Assembly (NCBI GenBank): GCA_021229015.1
Contig: CM037777.1
Span: forward strand, 53,017,554-53,081,553
DNA length: 64,000 nucleotides
Reading direction: 5' to 3'
Source: Solen grandis
Taxonomy: Eukaryota; Mollusca; Bivalvia; Adapedonta; Solenidae
Shown in pieces: positions 1 to 64,000 of this stretch. Both the position numbers and the translations under genes were made by a program. The notes under the pieces were generated by a model. It made no database searches. It saw only the letters and a list, made by a program, of their open reading frames with translations, and was not told where the DNA came from. Every line of letters begins with the position of its first letter. Positions within the stretch are counted from its first letter, which is position 1.

Positions 1-434
1 TGATTCGATGGTGCATGTGACCATATATAATATCGCACACACGGCAGGGTGTCATCTATCGACTTGTGGGTCCAAGTATTCTTCCTCAAAACAATTGAGG
101 ATCAGCGTCCAGTAGCAATACTCAAACATTAACAGAACACCATACAAGGAACATGCATTGACTTCACGCGAATTTAAAAGTAGTTATAAGTGGATACAAA
201 AATGTGTGTTAGGAGATTTATCTATTTAGTATTTTTTAACACAGCAGATAAAAGTAATATGTATTGTGTATACGGGTTTTAAAGGAAAGGCATGGTTTAT
301 GAATGAGAAATATAATGTTTCGAAGAAATATGCTTGTGATTCAAATCTGGACTGTACTTTTTCGATAAGAAAAGGCTCTTCTCATCATGACAAATTATCA
401 TTTGGAAAAAAACTTACATATTCACTAACTTATC
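1..434. other. No gene seen
   Basis: AT-rich stretch with no convincing coding region. The open frame over 266-520 runs into the SINE at 435 and shows no family motif. Confidence 0.5.
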
Positions 435-635
435 GGGGCCGCCGTGGCCGAGCGGTTACAGTCGTGGACTACAAATCTCATGTGAGGAAGCCTTCCAGAT
501 GGCTTGCGGTAGGTCGGTGATTCTACCCGGGTACCTCTGTGTACTCGGGGTCTTCCTCCACCTGTAATTAGCTGGACGTCGCTATATGATTGAAATACTA
601 TCGCAGCGACGGTAAACCCCAATACAAAAAAAAAA
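435..635 (+). repeat. tRNA-derived SINE, family A, copy 1 (internally deleted)
   Basis: The head carries a pol III A box (TGGCCGAGCGG) typical of Leu/Ser-type tRNAs. The body ends with GCGACGGTAAACCCC and an A-rich tail. Compared with copies at 3,366 and 17,397 it lacks the segment with the B box (GGATTCGAACCC in the reverse copies), so it is a deleted copy that probably cannot be transcribed by pol III. Confidence 0.8.
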
Positions 636-1741
636 TTGGAAGCCGGGACTTGACTTCATTAAATATTTACATAGAAATAAAGACATCGCTTGATCAATCG
701 GCATATATCAGGATGATATTAAATATTAAAAATATATTAAAATTATGATATTATGATTATCTTCAATCAAATTAAATATCTAATTGGTCGTCAAAGTAAT
801 ATATCACGTCATGAGAGGAAATGTACTTTAAGTAGATTTAAACGATATGAGTATAAATTCCATTTTATACTTAAAGGTGCTATTTATATGAACATTAGAC
901 AGAAATACATTAAAAATGTTAATGCTCGCAAACTTGTATGTCAAAATATATTATGTTGATGCAGAACTGTAATAAGTCAACATTAAATGAATTAGCTGTA
1001 TATTGTATTCAGGCATTCAAAATAGGAGATTCACTTTTGTAATGCCATAATGCAATATATAATTCCACAGTTCTTATACAGATATATACATTTCTTTTTC
1101 ACCAAGAGAAAACATTCTCATAAATTTATAGCCTAAAAAAAAAAAAAGTGTTTGCCTCTCAGATGGTTGGTATTTATACTTATTGTTTCTTTTTACTTTA
1201 TGTAGTTTAAAATTCCTTAATTTAAAAAAATCTCAATAAGCTTTTAGCTTTCGATTTCATCCTATTTTGTATTATGTTTAAATGAATTGTATTTGTAAAA
1301 GATATCAATAAATATGTTTAAACTAAACTAAAACTAAACATTAAAAATAAGTTCTGACGTACCAGAGATTTTTTTAGTAATTTTCACGTATATGTAAATC
1401 TTACGACTCACCTATTTCAATAGACTCAGTACACCCTTCAACCGGGGAAATAACAAATACAATTTACGTTTATTGTTATTAAATACTTGGTATTAAATAC
1501 ATATATGAACTCAGATTCATTTATACAAGTATTATTACACCAAATGCATATTAAATATGCCATATATACATATACATATGGTAAGTGCGTTTCGGTGATT
1601 AAGCGTTTCGGTTTTTCTATTACTCGCAATCAAACGGAAGTGACAAGGATTATTTACCGGAAAGGATCTTACAACCAAAAGGATGGAATTAGGCCGCAAT
1701 GACAAAATCTAATTAAACCGCAATGCAAAGTCTGAGAACCT
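636..1741. other. Intergenic, AT-rich
   Basis: No gene or family motif seen on either strand. Poly-A runs (about 1,133-1,146) and low-complexity AT tracts only. Confidence 0.5.
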
Positions 1742-2290
1742 AAATGTCCAAAACTCCATATTCAAAAACTTTCTTATGTAGTGTTGATTTATGTCATATG
1801 TAAGATTCAGATATGAAATTAGGCTATATAAGCCACTGATTATGATGCCTCATTATAAAACAAATGCTTATTTTGCGAACATTTACTAAAAGTATTTGAA
1901 ATACATAACCTTTTTTCAAACACAGAATATTTAAATGTGTAAGTGTAAAACATATTAATTACAAAATAGTTTTAAATATTCAAACAGTTTGAATGAGAGT
2001 TAAAATACAATTAACTAATAATTATCATCATCATTTTTTTATTACCTTATCTTTTCAGTATTTAGAATAAACACTAGATAAAAATATCCCGAACTTGTGG
2101 AGAATAATGCATAAATATTCAAAAACGTTCTTATATAGGGATGCTTTATGTCAAATGTAAGATTCAGATATGAAATTAGGCTATATAAGCCACTGGTTTT
2201 TCCCAGACTTTCTAGCTTGTACTTATTTTTTTATCGAACACAGAATATATAAATATACAAGTGTAAAAGATATTAATTGTGCAATATTTT
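1742..2290. repeat. Direct duplication, unit about 200 bp
   Basis: A block at about 1,745-1,965 recurs at about 2,105-2,285. It includes the shared string GATATGAAATTAGGCTATAT and then a segment with ACACAGAATAT. A third partial copy of the second segment is near 2,365-2,400. The copies have diverged. No protein is supported. Confidence 0.65.
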
Positions 2291-2575
2291 CTGTACTAAT
2301 TGAAAGACCCAATGGCATCATAAGTTATAATCGAGTTTTTTTTTCTTCTCCTTTTTCCTCTTCTTTGTCGAATACAGAATATATAAATTTCCATGATATA
2401 TGATATGATTCGATCCATTTAATTTCGAGCCCCTGTGACAAATATAACATCCTGAAACTTTGATGTGCATTTCGTGTTTGATGGGTGAAGGCAAGGTCAC
2501 TGTTTTTAACTGCTTACAGTTGTAAAATGGATTTTTAATAACTTTTCTTCAGGAATGAGATATAAACAGAGTTTA

Positions 2576-2835
2576 TCAGCCCAATAGCTCTAGCGGTAGC
2601 GTGTCCGCTTTGCATTCGAGAGGTTTTGGGTTTGAATCTCCTTTGACCGCGTTTACCAAAAACATATAAATTAGGTACAAGATGCATCTTTGCCTGGCAC
2701 TCGGCAAAATGAGATTGATGAACTCGGAGAACTCAGTAGTGGTTCTGTATTCAGGAACTTGTCTCCCGTGTATCGGTGCTATACGTAAAGGACCCAATAA
2801 TACCAGGAAATACTAGGATATCAGAATTAAAGCCT
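2576..2835 (+). repeat. tRNA-derived SINE, family C
   Basis: Starts with a tRNA-like head: A box TAGCTCTAGCGG and B box GGGTTTGAATC at a tRNA-like spacing. A non-tRNA body of about 170 bp follows, ending near GGACCCAATAATACC. Only one copy is recognised here, so the 3' boundary is approximate. Confidence 0.65.
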
Positions 2836-3365
2836 GAACAAAAAGAAGTTGATTTGGCACTCTCGGGACTTTCGGTAGTTCTTCCTACAGGACACTATTA
2901 TGTTATCTCTTCATATACGGTTACTTCCACTGGTTATACCTAACGATTTGGTAGGCGCCGATTTGATTGGCTTACACAAAGGTCAATCTGAGACGACCTA
3001 CTACACGATGTGGTCAGATTCAGTAAGCGACTCTGAATCTGATTTTAATGAGATTGGCATGTTATCGTGATTGTATATCATAGCCTAAGGTGACATAGAG
3101 GAAACGTATTCCATCGAGGCCCATAGAGACTGATTTGAACAGAAGTTTCCTCTATTTCGCCCAAGGCTCAGCGTCAGATATTGAATGAGCGCTCGTGGGT
3201 TTCCGACGCTGGCCCCAAGGCTATGCCGAGATAACATGCGTTTACTGAATTAACTCAATGGCGTTCAATAATAATCTATTTGGAAAAAATAACTTCATAT
3301 TAACTATTCATTTTGGTTGCATACAATTTCCAAAAAAGGACTAAATTGACTTTACTTGACTTTTT
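2836..3365. other. No gene seen
   Basis: Moderately GC-richer than its surroundings, with no open frame of note. Possibly an old unclassified repeat. Confidence 0.4.
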
Positions 3366-3608
3366 GAGTTACCGTCGCTTCGACAGTATTTCAGTCATAT
3401 AGCGACGTCCAGCTAATTACAGGTGGAGGAAGACCCCAAATGCACGGAGGCATCCGGTAGAACCAACGACCTACCGCAAGCCAGCTGGAAGGCTTCCTCA
3501 CATGAAAAACCGAATAACCCTGCGGATTCGAACCCACGCGTTGAGGGGCTGAGTGAGTGTTAAAGTCAGCGACTTTACCCTCTCGAGCACGGATGCTCCA
3601 GACTAAAT
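3366..3608 (-). repeat. tRNA-derived SINE, family A, copy 2
   Basis: Reverse-strand relative of the copies at 435 and 17,397. It has the same body (TAATTACAGGTGGAGGAAGA) and a B-box-like GGATTCGAACCC read in reverse. The tRNA head is diverged, with the A box eroded. Confidence 0.8.
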
Positions 3609-4565
3609 TGAACCTGATGACTTTTCAAGTCCAGGTCACATCTAGCTTCATCAATATTTGGAAACAACACAAAAACTGTTGATTGATCCCTATGAACACA
3701 TCATTCTATTACTCAACCCAAATTCTGAAATTACTTTAAAATCATGTGAAACAAAATGCTAAGATTGAAAAATGGTCAACGAAACCAAGCTTAATGCAGG
3801 TACGTTAGTTAATGTTGTATAACCCGAGTCTTATCGAAGCACGTGCCATTTTTTAAATCGACCACTGTCATATCGTTCAAACTGTTTCGTTGAAAAAAAT
3901 ATCGCAGCGACTTCATATTTGCACGTTATGGTACTTCACTCCATTGCAGAACTAAATGTCAAAATATATGCTAATTCCGAGTAAATATAAGCTGTTGGGG
4001 GGTCTAATGGATATAGGTCATTTTTACTAAAAATAGACTTTCGTTATTGTTTATTCATCCATACAAAACACTATGCGGGGGTTTAAGTTCTTGTTTTGTC
4101 TTAAATGTGATGCACTTAAAAACAAAGAATATTTCAATTTCACTTCATGGTTTCTTATAACTAAGCTGAGGCTACACACTTTTACTATTGAATTAAATAA
4201 TTATATATGTAATTTCTATTTGCTCAGTCGTGTTACGAGTTCTGTCGAGTGCAAATTATAATAGACATGTGTAGATGTACGCTCCACGATGCACCTGATT
4301 TGGAGTTTATTCGAAAACAGAATGTTCGATACTGTAATAGCGAGGAAGGTAAGTTTCAACCAAAATATCAAATAGCTTTAGTTTAATGACACGCCGACAT
4401 AATTACAGTCAATAGGATCTTTTGTCCACTCGAGATTAAATTCAATTCTGAACAATGATGGAAGAAAAACTGAGATTGAGAATCACCGTCAGTACAAAAA
4501 ATGCTCATCGAATTATTGAAATATTTCATTGAACGTGTGAATATAGCATAGCCATTGAAGAAAAG
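3609..4565. other. No gene seen
   Basis: Intergenic AT-rich sequence. The 62-codon open frame at 4,073-4,261 has no recognisable motif and its composition matches the surroundings. Confidence 0.45.
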
Positions 4566-5420
4566 TCAGACAGGGATTGAACCCACGACCTCTCAAATGA
4601 TTTCAGTAAGAGTGATCAACAGACTCTTTTTTTAATGATCGCCTGTTTGAATGATTCATTAATACTTCATGGAATATTAAAAGGCTATTACAAAGAAACA
4701 CTCACCTCAATTTCTGAATTTATAAGGCTCTGAGGTCAGAGGACAGAGAACAAACATCTATATTCTTTGTGAATCAAATGAATGATGTGCAGCCAACTCA
4801 GGGCTTGAGTGGGCGCATTTGAATATCTTACTTAGGGAGACATGCTCCATTTAAAATTGGTCCATGGAGTATTGACATAAGTAATTTATGTTCTAGACAC
4901 ACAAAAAGGTGATATACAGAAATAAACTAAAATAGCCCCATGTTTGGCACCAAATGTAATCAGGTAAAAATGAATGAGAAGCCGGACCGTGATTCGAACC
5001 CAATACCCCTGGTATACTACAACTACTACTCTACAGACCGATATATAGGATTGCTAACACACCCTTTACACTGACAAAGCCTTTATTAATGCACAGCCAG
5101 ACAAGGATTTTAGGAACATACTAGAGTGGTCGAGCTACCAAACCACTGAAACAAATCTCGTACTAGATTGTCACATTTGGAATTTTCCCGGAATTCAGGA
5201 CAAGACAGGAAAGAACAATGTTCTTGACAAACCAAAGGCTGATAAATACAAAATGTACTGTAGTGCCCCACGTTTGGCACCAAATGTAACCAATAAAAAG
5301 AATGTGCAGCTAGACCGGGATCGAAACCAGGGCCCTTTTTTTACAGCGCAAGAGCTATACAGACTAATCTTAAAGATTGCTAACACAATCTCACACTGAT
5401 CAGGGTTACTAACGAGCTGT
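4566..5420 (-). repeat. Cluster of tRNA-headed repeat remnants; one unit duplicated
   Basis: Three reverse-strand B-box-like sequences lie at about 4,570, 4,993 and 5,320. The last two sit in a related unit (about 4,925-5,075 and 5,255-5,410) sharing TTTGGCACCAAATGTAA and GATTGCTAACACA. These look like old SINE copies just outside the left edge of the Polinton remnant. Confidence 0.5.
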
Positions 5421-5481
5421 TATTATTCCGGTTCCACGTGCTTCCAGCCAAAAATCATTACGGTCCATTTTCACCAGGGAG

Positions 5482-6430
5482 ATGTCTACATTTTGGAGGT
5501 TAATGTGCTGTTATGTTGATTTGTGGAAGAGTCCGACTGAACGCGTTAATATGGCCTATCAAGGTATTGGTAAAGCCAATATGTTAAAACATAGAGTTGG
5601 TGCTAAAGATGCTTCAGAAGACAAAGACAAAGCAATAGCTAATGCATACAAAAACAGATTTTGTATCCCACTTGATTTTGAATTATTAGAAACACATATG
5701 CCATTCTACCAAGCATGATTGGGTGAAAGATTTGAATATGAACTTACATTCAATGACTATGATAAAGTGATTAAATCATCAGACACATCATCAACTTACA
5801 TCATTAAGAATATATGTTTGGAATTTGATATGGTGTCCGATACAGAGCTTGTTAGACAAATAAGACAACAGCATGATAGGAAAATGACATTACTATTCTA
5901 CCGTATATTACGACACAAAAAGATAACGAAGAAAAAATCTGATACGCTATGGAACATCAACTTGAATGTCCCTGCACGAAGTATGTAAGGTATACTGATG
6001 CTATTCGAAGACACAGAAAGAACCAGCACTGCAACCCGAAAATGGAAAAAGTAGAGATGACAATAGAAGGTGTTCCAAATCAACTATACAGTCAAGGAAT
6101 GAGAGCATATCAACAGTGGGATGAGATTAACAAATACTTTGCTCTGTCATCAAAGAGAAATAAGGAAACTGATAAAATTGTAAAAGATTTATTCTTCACT
6201 AACACGACATTAGAAAAATATCTGTCAGAGGGCTATGCATTGTGGCTTGATTTACGAACAACCGATGATAACACACTTCACGGTTCTGGAAGAAGAGTAG
6301 AGAATGCATCACAATTCAAATAACCAAGGAACAAGAGGTAGATGAAGAAATCAATGTGTATTTATATGTCATACAAGACGCACAGATTATTTTTGAAGAT
6401 GGTAGATTTAAGGAAGTATTATATTATTTT
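5482..6430 (+). pseudogene. Polinton major capsid protein (double jelly-roll), broken
   Basis: Resembles the Polinton capsid family through motifs such as NRFCIPLDFELL (near residue 60), YELTFNDY, EGVPNQLYSQGMR, YALWLDLRT and LHGSGRRVENAS. The capsid protein would build the shell of a virus-like particle. An in-frame TGA (5,716-5,718) interrupts it just after MPFYQA. It shifts frame at about 5,960 and again at about 6,315, and reading continues in each new frame with family-like sequence to about 6,425. ATG at 5,482 is the first in frame with the conserved region. The N-terminus is probably close to complete, but this is not certain. Confidence 0.82.
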
Positions 6431-6446
6431 TTATACCATTATAAAA

Positions 6447-8271
6447 ATGGAACTACCAACATATCCTCACTGTGCTATTATTTGTGGTCAAACAGGTTGC
6501 GGCAAGACTGAATTTGTTTTGGATTTGCTTGAAGGTAAATATAGGGGTGCCAAAGAACAAGAATGTAATCAAGGGTGAAGAGATATTACAAGAACTGTTG
6601 AGAATGTTTTTCAATAGATATGCCGGTTCTCCTACTCTATACATCATTGATGATTGCAGTGCTACCAAAGAACAAAGAAACAAGAGGGCCGTGATGGCCC
6701 TGATTCGCTCACCCGGTATCATTAGGCTATGTAAAATCAAGTGACCCCTGGGGCATAGCCAATTTTGACCCCAGAGTCATGATTTGAACAAACTTGGTAG
6801 AGGTCTATTAGCCCATGTTACATACCAAATATCTAAACTCCAGACCTTGTGGTTTTTGAGAAGAAGATTTTTCTAAAAAAAAAACCAAAATAAGAAAAAA
6901 ATCAGGGGTGACCCCTATGGCGGGGCCCAATTTGACCCCAGGGCCATGATTTGAACAAACTAAGTATAGATCCACTAGACAATGCATGATTCATGATTTG
7001 AACAAACTTGGTAGAGGTCTATTAGCCTATTACATACCAAATATCTTAACTCCAGGCTTTTTGATTTCTGAGAAGAAGATTTTTAAGGTTTCTCCTATAT
7101 TAGTCTATGTTTAATCAAAGTGACCCCTGGGCCGGGGCCAAATTTTGACCCCAGGGTCATGATTTGAACAAACTTAGAAGAGATCCACTAGACAATGCAA
7201 CACACCAGGCCTTGTGGTTTCTGAGAAGATTTTTTAAGTTTTTCCCTATAATTATTAGCCTATGCAAAATCAGGGACCCCTTTGGTGGGACCAAATTTGA
7301 CCCAATGGTCATGATTTGTAAAAACATGGTAGAGACCCAGTAGACAATGCTACATACCAAATATCTAAACTCTAAGCCTTGTGGTTTCTGAGAAGAAGAT
7401 TTTTCAAGTTTTTTTTTTCTATATTAGCCAATGTTTAATCAAGTGACCCCTGGTGCTGGGCCAATTTTGACCCCAGCGCCATGATTTGAACAAACTTGGT
7501 TGTGATCTACTAGACAATGCTGCACACCAAATATCTAAGCCTTATGGTTTCTGAGATTAAGATTTTTCAAGTTTTTTTTTTCTATATGAGCCAATGTTAA
7601 ATCAAGTGACCCCTGGGGCGGGGCCATTTTGACCCCAGGGTCATAATTTGAACAATCTTGGTAGAGAGTCATAAGATCATGCTACATACCAAAAATCAAA
7701 AGGCTAGGCCTTGTGGTTTCGGAGTAGAAGATTTTTTAATTTTTCATTTTTAAAATCTATTTTTAGCTCCTGTGACCTAGATTTTTGACCAATCAAAATA
7801 ATTTTAACAACTTTGGTAAAGGGCCCCATAATGAACATTCCTATTTAGTTTTACCAAAATCCAGTGAGTAGTTTAGAAGGAGATGTTGTTTAAAGAAATT
7901 GTTGACGACGGACGGACGCACGGATGACGGACAAAAGGCGATCACAAAAGCTCACCATGACCACGTTGTGCTCAGGTGAGCTAAAAAGACATGCTGTCAG
8001 AGTTGGCTTTCTCTGGCAGACATGCAGAACAATCAGTGTGGGTTATTTCACAGATATATAATTCAGTGTTGAAAGATTTGAGAGAGCAGACCAAGTGGTT
8101 GTGCATGTTCTACACCAAAGACAGAGATAGTTTTGAAAATTGTCTGCGAGAGAATGATGTCAATCCAACATGGAAGAGAGGCAGAGGATAAAAGAAGAGT
8201 TATCAAAAGTTAAACATCGTAAATTGATATTGAGAACAGATCTGCCCACTGGGTATTGGTTAGATGATTAG
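6447..8271 (+). pseudogene. Polinton packaging ATPase (HerA/FtsK-like), split by an insertion
   Basis: ATG at 6,447 leads into a Walker A motif, GQTGCGKT, about residue 14. The frame is lost near 6,545, with loss of the part between Walker A and B. Walker B (LYIIDDCSATK) follows at about 6,636-6,672. A 1.3-kb element is inserted at 6,685-7,984. Coding resumes at 7,985 with DMLSELAFSGRHAEQS and QTKWLCMFYTKDRD, which is characteristic of this family. A last frameshift near 8,170 precedes the family-like C-terminus (RTDLPTGYW) and the TAG at 8,269-8,271. The ancestral role would be pumping DNA into capsids. Confidence 0.82.
6685..7984 (+). mobile_element. Hairpin-ended tandem-repeat element, copy 1
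   Basis: Begins with a small palindrome (GGGCCGTGATGGCCC) and ends with AGCTCACC...CAGGTGAGCT. Between them lie about six diverged monomers of 165-210 bp, each with GTGACCCCTGG, TTTTGACCCCAG and TCATGATTTGAACAAAC. Near the 3' end is a GACGGACG-rich stretch. It encodes no protein. It interrupts the ATPase codons for K-K-D, which fixes both ends to within a few bases. A second copy is at 45,277-46,212. The family transposes non-autonomously; its class is unknown. Confidence 0.75.
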
Positions 8272-8485
8272 CAATGCTTGTTTTTTTTAGCATTGGTTAA
8301 GTAAATCTGTGAATAACATCAATGCTTTTAGCAATGCTTAAAAAAATTAAGTAATGCCTATAGAAAAAAACAACAATGCTATATTGTTACCTAGTAACAA
8401 TTGTATCCGCTTTTGTAGATATCTCCGTTGGATGCTTGATATTATTTAATTATCATACGTTAAAAAAATATTCCGTAACATAAAA

Positions 8486-8872
8486 ATGAATGCAGAAGAA
8501 CTATTACAAGATATTGTATGTGAACAAAAAGATGAAAAACAAGACACAAAACGAGAAAGGTTATCAGCCATTGTTTCAGGAGGTGGTAGCAAACAGTATT
8601 TGGGTAGTGAATTACAGCTCTCAGATATAGATGAAATGACCGCAGAACAAATCAACAAACTTTATTGCAAATATGAAGCACGGTTGGGCGCAAGTATGAC
8701 AAAGACATTGTGGAATTCTTTTATCAGCTTGTATGTGAAGGGTGTATCCAAGTATTTCAATGTGGCTGACCCTCCAAAGCTAATAGAAGAAGACCCATTT
8801 GTTAATCATGCTCTGACTAATGTTTGTGCTCCTTTCACTGCTATGCTGACAACGGCAAAACATATTAATTAA
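8486..8872 (+). CDS. Polinton-associated hypothetical protein, 128 aa
   Basis: The longest intact reading frame of the Polinton remnant, starting at ATG 8,486. It is acidic and K/E/D-rich for about 30 residues (EQKDEKQDTKRER). A G-rich patch and a mostly helical-looking C-terminal half follow. It lies where Polintons carry small structural-type genes, after the ATPase. I cannot assign a function. It ends at TAATTAAAA just before an A run, and the next frame continues with related composition, so the original protein may have been longer. Confidence 0.55.
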   Translation: MNAEELLQDIVCEQKDEKQDTKRERLSAIVSGGGSKQYLGSELQLSDIDEMTAEQINKLYCKYEARLGASMTKTLWNSFISLYVKGVSKYFNVADPPKLIEEDPFVNHALTNVCAPFTAMLTTAKHIN

Positions 8873-8879
8873 AAAAAAT

Positions 8880-9205
8880 AGAAAATATTGATACTACAAA
8901 AGATGAATCTGAAATAGCTGTTAAACAAAAAAACCCTAGACGCGTTGAAGCAGGAAAAAAAGGTGCAGAAGCAAAAGGTTGAAAAAGATGCAAGTCATGG
9001 ACCAGTTGCAGATTGTCCAACACCAACAGAAACCCCAGTAAAGATAAATGTATACAAAAATTATCTACCAGCATGCTTAACTATGATTGGTATAGCAGGA
9101 TTGTTGTTGTATGTTTATAAAAACAAACCTGTTCAACAGGTTGATAAAGTCAATGAAGTTGTTAAAACTAATGCGCAACCAGAATATGACCATTTTGAGT
9201 TTTGA
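8880..9205 (+). pseudogene. Polinton small transmembrane protein, frameshifted
   Basis: The first part is a lysine-rich stretch with NPRRVEAGKKGAEAK at about 8,931-8,975. After a frame change at about 8,975 it continues through a P/T-rich linker to one predicted membrane segment, LTMIGIAGLLLYVYK, and a short polar tail ending at 9,205. The K-rich, one-membrane-pass layout resembles small membrane proteins of Polintons. It may be the C-terminal part of the gene that starts at 8,486, separated by a frameshift in the A-run at about 8,872. Confidence 0.5.
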
Positions 9206-9242
9206 TTATTTTTAAAAAAAAAATTTAAATACCAATATAAAA

Positions 9243-9706
9243 ATGACAACCACATATACACAGAGATCAAGGCGTAGTGGAAAGATTAACAGAACGTTAG
9301 CTGAACGGTTGTTTGGTTATCAGTATGCTAAAGAGATTGATACACAAAAAAGGAACAGAGAATGGGTTAGGGTTACAAAGAAACGAAAAAGCCTCCTCAT
9401 GTTGAAACAAGAAAAGTTGATGTTCCCATTTGTCTCACTGCTAACGTGAGATATCTGTACCATCCCGGAGAATTAGAAGGCGGTGGTAAGAGACGAGCAA
9501 CAGATCCAATATGGAGTGTGGATATACATAAGATCAATTATCATATTATTACACAAGGTTTAAGAGTGTATTATTTGAAACCACCAGCACCACAGAGAGG
9601 GTTTGTTAAAGAAGAATTACTTACTGTTCCGGCTGATCCATCTGGTGCTATGTTTCGTTTCGTGTCAAGCGGGGAGAGAGTTGTTTTGTTTACTTTTAAT
9701 CCATAG
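9243..9706 (+). pseudogene. Polinton-associated small protein, one frameshift
   Basis: ATG at 9,243 opens a basic N-terminal region (RSRRSGKINRTLAERLFGYQ). Around 9,390 the frame shifts by one, and the second frame runs through YLYHPGELEGGGKRRATDPIWS to a stop at 9,704-9,706. The ATDPIWS...RGFVKEELL pattern is one I associate with Polinton proteins, but I cannot name its role. Total about 154 residues if read across the shift. It is the last + strand gene before the convergent polymerase. Confidence 0.5.
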
Positions 9707-9734
9707 ATTTTGTGTTGCATAGAACGTAGCATAT

Positions 9735-12700
9735 TCATGGAGTGTGCGTATCTTTATAGTTATCAAAGTTGACCTGCTTCTTAATCACATATTTTTTAAC
9801 ACCCTTTGCTTTCATAATGACGAGTATAACTTAGGGCGCAGACCAATGACTATTGCAACTCCAGAGCATTCATCATTGAACTTTCCTATGACCTTCTTGT
9901 TTGACTCATCATGTAGTGGATGATCATTTGGATAATTAGAGAAGTCGTATTCATTTTTCATCTCAGACATATCCCTGTAAGCATCTTTGGTTTTGATGTC
10001 AACCAGCAAGCTATCAGTATCGGTGTAAAGCAGAGTGCAGTTTTTTCATTGTGTTGTAATACCTAAAACAGAGAAACCTACATAGATTGGTTTGTTTAAT
10101 GTGAGTTTTGTTTTGTTGACGTGTATTGCATCAGAGAACTTGACACGTCTGTTGAAGTTTGGCTTGGCTATTATTTTGGGGAGTTTTTCATTTTCACTGC
10201 CATCCGTTCTGACCAACTTTACATCTACTCTCTTCCAGATTCTCCATCGTTTTGCCGAATACAGAGTTGTTCATCAACTTGAAGAAGTCTTTTCAAATGC
10301 AGACTTTGCTTTTTTCTTATATTCGATGTTGAGACGTATGTAAGGTTCCATCCAAGGCGTTTCATTGAAGTATTCAGTGGATCTTATTCAGTTTCATGCC
10401 TAGTTACAAATAGAGCTGCAAGTTCTTGTGATGAACTACGTATTTCCTCTTATCCATGAGATTGGGAACCAGTTTCTCTGCGTTCTGTTTGAAAATCTGA
10501 AAGCCATTCCTTTTTTTCATCGCGATCATCTCTGGCGCAAGGGGGTAGTCATTGTGTGCTTTGTGAAGATGCTTGGAATACTCTAAATCCACCTCATATA
10601 TCCGACCTTTTCCTCTTTCTCTTTTGCCTACTTTACCAGTTAACCATTTGAACCCGCTGTATGGAAGCGGTTGCCTCATTGTATGACCATATAGGTTGTT
10701 TGCGTCGAGATACATGATGTAGTTGTCATCTTTGTCAGGATCAAGATCCGCAATGAGTGGATTGTTCGCTTTGGCATATCTTTTAGACACCATACTGATT
10801 CCACCCCTCATTCCCCTCATCTGTTAGAAGTTCTAAGTCTATTTGAGTGTATTTCAGGAGAGCATCCCATGACAGACCAGGTGCGGTGCAGTAATGTAGA
10901 GGGTCTAGTTTGTATGCATTCATACATGTTTTTCTGAATGTCTGGAAGACATCCGCAAGCAAGAGAATATCCGTTTTTAGGTACAAATCGTGATAGTCAC
11001 CGAGAGTATTGCAGTCAAAGGTCTTCCACACGTTTTAAGCGTGTTCGTACTCTTGCTAATTGATGATTTCATCTGTAAGACTGCTGTGGAATTTATCTAT
11101 AGGCGGTAGTTGAGCTTCATCGAATCTTTCCTGACAGTCAATGTATTCATATGGGTAAACACCTTTGCGTATGATGATGTCAGCTTTGTCACCAAACTCT
11201 TGTTTTGTTAGTTTGAAATCAGACTTGTCCGTTGCATCAATCAATCTCTCCAATGAAGAAGCCGTGAACTGAAAACTGGCTAAGAACTTAAGTTGTCCTA
11301 TGCTAAATGAGATGTACTTTTCTGTAATTGCCACTGGCTTTGTGTATTGACTACATTATTATGGAAAACAACTGGGATTTTAGTTTTCTTTGGTTTAATA
11401 GCAAGTTTGAGACTGCAGGATTTATGTGCTGAGCCTCTATATTCACCAGTGAAATGACAGTGGTCTCTTACTTTGTCTTTGGTTATTTCTTGTTCACATA
11501 TCCAACAGTGAGTGGTATTGTCATACTCTTGGATGTTTTGATCAGTCATAACGAGTGGTTTAGGATGTTTAAATGTGTTGTTGATGTTTTCTACTTCACA
11601 TTCTAAGTGATTTAAGAATACTTCAGCAACATCTTCACCTCTGTAGATTACTGTTTTTTCTGCTTAACTGTCATATCTGACAACTTTGTAAACCAAAGCC
11701 ACAGGCTTCATGTTCGTTTGTAATTTCTGATTTGTCTCCTTTTTGTTCTGTTTTGGGTTTGATTATACTTTCAAAATCAGCATAGATTACATATGGAACA
11801 GGCATTTGGTTTTGATGGTTTTTGAATTTGATATGATCTTTACCTTTTGACGGCATTTCTATTCGCATCGATGATCTGTTTATGCCTTCACAGTCTTCTC
11901 TGTGTTTGGTTAGATCTTCACGTGAGAAGCCATAAAGACACCGGTGGCACAAGTGTGTTTTCTCTTTGATAGTGTATATCCGTAAACATTGATTGCGAGA
12001 TTGTTTTGTCTTTCCACCTTTGGTATTTGAGAGATTGGTGTAGGAACATCTACTCCTTTCATGTTCAAATCCGGACATTTGGTGTAACTGTATATGTTAT
12101 TCATGTTAGTTTAAGCTGGATGCAGTGCTGATTTCAAAGCCCATTCCAAGCATCTATCATCTTTGTTCTTCACATTTATAATCGCTTTCTTCTTGGCAAG
12201 ATCATCAGGTAATTGTATGTAAGACGAAACTTTCAGTGGTTCATACTTTCTCCAATGAAGAAGCCGTGAACTGAAAACTCTTGGATGTTTTGGTCAGTCA
12301 TTACGAGTGGTTTAGGATGTTTAAATGTGTTGTTGATGTTTTCTACTTCACATTCTAAGGGATTTAAGAATACTTCAGCAACATCTTCACCTCTGTAGAT
12401 TACTGGTTCATGTTCGTTTGTAATTTCTGATTTGTCTCCTTTTTGTTCTGTTTTGGGTTTGATTATACTTTCAAAATCAGCATAGATTACATATGGAACA
12501 GGCATTTGGTTTTGATGGTTTTTTAATTTGATATGATCTTTACCTTTTGACGGCATTTCTATACGCATCGATGATCTGTTTATGCCTTCACAGTCTTCTC
12601 TGTGTTTGGTTAGATCTTCACGTGAGAAGCCACAAAAGACACCGGTGGCATAAGTGTGTTTTCTCTTTGTGTTTGTTTTATGTAGGTTCTTTATCCAGCA

Positions 12701-13690
12701 GTAATGATATTTTGTTTCTCTCTTAGACTAGTCTTCCACGTTCTCTGATATGAGGAGTAGATTAATTCTTTGAAATTCTTTTGGTTGTTCAGATATGAAG
12801 TATGGCAACACGGTAGATTTTTGTAATTTCTTCGATAGTGTATATCCGTAAACATTGATTGCGAGATTGTTTTGTCTTTCCACCTTTGGTATTTGAGAGA
12901 TTGGTGTAGGTACATCTACTCCTTTCATGTTCAAATCCGGACATTTGGTGTAACTGTATATGTTATTCATGTTAGTTTTAGCTGGATGCAGTGCTGATTT
13001 CAAAGCCCATTCCAAGCATCTATCATCTTTGTTCTTCACGTTTATAATCGCTTTCTTCTTGGCAAGATCATCAGGTAATTGTATGTAAGACGAACCTTTC
13101 AGTGGTTCATACTTTGCGATATTCAGGTACAGCTTGATGCAATGGTCAATCTCCAAACCGGAAGCTGTATTGGTGAACTTCTCGATCCACGTTTGTAAAT
13201 ATTCAACTTGATCATCATAGAATTCATTCACTTTAGCATCATCGAGGACAGCACTTTGATCTCCGTGTTTTTGAAATGTAACTTCTTTTGTCTCACCATT
13301 AAGTTCATCATGATAGAATTTAATGGACAAACCGACCGAGAACTTGATGCCATTGTACTCTTTGATGTCTTTCTTGATTTGATTTGTCATGATGGTCTAT
13401 TTATCGCTAAACAAAATGTCAGGATCTTTGTATTTGTGTGCATCCACCTCGTATGTTTTGAAGTAGTTGCACGATGGTTTATCAACCAGTTTCAGTTCAT
13501 TGGTCTCAGACAGTTGAGCTCTCTTTCTCCTCTTCTTTTCTCTACGTCTCCTCCTTAGATTTTCTATGGCTTTTAGACGACTCGGGGTTTTTCTCTGGTT
13601 CGTTAAAGTATTCAGGGCTTTGTTCAAAGCTGTGTCATCAATTCTCCCTTCAATATGTAATTGTAATAGTTTTTCTACATTGGCACTCAT
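9735..13690 (-). pseudogene. Protein-primed family B DNA polymerase of a Polinton, heavily broken
   Basis: Reads right to left. ATG at 13,690 starts a basic N-terminal region. An in-frame TAG at 13,397-13,399 cuts it off from the next block (13,390-12,728), which is otherwise in the same frame. Then come exonuclease motif I (YADFESI, present twice), a zinc-binding CWICEQEI...DHCHFTGEYRG block like recombination endonuclease VII (11,298-11,549) and exonuclease motif III (YHDLYLKTDILLLADVF). Polymerase motif A (YLDANNLYG), motif B (FGKTMEN, on shifted frames at about 10,240) and motif C (YTDTDS, about 10,030) follow. The C-terminus ends at TGA 9,735-9,737. At least six frame changes are visible. 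Confidence 0.88.
11530..13105. repeat. Scrambled partial tandem duplication inside the polymerase gene
   Basis: Roughly 11,530-12,230 and 12,283-13,100 encode the same two blocks: the exonuclease I region (MRIEMPSKGKDHIK, YADFESI) and the zinc-finger/DVPTPISQIPKVE region. Copies differ by about 1-3 % in the aligned parts. Each has private segments: about 11,660-11,705 in the first and about 12,665-12,840 in the second. The junction at 12,247-12,280 contains a 30-bp piece that also occurs at 11,248-11,278. Confidence 0.75.
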
Positions 13691-15217
13691 TTTTGTTTCA
13701 TTTTTATAAACCATATATTTATTATTAAATAAAAAAAATATTTTAGTATATAACAATAACATGGAATGAACTATGTTACTGCGAGGTTCAAATGAACAGT
13801 GTAAAAATAAACCAGTAAAACATATTGTAATTATTATATCATGAAACATAATAAAACAAAACAGTCCCATCCTAGATTGAAACATAGATACACAGAAGTC
13901 ATCAAACCCTGGAGACATGAGATTGCTCGATTAAATAGGATCCAATATATATGAGTTTACACAAACCTAGATACTACAATATATCATAGATGGTGTTCCA
14001 GTGTCTTTGACCCAAAACGGTCAAAAACAATGAGTGTATCGCAGAACCCCCATAACACATATATATACACTTTGGCATATTTATTCGTTAGAGATCTTGG
14101 TTGATATCGACCCAGCTGGCAAGGAGTAATGGCCATTGAATTGATCTCTAAGCTTCAAACATTTATAAAGATTTTTTAACATGCACATGCACCAGTACAC
14201 CTTGTGCTTCCCTAACCTCGACGATGCAAATTTCCATCTCTTACGAGTGAACCACGGCGCATTTGAGCGATCTTTGCCATTTTGTAAAAAGTAGGTGTAT
14301 TCCTTTCAACAAGGATTGACTTGACTTGACTATTTGTCAAAGATTTACTTCTGTCGTGTTCGCGAAATTCTTTACTTTTGTTAAAATTTACAAATCCCTT
14401 ATTTTCTGAAATTTAATTCTCAAGCAAAAAAGTTGCTTATCAGAGGAAGGGATCACATATCATCCAAACCTTTTATGGTGTGGACATGCTGTCTATCATA
14501 CTTTTATAATTTTAATTGAATATGGTTAGTGAATTCCGACCTAGAATACCGGAGCTAAAGCGAAAAGCTGATTTTAATGAGATTGCCAGCAATCGGAAGC
14601 TTTAAAGTTCATTACCCTCGGAAAACAATCCCAAATTAATATTTGGATATTTTCTGCATTACAGTGAAATTGTGTATGCCACTACGCTTTCCGGTTGTGC
14701 CTGGCCAAACAAAGAATTCATGGTAAGGACTTTCATTTGGAGAAAATATTTGAACAATAGATGGCGAAATTCCTAAAACTAAGTTGTCAGGTATAAAGAA
14801 ATGCATTCTGTTTTCCTCAATAACATAAACGAATATTTCGTTTATGAAAACCAGGAAATGACGCTTACTTACCTACTCTGCAATACCACTTGGCTGATAA
14901 AATACGTGGTTCAGCTCCATGAAATATATTTGAGTTGTCAAAAACAGTATGATCAAATAATCAATTGCTACAATTCATAGGAAGAAATCATTGATGAAGG
15001 ACATTTGTATGCAGAATAAGTCGGCTATGGCGGAACCATGCCAACAGCTGAGGAACGGCAATCTGGACTATGAAAAGTTAGTTTAAAGTCTTATTTATCA
15101 AAACACAAGTCTGTCAGTGGAACAAACCTAGTCAATAAATTAACTTACAACATCATATATTTTAAGTCTATAAATCTCTAGGTTTTCGTAAAATAACATG
15201 TTCAATAAAAACAATAA
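13691..15217. other. No gene seen to the right of the Polinton
   Basis: AT-rich. A 173-codon minus-strand frame covers 13,397-13,918, but only the part below 13,690 is polymerase. No inverted copy of the sequence near 5.4 kb is visible, so the Polinton end is missing or eroded. Confidence 0.45.
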
Positions 15218-15317
15218 NNNNNNNNNNNNNNNNNNNNNNNNNNNNNNNNNNNNNNNNNNNNNNNNNNNNNNNNNNNNNNNNNNNNNNNNNNNNNNNNNNN
15301 NNNNNNNNNNNNNNNNN
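15218..15317. other. Assembly gap (100 N)
   Basis: Exactly 100 N, the usual placeholder for a gap of unknown size. Confidence 0.99.
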
Positions 15318-16265
15318 AATACAAAAGGAGATTTATATATGAAAACGTGACATTGCAAGAAATGGACAAAATGGTACGTGCTTTTGTGAGAGTTAGACTA
15401 GTTGCCCCAATCTTTGTTTAATAAGTCTTTGTGTATATTGTAAAGACGTATTTGCTAGGTGTTAGCCTAAGACGCAGATTCTACAATTTTACTTTTTATA
15501 TAGACAAAGAAGAATAATGTCTGTAGAGGCGATATAAAACAATATGCCTCAAACATCAAAGTGGTGCCACCCTGGCCTTGATGAATTGCTTGAAACGCAA
15601 ACATAATGAATTACATGTGATGATAGTATAACACGCAAATTTCGTTTTAGTTATAGTGACAACGTTTATTTTTATTTTTCTGGTCTTTCACACGAGCGAG
15701 TCTTACATTTAAATGAAACCGTTAATTTCAGGGGATAAATATTAAGAAGAATAGCTAACAACATCAGGGGTGAGTTAAGACAATGGAAGGCCATGCGATG
15801 TTTGAATTATTCAACTATCATACTTGTAACTGTCGATAACCACTAGGCAGGTACTCATTTGCGATTCAAAGTTAGGAAATAAAAGATTCACTTTCATTTT
15901 AGACATAATGAAAACATGGAAGTTCATAGCTTTTTCCTAAGAGTTTTAGGAAGGATTTTGGGGCCTTTTGAGACACGAAAAAGTGTCGTAAATCGTCAAA
16001 TTGGGGAACTGTCACAATTTCCATTTATGAGTTGTTAAAGCAAAATTAAAATACAAATACAAAGTATTACATTTTTCACTTTTACTGCTGAACAGCACAC
16101 GATCTCTCTTCTTTAATTCTGATGAATGTTTAAATCATTTCATGAATATCCCTGCTGCAAGTTTTGATTTAAATGCATTTTTTGCGTATGGTTTCTCCTA
16201 CATTGTTTTGCTGATGTGGAATTTCGACTACATTTGGTAAAAAAAAATATTTAAGACATGGGGCC
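15318..16265. other. No gene seen
   Basis: AT-rich sequence without open frames or recognisable repeats. Confidence 0.45.
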
Positions 16266-16796
16266 GAATTTCTACGGAAGCCTTTTAGGGCCATTTTGTC
16301 TTAGGCATTTTGTGTTCTGAGTCAGGTATTATATATGGAACAGAATTAGGGCAAAAATTGCACCTCACCGTCTTACAAGTCCATGTTTACACGTGACATT
16401 CTGCCTTTGCCATACTGACAAGTGATATGCTGTATTATGTTAAGTGCGTTTATCAATGCTGTCTACTGACTAATGCTCTTGTGTATCTTGCATTAGTTAA
16501 TGATTTGGCTTTCATGTGTCAAAATTTGATGCTGTTATATTTTAATGTTTTGTTGAGCAACTATCAATGTGACATTTGTTTTACGTTAAACTGTCTAAAC
16601 TGCCTCATTTGGGGCAGAATAATCAAAGAGAAGTTAATTTGTAGAATCAAGATCCTGCGTTTCGCTTTTACTCAGGGGAGGAAACTGAATACTCGGAACT
16701 CTGGGAAAGTAATATGATCATAACAGGAGTTGAAATATAATAAATGTATAACAGTTTGACTTTTTAAATAGTTTTATTTTCACTTAGGGTAATTTT

Positions 16797-16870
16797 TAGG
16801 AGGGGGTGGGGGCATAGCCCCTTGGTTTTTAGGTGTGTGTGTCGGGGGGGCGGGGGAGGACATAGCCCCT
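16797..16870 (+). other. G-rich tract with G-quadruplex potential
   Basis: Two clusters of G runs (GGAGGGGGTGGGGG and CGGGGGGGCGGGGGAGG) within about 75 bases, each followed by the repeated phrase CATAGCCCCTTGG. Confidence 0.5.
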
Positions 16871-17396
16871 TGGGAAATATTTTTTCTAGGAGGACGGAGG
16901 TGCATTCTGAGGGGCATCTGAGGGAAATTTGGTAGATTTTTTTTCAGTTTTGACAAGATTCCTGTCCCACGACCCTCTTGTTATTGTAATGGGGGCGAAT
17001 GACAACGCTTGGAGGTTGTTGCAGTAGGTGGGCAGTTAACCTATTATTGCTCTTAGGAAGGACCAGTACTAGACTCATATCCTCCGTAAAAATCTCGCAT
17101 ACAAAACCATGGTAGGTAGCCGCCGGGCTTGAACTCACAACCCGCTTATTCAATATATAGATCGTGAAAAAAATTTTCTACATGATTTATAGTGACATTA
17201 ATACGAACTTTATGGCACTGGCTGCAAAGCTAGGTTGCGAGTTCTAATCAAGCTTGGGGACGTTTTTGTGATATGTATTAAAAACTTGTTAATAATTTAT
17301 TAAAAAAAATGAAAATAAAATGTATGTTCAGCAATACTAAAGGCGTTTGCCTGATTCAGATTAAAGCAGACACAGTTCCGTTGTTGTTGTAGTTGT

Positions 17397-17640
17397 ATTG
17401 GGGTTTACCGTCGCTGCGATAGTATTTCAATCATATTGCGATGTCCAGCTAATTACAGGTGGAGGAAGACCCCGAGTACACAGAGGTACCCGGGTAGAAC
17501 CACCGACCTACCGCAAGCCAGCTGGAAGGCTTCCTCACATGAAAAATCCGAAGTCCCTACCGGGATTCGAACCCACAGCGGTGGGGGGCTGAGAGATTTG
17601 AAGTCCACGACGGTAACCGCTCGGCCACGGCCCGGTGACT
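17397..17640 (-). repeat. tRNA-derived SINE, family A, copy 3 (most complete)
   Basis: On the minus strand it has an intact tRNA-like head (A box TGGCCGAGCGG, B box GGGTTCGAATCCC). The family body follows, then the end GACGGTAAACCCC. It serves as the reference for the copies at 435 and 3,366. Confidence 0.85.
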
Positions 17641-18035
17641 CTGGGACTTAATTATGAAACTACGAACAGTATGTAGATCGACGAGATGTACTTGTATATA
17701 AAATTTTGCGTGACGTTAATTATTTTTAAATATTCATCTTTGTAAACCTGAGCTCATATAATTTATATCTGAAATGTTTGGCCTGCAATTAGAAAAGCAA
17801 TGGAAAGTATTATGTAAAATGCAATTATGTCTTTAAGCAGTGGATCTACTTTCAATTTCAAACAATTTGTTTAAAAGAAATAACTTTTTCGAATTTGGAA
17901 ACAGCCACAGTTTCGTACTTCATTTTGCCGATTCTTCCCGAACAGTAGTATAAAGTGACTTATTATAGGCACGCCACCTTTTCTGTGGAGGACGAAATTT
18001 CTGTATATACTACTCCGAACTACCGACAGCGAGTT

Positions 18036-18372
18036 CAGGTGACCAACTACAGTTCTACTCGAGTTATAGAGCGTCCGCCTCGGGTGCGGGAGGTCGTGGG
18101 TTCGATCCCTGGTCGCAACATACCAAAGTCGCAAAAAAAAAAGAAAAAAAAAGGTACTGTTAAAGCTCCCTTGCTTGGCGCTCACCATTTAAGGGTAGAT
18201 GCAGGACTGGCTGGCCCGGTGTCAGGATAATGTGACTGGGTGTGGTATAATGCCACATGTCCACGGCGTGATACTGCAATGTGGCAGCACTATATCTATT
18301 TCAAGTAAACATCGTCTCCAAATGACTTAAAAATACTGTCGGTGGGACGTTAAACCCAACAAACACACACTA
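18036..18372 (+). repeat. tRNA-derived SINE, family B, copy 1
   Basis: The tRNA-like head has B box GTGGGTTCGATCCC. The body contains AATGTGACTGGGTGTGG and CGGCGTGATACTGCA, and the end is CTGTCGGTGGGACGTTAAAC followed by CCAACAAACACACAC. Copies are at 20,325 (-) and 56,955 (+), with a distant one at 37,110 (+). Confidence 0.85.
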
Positions 18373-19278
18373 CTCGAGTAAACTCGTATTGATGACGTAA
18401 TAAATATACTCTAGTTAGCAACCAACTGAACGTATGAGGCTTACCCCTTGTGACTTTATATGTAAATAGACATGTGATTAAAACAATAGATCTTTTATTT
18501 ATGACTTTTTTCGAGCTTGGGCTTTAATAAAGTAGCTGCCAGCTTACATGCTTATTTAAAGACAGGATATCATAGATCATTATAAATTTCTATAAATTTG
18601 CCTAGATGCTTTCCGTCCGCCATATTGCTTTCTAGTCTACCCACCTACCTCTCTGGGTTGAACTCGCGTAACCCTACAGAGTTCGTATGGTAAAACCCCG
18701 CACGTTTTATTTGCAACTCTGGTAACTCTAGTTAACTCTAGTAGCTAAACTGAACTCGCTCCAAGTCAAACCGACAGAGCGCCCTCCAACGTCATGATGC
18801 TAGGTGCACATTTTGACATTTGTCATTCTGCTTGCGTACATGTGTTATTTTGCTTAGCTACACGTGTCATTCATCGATTCGTTAAACCGACGAAATAAAT
18901 TCCATTTTAATACTGGACTGTCCAGCTATACACAGTGCTATACGGTGATGAAATGGAAATAAAAGCAGATGTATTTTCAGTAGTTAATTATGATGTGAAT
19001 GAGTAATGAATGTTTAATGTAAAAATGTAAAAAAACAACAACAAATAACGCAGACGACGATTACACCGTATTGTACTAGTCAAAATGATGCTAGTCACTT
19101 AGACAAATGAAGCAATAAACATGTCAAAAGGCAAAATGTATTTTTTGCCCGAATTCTGTTCCATAATTATACGTTATGAACTAGGTCTTATGACTTAGTC
19201 GTTAAGTCTTAGGCCTTACGCGATAAAAAGGCAGCGCCATATTAAGCAAATGTTGGGGTTTGCCGCACTTTTCATATA

Positions 19279-20050
19279 CAGTAGAACCTCGCCAAACCGA
19301 ACATCATTAAACCGAATTCCTCGCCATTTCGAAGTTTATTTTCGGTCCCGATTTCTTCCCTTCTTATTTTAACTAAAAAGAAAATGTTTAATCCGAATTT
19401 CGCTATTTCGATTTTTTAACTATTTCGAAGTAAAATTCCCGGTCCCGAGGTCGCAATTCATGTGCATTTTTCAATTTTTTATTTCGAAGTCAAATTTCAT
19501 AAATTTTCGTGAACTAATTACCGTCCTTATTATCAATCGTATCCGGGTCAGTTACCAAGTTTATTTTGCGGAGGCACCTGGAGTGGTGGCTCAGACAAGT
19601 TTTTCACACTTTTTTTCGAGATTTGGTTGGGCAACGTGTGTCCCACCGGAAATGTTGATTATTGCTAATCGATGTCTGACAGGTTGCATAATATACACGT
19701 GCCAGCAGATAAAACAAGGTGTCAGATCTTAAGTACTTCGCTACCTGAAGCAGCAGATCGACGGTAAAGATATTTATCATTGTTTGACATGGTAGAATGA
19801 TTGTGTTCATCAGAAGCATCTAAGTAGATCATGATATATTTTCATTACTTTTCATAACTTGCAAACAGTATATACGTACACCTAATAGGTGGTTTTCACG
19901 GCATAACGATTTCCACAATATGCACCGGTAATGAAAACGCAGACATGCACGCTCACAAACTGAAATTTCCACTGGATTTTTAATCCGAATAACCTTATTT
20001 CGAAGTTTTCAGCTTGGTCCCAAGGACTTCGATTTAACGAAGTTCTACTG
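19279..20050. mobile_element. Tigger/pogo-like MITE, 772 bp
   Basis: Terminal inverted repeats begin CAGTAGAAC and are flanked by TA on both sides (19,277-19,278 and 20,051-20,052), as expected for Tc1/mariner-pogo elements. CCGAA/TTCGAAGT motifs recur inside both ends. No transposase frame is present, so it is non-autonomous. Confidence 0.75.
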
Positions 20051-20324
20051 TAAACAAGTTATATGACATAAGGCATAATTCATAACACGTAATTACTAAG
20101 ACAAGAGTCAAGCTGCAATTTTGTACTATGATTATGAATGATACAATCTGACTTATGTATTAGTAATTATTTGTTATGACTTATGTCTTATGGCAGGAAT
20201 ATAGATCCGATATCACAGGGTGCGTTCGATTTGATTACTCGGGTTAACCTACTAGAGCTGTCCAGGATAACTCTGGTTACTTAGGTGAGGCCGATTAATC
20301 CGAATGGCTAGGGGGATATAGTTT

Positions 20325-20625
20325 GATTTTTGGGTTTAACGTCCCACCGACAGTATTTCAGTCATTTAGAGACGATGTCTACTTGAGACAGATATAGTGC
20401 TGCCACACTGCAGTATCACGCCATAGACATGTGGCATGATACCACACCCAGTCACATTATTCTGACACCGGGTCAACAAGTCCTGGAACTATCCTTATAT
20501 GCTGAGCGCCAAGCAAGGGAGCTATACTAGTACCATTTTTACGGCTTTGGTATGTCGCGGCTGGGGATTGAACCCAAAACCTCCCGCTCCCGAGGAGGAC
20601 GCTCTAACCACTCGGCCACCGGGGA
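20325..20625 (-). repeat. tRNA-derived SINE, family B, copy 2
   Basis: Reverse copy of the element at 18,036: GGGTTTAACGTCCCACCGAC at its 3' end and a tRNA-like head near 20,565-20,625 with the A box TGGCCGAGTGG. Confidence 0.85.
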
Positions 20626-21347
20626 CGGAAAAATGGTTGCCGCAGAAACAGTTTATATTGTAGGATTTGTGATAAAATTTGTTTTGAGTTCCAAGTTGGA
20701 TTTCAACTTTATTTTGGCTTCGAATGATGTCCTGTTTATCAGCCGCATAATGAGACAAGGCCATGTCCCTCATATCATGAATTATATAGAGTCCGTGGGG
20801 CCCATGTATAGTTTTTCTGACTTTAAAAGGCATTTAAAAATGAACATATTTGCCTAATTGCTGGACAATTTAATATACTAGTTCATGTTGGTTCTAAACT
20901 ACAAGTGTAACATGTTTTGGATAGTATCGCCCGCTTTACCTTGCTCACGGGGCAGGGTAAGAAAAGTTAATCCGGGAAACATCACCTGTCTTACTTGGGT
21001 TTTGACAAGTTATTACTTGGGTTATCTAGAATTGTCTCGAGTATTATTTCCGAACGCGCTCAGATTATATGACTACCATAGATCTACTAAATTTTATCAG
21101 GCTACACAAACAAGGTATTTTATTACTCACGTCTACTTAAAAATCGTATTCATATTCATTCCCTTTGATATTGGTGAATAGTTGAAGACTCGTCCGCCAT
21201 CGATTTGTCACGTTGCAAGTGCTTTGCCTTTTAACGTGTAAGGCCTAAGACCTAAGGACTAAGTAATAAGACTTATCTCATAACGTATAATGCTTGACTC
21301 AGAACACAAAACGCCTAAGACAATGGCCCTAATAGGCTTCCGTAAGT

Positions 21348-23390
21348 TTCAGTAAAAAAAATGCAATAAATGTAACCTGGTTCGGTAACACATGTCATCA
21401 AGTCAGTAGCGGACATCTTTAATTTATAGACAAGACATGTTGCTAATATTTCTTGTACGACTATAGTATGCAAAACCTGGAGATAAATGCTCACTGAAAG
21501 AATATGCTTTATATCCTTTGGGGGAAAGGTAACATACTTATTGAAATGGTTGTAAAATTCTTTGTAAATATACAACTGCATTCTAGATACGTTATATCCA
21601 AAAGACCGAAACCAAAACTGTCCTGGGAACTCCTTAGTTGCATTTCTTTGAAACATGAAATCAATTTAAGGCGACGGAAAAGTAAATCTCCAATCCCAAT
21701 TTATTGATTGTATAAGATCCCCCAGTTTTTGTCTGGATTTGTAATTGTTTGCGTTCTGTCTAGACTTTTACATAACGAAAGCTTTATTTGCATTCAAATT
21801 TAGTAGAGTCGCCCTCAAGGAATTTTCCAGTCTCATCATCACAATAGTGTAATTAATAAATTCGGCATTGTGTTATTAACGTCACACAGCCTCCTTGTGC
21901 ATAGGGGCCTTCACTGGAGTAAGTCTGATGATTGGAGAGGCAAAAAAGTTTTTGGTTTTCTTCTATTTTCCTAGTCTCAATATGGGTTTGTTAGTCTTCG
22001 GATAAAATTGTAATTGGGCCACACAAATGCAAGGGGGAAATAGAATAAAAATACAGACTGTAAAAAAAGTAATATAAAATATCGACTTTGACACAATTAA
22101 ATTAACATATACGTAAGGGAAAATTATTGCGTTCTACAACATTCCCGAGATTTGTAATTGACATTGCTTGTGGTCTATGGTTGCGCTTTTCCAGTAGGAT
22201 TTTGAATAAACCTGAATTATTCGGGGTTTTTTCTTCCCTTTGTAAGCAACATTAAAAGTAATTCCTGTATTTAACATCTTTGCTGATTATTCCACTTTTT
22301 CCCAGTTACCAGAAATATAAAAATTCGATTTAAGTTAATTTGGTTTCCAAATTAGTTTCACAATTTCACCAAAAATTATACAAGTATAACTTGACAATAA
22401 ATTAGCAAAAAGATGCAAAATTAGGTTAACCCAAGGGACATACTGACAAGATATATATAAAGACTTAAGTTCTTTGCTAACCTCCGCCTTATAATTTTGT
22501 TTTCATGAATTATTCTCCTGTGAAAACTATAATTATCTCCCCTGATTACTTAAATCCATTTTCTACGCGAAGTTTGGATTTTTATGGCAATTTTTAACAG
22601 ACTCACATAATGTGGCGATCTACCAAGATTCAAATTCATTTTATGTGTTTTCCCGGAGTTTCAATGTTTAAGATTTTTCTCTCTCCCCCCCCCCCCCCCC
22701 CCCCCCCCACCAAAAAAAAAATCTTGGTGTATCATTTTTATTAAAACCCTCCAACGACTGGATATAAAATATGGCAATAAGATTTGGTGTGACTTAATTC
22801 AATACATCGTCCAATGAAATGCTTGCATTTCGTTCAAAATTTGAAAAAATAAATATATATATATATTGCATAAAATAATTCATGAGGCCTTGGTATGGAG
22901 AAAATATGAGTGTGTTTGCTGCCTACGTGATCTTCAGTCATAAAAGGCGGAGCTTTTTGCGGCGGCGGAAGGTTACGTCATGTTTTGCATGTAGCCTTAT
23001 AAAATGAACTCCGTGGAACTGACTCTGAATCATCAACTGCACTGTCAATCAAACGGGAGTTTCTTCCATGACGCGAGGTCAACGCTGTATGGCGTAGGTG
23101 ACAAACTGTAAATATGTTATCGTTTAATATTTTAAATTTTATTGATTTATAGCAGCGCTCCGCTTTGCGTCGCTTGTGAAAAAAATCCATAAACATACAA
23201 TCTGAAAATAAACGACAACTAATACCAAGGAGTTCACAATATTAACTGTTGTTTTGGAGCTAATTGTCATCGTGACATTTTAGCCATATAATGACGCCCC
23301 GTAAGCCAATTGGAATGCTTCCTCATTGATCCTACCGGAAATTAGACACACTCGGCTACGGAGATCCTCCGCATCATATAAACACAGTAA
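21348..23390. other. No gene seen; homopolymer C tract
   Basis: AT-rich, with a run of about 25 C at 22,684-22,708 followed by an A run. The G+C-richer patch at about 22,930-23,110 has no family motif in its 72-codon minus-strand frame. Confidence 0.45.
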
Positions 23391-23663
23391 AACCTCTCTT
23401 TAAGACACCTCGGAATTAAGATCCCCTCGCTATCAATACAAGTCATTTTTGGAACCAAATAGTGTTGTCTTGTTGTGACTAGACAGGTAAAATTCACTAC
23501 AAAGACCACCTCGCTATTAAGACCACTTTTTACTGGAAGCGATCGTAGTCTTAGTATAGGTTAGTTCATAGTTGCATTCGTGTCGTGTAGTTGAAGGCAA
23601 CTATGAACTAACCTATTTAGCACATGGTATTTTCCTCCACTAGCGACAAAACGTCACAAAAGT
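23391..23663 (+). repeat. Left half of an older repeat that received the 7.8-kb element
   Basis: Contains CAGTAAAACCTCTCTTTAAG, resembling a mariner/Tigger-type end. Then comes a hairpin (GGTTAGTTCATAGTTGC and its reverse) and CTATTTAGCACATGGTATTT. The other half continues at 31,468. A related uninterrupted copy is at about 56,396-56,550. Confidence 0.65.
23655..23663 (+). repeat. Target-site duplication, left copy
   Basis: CACAAAAGT immediately before the first base of the left TIR, matched exactly at 31,468-31,476. The related empty site at 56,518-56,526 has one copy. Confidence 0.88.
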
Positions 23664-23689
23664 AGGTGTGTGAAGTTAGCGCGTAGATC

Positions 23690-24873
23690 GTAGATCGTAG
23701 ATCGAAACTATAACTAATTTTCTTTGTCGATCTGGGTCGTAGATCGTAGCTCAACCATTCAAATAAACCAAAATAAATGGTTGAGCTGGATCGTAGATCG
23801 TAGCTCTACTATTGAAAAGTTCACGGAATGGTTGAGCTGGGTCGTAGATCGTAGCTCGACCATTGAAAACTTTCATAAAAAATGGTTGAGCTGGATCGTA
23901 GATCGTAGCTCAACCATTGAAAAAGTTCACGGAATGGTTGAGCTGGGTCGTAGATCGTAGCTCGACCATTGAAATAAACCATTATAAATGGTTAAGCTGG
24001 ATCGTAGATCGTAGCTCGACCATTGAAAACTTTCATAGAATGGTTGAGCTGGGTCGTAGATCGTAGCTCAACCATTGAAAATGTTGATGGAATGGTTGAG
24101 CTGGATCGTAGATCGTAGCTCGACCATTGAAAACTTTCATAGAATGGTCGAGCTGGGTCGTAGATCGTAAAAAAAAATGGTTGAGCGTAGCTCAACCATT
24201 GAAAAAGTTCCCGACGGAAACTTTTCCGACGAATGAGATATTCCCGACAAGTACAAAGATTTTTTAAGGAAACTCCTTTCCCGACGAAAGCATTTTTTCC
24301 GACAAATGCAATTTTCCCGACGAGTACAAAAATCCCGACGAAGATAAAAATATTAACAAAATACAATTTTCACAACTAATACTAAATTCCCGACATATAA
24401 TTTTTCCCGACGAACAGAAAATTCCCCGACGGAAACTTTTCCGACGAATGAGATATTACCGACAAGTACAAAGATTTTGGACGGAAACTCTTTTCCCGAC
24501 GAAAGCAATTTTTTTTCCGACAAATGAATTCCGTGAACTTTTTCAATGGTTGAGCTACGATCTACGATCCAGCTCAACCATTTATAACATTTTCAATGGT
24601 TGAGCTACGATCTACGACCCAGCTCAACCATTTATTTTGGTTATTTCAATGGTCGAGCTACGATCTACGACCCAGCTCAACCATTCTATGAACATTTTCA
24701 ATGGTTGAGCTACGATCTACGACCCAGCTCGACCATTCTATGAACATTTTCAATGGTCGAGCTACGATCTACGACCCAGCTCAACCATTTATTTTGGTTT
24801 ATTTGAATGGTTGAGCTACGATCTACGACCCAGGTCGACAAAGAAAATTAGTTATAGTGTTGATTTACGATCT
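23690..24873. repeat. Fold-back satellite inserted in the left TIR
   Basis: The right TIR lacks this block, so it is an insertion. Arms of about 0.5 kb and 0.35 kb are inverted copies (ACTATAACTAATTTTCTTTG at 23,708 and its reverse at 24,840). Each arm is an array of units spaced about 50 bp. The unit is itself palindromic, running from AATGGTTGAGCT to AGCTCAACCATT around GATCGTAGATCGTAG. The centre (about 24,205-24,530) is a different array with CCCGACGAA and TTTTCCGACGAATGAGATAT. Short frames across it are repeat artefacts. Confidence 0.8.
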
Positions 24874-24903
24874 AAGTAGTATAGGCATCTCTTTAGGGTC
24901 AAG

Positions 24904-24965
24904 ACTGCGCATGCGCAGGAGTGACGTCATCAGATTATTTGCGCATGTGCGGCGGCCATATTGAT
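24904..24965. promoter_or_regulatory. Promoter-type motif cluster in the left TIR
   Basis: Within 60 bases lie GCGCATGCGC (NRF1-type), TGACGTCA (CRE/ATF) and GGCGGCCATATTG (YY1-like). A short array of GACATCATGATCTATA units follows to about 25,060. Because it lies in the TIR it is duplicated at 31,345-31,410. Confidence 0.5.
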
Positions 24966-25718
24966 TTTCTATATTTAGAATGACATCATGATCTATAGTT
25001 AGAAATGGCATCATGATCTATATTTAGAATGACATCATGATCTATAGTTAGAAATGACATCAATGTACAGAGTTGTACATTTGACCTAGGGCTAAGGAGA
25101 TTGAGGGTCAAGTCTTAGGCGGAGACACATGGTAAACAAAAAGTACATGAGATACAACAGAGGTATTGATAGTCCCAATGATATACAGAGCTGACTTGTA
25201 TATTCACATAAGGCTTAAGGACGGGGGGGAAAAAAAAAAATGATCATCATACAATAAACATACAATATATAAAACTATATTAAACAATATTTGGAACATA
25301 CTTTTTGAACATACCTGTACACTTTACTTCAACACAAAACGGAAATAAAGATCAAATTTTCAGAATTCAGACGTGTGATGAACACACTTTTTGAACATGT
25401 CTGTACACGTTATTTCAACATAATGACACGAATATTGAAATCATTTAAAGCAGGTTCCAGTACATTTCATAATCACATACACTGTGACCTATATACCAAC
25501 AGAAAGAAAAACATCTTACCTATCATACATGAATACGTTTTACTTTGAATCTGGAGTAACACACTCCATTTGTTAAATTCTCTCTCTCTCTCTCTCTCTT
25601 AATTTCTGTAGAGTTTGTATATGATTATATAAGCACATTCTCATACTTAAACTTGTATCAAATTTAATGAAGTACATGAGCACGTACATGTATACATGTA
25701 CAACTGAATGTTCATGTT

Positions 25719-25750
<32 letters not shown>

Positions 25751-26779
25751 GTGATATACCATATTAAGTCAAAGTATTTCCGGTAATTATTCTTGGAAAT
25801 GTATTTCCAGTATACAACTAGAGTAAACCAGAGATAACTGGTTTACAATTTGAACCGACCAATGCCATGTCTTCATTTTATATCGATTGAACAAGTCTAG
25901 ACATGTTGTCTAAAAATAACCATGACTTAGATCAACAACCAATCAGAAACGAAATGTAGTATTACAACCATCTTTCATGCCATGAATTGGCGCGACATTG
26001 CACAACAACCAGCAATCATTTTTACTCCATGAACCTATGAGGCGTACACACACACACACGCACGCTATTCAAGCAAAATCATAGAATGCGTTCATGTTTC
26101 TGGAAATGAAATGGACATGTTGAATAAGGTAAACTTTTTAATTTATAAATCACCTACCTTTTTTCCTCAATATCCAATTTTATATTACACAACAAAATTT
26201 CTAAAAATGTTAATTATATCCATTTTTTTCGAAATCAAAATCCCTTGAACTGATCATTCCCAAAGTATTCACAGAAAGAACGAAATTGTCAAATGTTTGT
26301 ATAAAAATGTTTAAAGATGTGTTGGAAGATCAATAATCCAATATTATGGATAGGATTGAGCCACTTGATTTTAACTTAAAACACATGTTTATATTTAATC
26401 GATATAATGCTGGAGTGGACGTGCGAAACAGCTGCGACCTGTAATCAAAAAGTCATTAACTCTTTCAGTTTATTAAAATCTATTATTTATGATCCTAGGT
26501 TAATTTTAAAATTTTATTATTTTGATATTTTAAAACTCAATTTTTTTATATTGTTTTAGTGCAAATCAAGTCTAAATACATGATTTATATATATCATATC
26601 AGTATTTTTTTCTCACTAATATTGAGTCATTTGAGCATACAAATAGTAACTAGATTCAAAATAAATCTGTTGATTTGATTTTCAATCGAATTAGTTGTCA
26701 ATTATCGATTTCATTGATTTCCCATTTTTTTAAAGAGTCGGTTGTTTTGAGGATCCTATTGTCAAAGAAAACAAACACA

Positions 26780-27003
26780 TTTTAATCTGTTACTCATTTT
26801 ATTTTGCAATACAATTCGTTTTCACACATTTTCTGTTCTACAATTATACAAATTCTAAACTGTTACTTATTTTATTTTGCAATACAATTCGTTTTCATAT
26901 GCACACATTTTCCGTTCTACAATTATACAATTTAAATTTTTTTTTTTTTTTCAATACAAATCGTTTGAACATGCACACATTTTCTGTTCTACAGTTATAT
27001 TGT
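26780..27003 (-). repeat. Three tandem units of about 80 bp downstream of the element's genes
   Basis: CAATACAATTCGTTTTCA ... ACACATTTTCTGTTCTACA is repeated three times with small changes, ending just after the stop codon of the 27,012-27,320 gene in its reading direction. This is probably 3' untranslated sequence. Confidence 0.7.
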
Positions 27004-27011
27004 CCTTAGTC

Positions 27012-27320
27012 TCAAACATAGAAGGTTGAATTGGCCGGAATTCCTGGTGGTCGAAATCTTTTGTTTGATTTTACAGGGGAACTCATATTCTGACGTTTCA
27101 TGGAAGTAGACTTTCTTTCCCTAGGTGGAGAGTCTTGTCTCTTGAGTTCTGACTTGGCCATTTCTACCGCTTGTGCCACAGGGGTAACATATTGAATGGT
27201 CGGTTCTTTAGACGTGCCACCAGTCTGTATTTTTTCTACCACATAGTGTCCTTTGTGATTAGGACGTAGTTTTCCCTCGGCCATGAGGCGAAAATGTTGT
27301 GACCAACTGTCAATGTTCAT
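27012..27320 (-). CDS. Small basic protein of the 7.8-kb element, 102 aa
   Basis: Intact frame from ATG 27,320 to the stop at 27,012. The N-terminal half has SWSQHFRLMAEGKLRP and a hydrophobic-acidic segment, TPVAQAVEMAKSELKR. The C-terminal third is strongly basic (KSTSMKRQNM, KSNKRFRPPG). I do not recognise a named family. The size, the basic tail and the place beside a packaging ATPase suggest a DNA-binding or minor virion-type protein, which is inference. It is the only gene of this element without a visible lesion and shares orientation with the ATPase gene, 44 bases downstream of its stop. Confidence 0.65.
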   Translation of the reverse strand: MNIDSWSQHFRLMAEGKLRPNHKGHYVVEKIQTGGTSKEPTIQYVTPVAQAVEMAKSELKRQDSPPRERKSTSMKRQNMSSPVKSNKRFRPPGIPANSTFYV

Positions 27321-27364
27321 TATTAGTTTTTGTTAATTTCTATTAGTCTTCTCCCCTTATAAAC

Positions 27365-28994
27365 TTATTCATCATCATCATCATCACTAGATTCCGAATC
27401 TATCTCTCCGTGACCAATGACCTCATCGAACCAATGATTGTACTTTTTCAATACTCGTTTAATCACTTTCTTTTTATTGTCTGAATCCAAAATTTCTCGA
27501 AGAATTTTCTGATGAACGACGCTTCCTTCTAGTTGAGCCGCTGTTCTCAAAAAATCTGTATACATTCGCATGAATTCTTTTTTATCGTCTTCAAAGACAA
27601 ACTCATAGGCTTTTGAACGGGCTTTCTGTTCTGAGTTTCCTTCATTTCTATATTCGTAGTATTTTTCATCCCAAATTGTTTCCGTTTTCTCACCAGCTTT
27701 TTTGGCTAAGGATTCGAAATATTCATTTATGTCTTCAATGAAGTCTTGTTCATCCATAGAACTTTCATTATCAGAACCATCATCGCAGGTGATCCAATCT
27801 CGACGGCCTACTTTACTCGTAGGCTCATCTTCATTACTAGTATGTGCAGCTTTTCTTTTCAACACCGCTGGACACCATGCTCTGGCATGTTTTTGTAAGT
27901 TACTAATGTCCGAAAACATAGAACCGCAGTCGTCGCAAGAAATCATGATGTTTTGCAAAGTTTCGACTGGAACAGTATCCTGTCTCTGTATATCGTTTGG
28001 TGGTTCCATTGTACAATCTGTTTCCCTTATAAATTCCATCACATTTGTGCGCATGCGTAGTGAAGCCGGTGTAAGTGGCTTTAAATCTACGAGTAAATAG
28101 CCATAGGGATGACTAACAGCCTTTTCAAAAGGTCTTAACAGTTCTTTGGAGTTACTGGGTACATTTGTCGGGCAAAAGTCATAACCTGTTGCCTGTCTAC
28201 AGGGTTGTTAAATAATACCAGATAATGGCAATTTCGTCTCTGGGTAGGATCTTTCCTGAAATACAGGTTTTGGTTGAGAGCGATGACAGACAGATTTCTA
28301 TGGTGGCTACCTTCCGTGAATAAATCGGTCACTCATTGGTCTTTCACCGCTTCCGTAGCCATGTCGTCTAATATGATCACATTTCTGACTCTAGGGTCCA
28401 AAAACTCATCTTTTTCCAGATTAAAGGTACTCCTTTTTTGAATTCTACTTCCGGAAAAACGTTTCTTTGTATTTCGTCATATAACGGTTGCCATCTCTTG
28501 TATAACCAGATAATACGTTGTGGAGCGGGACGAAGTTTTTCATAAGCCCTCTGTAGTAGCTGTGATACGAAGTAAGTTTTACCACAAGAGGTCGGTCCGC
28601 TGACCATACACGTAAAGGGATGTTGAAAAACAAATTCCTGTCCATTAGTTAATGTTGAAGGAGGTATTTCCCTAACTTTCTTTTGTGTCTGTACTCCCTG
28701 AAATATTGAACCTCCTCCTTGAGGAGGAGAAAGAGGATGAATTCCTCCTCCTTGAGGAGGAGGAGGAGGAGGAGGAGGAGGAGTCAATTTCGGAGGAGGA
28801 GGCGTCAATTCCGAAGGAGGAGGAGTCAATTCCGAAGGAGGAGGAGTCAATTCCGAAGGAGGAGGAGTCAATTCCGAAGGAGGAGGCGTTTCATTGACTG
28901 TCTTTTCATTTCCATGTTTAAATGCACAATGTCTTAACAAATTGTCCCTTCTTGTGAATACTTGTTTACACTCTAAACACTTTATAGAAAACAT
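27365..28994 (-). pseudogene. Zinc-finger / packaging-type ATPase, with frame breaks
   Basis: ATG at 28,994 gives a C2H2 finger at once (CLECKQVFTRRDNLLRH). About five PPPSELT heptads and a poly-proline stretch follow, then a P-loop ATPase with Walker A GPTSCGKT (about residue 120) and an IIWLYKRWQPLYDEIQ block. The frame shifts near 28,415. Walker B (NVIILDDMA) follows, then an in-frame TGA at 28,333-28,335. FTEGSHHRNLSVIALNQN and LVLFNNPVDRQQ continue the ATPase. A second frameshift near 28,133 enters the frame ending at 27,365. That part has HPYGYLLVDLKP, a second zinc finger (CDDCGSMF...HARAWC) and an acidic tail. The ATPase belongs to the broad A32/FtsK-HerA-like packaging group by motif layout. 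Confidence 0.72.
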
Positions 28995-29184
28995 GTTTTA
29001 TGAACTGAAAAAGGAGGCACTTCCCCTTATAAGTTTTTATAAGTCCCAAGACTTTGATCCTGTTTGTTCTTATATTAAACAGGCTTCACACATCTCTAGA
29101 TACAGCTCTGAAAATCCCTCGTCAATGTTCACGACATTGCCCATCTCATAGGACAAGATTTTCATATGTTTTTTTATACCCTCG

Positions 29185-29412
29185 AAGTTCAAACTAATGA
29201 AGATAGAATCATTTTTACATAGAATGACGTCATTTCCGGTTTTTATTCATCATGGACTTCCGGTTAATAGTATTCAAAGTATAGATCTCACTTTGAGCTT
29301 TCCATAGCTATAAAAAATATTCAAATCGGATAACAACTAAGGGAGATAGAGTCATTTTTTACATGTGATGACGTCATTTCCGGTTTTTATTCATCATGGA
29401 CTTCCGGTCCGA
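29185..29412 (-). promoter_or_regulatory. Duplicated CRE-ETS block upstream of the ATPase gene
   Basis: A unit of about 75 bp occurs twice (about 29,192-29,268 and 29,342-29,410). Each has ATGACGTCATTTCCGG, a perfect CRE next to an ETS-type TTCCGG, then TTCATCATGGACTTCCGG. It sits 200-400 bases upstream of the minus-strand start at 28,994 and inside the right TIR edge. This fits a promoter or enhancer for the element's genes. Confidence 0.5.
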
Positions 29413-30472
29413 TTTATTTTGAATCTAGTTACTATTTGTATGCTCAAATGACTCAATATTAGTGAAAAAAAATACTGATATTTGTATGATATATATAAAA
29501 TCGATAAATAATCATGTATTTAGACTTGATTTGCACTCAAACAATATCAATAAACTGTTTTCTGAAATCAAAATAACAAAATTCATTCATTTAATCAATG
29601 TTTATACTTATATTCGAATGATATTAGAATTTTAATAAACTGAAAGAGTTAATGACTTTTTGATTACAGGTCGCAGCTGTTTCGCACGTCCACTCCAGCA
29701 TTATATCGATTAAATATAAACATGTGTTTTAAGTTAAAATCAAGTGGCTCAATCCTATCCATAATATTGGATTATTGATCTTCCAACGTTGACACGGTTC
29801 CCTGCACTTTCGCCAGGATTATATCGATTAAACATAAACATGTGTTTTAAGTTAAAATCAAGTGGCTCAATCCTATCCATAATATTGGATTATTGATCTT
29901 CCAACACATCTTTAAACATTTTTATACAAACATTTGACAATTTCGTTCTTTCTGTGAATACTTTGGGAATGATCAGTTCAAGGGATTTTGATTTCGAAAA
30001 AAATGGATATAATTAACATTTTTAGAAATTTTGTTGTGTAATATAAAATTGGATATTGAGGAAAAAAGGTAGGTGATTTATAAATTAAAAAGTTTACCTT
30101 ATTCAACATGTCCATTTCATTTCCAGAAACATGAACGCATTCTATGATTTTGCTTGAATAGCGTGCGTGTGTGTGTGTGTACGCCTCATAGGTTCATGGA
30201 GTAAAAATGATTGCTGGTTGTTGTGCAATGTCGCGCCAATTCATGGCATGAAAGATGGTTGTAATACTACATTTCGTTTCTGATTGGTTGTTGATCTAAG
30301 TCATGGTTATTTTTAGACAACATGTCTAGACTTGTTCAATCGATATAAAATGAAGACATGGCATTGGTCGGTTCAAATTGTAAACCAGTTATCTCTGGTT
30401 TACTCTAGTTGTATACTGGAAATACATTTCCAAGAATAATTACCGGAAATACTTTGACTTAATATGGTATAT

Positions 30473-30519
<47 letters not shown>

Positions 30520-30635
30520 AACATGAACATTCAGTTGTACATGTATACATGTACGTGCTCATGTACTTCATTAAATTTGATACAAGTTTAAGTATGAGAA
30601 TGTGCTTATATAATCATATACAAACTCTACAGAAA

Positions 30636-30680
<45 letters not shown>

Positions 30681-31467
30681 TAACAAATGGAGTGTGTTAC
30701 TCCAGATTCAAAGTAAAACGTATTCATGTATGATAGGTAAGATGTTTTTCTTTCTGTTGGTATATAGGTCACAGTGTATGTGATTATGAAATGTACTGGA
30801 ACCTGCTTTAAATGATTTCAATATTCGTGTCATTATGTTGAAATAACGTGTACAGACATGTTCAAAAAGTGTGTTCATCACACGTCTGAATTCTGAAAAT
30901 TTGATCTTTATTTCCGTTTTGTGTTGAAGTAAAGTGTACAGGTATGTTCAAAAAGTATGTTCCAAATATTGTTTAATATAGTTTTATATATTGTATGTTT
31001 ATTGTATGATGATCATATGTTGATTATTGATTTAAGATTTTGTATAGTCCCCGTCTAAGGCTGAGGACCTGACCCTCAATGTCCGTGATTAAGCCTTATG
31101 ACTGAATATACAAGTCAGCTCTGTATATCATTGGGACTATCAATACCTCTGTTGTATCTCATGTACTTTTTGTTTACCATGTGTCTCCGCCTAAGACTTG
31201 ACCCTCAATCTCCTTAGCCCTAGGTCAAATGTACAACTCTGTACATTGATGTCATTTCTAACTATAGATCATGATGTCATTCTAAATATAGATCATGATG
31301 CCATTTCTAACTATAGATCATGATGTCATTCTAAATATAGAAAATCAATATGGCCGCCGCACATGCGCAAATAATCTGATGACGTCACTCCTGCGCATGC
31401 GCAGTCTTGACCCTAAAGAGATGCCTATACTACTGATCTACGATCTACGCGCTAACTTCACACACCT
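29403..31467 (-). repeat. Right terminal inverted repeat
   Basis: Reverse complement of the left TIR. It has three private differences: a tandem duplication of about 105 bp (about 29,700-29,800 and 29,820-29,910), an AG microsatellite expanded to about 46 bases at 30,630 (about 20 on the left), and about 75 bases near 31,010-31,085 absent on the left. Confidence 0.85.
31345..31410. promoter_or_regulatory. Promoter-type motif cluster in the right TIR
   Basis: Mirror copy of 24,904-24,965 with the same NRF1-, CRE- and YY1-like strings in reverse order, bases unchanged across the core motifs. Confidence 0.5.
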
Positions 31468-31631
31468 CACAAAAGTGTGAGTTATGAGGTTGCATAGTCC
31501 ACACTTATTGATTTTTCACACACGTGTGGACTACGCGTTATAGTCCACGGTGACTATGAACAAATAAAATACTAGCATCTGATTGGACGAGAGGAAAATA
31601 CCATGTGCTAAATAGCGAGGTTTAACTGTAT
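31468..31631 (+). repeat. Right half of the older host repeat, starting with the target duplication
   Basis: Begins with the second CACAAAAGT. It has a hairpin (TAGTCCACAC...GTGTGGACTA), then AGGAAAATACCATGTGCTAAATAG, an inverted match to 23,617-23,640, and ends with AGCGAGGTTTAACTGTA. Confidence 0.65.
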
Positions 31632-33011
31632 GTGATAGTTGCCAAACCGTCTAGTTGTTTAAACCTTCGTCATATTTGAACAAGTGAATGCAAACAACAA
31701 AACTTGCTATTTTCAGAAATTAAGCAATACATGTGCCGATGACGCACCAGGAGTTCAATGAACTTAACTTCCAATTAGCGATCAGTTCATTCAAGATAAA
31801 ATTGACGTATCCTTTTTAGTCGTGTTCGTCGAAAACTTTATCAGGAACCAAAACACTTGATGCCATGTTAATCATGTCCAAGAGTATCAGTATGCAATTA
31901 TCATTCCCGGGAGGCAGACAGTTATCTGGTATTTTTATAGTTTATATGCACAGAGATATGTCAACGTTTGACTACCCCTGTCACTACCACCAATCACCTT
32001 GCAACTCCGGTCGTGAACCTTGCTGTAGGACTGTCGAAAGTCTTACCNNNNNNNNNNNNNNNNNNNNNNNNNNNNNNNNNNNNNNNNNNNNNNNNNNNNN
32101 NNNNNNNNNNNNNNNNNNNNNNNNNNNNNNNNNNNNNNNNNNNNNNNTCCTCTAAATATTTTTCCTGAAACGAATAAATACAAACCGTAGGCCGATACAT
32201 CATCATGTTCACTGTTTTAATATTTACGAATATGATAATCTACATGAATGTGTACTCGTGGTCTCTTTATAAAGAGACACTGGTCTATCTTAAATGTATA
32301 AATAAACATGAATATGAAATGAAAGAATTTGAAAATTTTAATCTGCCATATTTTGGGACAATCCATATTTTGGGACAATGTGTATGTAGATTATGCATGA
32401 TCATTAATTCAAATCATATCCAGGTAATCAGTCATTGAGCAATGCTACTGTGATAAGTCGATGAATACGAAATACTAATGCACAGAAAACACAATTTATG
32501 TGCAAAATAAAACGGATATTAAGGATTTTATATTAAATATCAACATCTTTTATTACTGAATATTGTTTGTTTTGTCACTGATTTAACATTTATTTGGGAA
32601 GTCTGTGTGTGAAGGCTGCTTCCAGATCGACAATTAGACAGTCAAGATTACCAAGTTCGAACCTAATACAGCATATACCCGGTATTCCCTTCAACATATT
32701 TGACAAAATATGTTTAAAATGTTTTTTTCCTCAGATTTAAACAAAACTGTCTTTTACAATGCTGAGTCCAAAACTGATGACTCTTCAAAGAATTCACTAA
32801 TTGACAGTGTACACAAGTCACTTTTTTTCTTTTTTGTGGGGTGGGGGATTGGGTGGATCCAAAAAGCACTTATTATTTTTTATGCCAATCTGCCCCCCCC
32901 CCCCCCCCTTTACTACCGTCATTTTTTTAAATACAACTGTAGTCAAAACTATTTCACAGTAATTATTCAAAACATGCTTTGCGAAGGTAAAATATATAAT
33001 TATATCGCTCA
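31632..33011. other. No gene seen; includes a 100-N gap
   Basis: AT-rich. Frames across 31,865-32,212 run through the N gap and mean nothing. Poly-C tract at about 32,893-32,908. Confidence 0.45.
32048..32147. other. Assembly gap (100 N)
   Basis: Exactly 100 N. Confidence 0.99.
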
Positions 33012-33885
33012 AGGTTCAGTCCCACTTGACATTTTTTGCCTAGGGGATGTACTCCCGATGGAAATTAATGAGCCTCGGGAGGCGTCGGGAACAGGTTCCC
33101 TTGTGTCCCGTGGAAGCTTCGAAAGCGTTGCGAGCCATGTGGAGTCATCGGGAGGCCTCGGGAGAACTTCATTGCTTGCATTGAAATTTTTCCACAATAT
33201 GTTCTCGAAGTTTTATCAGGGAAAACAGGCCGGGGAAACATACGCATAGCTTCCCGGAAGCTCCTGGGAAGCATTCACGGAGCTTCCGCGAAATATCTTT
33301 TCCTCCGAGGAACCCCCTAGGCTTCGGTGATGTCTCGAAGGTTCGGTAACCTTTCTGTGACAAATACCAGATCTTGTGATAGAATTTCAGAATATTCGCA
33401 AAAAATTCGGCAAGCGCACTCTAAAATTTGTTGCTTTTTTTTTTTTTTTGGTGAACTTTAGACTGAGACGGTCATAAAGGCCATCGGACACTGTTGGGGG
33501 GCATCTCATAAACCTCCAAAAGTCTACTCTTGATTTTGTCCATCACCAAATTTTCATAATCTCCATAATCTTCCCCGAGGCAGCTAGGATGGTTCGATAC
33601 AACGATACATCCCCTAATCTACGGGGATTTTCCCTCGATGGTTTTTCAAATTCGGTGAAGCTCCGGGGCACCTTCCCCGACCATCGGAAAAGTTTCACGA
33701 GCACCGAGAGCCATCCCGATAATACAAGGCCATTGTACCATAACCGAAACATCAGTGAACGTTTCAAAGGACCAATCCCGAAGCTTCTCATGGGACGGTT
33801 CCGTCTTCTTGGCTCAATCATCTGATGCCATCGGGAGAGAGTTTGTGTATTTCCCGATGATTTTTCTCCAGTGGGACCAAGGCAT
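33012..33885. repeat. GC-rich inverted-repeat element, about 0.87 kb, degenerate
   Basis: Ends are imperfect inverted copies around GGT(T)CAGTCCCACTTGA and its reverse near 33,868-33,882 (CCAGTGGGACCAAGG). Internal CGGGAGGC, CCCGATGG and TTCCCGA motifs recur on both strands. GC content is clearly above the neighbourhood. The overlapping frames of 60-180 codons on both strands look like repeat artefacts, not genes. Confidence 0.5.
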
Positions 33886-35361
33886 TAGATCCATGGTCTT
33901 CAAGTTAAAAAAAATCCCATAAAAACCCGTCACTTTTATCTCCAGAAAACCCTTCAGAATGCATCTCCGTCACTCTAAAAACCTTTTTTTTTTCGGGGGA
34001 GCATGCCACCGGACCCCCTAGCACTCACATCACATTCAGACCCCCCCCCCCTCCCCCCCAGTGGAAAAATTCTGGATCCGGGCCTGGGAATAAAGATACT
34101 AGGAAATAATTGGTTTTAAGTCTTTGGTGACATCTAATAATTATCATCAAGTGCATAAATGATAAATCCCCAAAATACATTAACGTTATAGACATACATG
34201 TATTTTCATATACATTCACAGCAAACATTTTGAAAACAAATTTTGACGAAAAATGCTGTTTAAATCATAAAAATGCTTTAAAAAATCATAAAATCAGACT
34301 CTAACGGCCGTTTCTTAATTAAAAATGACGTCACTTTTCGAGTTCGCGGCGAGAGTTCTTCGTAGGATTATCATTATCTAAGAAGTGCATCTCTTCTTTA
34401 GGTTTTTAGGTTTTTGCTTTAAGGATGCTGTTAATCAGTCGTCCGTTTCTTTTACAATTGATCTGCAGAATTTAGCATATTTTCTGATATGTATTTTTTT
34501 TTTAAATTCCTCCAAATTTTTCGTAATTTTTTGGCTTTAACTTTTTTTTTTTTTTTTTTTTTTTTAATTCAATTAGCTTGTGTGATTGGGTTTCATTGGA
34601 AGTATTTTTATTTCAGTGGAACAGTTTTTTTTTCAATAGAGTTTGTAAATTGATGGTGGAAAATACCAAATATATCCTTACGCGAAATTGAAAAATTCCA
34701 ACGTATCTCTGAATTCAAAATTATATTAAATGATATATACAACACATGTTTACTGTATTTATTCGTTTTCGCCCGTTCTAAGTTTCAGTGCTTTGTTAAA
34801 AACAGCGCGCTCACAGATGGCTTATTACAAGGAATTTGATTTTTAATTATAAATGTGTGTTACGTCTATCAAAACCAATCTACAGATGCATGGTCACCTA
34901 ATGCAATGGTCCAAAATTGTAAAAATATAGCCGGATTCTCCACCACATACAATAGCATTACGAACGTTATTGATTGCTTTAGGAATATAAAAGCTATACA
35001 TGTATTTAGAAATTATATTTCGTGTGCCATTCCATGAATCATCACATTCGCTTTTAGTGCATGCGCTTACTTCACAGGCTGAACTTACGAATTGGTGAAG
35101 ACGCCCCTTTTTCGGACCGTGTTACGTGGTAACGCATATAACTGCTTCGTTGATACCGTATTCTATATTCTATCGATTGCGCCAAGGTGGGCGTTTAAGA
35201 AAATAGCGTTTCCCGTGCATTGTGACATACACTTGCCGAGTTCATTTGTCAGAAGACAAAGTCTTCACCAACATTAACGAGGAGAAGTAGAATAAAAGGT
35301 ATTGTATTTCATCGATCATCTGCAAACGTACTGCTTTAAATGGAATTTGTTTGAAATAATG
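33886..35361. other. No gene supported; homopolymers
   Basis: Poly-C at about 34,041-34,060 and poly-T at about 34,541-34,565. A TGACGTCA-containing patch lies at 34,326. No coherent coding sequence. Confidence 0.45.
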
Positions 35362-35366
35362 ACATC
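35362..35366 (+). repeat. Target-site duplication of the 9.3-kb element, left copy
   Basis: ACATC just before TGTAGCGCC, matched by ACATC at 44,700-44,704 just after GGCGCTACA. Confidence 0.7.
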
Positions 35367-35680
35367 TGTAGCGCCGTTAAATGTCGCACCACCGTTAAAT
35401 GGCGCAACTCACGTTAAATGTCGCTCTGTTGCCGTTAATGTCGCTCTCACCGTTAAATGTCGCAAAACAAGCTCACGTTAAATGTCGCACCTCTAACGTT
35501 AAATGTCGCAAAAAATCGAGGTCACGTTAAATGTCGCACCATCAACGCTAAATGTCGCACATTTCTATATACACTCTAATGTAAATTTTATGTTATAAAT
35601 TTGGACCCTCATTGGCGGATCGACTTGTTAACCTTCTCTGCATAGGGTTCGAATCCCGAGCGGGAATATGACTTCTATGG
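35367..35680 (+). repeat. Left TIR of the 9.3-kb element
   Basis: The outer 200 bases hold about nine copies of (A)CGTTAAATGTCGCA spaced 15-30 bp. The inner part, matched more weakly at the other end, includes CGACTTGTTAACC and a tRNA B-box-like GGGTTCGAATCCCGA at about 35,646. Confidence 0.82.
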
Positions 35681-37109
35681 TTGCTAATTCAACCAATGTG
35701 TCTTTTCGCATCTTCGTGGCGTTTAAAAAATGTTTCTATTTACCTGACGGGCCAAATTCCATTCCCTAAACATTTGGTGTATATTTTAACGCCCTTTCTT
35801 CCGACTATGTTTGTTACATTCGTTTGATTTTAAGTCAGATTTTTTTTAATTTTCACTACTAAACATGTTCATCATAACGATATAGGTATCTTTAATGTAA
35901 AATAGACAGAAAATCCTTGTATAAGTTATGATTAACTTGTTTTAAGATGTTATGCCTGCCTACGTATCATTTGTATTTTTTTTTTCGAGATGTTATCAAA
36001 AGCAAAAAGCTATCTTTTACTTTTTCTTAATTAGTTATGCATCGTAGTTTGTTTAAGCGACCGTAAATTAAATAAAAGTGTCGCTTTCTTAGAGGTATTT
36101 ATCGCTCGTATTGTGTGTGCGTCGGTATTGATAATAAGCTGTATATGAAGATGCATTAGAAAGTTGTAACAAGGGGTTAAAACTGGCTATATTCTGTTAC
36201 ATCTATATTAGAAAATTATGGTTTTATGTATGAGAAAAGAGAGAAAATGTGTTTTGCGTAATAGAAAAGATATAGAGGACTAGTATAATTTTAATATATT
36301 AATATGCGGCAAATGTAGGGCATTTATAAAACAGAATCATTACAAATACCCAAGTATTACCAAGTTAGTTGGATTACTGAACTGTTCAAATAGGAAATCA
36401 TAATCGAATCTTGCAAAATATATGACAAAAGCAACTCTATTAAGATGCGAATTGTTGATATAACTTCTGTGTATGCTGTTGTATAATCATAATCACAACT
36501 AGTAGTCGTAGAGTTATGCATATGTAATTATGTATACATATTTGGTAATTTTTTTTTCTTCTTCTTTTCTCTAAATTTCGTTTCGTTAGGCATAAGAGGG
36601 AGAGCAATATATGGCACTTGAATATACCGTATCCTACAATATTTCTAGTTTTTTCCAGGAAGATATTATGGGACATGGATATTTTTTATTTCGCGAACAA
36701 AAGCAATATATTGTAGCTTTATACTGACAACTATATCACATTGTACGTGTGTGTGTGTGTGTGTGTGTGTGTGTTTATACCATATGCGTATCGATGTTGA
36801 TAAGTTTTCATATAGAAAATAAAAAAAATCATTAAAGAATTATGTTTTAAATAGTGATATCAGTGAGGAGCTAACGAGAAAAGTATTGATGTCGATTTGA
36901 GTTAATATGTTCATAATAGAGATAGTAGTGAATATCCATTCTCCATATCATTCATGACCAAGGTATTAAGTTTGATCACTTACTAGTACGCGAAACTGTT
37001 GGTGAAGATAGAAGTGGGAATGATGAAGTAGATGAGAGAGTGAGTTGGAGAGAGTTTTGTTTAAGGTCACGTGAGTAATTTGTGAAATATATTTATTATG
37101 TATTGAGTT
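35681..37109. other. Inside the 9.3-kb element, no gene seen
   Basis: AT-rich, with a GT microsatellite at 36,746-36,772. No coding region or family motif recognised. Confidence 0.45.
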
Positions 37110-37365
37110 CCGTTACGGCGACGTCATGGTTAGAACATCCGTCCTGAACTCGCGAGGTCGGAGGTTCGATCACTGGCCGCAGCATACCAAATTCTTTAAA
37201 ATGGTATTGATTTAGCGCTCAACACTAAAATCTGATTGCCCGGTGCCATTATAATGTAAATAGGTGTCATATCATGAATTGTCCTATTCATTGATAATAG
37301 TCAATAAAGAAGGCAAACTATCTGCCCTGAACACGAATTTAGCTGCGAAAATCGGCACACACACA
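37110..37365 (+). repeat. SINE related to family B
   Basis: The tRNA-like head has B box GGAGGTTCGATCACT. Then come GCAGCATACCAAA and a TTGCCCGGTG motif as in family B, with a CA-repeat tail at 37,355-37,376. It is more diverged than the copies at 18,036 and 20,325. Confidence 0.6.
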
Positions 37366-37739
37366 CACACACACACGTTATCAACAACAAGTGTAGTACT
37401 AAACTTTTATTTTTCTTTTCTGACTCAAAATATAATCATATAACCCCATGTTTCTACATAAACAAACGTGAAAATCAGGCAACCAAAATGAATATCGTAC
37501 ATTTGCAATAAGTAAGCTTTACATAAAACAAAATGTTAATAATTAAAAATTAATAAACAAAAACAAAAAAATCAATGCGGTGGTATATGGCGAACTGGCT
37601 CGATACCCAATTATTGTTCATTTAATTAAATACTGATTTAATATAATGTCAGCAGAAATATGATTTTTAAAACAATGTTTACCTATACTCTTGATAGACC
37701 TTCAAAAAGGAAATGAAAACTGGTTAAAAAGGTAAAACA

Positions 37740-37930
37740 ATAACTATCTAATCAATATTATCTATCTAATCTATATTATCCATCTAATCTATCTTATCTA
37801 TATAATCTATATGAAATATTTATTCTTTCTGATCTTCTTCTGTCTTATCTATCTAATCTATCTTATCACTTATCTAGCCTATCTATCTTATCTATAGTAT
37901 CTATCTGTCTATTTTTTCTATCTATAACAA
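37740..37930 (+). repeat. ATCT-type microsatellite
   Basis: Imperfect repeats of TATCTATCTAATC over about 190 bases. Confidence 0.85.
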
Positions 37931-38367
37931 AAACATTTCGGCTGGATGCATAGAATGTGTATTGAACCAAGTAATAAATGAACATCAGGTCACGGCTTGC
38001 CCTCGTACGCCAATTCACGAAGCCATTGCGCACGTCATATGTTGTCAATGATTGTAAAACTTGACCAATCAACGATCAACAGCAAATAAATTAAGTATGT
38101 ATTATCATATTCAAATACACTCACGAAATTTTAAGATATTTAACTTATATTTAGTATGTTAATAGTTTCTATATTTGATGTAAGAACTACGTACATGTAT
38201 ATTGAACTTATCGGTGCTCTCATCAGTTAAATTAGACAACATGGTTGTATATACATCGAATAAATGGTATGTTAACTAAACATGGCTATTATTTTATATT
38301 AACAAAATGATGACTACATAGTAACTAATGATAACATAAACTTTGCCGTGTAATGTTGATGGCGTTT

Positions 38368-41300
38368 TTACCATACTCCTTCGATGGTATACCAGCCACA
38401 AAGTGAAGCCACCCGGAGAAAGAGCCAAGCATTTGCCCACGAGGAATTTGTTATCAAATTTCGTATTGCTTGAACTAACCCACTGCCACACCCAGCTATT
38501 CTAATAGTCTTCCTAACACTGATAGGAGACACGGACACGTCATGAAAAAGATCAGGGTTGAGATATAGACGCGGTGATGGTGTTTTGCTTACAACTTCTT
38601 CAAAAAATCTATTCACTCGTTTGAGCGAATATCTCGACATTGGATATTGTTTCAATACAATATTTAGGTTTTCGCCTCTGCAGGGCGAAAACCTATTGTT
38701 CTTCTTCTGTTGATTTGTTTTTTTTTTTATTTTTATTATTTTTCCAATTCCACCCATTTTTGTGTCCAGCCTAGCGGCCAGATGAAAAAAGCTACAGCTA
38801 TGAAATTTTGGGCATGGAGTCATCTTTATCTGAACATGTGCCTAAATGGTCAAACTTTTCAATTTTGTTTCTGATTTAGCCACTAGGGGGCGCAATGCAT
38901 GTAATCACTGTTTTGCTAATAACTCAAAAATTTGAAACCTGATTTAGATGCGGTTTTTTACATAATGTTCCTTGTTGACAGCCCAATCAAATATCATGGA
39001 AATCTCATCATCGAGTACGGGAAAAAAATTGTTCTAAGAGAGGTTGAATGTTCGAACCTTGGAAAAAAGTGAAATAATGAGGGTAGGTCTACGAAAAACC
39101 TTCTCACTTTTGTTAGAGATCAGATAGAAGAATTCTGTTTGCTGCATACGATTTGCAAGACATATACGCACAAAATATATGGGGTGGCGAATTTAGAAAA
39201 TGCGTGGTTTGTCCTCTAGAAAAGGTCAAACTTCACTAAATTTTAGGAAAAATTAAAATTTCAAAAACATGTTTTTGTCGCTCCTGACTTTATTTTCTGT
39301 TCATTCTTCATGATATTTTCACAAGTTATGTATTGTTATGTTTGAAAGGGCCTCACAATAAAAAATTAAAAGAAATTTGAAAAGGTCAAGGTCATATTAC
39401 GATTATTGTGTTTTTATTCGGCCACAAATAGCTCCAAAACTAAAAATATTTCATTGAGAGTATATGAACAAAAGTTTTAGTTCTTAAAGAGCTCTTTCCA
39501 GTGATGTTTAGTTTTTGAAGATCGGACTTGATTTGGTCATTATACGGCAGTCCAAAGTTTGATCCTTTTTTGGAATAATTGTAAATCAGGTTTTATGCTT
39601 CAAATTCTGATACACAAAAATAAAAAGTTTGACTTGTGCGACTAGTATACTTGATTGAACTATTTTCTGCTTTGCTAGGTACCAAACAGTAAAATTTTAA
39701 TCAATTTTCTATCTCATTTTGCCGCTAGGGGGCGCTTTTCTTGAAATCATTCTTTTGCTTATAACTCAAAAAGTTGAAGCCTGATCCAAATGCGGTTAAT
39801 TGAATTATGTTCCTTGTTGATAGCCTAATAAAATATGATAGTTTCTAGGTATGAGTGGCTGAAACTTTTTGAGCTAGTAACGGAAGGTTGAAAGTTCGAA
39901 TCTCTAAAAAAAACTGCAAATGAGGGTAGGTCTACGAAAAACCTATCCATTTTTGTTAGAAATCAGATAGAAGAATTCTGTTTGCTGCAAATGATTTGCA
40001 AGACATATACGCACAAAATATATGGGGTGGCGAATTTAAGAAATGCATGGTTTGTCCTCTAGAAAAAGGTCAAACTTCACTAAATTTTAGGAAAAATTAA
40101 AATTTCAAAAACATGTTTTTTTGTCGCTCCTGACTTTATTTTCTGTTCATTCTTCATGAAATTTTCACAAGTTATGTATTGTTATGTTTGAAAGGGCCTC
40201 ACAATTAAAAAGTTAAAAAACATTGAAAAGGTCAAGGTCATATTACGATAATTGTGTTTTTATTCGGCCCCAAAGTGCTCCAAATCTAAAAATATTTCAT
40301 TGAGAGTATATGAACAAAAGTTTTAGTTCTAAATAGTTCTTTCGTATAATGTTTAGTTTTTGAAGATCGGACTTGATCTTTTCATTTTACGGCAATCCAA
40401 AGTTTGATCCTTTTTTGGAATAATTGTTATTCAGTTTTTATGCTTAAAATTGTGATATATAAGAAAAAGAATGTTCGATTAGTGCGACTTATATACTTGT
40501 TTGAACTATTTGCTGCATTTCTAGGTACCTAATTGTAAAATTTTTATCATTTTTTTTCTCATTTTGCCGCTAGAGGGCGCTTTGCTTAAAATCACTCTTT
40601 TGCCTATAACTCAAAACGTTAAAGTCTTATTGAAATGCGGTTTTCAGCATTTTGTTCCTTGTTGACAGCACCACAGAATGTGATGTGATGTGATGATAGG
40701 GTATGGGGAAATATTTGCGCTAGAGGAGTTTGAATGTTCTAACATTCCAAAAAAAACCCCAAAAAAACTGTGCAAATGAGAGTAGGTCTTCAAAAAACCT
40801 TTGCGTTCTGTTTCATATTAAAAATTGTGGCTGAGTTGAAATAAAGTGTTCAAGTTGATTAGGTTAAAAGCGAAAACCGAGATACCGCTTGCGGTTCTAG
40901 TTTTTATTATTTTTCCAATTCCACCCATTTTTGTGTCCAGCCTAGCGGCCAGATGAGAAAAGCTACAGCTATGAAATTTTGGGCATGGAGTCATCGTTAT
41001 CTGAACATGTGCCTAATTGGTCAAACTTTTCACATTTATTTCTGATTTAGCCACTAGGGGGCGCAATGCATGTAATCACTCTTTTGCTAATAACTCAAAA
41101 ATTTGAAACCTGATTTAGATGCGGTTTTTTACATAATGTTCCTTGTTGACAGCCCAATCAAATATGATGGATATCTTATCATCGAGTACGGAAAAAAATT
41201 GTTCTAGGAGAGGTTGAATGTTCGAACCTTGGAAAAAAGTGGAAAAATGAGGGTAGGTCTACGAAAAACCTACCCACTTTTGTTAGAGATCAGATAGAAG

Positions 41301-43143
41301 AATTCTGTTTGCTGCATACGATTTGCAAGACATATACGCACAAAATATATGGGGTGGCGAATTAAGGAAATGCGTGGTTTGTCCTCTAGAAACGGTCAAA
41401 CTTCACTAAATTTTAGGAAAAATTAAAATTTTAAAAACATGTTTTTGTCGCTCCTGACTTTATTTTCTGTTCATTCTTCATGAAATTTTCACACGATATG
41501 CATTGTTATGTTTGAAAGGGCCTCACAAATAAAAAAATTGAAATGGTCAAGGTCATATTACGATTTTTTGTTTTTATTCGGCCACAAATAGCTCCAAAAC
41601 TAAAATTATTTCATTGAGAGTATATGAACAAAAGTTTTAGTTCTTAAAGAGCTCTTTCCAGTAATGTTTAGTTTTTGAAGATCGGACTTGTTTTGGTCAT
41701 TATACGGCAGTCCAAAGTTTGATCCTTTTTTGGAATAATTGTAAATCAGGTTTTATGCTTCAAATTCTAATACATAAGAAAAAAAGTTTGACTTGTGCGA
41801 CTAGTATACTTGATTGAACTATTTGCTGCTTTGCTAGGTACCTAACAGTAAAATTTTAATCAATTTTCTTTCTCATTTTGCCGCTAGGGGGCGCTTTTTT
41901 TTAAATCATTCTTTTGCTTATAACTCAAAAAGTTGAAGTCCGATTCGAATGCGGTTTTTTGCATTCTGTTCCCTGTTGATAGCCTAATAACATATGATAG
42001 GATTCGAGGGTCCGTGTGGCTGAAAGCTTTTGAGCTACGGAAGGTTGAATGTTCGAACCTCGCAAAAAAAAACAACAAAAAAAAAAACTGTGCAAATGAG
42101 GATAGGTCTACGAAAACCCTATCTGTTTTTGTTAGAGATCAGATAGAAGAATTCCGTCTCCGGTATACCATTTGAAAGACGTATACACACAAAATATATG
42201 GGGTGGAGAATTTAAGAAATGCGTGGTTTGTCCACTAGAAACGGTCAAACTTCACTTAAATTTAGGAAAATTAAAATTCCAAAAACATGTTTTTTGTCGC
42301 TCCTGACTTTATTTTTGTTTATTCGTCAAGAAATTTTCACACTTTATGTTTTGTTAAGTTTGAAAGGGCCTCACAATTAAAAATTTAAAAAAACATTGAA
42401 CAGATCAATGTCATATTACGATAATTGTGTTTTTATTCGGCCACAAAGTGCTCCAAATCTAAAAATATTTCATTGAGAGTATATGAACAAAGGTTTTAGT
42501 TCTTGAGGAGCTCTATCCAGTGATGTTTAGTTTTTGAAGATCGGACTTGATTTGTTCATTTTATGGTAGTCCAAAGTTTGATCCTTTTTTGGAATAACTG
42601 TTAATCAGTTTTTATGCTTCAAGTTGTGATATATAAGAAAAAGAATGTTCGTCTAGTGCGACTTATATACTTGTTTGAACTATTTGCTGTTTTTGCAATT
42701 TTGTTTCTAATTTTGCCGCTAGAGGGCGTTTTGCTTAAAATCACTCTTTTGCTTATAACTCAAAACGTTAAAGTCTGATTGAAATGCGGTTTTTAGCATT
42801 TTGTTCCTTGTTGACAGCACCACAGAATGTGATGGATTTCAAGGGACAGGGTATGGGAAAATATTTGCGCTAGAAGAGTTTGAATGTTCTAACATTGCAA
42901 AAAAAAAAAAACTGTGCAAATGAGAGTAGGTCTTCAAAAACCTTTTCGTTTTGTTTCATATTGAAAATTGTGGCTGAGTTGAAATAAAATGTTCACGTTG
43001 ATTAGGTTAAAAGCGAAAACCGAGATACCGCTTGCGGTTCTAGTTATTATTATTCTCCAAATCTCCGGTGGAAGTTCTAGGTGATTTTTCTTAGCATGTT
43101 TCGGGTTTCTTTTTAAATTAATCATTTTACGTAACTGTTTCAT
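38368..43143 (-). pseudogene. F-box-like gene split by a 4.4-kb insertion
   Basis: ATG at 43,143 encodes a basic N-terminus and then ELPPEIWRII, a typical F-box start. The frame is then cut by the repeat element at about 43,042. On the far side (38,667 down) it resumes with NIVLKQY and SRYSLKRVNRFFEEVV, which fits the second half of an F-box, and continues about 80 residues to TAA at 38,368-38,370. Total about 130 codons. F-box proteins link substrates to SCF ubiquitin ligases through Skp1. The start is only 61 bases downstream of the OTU gene's stop, on the same strand. The break makes it non-functional unless the insert is spliced out. Confidence 0.6.
38669..43042 (+). mobile_element. Hairpin-ended tandem-repeat element, 4.4 kb
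   Basis: Starts with a perfect short hairpin (AGGTTTTCGCC...GGGCGAAAACCT) and ends with a second (ACCGCTTGCGGT) then TCTAGTT. Between are two tandem units of about 2.15 kb (38,725-40,900 and 40,905-43,040). Each is made of roughly 840-bp subunits sharing TAACTCAAAA, ATGCGGTTTT, TGTTCCTTGTTGA and GTAGGTCTACGAAAAACC. It encodes no protein. The F-box reading frame on both sides locates the ends within a few bases. The architecture matches the 6,685 and 45,277 elements although the sequence does not. Confidence 0.75.
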
Positions 43144-43203
43144 GTGGAATTCAAAGGAACGATTACTACTAACGTTAGCATGTGAGTCACCATCGTTATA
43201 ACA

Positions 43204-44118
43204 TCATTCATTATCATCAGTCATCTGCGAATTCGGTTCGTTGATATAAGAACTAACTTTGCTCTGGTTCGATTCATTATCGTCAGTATCATTGGGAATA
43301 TCGTTAATATCAGGGTTAATATCATTGATGATGGTGTTAGTTTTGTTAGTGTGAGAGTTTATTTCGCTGATGATCAAATTCGTATCAGTTATATCTTCTG
43401 TGCTATGCTTGGTGTCAGAGACAATAGCAAGGCTTGAATCTTGAGCCTCCCATGTAATCTGGGTTGATCTTTCTATAAGGTCTTCAAGCATTTCTCTGTC
43501 GTATCCAAGAGCAACATAATGCTCGCCAGCGCCCTCTGGGCAATGTCCCAATATCATAATAGGGATGTCGGTCGACAGGGTAGAGCTGCCATCAGGACTG
43601 ATTAAAGTCGTAGCACTATTTAAAGTAGAAACGACAATGATTTGTACATTATAAAGTTGGGACATGGTCTGTAACGTTATTTGATCACCATATTCATAAT
43701 TTCTTGACATGCGAGACAAATATAATTGTGGATGAACCAGAATTGAATTCCACCAATTTTCGCTTAGCATAATATTTCCAAGTGAGGGTGTTTGTCTCAA
43801 AAATGTAACTACTTCATGTCTCAATGTTTCTTCGGATCTGTATATCCCATACTGGCGAAGTTGGTGTGATACCGCCGCAAACTGACAGTTTCCATTCCCA
43901 GTACGGTTAAATGTGATGGGTAGTGCAAATTCCGACCTTAGGTTCTCGATTCGAGATGATTTTGTTAATGGTATGTAATACTGCTTTCGGTGCAACCGTT
44001 TTCTGCTAAGGTTAGTCGCTGGCGTATACTGTGTGATGTCCACTGGCTTGTACACCAGTTTGACTGTATATTTATCGCCGAGTAAAAGTGGGGTACACCA
44101 ATTACCATAATTAACCTT
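43204..44118 (-). CDS. OTU-like cysteine protease, partial or spliced
   Basis: The OTU core is clear: the catalytic-Cys loop TGNGNCQFAAVSHQL (about 43,905-43,860), a middle region ending in QIIVVST, and the catalytic-His strand GEHYVALGYD (about 43,530-43,500). These enzymes cleave ubiquitin or similar chains. About 90 residues rich in N, D, S and T follow the domain, to the stop at 43,204. No ATG begins the frame: the stretch upstream of 44,055 is open to a tRNA-like sequence at 44,118, and codon 44,055 is GTG. The true start is therefore on another exon or lost. Confidence 0.78.
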   Translation of the reverse strand, partial: KVNYGNWCTPLLLGDKYTVKLVYKPVDITQYTPATNLSRKRLHRKQYYIPLTKSSRIENLRSEFALPITFNRTGNGNCQFAAVSHQLRQYGIYRSEETLRHEVVTFLRQTPSLGNIMLSENWWNSILVHPQLYLSRMSRNYEYGDQITLQTMSQLYNVQIIVVSTLNSATTLISPDGSSTLSTDIPIMILGHCPEGAGEHYVALGYDREMLEDLIERSTQITWEAQDSSLAIVSDTKHSTEDITDTNLIISEINSHTNKTNTIINDINPDINDIPNDTDDNESNQSKVSSYINEPNSQMTDDNE

Positions 44119-44205
44119 GTTATGACGCGGCCGGGGATCGAATCCACGACCTTCCGATTAAGGGACGGACTCCAAACTTCCCGGCCAACAGACCGATATT
44201 TAATA
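44118..44205 (-). repeat. tRNA-like SINE head beside the OTU gene
   Basis: On the minus strand it reads as a tRNA-like unit with TTGGCCGGGAAG (A box) and GGTCGTGGATTCGATCC (B box), directly upstream of the OTU frame. Confidence 0.55.
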
Positions 44206-44394
44206 ACTGAATGAAAGTGAAACTCTAAAAACCAACATATGTTCATTGTTCTGAGGTAAGTATGTTGCTTCGGTTTGATTTTGATGTGTCAATCACTTAG
44301 ACAAAAACGATGTCAAGCTTTTAAAATAAGAAGTAGAATACATAAGACCCTAGATGCAAAAGAGACACATGGATTGATTCAGCGACTGTGGAAT

Positions 44395-44699
44395 CCAAAT
44401 GCCCCGACCAGGATTTGAACCCTCTGTAGAGAGGGTTAACAAGTCAACCCCGCAAAAGTGGGTTAAAAAATATAACAAATTTAATATAAGAGTGTAAATT
44501 AAGAAGTGCGACATTTAGCGTTGATGGTGCGACATTTAACGTGACCTCGTTTTTTGCGACATTTAACGTTAGAGGTGCGACATTTAACGTGAGCTTGTTT
44601 TGCGACATTTAACGGTGAGAGCGACATTTAACGGCAACAGAGCGACATTTAACGTGAGTTGCGCCATTTAACGGCGGTGCGACATTTAACGGCGCTACA
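44395..44699 (-). repeat. Right TIR of the 9.3-kb element
   Basis: Outer about 190 bases (44,505-44,699) match the left TIR nearly base for base in reverse. The inner part has the inverted equivalents of GACTTGTTAACC and the B-box-like GGGTTCAAATCC. Confidence 0.82.
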
Positions 44700-44841
44700 A
44701 CATCAATGAATGAAAATGCCCTACCTACCATCTTTCGACCAATATCAGCGTTTTAAATATGGCCAGGTTCTATCCAATACATGTATTGGTTATCATGGTT
44801 CTTAGAAAAGGAAAAAGAAGAAAGATAAACAACTCACTTAC

Positions 44842-44897
44842 ATTATTCACATTGTCCGGGTCGTTGGGATTCAAGCCATTCTTCTTGAAAAGATTTC
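44842..44897 (-). CDS. Candidate 56-bp host-gene microexon
   Basis: On the minus strand a TTTATTTAG acceptor precedes it and a near-consensus GTAAGTGAG donor follows. One frame is open and reads NLFKKNGLNPNDPDNVNN. It lies just outside the right end of the 9.3-kb element, so that element may sit in an intron. No product can be named. Confidence 0.5.
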
Positions 44898-45111
44898 CTA
44901 AATAAACAAAATAAGTTTCAAAAATCAACGAGGTGAACCGTATAATATCAGATGGAATAGTTTTAGATAACTCATCTTTGGTATCAAATTTAGTTTTTTT
45001 TTTAATTTACGCACTATAACTTTTACTGCTTTGATGTTTAATGTACCAACAAAACAAATTTGAGGTAAATTAAATAATGTAATATACATGAGCAATCTAA
45101 CTTGTCATGTG

Positions 45112-45268
45112 GCTCAATGACAAACTGATATCGTGTTACAGAGGATGGGCGATATACACTAGAAGAGATGGCATCAAAAAGAATAGTTTTTATACTGACT
45201 AAATCATTCAGGCTTATAAAACTGAGTGCATTGTTGGTTCCCTCCACTCGTTTTAATGGCACAATATA
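45112..45268 (-). CDS. Possible host exon fragment
   Basis: The minus-strand frame reads protein-like (FISLNDLVSIKTILFDAI, RYQFVIEPHDK) and is cut at its upstream end by the repeat element at 45,277. A GTTAGA donor could end it near 45,100. The phase this gives does not match the open frame of the exon at 44,842, so the two may not be consecutive. Confidence 0.3.
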
Positions 45269-45276
45269 TAAACAAA

Positions 45277-46212
45277 AGGGCCATAATGGCCCTGGATCGC
45301 TCACCTGGTATCATTAGGCTATGTAAAATCAAGTGACCCCTGGTGCAGGGTCAATTTTGACACAAGGGCCATGATTTGAACAAACTTGGTAGAGGTTTAC
45401 TGGCCCATTTTACATGCCAAATATCTAAACTCCAGGCCTTGTGGTTTCTGGCGAGAAGATTTTTTCTAATTTTTTTTTCCTTTATAAGTCTACGTAAAAT
45501 AATGTGACCCCTGATTCGGGGCCAATTTTGATCCCTGGACCATGATATGAACAGACTTGGTAGATGTCAACTAAGCCATGTTACATACTAAATATCTAAA
45601 CTCCAGGCCTTGTGGTTTCTGACAAGAAGATTTTTCTATTTGTTTCCCAATATTAGCCTATGTAAACCAAGTGACCCCTGGGGCGGGACCAATTTTGACC
45701 CCAGGACCATGATTTGAACAAACTTGGTAGAGGTCTACTAGGCCGTGTTACATACCAAATATCTAACCACCAGGCCTTGTGGTTTCTGACAAGAAAATTG
45801 TTCTAGTTTTTCTTATATAAGTCCATGTAAAATAAAGTGACCCCTTGGGACGGGGCAAATTTTTACCCCAGGGTCATGATTTGAACAAACGGGCTAGAGG
45901 TTTACTAGACAAAGCCACACACCAAATATCTAAGCTCTAGACCTTGTGGTTTCAGAGAAGAAGATTTTTTAAGATTTCACTTTTAACATCTTTTTTTAAC
46001 TCCTGTGGCCTAATTATGCAACAGACCGGAACCATTTGAAAAAAAATGTTATAGGGGATCACCTTAGGAACATTCTTGCAAATTATGATCACTTTCCCAT
46101 CAGTAGTTTCAGAGAAGAAGATTTTTTAAGTAAATTTTTGACGACTTACGACTCACGATGACGGACGACGGGCGTCGGACAAAGTCTGGTTCCAAAAGCT
46201 CAGGTGAGCTAA
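45277..46212 (+). mobile_element. Hairpin-ended tandem-repeat element, copy 2
   Basis: Same family as 6,685-7,984: the palindrome GGGCCATAATGGCCC, then TCGCTCACCTGGTATCATTA. About four monomers of around 168 bp with AAGTGACCCCTGG follow, then a GACGGACGACGGGCG stretch and the end AAAGCTCAGGTGAGCTAAAAA. It is shorter because it has fewer monomers. Confidence 0.8.
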
Positions 46213-46843
46213 AAACTACAAGAATAGACTTATCTCGTGAACTCCTAAGAATTCAAAACATGTGACAATGGAAACTGTCTATATGGTCGAACCCCAGAGA
46301 TGGGCTGACGACAAGCTGGACAGAACCGTCTGGCCAAAGCAATTTCAATTCCGTTCAATTCAATTCAAGCCAAATTTGTACATCTTGCCTTTACTAAAAG
46401 AAAGGCGTTAAAAAGTACTTAAAAATTTAAATATTGGATATAGATATGTGTTATATTGATTAATATATCCCAATTGTGTATGAACTATTCCAACCTGAGC
46501 TTGCTTATCAGCAATTGATATACTAAAGTAATTGTATTAAATCATATGACATTTGAATATTCATACCAGACAACTATTTGTAATAGTTCCGCTAAAGCTA
46601 AATTGTGACTTAAGTATAGCAATTTATAAAGTTTATGTTTATATAAAACATAATTATTTATTTCATGCTTTTCTCTAAAATGGGCTGATGATAAGCTGGA
46701 CAGAACCTATGTGTTTGTGATGCCATAAGTGATGCATTTTTCTTTAATTCATGTTGTCCAGTTATTCTTCTCGGATAAGAACATAATTAACAGCAATATA
46801 TACTAGAATAACGTGCTACTGATTATACACCATCCTCTCTTTA

Positions 46844-46877
<34 letters not shown>

Positions 46878-48899
46878 CACCTTTTTAAGTTCAGTGCTTC
46901 GTTTTCTGTTTTATTTAAACAATTTAAGACAGGAAACAACTATATCTTCATTTTAACAAAATAGTGTCTCCTTCATTGAAATTGTTATCGATCTATGTTC
47001 CTGGGGTGAGCTGTAACTAATATGTAAGCCAACTTTTTTCTCTTTTGATGGTTACGATAAACGTTTGCGTATCTGTATTACAAAAAAAAGAAGACAATGA
47101 AATATCTTTTAAAAAAGGATAATACTGATTCGTACGTTTTTTTCTTTCCTCCTTCTTGTTCTTGTTATAAAAGTGACGAGGTTAACTTTCTAAATAAGAA
47201 GAAAGTGATAAAACTTCAATATCCGCCATGAAGTAACAGTAGTTGTTGAGGTTGTCCCATAGTGCTAAAAGTGATAGTGGCAGTGGTGGTGGTGGTAGTC
47301 GTAGTTGTTGTTGTTGTAGCATTAGGTGTGGTAGAGGCGGGTGTAATCGAGCTGTGACACAGGTTACACTACACTAATTGCTGTAATTGTTATATATATA
47401 ATAGTTGTCTCTTCAAAGTTTAAAGACAATTATTTTGTAGTTTTGACTTATCTGCCTTGCGTAGATTACAGGCGCGCGCCCGCACACACACACACAATCT
47501 ACTATGAAACTATTGCCTAAAAATTCTCCAGCATCTCTGTACTTTTTTGAGCTGCATTCTGATTCTCAGAATGCAGTCTAAATGCTATGAGCTCGGTCTC
47601 CGGAACCTGATGACTCAGATTTCAGTATACATGCTCCCCACGAAATAGGCAAAATTGTTTCTATTATTATATCGTGAGTTATTCGTATCTTTCTAGTATG
47701 AGTAACTGTTTCAGAAAGTGTTGAATGTAAACTATATTTTATAGCCATAACACGTACGATAAAATGATATTTCCTTCTGGTTCATATTTACAGATGAATA
47801 TTACAGTCTGCGGCTATATGTACGGACATGTGAGTGATTTTAAAGCAAGCATGTATCTTAAAACTTTGCAACGAAAATATTGACGCTACTTGAATACAGT
47901 TACCATAAATGGTCGACATTGCATTGGTGTTTATAAGATACAGTTTAAAACGAATTGAAATTAACCACTTTTAGTATCGTATCCAAGTCTCCACACCTTT
48001 AGACCTGGCTCCGTCCCAATAGCCAATGTATTCCATCGCATACTACAACATTCAATCAGAGATGACATATATTTCAGATTCTACGATATTTTACTCTGGT
48101 TAGGAATGTAATCAGGATACCATTGATATTCTAATGATATTTTACATGTCTTTGTGTTTCCAGATAGAGCGACAGTGTTATTAATTGTTTTTATAAATAA
48201 ACATTCGAAAAGTATTTTGTAAAGGTTGACCTACATATCAAGAATTTTAATACCGAAAAAAATCTTAATCATGACAGTATCTTGGCAGAGCGTTACAAAG
48301 ATTTTATTCCATTCAATAATTAAGTGTCTATGATTTCAAAATCCACTGATTTGCCTTGCACAAATTTATAAGCTATGATAATGCAGCAATATTTTTCAAT
48401 TGGTAGCTCTCGGGACTATCGGTCCTTTGATTTATTATTGACACGAAAGTTAAGTATATACGGTCTCTTCATTTCTTTTAAATTTTATTTATTTCTGATG
48501 TGTGTTTGGAGCACGTATTTGTTATCACGTAATCAAACAATTCACAGACATTTAATTAAGACACGTGTACATTGATACATAGTCTACATACATACAATTT
48601 GAATATACAGTTGTCCCGAATACATAGAATGCAAACGTTAACTAACAACAAACTCTCAAGCAGAATAAATAATTTTATTGTAGGAATGTGAAAAAGCATA
48701 TATTTATATGATGTTCCTACACAGAATATCATTTATTTTTCAAAGTAGCAAAATAAAAAAAATATCTTACAAAGTTCCATTAAAGGAGGATGAACTAAAC
48801 TATATTATTGAATATTGAATTTCTAAGAACCATTGCTTCTTTTATATATCTAGGTAAGTTTAGTAGTATATGTTTATTATTTGATTACAACAAATTGCA
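46213..48899. other. No gene seen; simple repeats
   Basis: TC microsatellite (46,842-46,875), GTG/GTT repeats (47,277-47,320) and CA near 47,480. A phrase with GGGCTGA(C/T)GA(C/T)AAGCTGG occurs at 46,301 and 46,681. No coding region recognised. Confidence 0.45.
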
Positions 48900-49870
48900 G
48901 TAGAGTTTGTAATTTAATATTTCTTAAGGTATTTTTAAGATATCTGAAAAACCGGTACATACAAATACCAAATGAAACTCGTCTTCTACATCAACTTGGT
49001 TACAACAAACACATTACTTACCGTTCTTCATGTGAACAGGATGCCCATTATATCTACATGTTTGAATGCGTTAAAGAAGGACTGATGAACGAATTTTGGT
49101 ATCTATGACCTAAGAGGTCTACGCAATAAGTATTCATCATATTCTAAGGATGTTTTAGATACTCTATAAACATCTAGTAATGAGCTGTTTTCAAATAATC
49201 GAAACCATTCCATTTTCAAATGATCCGTTACCGATTGTTTAAAATTAAAAGAATTAATATTTAAGTTCTGAACATTTTCAAATTCAATAAAATATCCGTA
49301 CTCGTGTAAAAGTTAAACACTATAAACACAGTTTTTCAACCCGCGATTTGTATCACTTACCGCGTTAGAATAGATATGTATAATGATAATATTTTCTGAA
49401 CTGGCAACTTAAAATCGTACTTGATAAATCTATTTACATACAAAGGATACCTGTTTAATTCTCCATATACAATAGTAGAACTAGTATTCAATTTAACATT
49501 TAAAAGTTTAAGTGAATTAATTCTCTCTTTTTCTTTACACTTGGTATTCCTCCATGTTTCGTACGAATAACTTAACATTGAACCTACAAATGCATCGAAT
49601 TAATGGCAATAAATTTTGTGCTTGATATAAAAAATACATATATGGAGTAAAAATGCATTGATTTAAGCGCTTTAGCAACAAGGTGCTCTTGGTTAGGAGT
49701 AAAATTTCCTGAATAATGATAAAAAGTACCTAGGTAATTAAAATCACTAACATCACTTTCATTTGGGAGACCATCAAATGTCCAATGTCTTGTCGGTGTA
49801 AAGGGCCTCTTTTTCTAAATACCATTATTTTAGTCTTTGGCGTATTCCCTCGGGTGATTTACCAGGTAAG
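48900..49870 (-). pseudogene. LINE fragment 1 (reverse transcriptase 3' part to C-terminus)
   Basis: Reading leftward: a VFRKRG-like block near 49,820, SDFNYLG (about 49,755), FDAFVGSMLSYSYETW (about 49,600), VYGELNRYPLYVNRF (about 49,465), then a zinc-knuckle CVCCNQVDVEDEFHLVFVC near 49,010. These match the LINE copy at 51,560 in order and motif. Several stops and frameshifts; 5' truncated. Confidence 0.75.
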
Positions 49871-50639
49871 GCCATCTGCAAAAAGAAATAATATTTAAAC
49901 AATATCGTCTGTCTTAATGCAACAATTTATATCGTTTTGTAAGAATAACTCTAGATCCATAATGAAAATTGAAAAAAGTAATGTTGAAATTACCTCCCCT
50001 TTGGCTTAAGCCAACAGCATAATTATTGAAAAAAAAAAGATCTGAATAAGAGAAACAATATCCTATGCAATATTTAACATTATGGTACATGTTTTTGGGG
50101 TTTTTTTTAAATCCTAAGTAATTAAGTTTATACATATTTTATTTCGTCTTTGAACAGTACAATATACAATCATAATACGTGTATCAAAAAATACATGAAA
50201 AGGGATTAGAACGAAAGCGGTGCTTATTTAGGTCTTCTCCCATGTATGCTACAATTCAGTTGTATATATCAAAATGGCAATAGACATATCACATGGTTAA
50301 ACTACTGAGAGCTGCGTAGCAATCATGAAAGCTTTTTTAAAGATATTTTTTTTATATATACACATGAGTTAAAAATTGATTTGCTGATAAGCTTATTTGG
50401 CTCCTAGTCTCGCAAGAGCAGACTGGAAGCAGCCAATAGTAGGTTGGAGGACTATGTCTTGGGGGAGTTCGTTCCAGAGAACGATAGATGCTGAATAGAA
50501 GCTGTATAGGTATGCTGATTTTTTTTTTTTTTTTTTTTTTTTTTGCAGATATTTGGATGAATTTTTGGCTGTGTCATCTAGTGATGTTACTTGACGGGAT
50601 TAAAGGGGGAGATGGTTTGATATCTACATGATTGTGTAG

Positions 50640-51235
50640 GATCTTATATAGCATGATCAAACGGGTGGTGTAGGTTTTGCCATCCTAAGCCATTCAGCAT
50701 GTTGTTTACACTACTGGTCCTTAAGAAGTCATTTTTTACAAAAAGGGCATCTCTTCGCTGTACCTTCTCAAGTTGGTTGATAAGGTAGTCTGTGTGAGGG
50801 GCCCAGACTGAAGATGCATACTCCAGGCATGAAAGTATGTATGTGCGGTATGCATTTGCCTTGGCCTTGGATGAACAGGAAGAGATATTCCTTCTGATGA
50901 AGGCCAATTATAAGTTGCTCCTTGTTTATACATTCAAATTTTGAAAATATGATGTCGCATTGGGTTTCAATTTCAATGAACTCACTACTGATGGTGTTCT
51001 TAATAAGTAAGAGACATCCACCATAGCCGTCCGGTCTGTCCTAGCGATAAATGGTGTAATCACTGTTTGGTGGCATAATCTCTGCGTCATATATGGAACC
51101 ATGTCTTACACCCACAAAAGATGAGGCAGTTAAGTTCCAAACATTGGCTTTTTTCTTTGAGCTTGTTACACTCTGTATATTGAGACTGGCAATTCTGATA
51201 TTGTTGGTTATAAGTTTAGATTGTTGTCTTGGTAA
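50640..51235 (-). pseudogene. LINE fragment 2, internally deleted
   Basis: Minus strand. The N-terminal APE-type endonuclease region (NIRIASLNIQSV, then DRPDGYGGCLLL at about 51,040) runs directly into the C-terminal reverse transcriptase region (YILSCLEYASSVWAPHT, QLEKVQRRDALFVKN). Everything between, more than 1.5 kb in a full element, is missing. The C-terminal motif set is of the CR1/jockey-type kind. An in-frame stop precedes DRPDG. Confidence 0.75.
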
Positions 51236-51559
51236 GGGGCTAGAGCATTGGGTCTTAAGTAATCAATACTAGATGGCCCACTGCAGGAATTTGATATGCT
51301 TGAGATACTAGGTATGTCAAAACTAGTATTGCTTCCAGGGTCTGAGTTATCAGTACTGAAAATGGAGTGCAACTGTGATCATTACAGTTAGATGGAGAGA
51401 TGGACTTGTTCAAAGAGACTGGTTGCGAAGTTTGGTATGCCACATGAGAAGCAGATAAAAGACATGTCATTATCTAGGTGAAAGACATGTCATTATCAAA
51501 TTAACATTTGGCGATGCCACCCGATGACGAGTCTTCTCACTAGGATCCCGGCCAAGGCC

Positions 51560-53465
51560 CACGTGACTCTATCCATTTATATTTCAAACTTAGTGTATTA
51601 TCGTGGAACATTGCTGGGTTAACAAAATACTCAGACAACACCGAAATTAAATATTTTCTCGAAACTTCTGATATTATAAGTACTTGTGAAACTTGGATCG
51701 ATAGAAGTGGAGAATTTAATGATTATTTAAACAATTTTACCTGTTATGATTCTGTGAGACAACGTAATATTTCCTCACTAAGGAACAGTGGTGGTATAGC
51801 AGTATACGTTAGTTATAGGTTACAGTCTTTTAAAATAATGTCGCGTATTTGTATAGATTTTAAAGATTGTGTAGTACTATTATTTTCATTCTCATTCTTC
51901 ATTCTTTCATTCTCTAAGTTGTTTAATATGAAAGATATTGTTAGGTTTTTTACATATGTGTCGCCAGAGGGATCTACTATTTGTGGAAATTGTAACGAGA
52001 AAAATGGTGTACTGAAAGTACAAAATGATCTAGAAAAAATACAGCAAATATATCAAAATGGTATTCCGAAAAAAAGGAAAAATAAGATCAGAAGAAATAT
52101 GGTTTTATAATAATCAAATGCTGGAGGTGGTTGATAATTTCAATTATCTAGGTGTGGTTTTTAATTATACCGGCTCTTTTGTTTTAAATAATAACTTCAT
52201 AGTAGCCTTAAAGGCTATGAATATATTAGTGAAAAATATTAATAAATACGGGGTTAATCCAAAGATTTCTCTTCAGCTTTTTGACGCATTTGTTGGTTCT
52301 ATCCTGAATTATGCTTGTCCTGTTTGGGGCTTTACTAAATCAAAAGAATTAGAAAATATCCATTTAAAATTTTGCAAGTTAATTCTCGGTGTAAAACAAA
52401 GTGTTTGTACTGTAGCAGTGTATGGCGAATTAGGTCGGTACCCATTATACATAAACCGATTTGTACACATTATTAAATACTGGTTTAAATTAAAACATTC
52501 TAAAAATATTATCCTTTTAAAACTCTATCATAAACTAGAAGTAGACAGCAATAATGGTGTAAAAAACTGGGTATATAATGTAAGATGCTTACTTGAGCAG
52601 CATGGCTTGGTGAAATTTGGTTTCATTCAGGTAATTTTAACGAAAAATCATTTATATCTATATTTAAGCAGCGTTTAATTGACAACTTTGTACAGAAATA
52701 GCGGTCTGACATTAATAACAGTCCTGTTCCTTAGTATACTATATTCTAATTTGCATAATACTTTTGAATTTTCAAAGTATCTGAATGTTTTAATTTGTAA
52801 GAGCAACAGAAAATATATTACTAAACTTCGAATCTCTGCTCATGATTTAAGAATTGAAACTGGTAGATATGGAAATAATAGAATACCTCGAAATGAAAGA
52901 CTATGTTTACTTTGTAATTCTTTAGAAATTGAAGATGAATATCATTTTGTTCTAAAATGTAGTATTCTTTCTGATATACGAACTAAATATATTAACAAGT
53001 ATTATTATAAAAAGCCAAGTATGTATAAACTTATTGAATTATTATGTTGTAATGTAAAATCAATACTTATTAATGTCTGTAGATTTCTTAAGTATGCAAG
53101 TGAAAGACGTAAACAAGCATTATTACAATTCAACACAAATGTTTAGATATGATATATATATTTGTTCACGTATTTGTTAGTTAAATTATTCTCCGCATTT
53201 TAATATAGGGTTCTATGTTACAAAAAATTCATCCCGCATATAAATATTATTCCAATGCACGTAAGGCTACCTTTAAGGCTACCACATTCTCCATATATAA
53301 TTTTGCTGACTTTCTTATTTATTTATTTGTACATTTTTGTGATTCTATTAATTCACCTTTTGTTTTGCCTTGTTTTATGTGACCATGTATATATGTTTGC
53401 AACGAATTGTATTTTAGACGAGATGCTGTATGCATAAGTCAAAAAATAAAATTCTGTTCTGTTCT
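51560..53465 (+). pseudogene. LINE copy 3, internally deleted, with 3' end
   Basis: The endonuclease part (SWNIAGLTKYSD, CETWIDRSGEF, SGGIAVYVSYR, TYVSPEGSTI) is followed after 52,060 by the reverse transcriptase tail (EVVDNFNYLGVVFN, LNYACPVWGFTKSKELE, VYGELGRYPLYINRF). Then comes the C-terminal zinc knuckle CLLCNSLEIEDEYHFVLKC (52,910-52,965) to a stop at 53,146. The catalytic YADD-containing core is absent. The 3' untranslated region ends at about 53,465 in an AATAAAATTCTGTTCTG tail. Confidence 0.8.
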
Positions 53466-54592
53466 TGATAAAACTGAAATAATAGTTTTCCGAAATGGCG
53501 GATCTTTAAAAAATACTGAGTGTTGGAAATTCCGCGGTCAGACAATAAGAACAACGTCCATGTATAAGTATATGGGGTTACTATTTACACCAAATTTATC
53601 CCTGAATCAAGCCGTAAATAAATTATCAATGCAGGCACAAAAGGCCATATACTCAATATACAAATTCCAGCGACCTTTTGGTTACTTTAGAACTCAAGAA
53701 TTGCTTAAAATATTTGATTCAATGGTATTCCTTATTCTATGTTATGGGACTCAAATATAGGGTTATGAATAATATGATGTTATAGAATCTGTCCATTCAA
53801 CTTTTTGTAATCGATATTTAAATGTTAATAAGAATACTAACAACTGCATCGCATTAGATGAATGTGGACACTCCCACTTTATATCAAATATTTAACAATT
53901 TGTTTAAGATATTGGTGCACCTTAATCCAGATGCCACAGCACAGATTTCCCCGTAATTGTTATCTAATGTTAAAGTCACTCGATGATGTTAACAGATCTT
54001 GCTGGGCCACTAAAATAAAAAGTATTTTATTTAAGTATGGATTTGGTTATGTATGGATTTCACAGATGTCGGTGATAAAAAATTATTTGTTTCTCATTTC
54101 AAGCAACGGATTAAAGATTGTTACACTCAGAAGTGGCATGAAAACATTACAATGCAAGTTGTTGTCACCATTATAAATATTTTAAAACCCAATTAAACCC
54201 CGAACGTTACCTTTGCTTAAACATGAAAAGAAATTTAAGAATAGCATTAGCCAAATTTCGATGTTCAAATCACAAACTTATTGCAGTAAAAAATAACCTT
54301 TTCCCCTTTTTTAAGGCCGGATATACACTCGACCATTTTTATCATCTATTAAGTAGCAATGATGATTCAATTATCAATAATGTATCTTGTTACATATATC
54401 ATATACTGAATGCAATAAACTCGGGGGATTACTAAATTTTTATATTAACAATTTAGATTATTCCATCTATGCTCAAATGTTATAAAAATTGGTATTAGAA
54501 AACAAAACTCTCTACATTGTTATATTTATATATGTATAATGAAATGTATTATGGGCCGGAGGCCTTAATTTGCTGAATAAATGAATTTGTGT
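53466..54592 (+). pseudogene. LINE copy 4, 5' truncated
   Basis: Begins abruptly in the reverse transcriptase C-terminal part (KTEIIVFRNGGSL, YKYMGLLFTPNLSLNQA, FDSMVFLILCYGTQI) right after the tail of copy 3. It continues with frameshifts (54,223: RIALAKFRCSNHKL) and ends near a GGGCCGGAGGCC stem and AATAAATGAA tail. Confidence 0.75.
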
Positions 54593-55110
54593 TGTGTGTT
54601 GATGATACATTTGAAACTTCATACAAAAGACGGTTATTTATGCTATCAGAACCAGCAGCCTTGTCTACTTGTAAAGATTTTAATACATCTTCAACTTCTG
54701 ATGGGTGAATCACTAGTTTGTCCAGTTTGTTTCCAAATTTCTGTAAGAACGAAAGAAATATCATTATTAATGTCGTCATCAATGTCTGATATTTGAAGAA
54801 CCTGTTCAAAAGATTGTCCTTGTCAGTATCACAATGAGTTATAGTATTTGTACTAGGGTCGAACAATGGAGGAATCGTTTAGTTGTTAGAACTGTTAATC
54901 AATGATTTGAGAGTTTTCCACCAATCTTTAGATGATGAATTGATATTTTGTAGTTTTTCAAACATTTTAACAAAATATTCCTGTTTGGCAAGTCTGATCA
55001 TAGTTATGATTTCATTTCTTTTGCCAAAAATATGGAAAACCAGGCAGCGACCGATTCTACTGTTTAGATTACCAAATATATTTAACCTCTTTCGCTCAAA
55101 ATAGAAACAT
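54593..55110 (-). pseudogene. LINE fragment 5 (start of the reverse transcriptase)
   Basis: Minus strand: RNEIITMIRLAKQEYF and WWKTLKSLINSS (about 55,020-54,890), a stop, then VEDVLKSLQVDKAAGSDSIN (about 54,690), the usual entry to LINE reverse transcriptases. The rest of the domain is absent. Confidence 0.7.
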
Positions 55111-55430
55111 CATGATCAAGAATTTTAAGGTAAATTTGACTGTGTTCATCTGAGATATTTACATGGTTTGGCTGCTTTCCGTAAAATGAAGGAAAGCATT
55201 AAGCTTTTATTTTCATCGTTCACTAATTTATTTATTCATCATTATCATCATCATCATCATCATCATAGATTAGAGTTATCAATATTTTCATTATTTACCC
55301 ATCTTGTAAGAGAAATAAATCTATTGTTGAGCAGTTGTCGTTAACAACAGTTATCTAACTTGATGTGCTGGGCGCGTGAAAAATCAAGCGCTGAGAGAAC
55401 AGGGTTGTCGCATTTCTTTTGTTTCTCAAA

Positions 55431-55461
<31 letters not shown>

Positions 55462-55791
55462 CACATTTTTTCAATTGCTTCGGGAATTCCATGACGTGAC
55501 AATCTTCTTTTCTTATAATAACGGCGTCTATTAGATATAAGAAGCAACTTTTAATGATTAATGAAGAAAATAACACTGTTAAATCCATTAAATTCGAGTT
55601 GAACTATCTCACACGTGTACATGTTCAGTAAACCGGATGTAAACACAACCACGTGAGATAAAGGGGGGGGGGGCTTAAGAATAGCCCGGGACCTGTATTT
55701 TAAAATCAGGTTATACTTTTTAAAAATATATATGTCGTTTTTAAGAATAGAAGTAAAATCAGTTTAGGGGATTGAACGTTATTTATTTATT

Positions 55792-55822
<31 letters not shown>

Positions 55823-56395
55823 CTCTTATTGTCTTTTCTACTTCTTCTTTTTCCCCCCTTTTTTGTCACCTTGTAGATTGATCGAAAATGTTTTATATGA
55901 AGCCACATCCTCTTGGAATTGGAGCTTGAGAGAAATGTGTTGTTTAAACAAACATATATATATATATATAAAAAAATATGGGTTTATGCCTGACATGTGT
56001 TGTATTTATGAAATAGTTTAAAATGATTTGTGTATTGATAAATGATATTTATATATTTATATATGTATATGAAATGATGATGTACTTTGTACAAATCTAA
56101 ATAAAATTTTCTGTCTGTCTGTTAATAGTGATGCCAATAAACCCAATGTTATAAACGCGCTTTAACCTTACGTGAACACGGTCGGTACAAGAAATACCAT
56201 TAGTTTCAATGGACTGCTAACAATAAGCACATCGCCACTCTTACTTTCCCTATTTCTCTTGCCTACTGTTTATAAGATTTACATCAATATGCGTATCTAA
56301 ATCAAAGGAATTAAATATAAAGAACTTCCATTCTTTTTTTTTCAAGCCAAGATTTCCATAATGTAAATTCGTATTGATATAAACATAAAAATTAT
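55111..56395. other. No gene; simple repeats and a LINE-type 3' tail
   Basis: TCATCA repeats (55,240-55,265), poly-T tracts (55,433-55,461; 55,795-55,822), a TA repeat at 55,955. At 56,070-56,120 there is a tail-like GATGATGTACTTTGTACAAA...AATAAAATTTTCTGTCTG. Confidence 0.5.
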
Positions 56396-56560
56396 TTATA
56401 GGTTAGTTCAAAGTTGCATTTAACTACACGATAAAGTCACGAGGGCGGGTAGGTAAAGGCAACTATGAACTAAGCTATTTAGCACATGGCATTTTCCTTC
56501 CACTAGAAACAAAACTTCACAAAAGTGTGAGTTATGTGGTTGCATGTGTTGCAAAGCAAC
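56396..56560 (+). repeat. Uninterrupted copy of the host repeat (empty site)
   Basis: Shares GGTTAGTTCA(A/T)AGTTGC, GGCAACTATGAACTAA, CTATTTAGCACATGG and GTGAGTTATG with 23,575-23,663 plus 31,468-31,500. It contains CACAAAAGT only once (56,518-56,526), where the 7.8-kb element is inserted in the other copy. Confidence 0.8.
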
Positions 56561-56696
56561 CCTGTTCAAAAACAACGAAGCAGCAGAACATCAAATACGC
56601 TACAAATCATTACATATTGAACAAAATAATATACGATAGCCTAAACTGAATGTCAATTATTGTGGTCATAAGAAAAATAAGAGTTAAGGGGTTTGA

Positions 56697-56719
56697 TGTT
56701 GTTGTTGTTGTTGTTTTTC

Positions 56720-56808
<89 letters not shown>

Positions 56809-56811
56809 CAG
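56697..56811 (+). repeat. TTG microsatellite
   Basis: About 115 bases of almost pure (GTT)n. Confidence 0.95.
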
Positions 56812-56954
56812 GGATCTGTGTAATAATAAATAACATGAAATATTTATAAAAAAGATAATCGGTGTTGATTAAGATTATATAGTGATGGAGAGTGTAGAAT
56901 GGTTATAAAAAGCATTCCCTCCATCGCAAGAGACGAAGTAAACCTTATTTCAAT

Positions 56955-57275
56955 GAAGTTTCGGGGGCGGGAGGTTGTTGGTCCGATCCCCGGCCGCGAC
57001 ATACCGAAGTCGTAAAAATAGTACTGGTGTAGTTCCCTTCCTTCGCACGTAGCATATAAAGTGCTGGCCCGGTGTCAAGTTAATGTGACTGGGTGTGGTA
57101 TCATGCCACATGTTTACGGCGTGATACTGCAGTGTTGCAGCACTATATCTGTCCCAAGTAGACATCGTCTTCAAATGACTGATATTCTGTCGGTGGGACG
57201 TTAAACCCAACAGACAAACATTTCATACCCCACATTGTATGACTGAAATACTGTCGAAGCGACGGGAAACTCAAA
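56955..57275 (+). repeat. tRNA-derived SINE, family B, copy 3, followed by a family A end
   Basis: The head has B box TTGGTCCGATCCCCGG and the family B body to GACGTTAAACCCAACAGAC. At 57,239 it abuts a fragment ACTGAAATACTGTCG...GACGGGAAACTCAA that matches the 3' end of family A. Confidence 0.8.
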
Positions 57276-58493
57276 TAGTCATGTCATGTGTTTTTGTCAT
57301 ATATATATATATATATAACCCAAAGAAACTGCTATTCCGTTGGAATACTTGAGTAATACTTCGTGGTTTCAGGTAGTTGTCATTTCAACCAACAATGGTG
57401 CATAGCCTTTTTTCCTGTAAGTAAAGGAAAATTTTCCAATAGTAATCGTTAAAATAGTCATTCAGCATTGCCTTAAGGCATCATCCTTAAGTAGGTCAAA
57501 AGCGAGGTTAGACAGCTACGCCGAAAAAAAGTTTTGTCCAAATTTGATTTTATTTTTATGTTCATAATAACGACACAGTCTCAGTGCAAGTAAATGATAG
57601 TACTAAAAAATAAGTACATTTACATACATATTTCGGAATATAAATATCTCTCTCTATATATAACCACTATTATAATGTCAGAACAAAATCCATAATATCC
57701 TGAAATGTTAAATTCTTACCTTACCGTTCGTAATATGCAGAAATGTCCTGTTTTGTTATTTTATTGAACAACTAATTCGCAAGTTGGAGAAAAATTATGA
57801 GACAAGTAATAGGTATAATGTATTTATTAATTCAATATAATATGTACTTTACAACAACAAATGAGAAATAATCAACAAACAATTAAGGTCATATCAAATG
57901 ATATGTGTTAAACTTTTGTAACTGCTTTTTCTAACTAGATGCGGTTACCCTAGTTTCACACCAAGCCCCTGATATCTGTAATTTAGTTAACACACATGAT
58001 CGTGCATTCTCTTTCTTACCGAAAATATGACATTATGACTATTATCTTTATTGTCCGAATAGAATCGTTCTGTGTGTTGGCGAACAATATTTAGTTAGCT
58101 AGTATGTAGAGAGAATTACATTTGTAGATTTGGGTTCCCATTATCCTTGATATTCCTATTATCCTTAAGCTTCCCATTATCCTTGGGGATAAAGAAAGTT
58201 TCCTAGTAAAATAACTAAGAGTGTGATGCATACATTTGTTATAAAAATAATAACGAGTCTTATTTTATGTCACGAAAAGATATAAAATGAAGGAACGGAA
58301 ACATGTTTACATATTTAATCTCGGTACATCACCAGACAGTCTCAATGACTTACGGTTGGCCGACATTCGACATTAATCGAAGAATTTTGGGCAGATATAT
58401 CCATTCAATCAATAAATAAACTATTCCATGTGCACTTATAGATAGGTAGAATCACATTCAATTTTCATTGCATGTTAGAAATAGTGTAAATAC

Positions 58494-58547
<54 letters not shown>

Positions 58548-61314
58548 CACTGTTACTGCCAACTAGAAAAATCTGATTAATCCTTATTCAGTCCTAGGTA
58601 TTATTAACATTGTATTCCATTACCTACAAAGATATATGTGGATCATACAAAATGATCATGAAATACAAGGTCTATAAATAACTTAAAAAGTGTACTAAGT
58701 TTTATAGTGAGTGTTTTGAAATAGCCAAGAAAAGTTATATTCGGAATTTAAACTTAACTTTGACCAGTAATATTTCTTGTTCTTATTAATTAAAACTTAG
58801 TCTGGCTGGGTGTTTTCTAAGAAGAAACAAAGTATATATTCAGTAAGAAACAATGGAGTATAGACATGACAGCAAAGGTGAGATAATTAAAGCTATCACT
58901 GGCCGTGCTGACTCAGTTGAAACGTTCAATGATAATTGAATTAATAGTTTTTACTCTAGGCAAATGTACATTTTGATACGTTAAACTATTATCTTAATTC
59001 TTATTACGTATTTTTTTTACAATTTATTCTTCTGGAAAAGCCATGACCGACCCCCAACCCAAAACGACGGAGATAGAACTTACACCTTTAATGACAACAT
59101 TAAGCAGAATTTGTTTAAGATAATTGTGTTTTTCGCAATGATAGTTCTACCTAAAGTAAAAAGGGATATAACTCTTGACTCATGAAAGACTTAAAGAGAG
59201 AAAACGAGTTTTTCACGAGTGATCGACCGTCCCCTAAGTCGAGCTGGTCCCTACCTAACCAACACTTCAACTTTGTAAAATTGTAAAATTAAGATATTTC
59301 AACTTGTACCCGTATTGAGAGGCGTAACCATAGTTACTTAAACATCTATATCAGGTTTAAGTCAGAAAATGATGACAAACAGTTGCATATATCACCAAAA
59401 AATGTTCTGCAAAACACATATATGCATGAAATCTTTATTGCTTATATATTAAACAAATATCTAAAGTATAGATCAAGTATATATGTGTATAAATATTAGA
59501 TTACAAAATGTATTATGTTTAAAGCCCTACAGCAAGTCAGCATTTCTGGAGCCCTAAATATGGCAGTATATGTAACAAAGTTCGGTATGAACAGCGATAT
59601 ATACAGTTTGTATAGGAAAGTTTACACATGGATTTGGCACAAAGAAGCACTACTAACTTATATCCCTACACTATGTATGATAGCATTGTCATTTTATCAT
59701 ATACATAATAACTTAAATTTACACGACTTTACTAGGTAAGAAATAATGACTGTACAGTTTTACATGTTTTAATACAGGTGTACAACTCGCATAATGTACA
59801 ATATAAGTATCATTCCATGATTACTGGTACAAATGTTAACAAAAATAGCTTTAAAAAAGATATTCGGCGTAAGAAAAAAGCAACAAAGATATGAAAGTTA
59901 AAGAAGAAAGTAAAATTGTTACAATATATTTAATATAATAACGCTGGCAAGTTTTAAATGGTATGTGACTTTAAAATAATAGAAAACGTATTTGTCGCTA
60001 AATAAAACTTTAAAAAAAGTTGCCATCAGTGGGACTCGAACACGGGACCCTAAGTCTACAGAGACTGTTGCTATGAATAGCTCATGTGGGTTTTTGCGAC
60101 TTAGAGGGACGAGTCCACTATTATGGTTAACTACGTTTTCTAAAGACTCACAAGTTTTTTGTTTTGTTTTTTATTTTGTTGTTGTTGTTTTTTTAATGGG
60201 TGGTTTTTATGTTTGAAATTTTCAACCGGGTGTTTTTCTGTTAAAATAGGTGGATTAAATTGTTATTTGCCAACTGGCAATCATGCAGAAAGATATGCAC
60301 CTTGAAACTCCCATTTTATGATGGAATATTCTAAAATGATTTATACAAACAAATGAAAGGCGTGCTTTTTCGACCTCTTTGGTTGTTAACCAAGATTAGA
60401 TTGGTTCAAGAAATATATCAAAGTCCATTTTATACTGCTTACGCGAAAAACATAACAATACGAAATGTACACCAAGATATAAGTTACATGTATATACACT
60501 CACACGCGCGCGCGCGCAGAACTCGATCCCTTTTTTAAGTTGAAGGTATTGATATCAGATCTTTTATCCAGCAAAACAAGCAAAAAATAACACAAGAGAA
60601 ACAATCACTATGTCAATTCCCACAAATATTGTAATTTCCTTGAATACAAAGGGGTTTTATTATGAGTAATATTGTCTCATATAATACTAGTACAAGTACT
60701 GATAAGTATCAAATGATACAATCTCTAGTTTTAGTATGTTATTGAAATCTACACTTCGCATCATTTAATAACAGTATGGATTTATTCCATGCATATTGAT
60801 AACTAATAACTAATCAGGATCTTTATTAATACCCCCCCCCCCCCTGGTTGTTTCTGGATTGGACCAGTACTCCGCGTCCTTAAGCCATCCCCCGAGGGGA
60901 TTGAACACCAAACCTTCACATTCATGGTCAGTGAGCGGTCAATTGACCAAGGCGACTTGAAACTATTGTAATATGAATCGTAACACAGTCTCTATGTATC
61001 TTACGTAAATATTAACGACTATGTACAATATTTAACAGCTATAATAAAACCAGGTGCAAACTGAATGCACACACAAAAATAACAGCAACGGATCCACTCA
61101 TGGGTATGTTTATATTCAGGAATTAAAATTCTAAACTGTAAAAGCAATAATGTTATAAATTATGAACTGTACATGAAATTAACAACTAAAGCAGACGTGA
61201 TATATAACAAGGATAATTAAATTCCATCCAAGTCTCTTGGGAATTTCAAAATATAGCACCAAAACTAAGTTCCACATAGGCCTCTGTACAAAATACGAAA
61301 ATCACACGCGAAAT
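57276..61314. other. No gene seen; simple repeats
   Basis: TC/CA microsatellite (58,497-58,550), CG-alternating run at 60,505-60,519 and poly-C at 60,832-60,844. The 74-codon frame at 59,515 shows no motif. B-box-like remnants lie at 60,030 and 60,897. The part just below 61,315 may be the 3' untranslated region of the gene there. Confidence 0.45.
60020..60098 (-). repeat. tRNA-like remnant (3' half)
   Basis: The minus strand has a good T-arm, GTGTTCGAGTCCCAC, closing into TGGCA. The 5' half does not fold convincingly and no anticodon is assigned, so it is a SINE head or tRNA pseudogene. Confidence 0.45.
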
Positions 61315-61901
61315 CTAGTACAACAAATCGAGAGGCCGTGTAGTTTTTGAGGAACTTGTCTTCACTGTAATATCCTCCATGTCGCCCTCTCCGTCTGCTG
61401 CGCCAAGGATTTTGGTGAACAGGTCCAGGGTCTGATGCCCGTCTAGCACAGTTTCACTCCGGCCACCGCGATAGGTTGTCCTGTTCCTTCCCCAGTCTCC
61501 GTCCGCAGGCTCTTCCATTACTTTGAAATAAAGTCGTCTGCGTTGCTCTGTTGCCAGAAGATCAACTTCAATTGTCCGTGTCACGATCGCCTGGTTCTTA
61601 CGCCAGACGTTGAACTCCAAGTCAATGGGTATGATTTTTTCAGCAGTGACCTTAACTGTTATGAATGCCTTGCCATCTTTTATAAGAAGGTCAACTTTCT
61701 CACCAACTGTTTCGAAATTGTTTGTTCCAGTTTCAGTATATTCTACTCCGTCCACGTGCAAGAACTTAGGATCACCGTAGATGTCCTCCGAATGATGTTT
61801 GACGTCAATATGTGTTCGGATATCTTTGGAGTCTATAGTTGCAAGACGTTCCATGAGTAGTTGGTTCAAGCTTTTTCTGGGTCTCTCCGCCTCACGTTTA
61901 A
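61315..61901 (-). CDS. Last exon of an unrecognised host gene
   Basis: A TTTCTTTCCAG acceptor (AG at 61,902-61,903) precedes a 195-codon open stretch ending with TAG at 61,315-61,317. It begins VKREAERPRKSLNQLLMERL, contains alternating hydrophobic stretches suggestive of beta strands (VDLLIKDGKAFITVKVTAEK, IPIDLEFNVWRK), and ends in a polar S/T-rich tail. Codon use and composition stand out from the AT-rich flanks. No domain recognised. It enters in phase 1, so it cannot be the first exon. Confidence 0.7.
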
Positions 61902-62339
61902 CTGGAAAGAAACAAAAGACAATGCATTATTCACCTATACTTTCTTCTCTATGAAATTCCGTAAATAAGTAGAAAAAGCGAAAAATACATTCAGACCTAA
62001 GTACTACATCCTTTTTATATCACAGATATAAATTCCTTATTAATTCTTTACCGTTTTCTTTAAAAAGATCCATTTATGAGTTGCAGCTTATATTCTAAGG
62101 CATAGGGGTAACAGTTCATTGAGATATGGACGCATGACATATACTGCCACAAAATACTTAAAAACCAATGTCAACACAATGTTTGTTTTATCAGATACTG
62201 GGCTATAAACAAAGGAAAGTTATTGAACATCAATATGAACAATAAATCACTTCCCAACTTGATCTAACCTGACTGCAAACAACGTATATCTCGAATTATT
62301 TACAGTCTTTCCTTCGGATCTATCTATCTGATGTCTGTC

Positions 62340-62740
62340 TGACTGTCTTTCTTTCTTTCTTTCTTTCTTGTATCACAATCCTCTGCAAACCCCTGAACCT
62401 ATCATTTTATAATTATATTCACACTTAACTTTCGTTTGTCAAGCACGTTGTCATGTGCAGCTGTCACTAGATAGGTATATTGACGCTTATAACTTGTCAT
62501 TTGATAACTACATGGAATATTCTCACATTTACTGACAACAGGAATGATGAATGAATGGATAGATGAAAACTACATATGTATGTATATATGTATGAGTATA
62601 TATATAGGTACGTGCGAGTATGTATTTGTGTGTACGAATATGTATATATGCGTAAGCATGCATGTATGTTTGCGCGACAGTATAATCATGTCTGTTTGCC
62701 TGTCTGTATGTATGTGTGAGTATGTATGTATTAAATTTCT
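62340..62740 (+). repeat. TTTC and TATG-type simple repeats
   Basis: (CTTT)n at 62,343-62,370 and a TATG/TATA-rich tract at about 62,570-62,735 that makes long but meaningless frames on both strands. Confidence 0.8.
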
Positions 62741-62744
62741 CAGA

Positions 62745-62841
62745 AGTAGGACAGGTAATTATTCTTTTACAACATTCATTTTGATCTTTTCCACATCTAC
62801 ATACGTATATGGTTTCTTTACAATTAATACACTTGGTGCAA
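62745..62841 (-). CDS. Candidate cysteine-rich exon
   Basis: On the minus strand an acceptor-like CGCTTAG is followed by CTKCINCKETIYVCRCG and NECCKR, eight Cys in about 27 residues. The frame then drifts into the TATG repeat, so the 3' end is uncertain. Phase matches the donor at 63,287: two bases AG there plus T here make a serine codon. This looks like part of a secreted or extracellular disulfide-rich domain. Confidence 0.4.
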
Positions 62842-63004
62842 CTAAGCGTGTAATGAAATACCATCATTAAGGATGTCAACCCCATGTGCTTTGGTAAAAA
62901 CTGTAATTACCGTATATACTCGCTAAACTGTTACCATCGGTGACAATTCTGCTTTTTTTTGCGCGTTTATGTTACTTTATAATCTGAAATATTTTCTTAA
63001 ATAG

Positions 63005-63185
63005 AGTTGACGGGGACATGAGACATGCCCGGATGAATCGACGATTGATAGGGGCGTGTGACATGCTCGGATAATCCGAGGACGTGTTACATGCCCGGAT
63101 ATTACGAGGGTTGACGGAGACATGTGGCATGCCTGGATGACGGGGATTGGCAGGGACGAGTGACATGCCCAATGTTAGGCGGGAT
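63005..63185 (+). repeat. Minisatellite, about four units of 35-50 bp
   Basis: Degenerate repeats of GACATGCCCGGAT(GA) with GGGGACGTG-type spacers. GC-richer than the surroundings. Confidence 0.7.
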
Positions 63186-63286
63186 GCTCAGGAAACATCT
63201 TCTCGGAATATCGCGAAGTTTGTTATTGTAAATGATGATTCTGAATCATAAGAAGAAGGGACAGAATCTCCTACACTACAACATAC

Positions 63287-63480
63287 CTGATATCGTCCAC
63301 ACGGCTTTCGTTACATTTAATGCTAGTGTTATAGGATATGTCACATAGGGTTCTCATCTTTAAGACATAACTATCAGGGACCGCTGTATTCACCCTAACT
63401 AGGCCGTGTCTGGTTTCTTTGCGGCTATATACCTTAAAACATTTTACTACACTATCTAATCTTGCCTGCTGACAATTCAT
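63287..63480 (-). CDS. Candidate exon upstream of the cysteine-rich exon
   Basis: Open minus-strand frame with protein-like sequence (RLDSVVKCFKVYSRKETR, VLKMRTLCDISYNTSIKC) ending at a strong donor, CAG|GTATGT. Its 194 bases leave phase 2, which joins in frame to 62,841. The 5' edge is uncertain: ATG at 63,480 has an in-frame stop just before it, and an acceptor near 63,475 is also possible. Confidence 0.45.
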
Positions 63481-63788
63481 TCAGATTCTCTCTCTACATT
63501 ACAATTATATTAAAAAATACCATGTTTTTTCTATAACTTTATGATCTACATTGAAATCAAATTAAAAGGCGCGATTCTCTTTTATTAATATGCTTTATAT
63601 CTCTCTCTCCAGATACGAATTTTCTTTCAATGGATCTGCGTTACAAATATTATTTAAACCATGCCTTTTACATGACATTCTCTTTCGTCGTGAATTATAT
63701 TTATTGTTCACAGCTTAGATTATTTTATCTTTTTTTCTGTACGACCATCAACGAAAAGGAACAATGTTGTTTCCTTTATAACGTTTAA

Positions 63789-63953
63789 AGGTAATGTCCC
63801 TGTAATATTTCCGGTCCACTTAATTGGTCTTGGACCACTTAACCTCTACCAAGATAACCAAGGTACACTAGGAAACATCAGGGAAACCTTGGTTTTCTCC
63901 GTGAAAAGCCATGAGGTCCGAAATGTAGTGGAACCATTACAGGGACTTTACCT
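63789..63953. mobile_element. Short palindromic MITE, about 165 bp
   Basis: Ends GGTAA(T/A)GTCCCTGTAAT are inverted, flanked by TTAA/TAA on both sides. The interior is also partly palindromic around ACCAAGGT and ACCTTGGT. No coding capacity. Confidence 0.7.
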
Positions 63954-64000
63954 TAACAACTACAATCCATGTAGTTTTTCGCTACTTTTATCTCACCGTC

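What the first reader, a model, noticed from the sequence alone, without database searches (positions are those of the whole stretch)
23664..31467. A 7.8-kb long-TIR mobile element carrying a zinc-finger/packaging ATPase instead of a transposase
The ends, the 9-bp duplication and the 2-kb TIRs are read directly. The core has only a P-loop packaging-type ATPase fused to two zinc fingers and a small basic protein. That is a virus-type gene set in a Mutator-like frame (9-10 bp duplication, long TIRs), and I know no described family with this combination. It could be a defective integrated virus, a viral-transposon hybrid, or a non-autonomous member of an undescribed group.
Basis: partly seen in the sequence, partly recalled or inferred. 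Interest (0 to 1): 0.88.

Follow-up and report, generated by a model that had tools for sequence, protein, structure and literature searches.

The report
Compact Maverick derivative nested in transposon
What looked like one odd jumping gene is two nested ones: inside a common small transposon sits a stripped-down relative of Maverick virus-transposons without recognisable polymerase, integrase or capsid genes, whose family still keeps an unbroken DNA-packaging-motor gene in many copies, as a parasite of full-size Mavericks might.

Summary
Partly right: ends, 9-bp duplication, long TIRs, zinc-finger ATPase and 102-aa protein are in the sequence, but two nested elements were merged. The outer (23,664-24,874 plus 31,435-31,467; TSD CACAAAAGT) is a common foldback transposon without recognised genes. 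The inner (24,875-31,434; 6,560 bp; TSD GATCTA; ends AGTAGTA) owns the long TIRs and both genes: a compact, non-autonomous Maverick/Polinton derivative. Its ATPase type is listed at 150 places in this genome; 33 of 150 keep stop-free frames of 499-539 aa (the window copy is broken). Among 30 end pairs (from the first 100 of 336 ends), 18 enclose this ATPase and none of these a listed PolB or penton; three longer ones (17.7-27.9 kb) enclose a penton, one also a listed PolB, none this ATPase. The full-size element read has a quite different ATPase. Substitution patterns suggest, modestly, purifying selection on both compact-element genes. Best reading: compact elements move with enzymes of full-size Mavericks and keep their own ATPase and basic protein because these serve them, probably in packaging; dependence and packaging are inferred, not shown. 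The Mutator-like hybrid reading is not supported.

The parts
23655..23663 (.). left copy of 9-bp target site duplication CACAAAAGT of the outer element
   Evidence: single copy at the empty target near 56,518-56,526
23664..24874 (.). outer non-autonomous foldback transposon, left part (tip AGGTGTGTGAAGTTAGCGCG..., inverted arrays of about 52-bp repeats)
   Evidence: tip family of 865 matches genome-wide; its three listed ORFs have no Pfam match over cut-off
24869..24874 (.). left copy of 6-bp target site duplication GATCTA of the inner element
24875..31434 (.). inner compact Maverick-derived element, 6,560 bp, ends AGTAGTATAGGC.../...GCCTATACTACT
   Evidence: similar layout in other copies
24875..26667 (+). 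left terminal inverted repeat arm of the inner element; its first 1,714 bases are 84% identical (1,803 aligned positions) to the left end of the full-size Maverick C1:71857623-71876587
27012..27320 (-). intact 102-aa basic protein gene; the nucleotide sequence is identical in three other copies on other chromosomes
   Evidence: 85% identical over 60 aa to the 97-aa protein of a full-size Maverick
27365..28994 (-). broken gene for C2H2 / P-loop packaging-type ATPase / C2H2 / acidic tail protein (two frameshifts and one stop); long ORFs 28377-28994 and 27365-28054
29411..31434 (-). right terminal inverted repeat arm of the inner element, with an internal duplication at 29,695-29,905
31435..31440 (.). 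right copy of GATCTA
31435..31467 (.). outer foldback transposon, right end (33 bp beyond the inner insertion)
31468..31476 (.). right copy of CACAAAAGT

Best explanation
SHOWN: a compact 6.56-kb element with Maverick-type ends, 6-bp TSD and two genes (ATPase, basic protein) inserted into a copy of an unrelated 9-bp-TSD foldback transposon. The compact element belongs to a large family in the same genome; it shares ends and about 84%-identical terminal sequence with a full-size Maverick that carries PolB, integrase, protease-like and penton-like genes, but carries an ATPase of another lineage. INFERRED: integrase and protein-primed polymerase of such full-size Mavericks recognise the shared ends and copy and insert the compact elements in trans. 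The compact elements keep their own ATPase and basic protein because these benefit the element that carries them, most likely by packaging its DNA into capsids made by the full-size Maverick, i.e. a satellite strategy. The window copy is a degenerate member: its ATPase is broken while its two arms are still nearly identical.
For: Nesting and both TSDs. 6-bp TSDs: in 8 of 8 compact elements (of 14 looked at) whose two ends were both in the letters fetched, and in the full-size element. Tip pattern taken from compact copies: 336 matches, 0 in control. 30 end pairs among the first 100 listed ends (C1-C5): 18 with this ATPase (5,985-10,852 bp), 0 of 18 with a listed PolB or penton; 3 with a penton (one also a listed PolB), 0 of 3 with this ATPase listed; 9 with none. 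0 of 150 listed ATPases within 15 kb of a listed PolB or penton. tblastn of ten proteins from full-size elements against the window element and the pieces of 13 other compact elements: only the basic protein matches, apart from two 23-residue integrase-like hits at E 0.001 in the window's arms. Full-size element: PolB, rve, BIR over cut-off, Peptidase_C5 just under it. ATPase relatives: Pox_A32/Adeno_IVa2. Compact-element ATPases are one clade apart from the type read at four other loci, two of them beside PolB, and from the family A type. Selection: changes shared by two or more of 23 copies 19 N/17 S against private 81 N/35 S (ATPase), 4/8 against 20/5 (102-aa); pooled Fisher p 0.005. Between-copy distance 7.1% in the first 350 bp of the ends against 0.96% in the ATPase.
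Against: No test of dependence, expression or packaging. The selection signal is modest (ATPase alone p 0.07); copies are not independent; gene conversion could mimic it; in single close pairs nonsynonymous differences often outnumber synonymous ones. Only one full-size element with these ends was read at length, and it is itself damaged (split ATPase with a masked stretch, nested reverse-transcriptase-like ORFs). Lists from the genome search are truncated (150 of 5,185 candidates scored for the ATPase), so a full-size element carrying the compact type of ATPase could be missing. Only 3 of 12 family-A-like penton rows, and 3 of 23 PolB loci, on C1-C4 have a listed exact end within 25 kb (one of the 3 PolB loci next to a separate compact element), so the shared-ends claim rests on few full-size elements; for compact ATPases it is 24 of 46 within 6 kb. 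One compact copy (L020/L021) has arms 14.5% apart. 9 of 30 end pairs hold none of the genes looked for, so the ATPase may not be needed for movement.
Confidence: 0.55

Rival explanations
1. Plain deletion derivative: a former full-size Maverick lineage with this ATPase lost PolB, INT and capsid genes; the remaining two genes are passive remnants and the element is moved in trans.
For: Non-autonomous derivatives are usual for TIR transposons (established knowledge). 9 of 30 end pairs carry none of the genes looked for. ATPases related to this type sit beside PolB at 2 of 10 further loci in the same genome, at one of them followed by an rve-like integrase, and, in mussel gene models, are joined to Peptidase_C5 or a chromodomain. 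The window copy is itself broken.
Against: 33 of 150 listed copies have open frames of 499-539 aa without stops, and shared substitutions are depleted in amino-acid changes. Passive remnants should decay in the copying lineage too.
Confidence: 0.33
2. Multipartite Maverick: the compact element is one genome segment and the full-size element another, each needed by the other.
For: Shared ends with non-overlapping listed genes.
Against: The full-size element read has its own C2H2+P-loop ATPase and its own basic protein; two of three other PolB loci checked also have a family-A-like ATPase just downstream, the third showed none in 3.5 kb. So the sets are not complementary.
Confidence: 0.04
3. A single Mutator-like or undescribed long-TIR transposon with viral genes.
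For: 9-bp TSD and tips at 23,664 and 31,467.
Against: Outer tips often pair at about 1.2-2.3 kb elsewhere; a second TSD lies at the start of the long arms; the 13 other compact elements fetched have other flanks and no such tip with up to 5 mismatches.
Confidence: 0.01
4. The ATPase acts for the host or against other elements (for example interference with infecting Mavericks) and is kept for that reason.
For: Protist Maverick relatives are discussed as antiviral (abstract start of PMC12220804 in the listing).
Against: Many dispersed and decaying copies rather than one kept gene.
Confidence: 0.05

Closest known systems
Maverick/Polinton elements (polintoviruses, adintoviruses)
   Same: 6-bp TSD, AG...CT ends, TIRs, packaging-type ATPase; ends and terminal sequence shared with a full-size element of the same genome
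   Different: 6-11 kb instead of 15-20 kb; no PolB, integrase, protease, penton found; arms about 2 kb instead of 503 bp in the full-size element read; ATPase of another lineage
Virophages / mobile-element satellites such as phage-inducible islands (recalled, not tested)
   Same: small element with helper-like ends that would use a helper and carries its own packaging-related genes
   Different: no capsid gene found (unlike virophages); the helper would be a Maverick in an animal genome; no helper dependence shown
Mutator-like elements / MITEs (outer element only)
   Same: 9-bp TSD, no recognised genes, high copy number
   Different: no transposase found in the window copy; superfamily not determined
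Polintons without capsid genes (PMC4028283, passages read)
   Same: Polintons that lost part of the gene set
   Different: there, nine elements without MCP also lacked protease and ATPase; here the ATPase is what remains

Membership tests
Maverick/Polinton | 6-bp target site duplication (rve integrase typically makes 6 bp: PMC12220804, passage read) | tested here: met
   Window GATCTA; 8 of 8 compact elements with both ends read, window included, and the full-size element GTCATT
Maverick/Polinton | terminal inverted repeats beginning 5'-AG (recalled) | tested here: met
   AGTAGTA ends, 336 tip matches
Maverick/Polinton | genome-packaging ATPase | tested here: met
Maverick/Polinton | protein-primed PolB | tested here: not met
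   No ORF over 229 aa in 24,875-31,434; tblastn with a full-size PolB: no match in the window element or 13 other compact elements; 0 of 18 compact end pairs contain a listed PolB
Maverick/Polinton | rve integrase | tested here: not met
   tblastn with two integrases: none in 13 other compact elements; in the window only two 23-residue hits at E 0.001, one in each arm
Maverick/Polinton | penton and protease | tested here: not met
   tblastn with full-size penton-like protein and protease: no match in the window element or 13 others; 0 of 18 end pairs contain a listed penton. A protease family search of the genome did not complete
[quoted passage not shown]
   no MCP query was identified here; the window element has no ORF over 229 aa
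Maverick/Polinton | 15-20 kb size (PMC4028283, passage read) | tested here: not met
   6,560 bp here; 5,985-10,852 bp in the 18 end pairs with this ATPase
Non-autonomous derivative of a Maverick | shares ends with a full-size element of the same genome and lacks its enzymes | tested here: met
Satellite of Mavericks | own genes kept by selection | tested here: inconclusive
   Shared changes depleted in N (pooled p 0.005), ATPase alone p 0.07
Satellite of Mavericks | depends on, and is packaged by, a helper | not testable with these tools
   needs particle DNA or expression data
Mutator-like element | 9-10 bp TSD | tested here: not met
   For the gene-bearing inner element: 6 bp. The outer element has 9 bp
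Mutator-like element | MURA-type transposase | tested here: not met
   8 of the 10 ORFs of 70 aa or more at 23,400-31,700 were scanned with Pfam: no transposase; the two not scanned are low-complexity frames opposite the ATPase linker

The most novel reading that the evidence does not exclude
A satellite of virus-like transposons inside an animal genome: a large family of compact elements that borrow polymerase, integrase and capsid from resident Mavericks, but bring their own packaging motor (of a different lineage from that of the Maverick with matching ends) and a basic, DNA-binding-like protein, so that their DNA is packaged in place of the helper's.
Probability: 0.4. Interest if true: 0.85.

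Novelty: new variant of a known kind. Interest (0 to 1): 0.6.

Why it matters
Mavericks are widely held to be endogenous viruses (e.g. PMC4028283, passages read), but direct evidence of how packaging works for them in animals is, to my knowledge, scarce. A high-copy partner that keeps only a packaging-type ATPase and a basic protein would be natural evidence that packaging is under selection in animal genomes, and would extend helper-satellite conflict to animal transposons. It also warns that a long-TIR element may be two nested ones.

Tried and rejected
Viral contig scans with two window proteins and two alignments: no relative. Scan of prokaryote genomes with A2 did not run for lack of a conserved stretch; with A3 it gave one contig, a symbiont MAG fragment with a bivalve-type ATPase, probably host contamination; pieces beside it look PolB-like to me from recalled motifs, but Pfam did not match. 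Solved-structure sequence search: no meaningful match. Foldseek of the ATPase model (mean pLDDT 70): none with E <= 0.001. PHROGs: only weak matches to families of unknown function. Rejected: one Mutator-like element; multipartite genome (see rivals). Paper searches for earlier reports: (open-licence library only); six exact phrases for non-autonomous or mini Mavericks/Polintons gave 0 papers. Papers: passages seen of PMC4028283, PMC12220804, PMC11071296, PMC11071308, PMC10294476; the rest only as search listings; PMC1450207 not held.
Full report
WHAT IS THERE. The long arms begin at 24,875 and end at 31,434, and GATCTA lies immediately outside each: the 6-bp duplication of an inner 6,560-bp element. 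Outside it lie 1,211 bp on the left and 33 bp on the right of an outer element flanked by CACAAAAGT. The outer target has a related copy in the window near 56,398-56,545 with CACAAAAGT once. The outer tip region has 865 matches genome-wide (36-base pattern, up to 3 mismatches; 0 in the control); among the first 100 listed many form pairs about 1.2-2.3 kb apart, a few are wider. Its three listed ORFs (74-124 aa) have no Pfam match over cut-off. The outer element is thus a common foldback transposon without recognised genes (superfamily not assigned) that was hit near its right end by the inner one.

THE FAMILY IN THIS GENOME. The window lies in a 1.32-Gb assembly (species not given; a bivalve by its relatives, inference). 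The ATPase N-terminal piece gave 239 matches from 150 scored candidates (5,185 in the first look); 150 places are listed, and 33 of these 150 have open frames of 499-539 aa without a stop. Thirteen further compact elements were fetched. In 12 of 13 the ATPase and 102-aa gene lie between inverted arms; in L029 only one arm and part of the 102-aa gene were found. Both ends lay in the fetched letters for 7 of these 13, and with the window copy all 8 have 6-bp TSDs (TTTGTC, TGTGTC, TTCTTT, ATCAAA, GTCCCT, AGGTTG, GGTATG, GATCTA). None of the 13 shows the outer tip with up to 5 mismatches in the fetched letters. tblastn with ten proteins of full-size elements (PolB, two integrases, protease, penton-like, BIR, TBP-like, two of unknown kind, basic protein) found only the basic protein in the 13, and in the window also two 23-residue integrase-like hits at E 0.001, one in each arm.

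FULL-SIZE PARTNERS. A pattern made from the compact ends gave 336 matches and none in the backward control (first 100 listed). These 100 form 30 pairs on C1-C5: 18 enclose the compact ATPase type (5,985-10,852 bp), none of them a listed PolB or penton; 3 enclose a penton (17,708, 18,965 and 27,865 bp), one of these also a listed PolB, none a listed compact ATPase; 9 enclose none (178-6,891 bp). Of 150 listed compact-type ATPases, 0 lie within 15 kb of a listed PolB or penton, 3 within 25 kb. Against this: on C1-C4 only 3 of 12 family-A-like penton rows and 3 of 23 PolB loci have a listed exact end within 25 kb, one of the latter beside a separate compact element; compact ATPases have one within 6 kb in 24 of 46. 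The 18,965-bp element, read in two separate pieces, has PolB (1,337 aa), rve integrase, C2H2+P-loop ATPase (split, partly masked), a 97-aa basic protein, a penton-like protein (named from recall; no Pfam match), a Peptidase_C5-like protease (just under cut-off), a BIR protein and a TBP-like protein, with nested reverse-transcriptase-like ORFs (named from recall). TSD GTCATT; its own arms are 503 bp, 97% identical; the window element's left arm matches its left end at 84% over 1,803 aligned positions, its right end only in shorter pieces. So both arms of the window element look like copies of one end of the full-size type; in the other compact elements compared the pieces are more mixed.

HYBRID MAKE-UP. 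The 102-aa protein is 85% identical over 60 aa to the 97-aa protein of the full-size element, but the ATPases share 44% over 50 aa, and 35-40% in two of three other PolB-linked loci (the third showed no ATPase in 3.5 kb). Ten further loci with an ATPase closer to the compact type were picked; 2 of 10 lie beside a listed PolB, at one of them an rve-like integrase follows (just under cut-off); none of the 6 on C1-C4 has a listed pattern end within 25 kb. Four of the ten were read. In the tree, compact ATPases form one clade (100/99) inside a group with Ruditapes, Mercenaria, Solemya and one unnamed protein (100/99); those four and family A lie elsewhere. Whether the other species have compact elements is unknown.

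DYNAMICS. In 27 of 30 pairs both ends carry the identical 28-mer, in 3 they differ by one base, although there are 22 variants; shuffles give 1.7 on average and never reach 27 in 10,000. One of the three full-size elements has exactly the same end as a compact one; the other two differ from the nearest compact end by 2 and 3 bases. The first 350 bp differ by 7.1% on average among eight compact elements, the ATPase by 0.96%; compact ends differ from the full-size end by 5.8-16.8%, within the range among themselves (2.0-16.8%); the two arms of one element differ by 0-3.3% in 6 of 7 and 14.5% in one. This fits ends copied from one another at each round and drawn from a pool shared with full-size elements (inference). 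In 23 compact copies, changes seen in one copy only are 81 N/35 S plus 7 stops (ATPase) and 20 N/5 S plus 2 stops (102-aa); changes shared by several are 19/17 plus 1 stop and 4/8; Fisher p for N against S 0.07, 0.010, pooled 0.005. This suggests selection in the copying lineages and decay after insertion, with the caveats of relatedness and gene conversion; in single close pairs N differences often outnumber S.

INTERPRETATION. Movement in trans by a full-size family's integrase and polymerase is well supported by anatomy, though not shown. That the ATPase and basic protein are kept for packaging is the best motive for their retention, but a passive-remnant reading stands. In the literature passages seen, nine Polintons without MCP also lacked ATPase and protease (PMC4028283); the present pattern is the reverse. 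Searches for non-autonomous or mini Mavericks by phrase found nothing in the open library, which is not proof of novelty.

Noticed in passing
window 35,367-44,699: Another long element: inverted ends TGTAGCGCCGTTAAATGTCGCA... with ACATC directly outside both ends (5-bp duplication), arrays of about 19-bp repeats at the ends, and an OTU-protease-like ORF at 43,204-44,055.
   Followed up: partly
window 6,991-7,744 and 45,319-45,970: Two tandem arrays with similar-looking units of about 163-167 bp.
   Followed up: no
L031:6405-6695 and 7039-7329: The full-size Maverick carries a BIR (inhibitor-of-apoptosis) domain protein and a TBP-like protein.
   Followed up: no
G000, PolB places: A large set of PolB copies with nearly equal scores, many with open frames of about 1,280 aa, and pentons of another type (32% identical, 434-aa frames) about 8 kb away at several of the same places, point to a second Maverick lineage, perhaps recently active.
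   Followed up: partly
L001 and P0092: A contig and a protein filed under bacterial MAGs (Thiodubiliella, Sedimenticola) hold bivalve Maverick-type ATPases, probably host contamination.
   Followed up: no
P0126, P0119: Mussel gene models join the ATPase to an adenovirus-type protease or to a chromodomain stretch, which suggests adjacency in full-size elements there.
   Followed up: partly
G000 end pairs without ATPase, e.g. C2:21008824-21014581: Nine of 30 paired ends enclose none of the genes looked for; contents not read.
   Followed up: no
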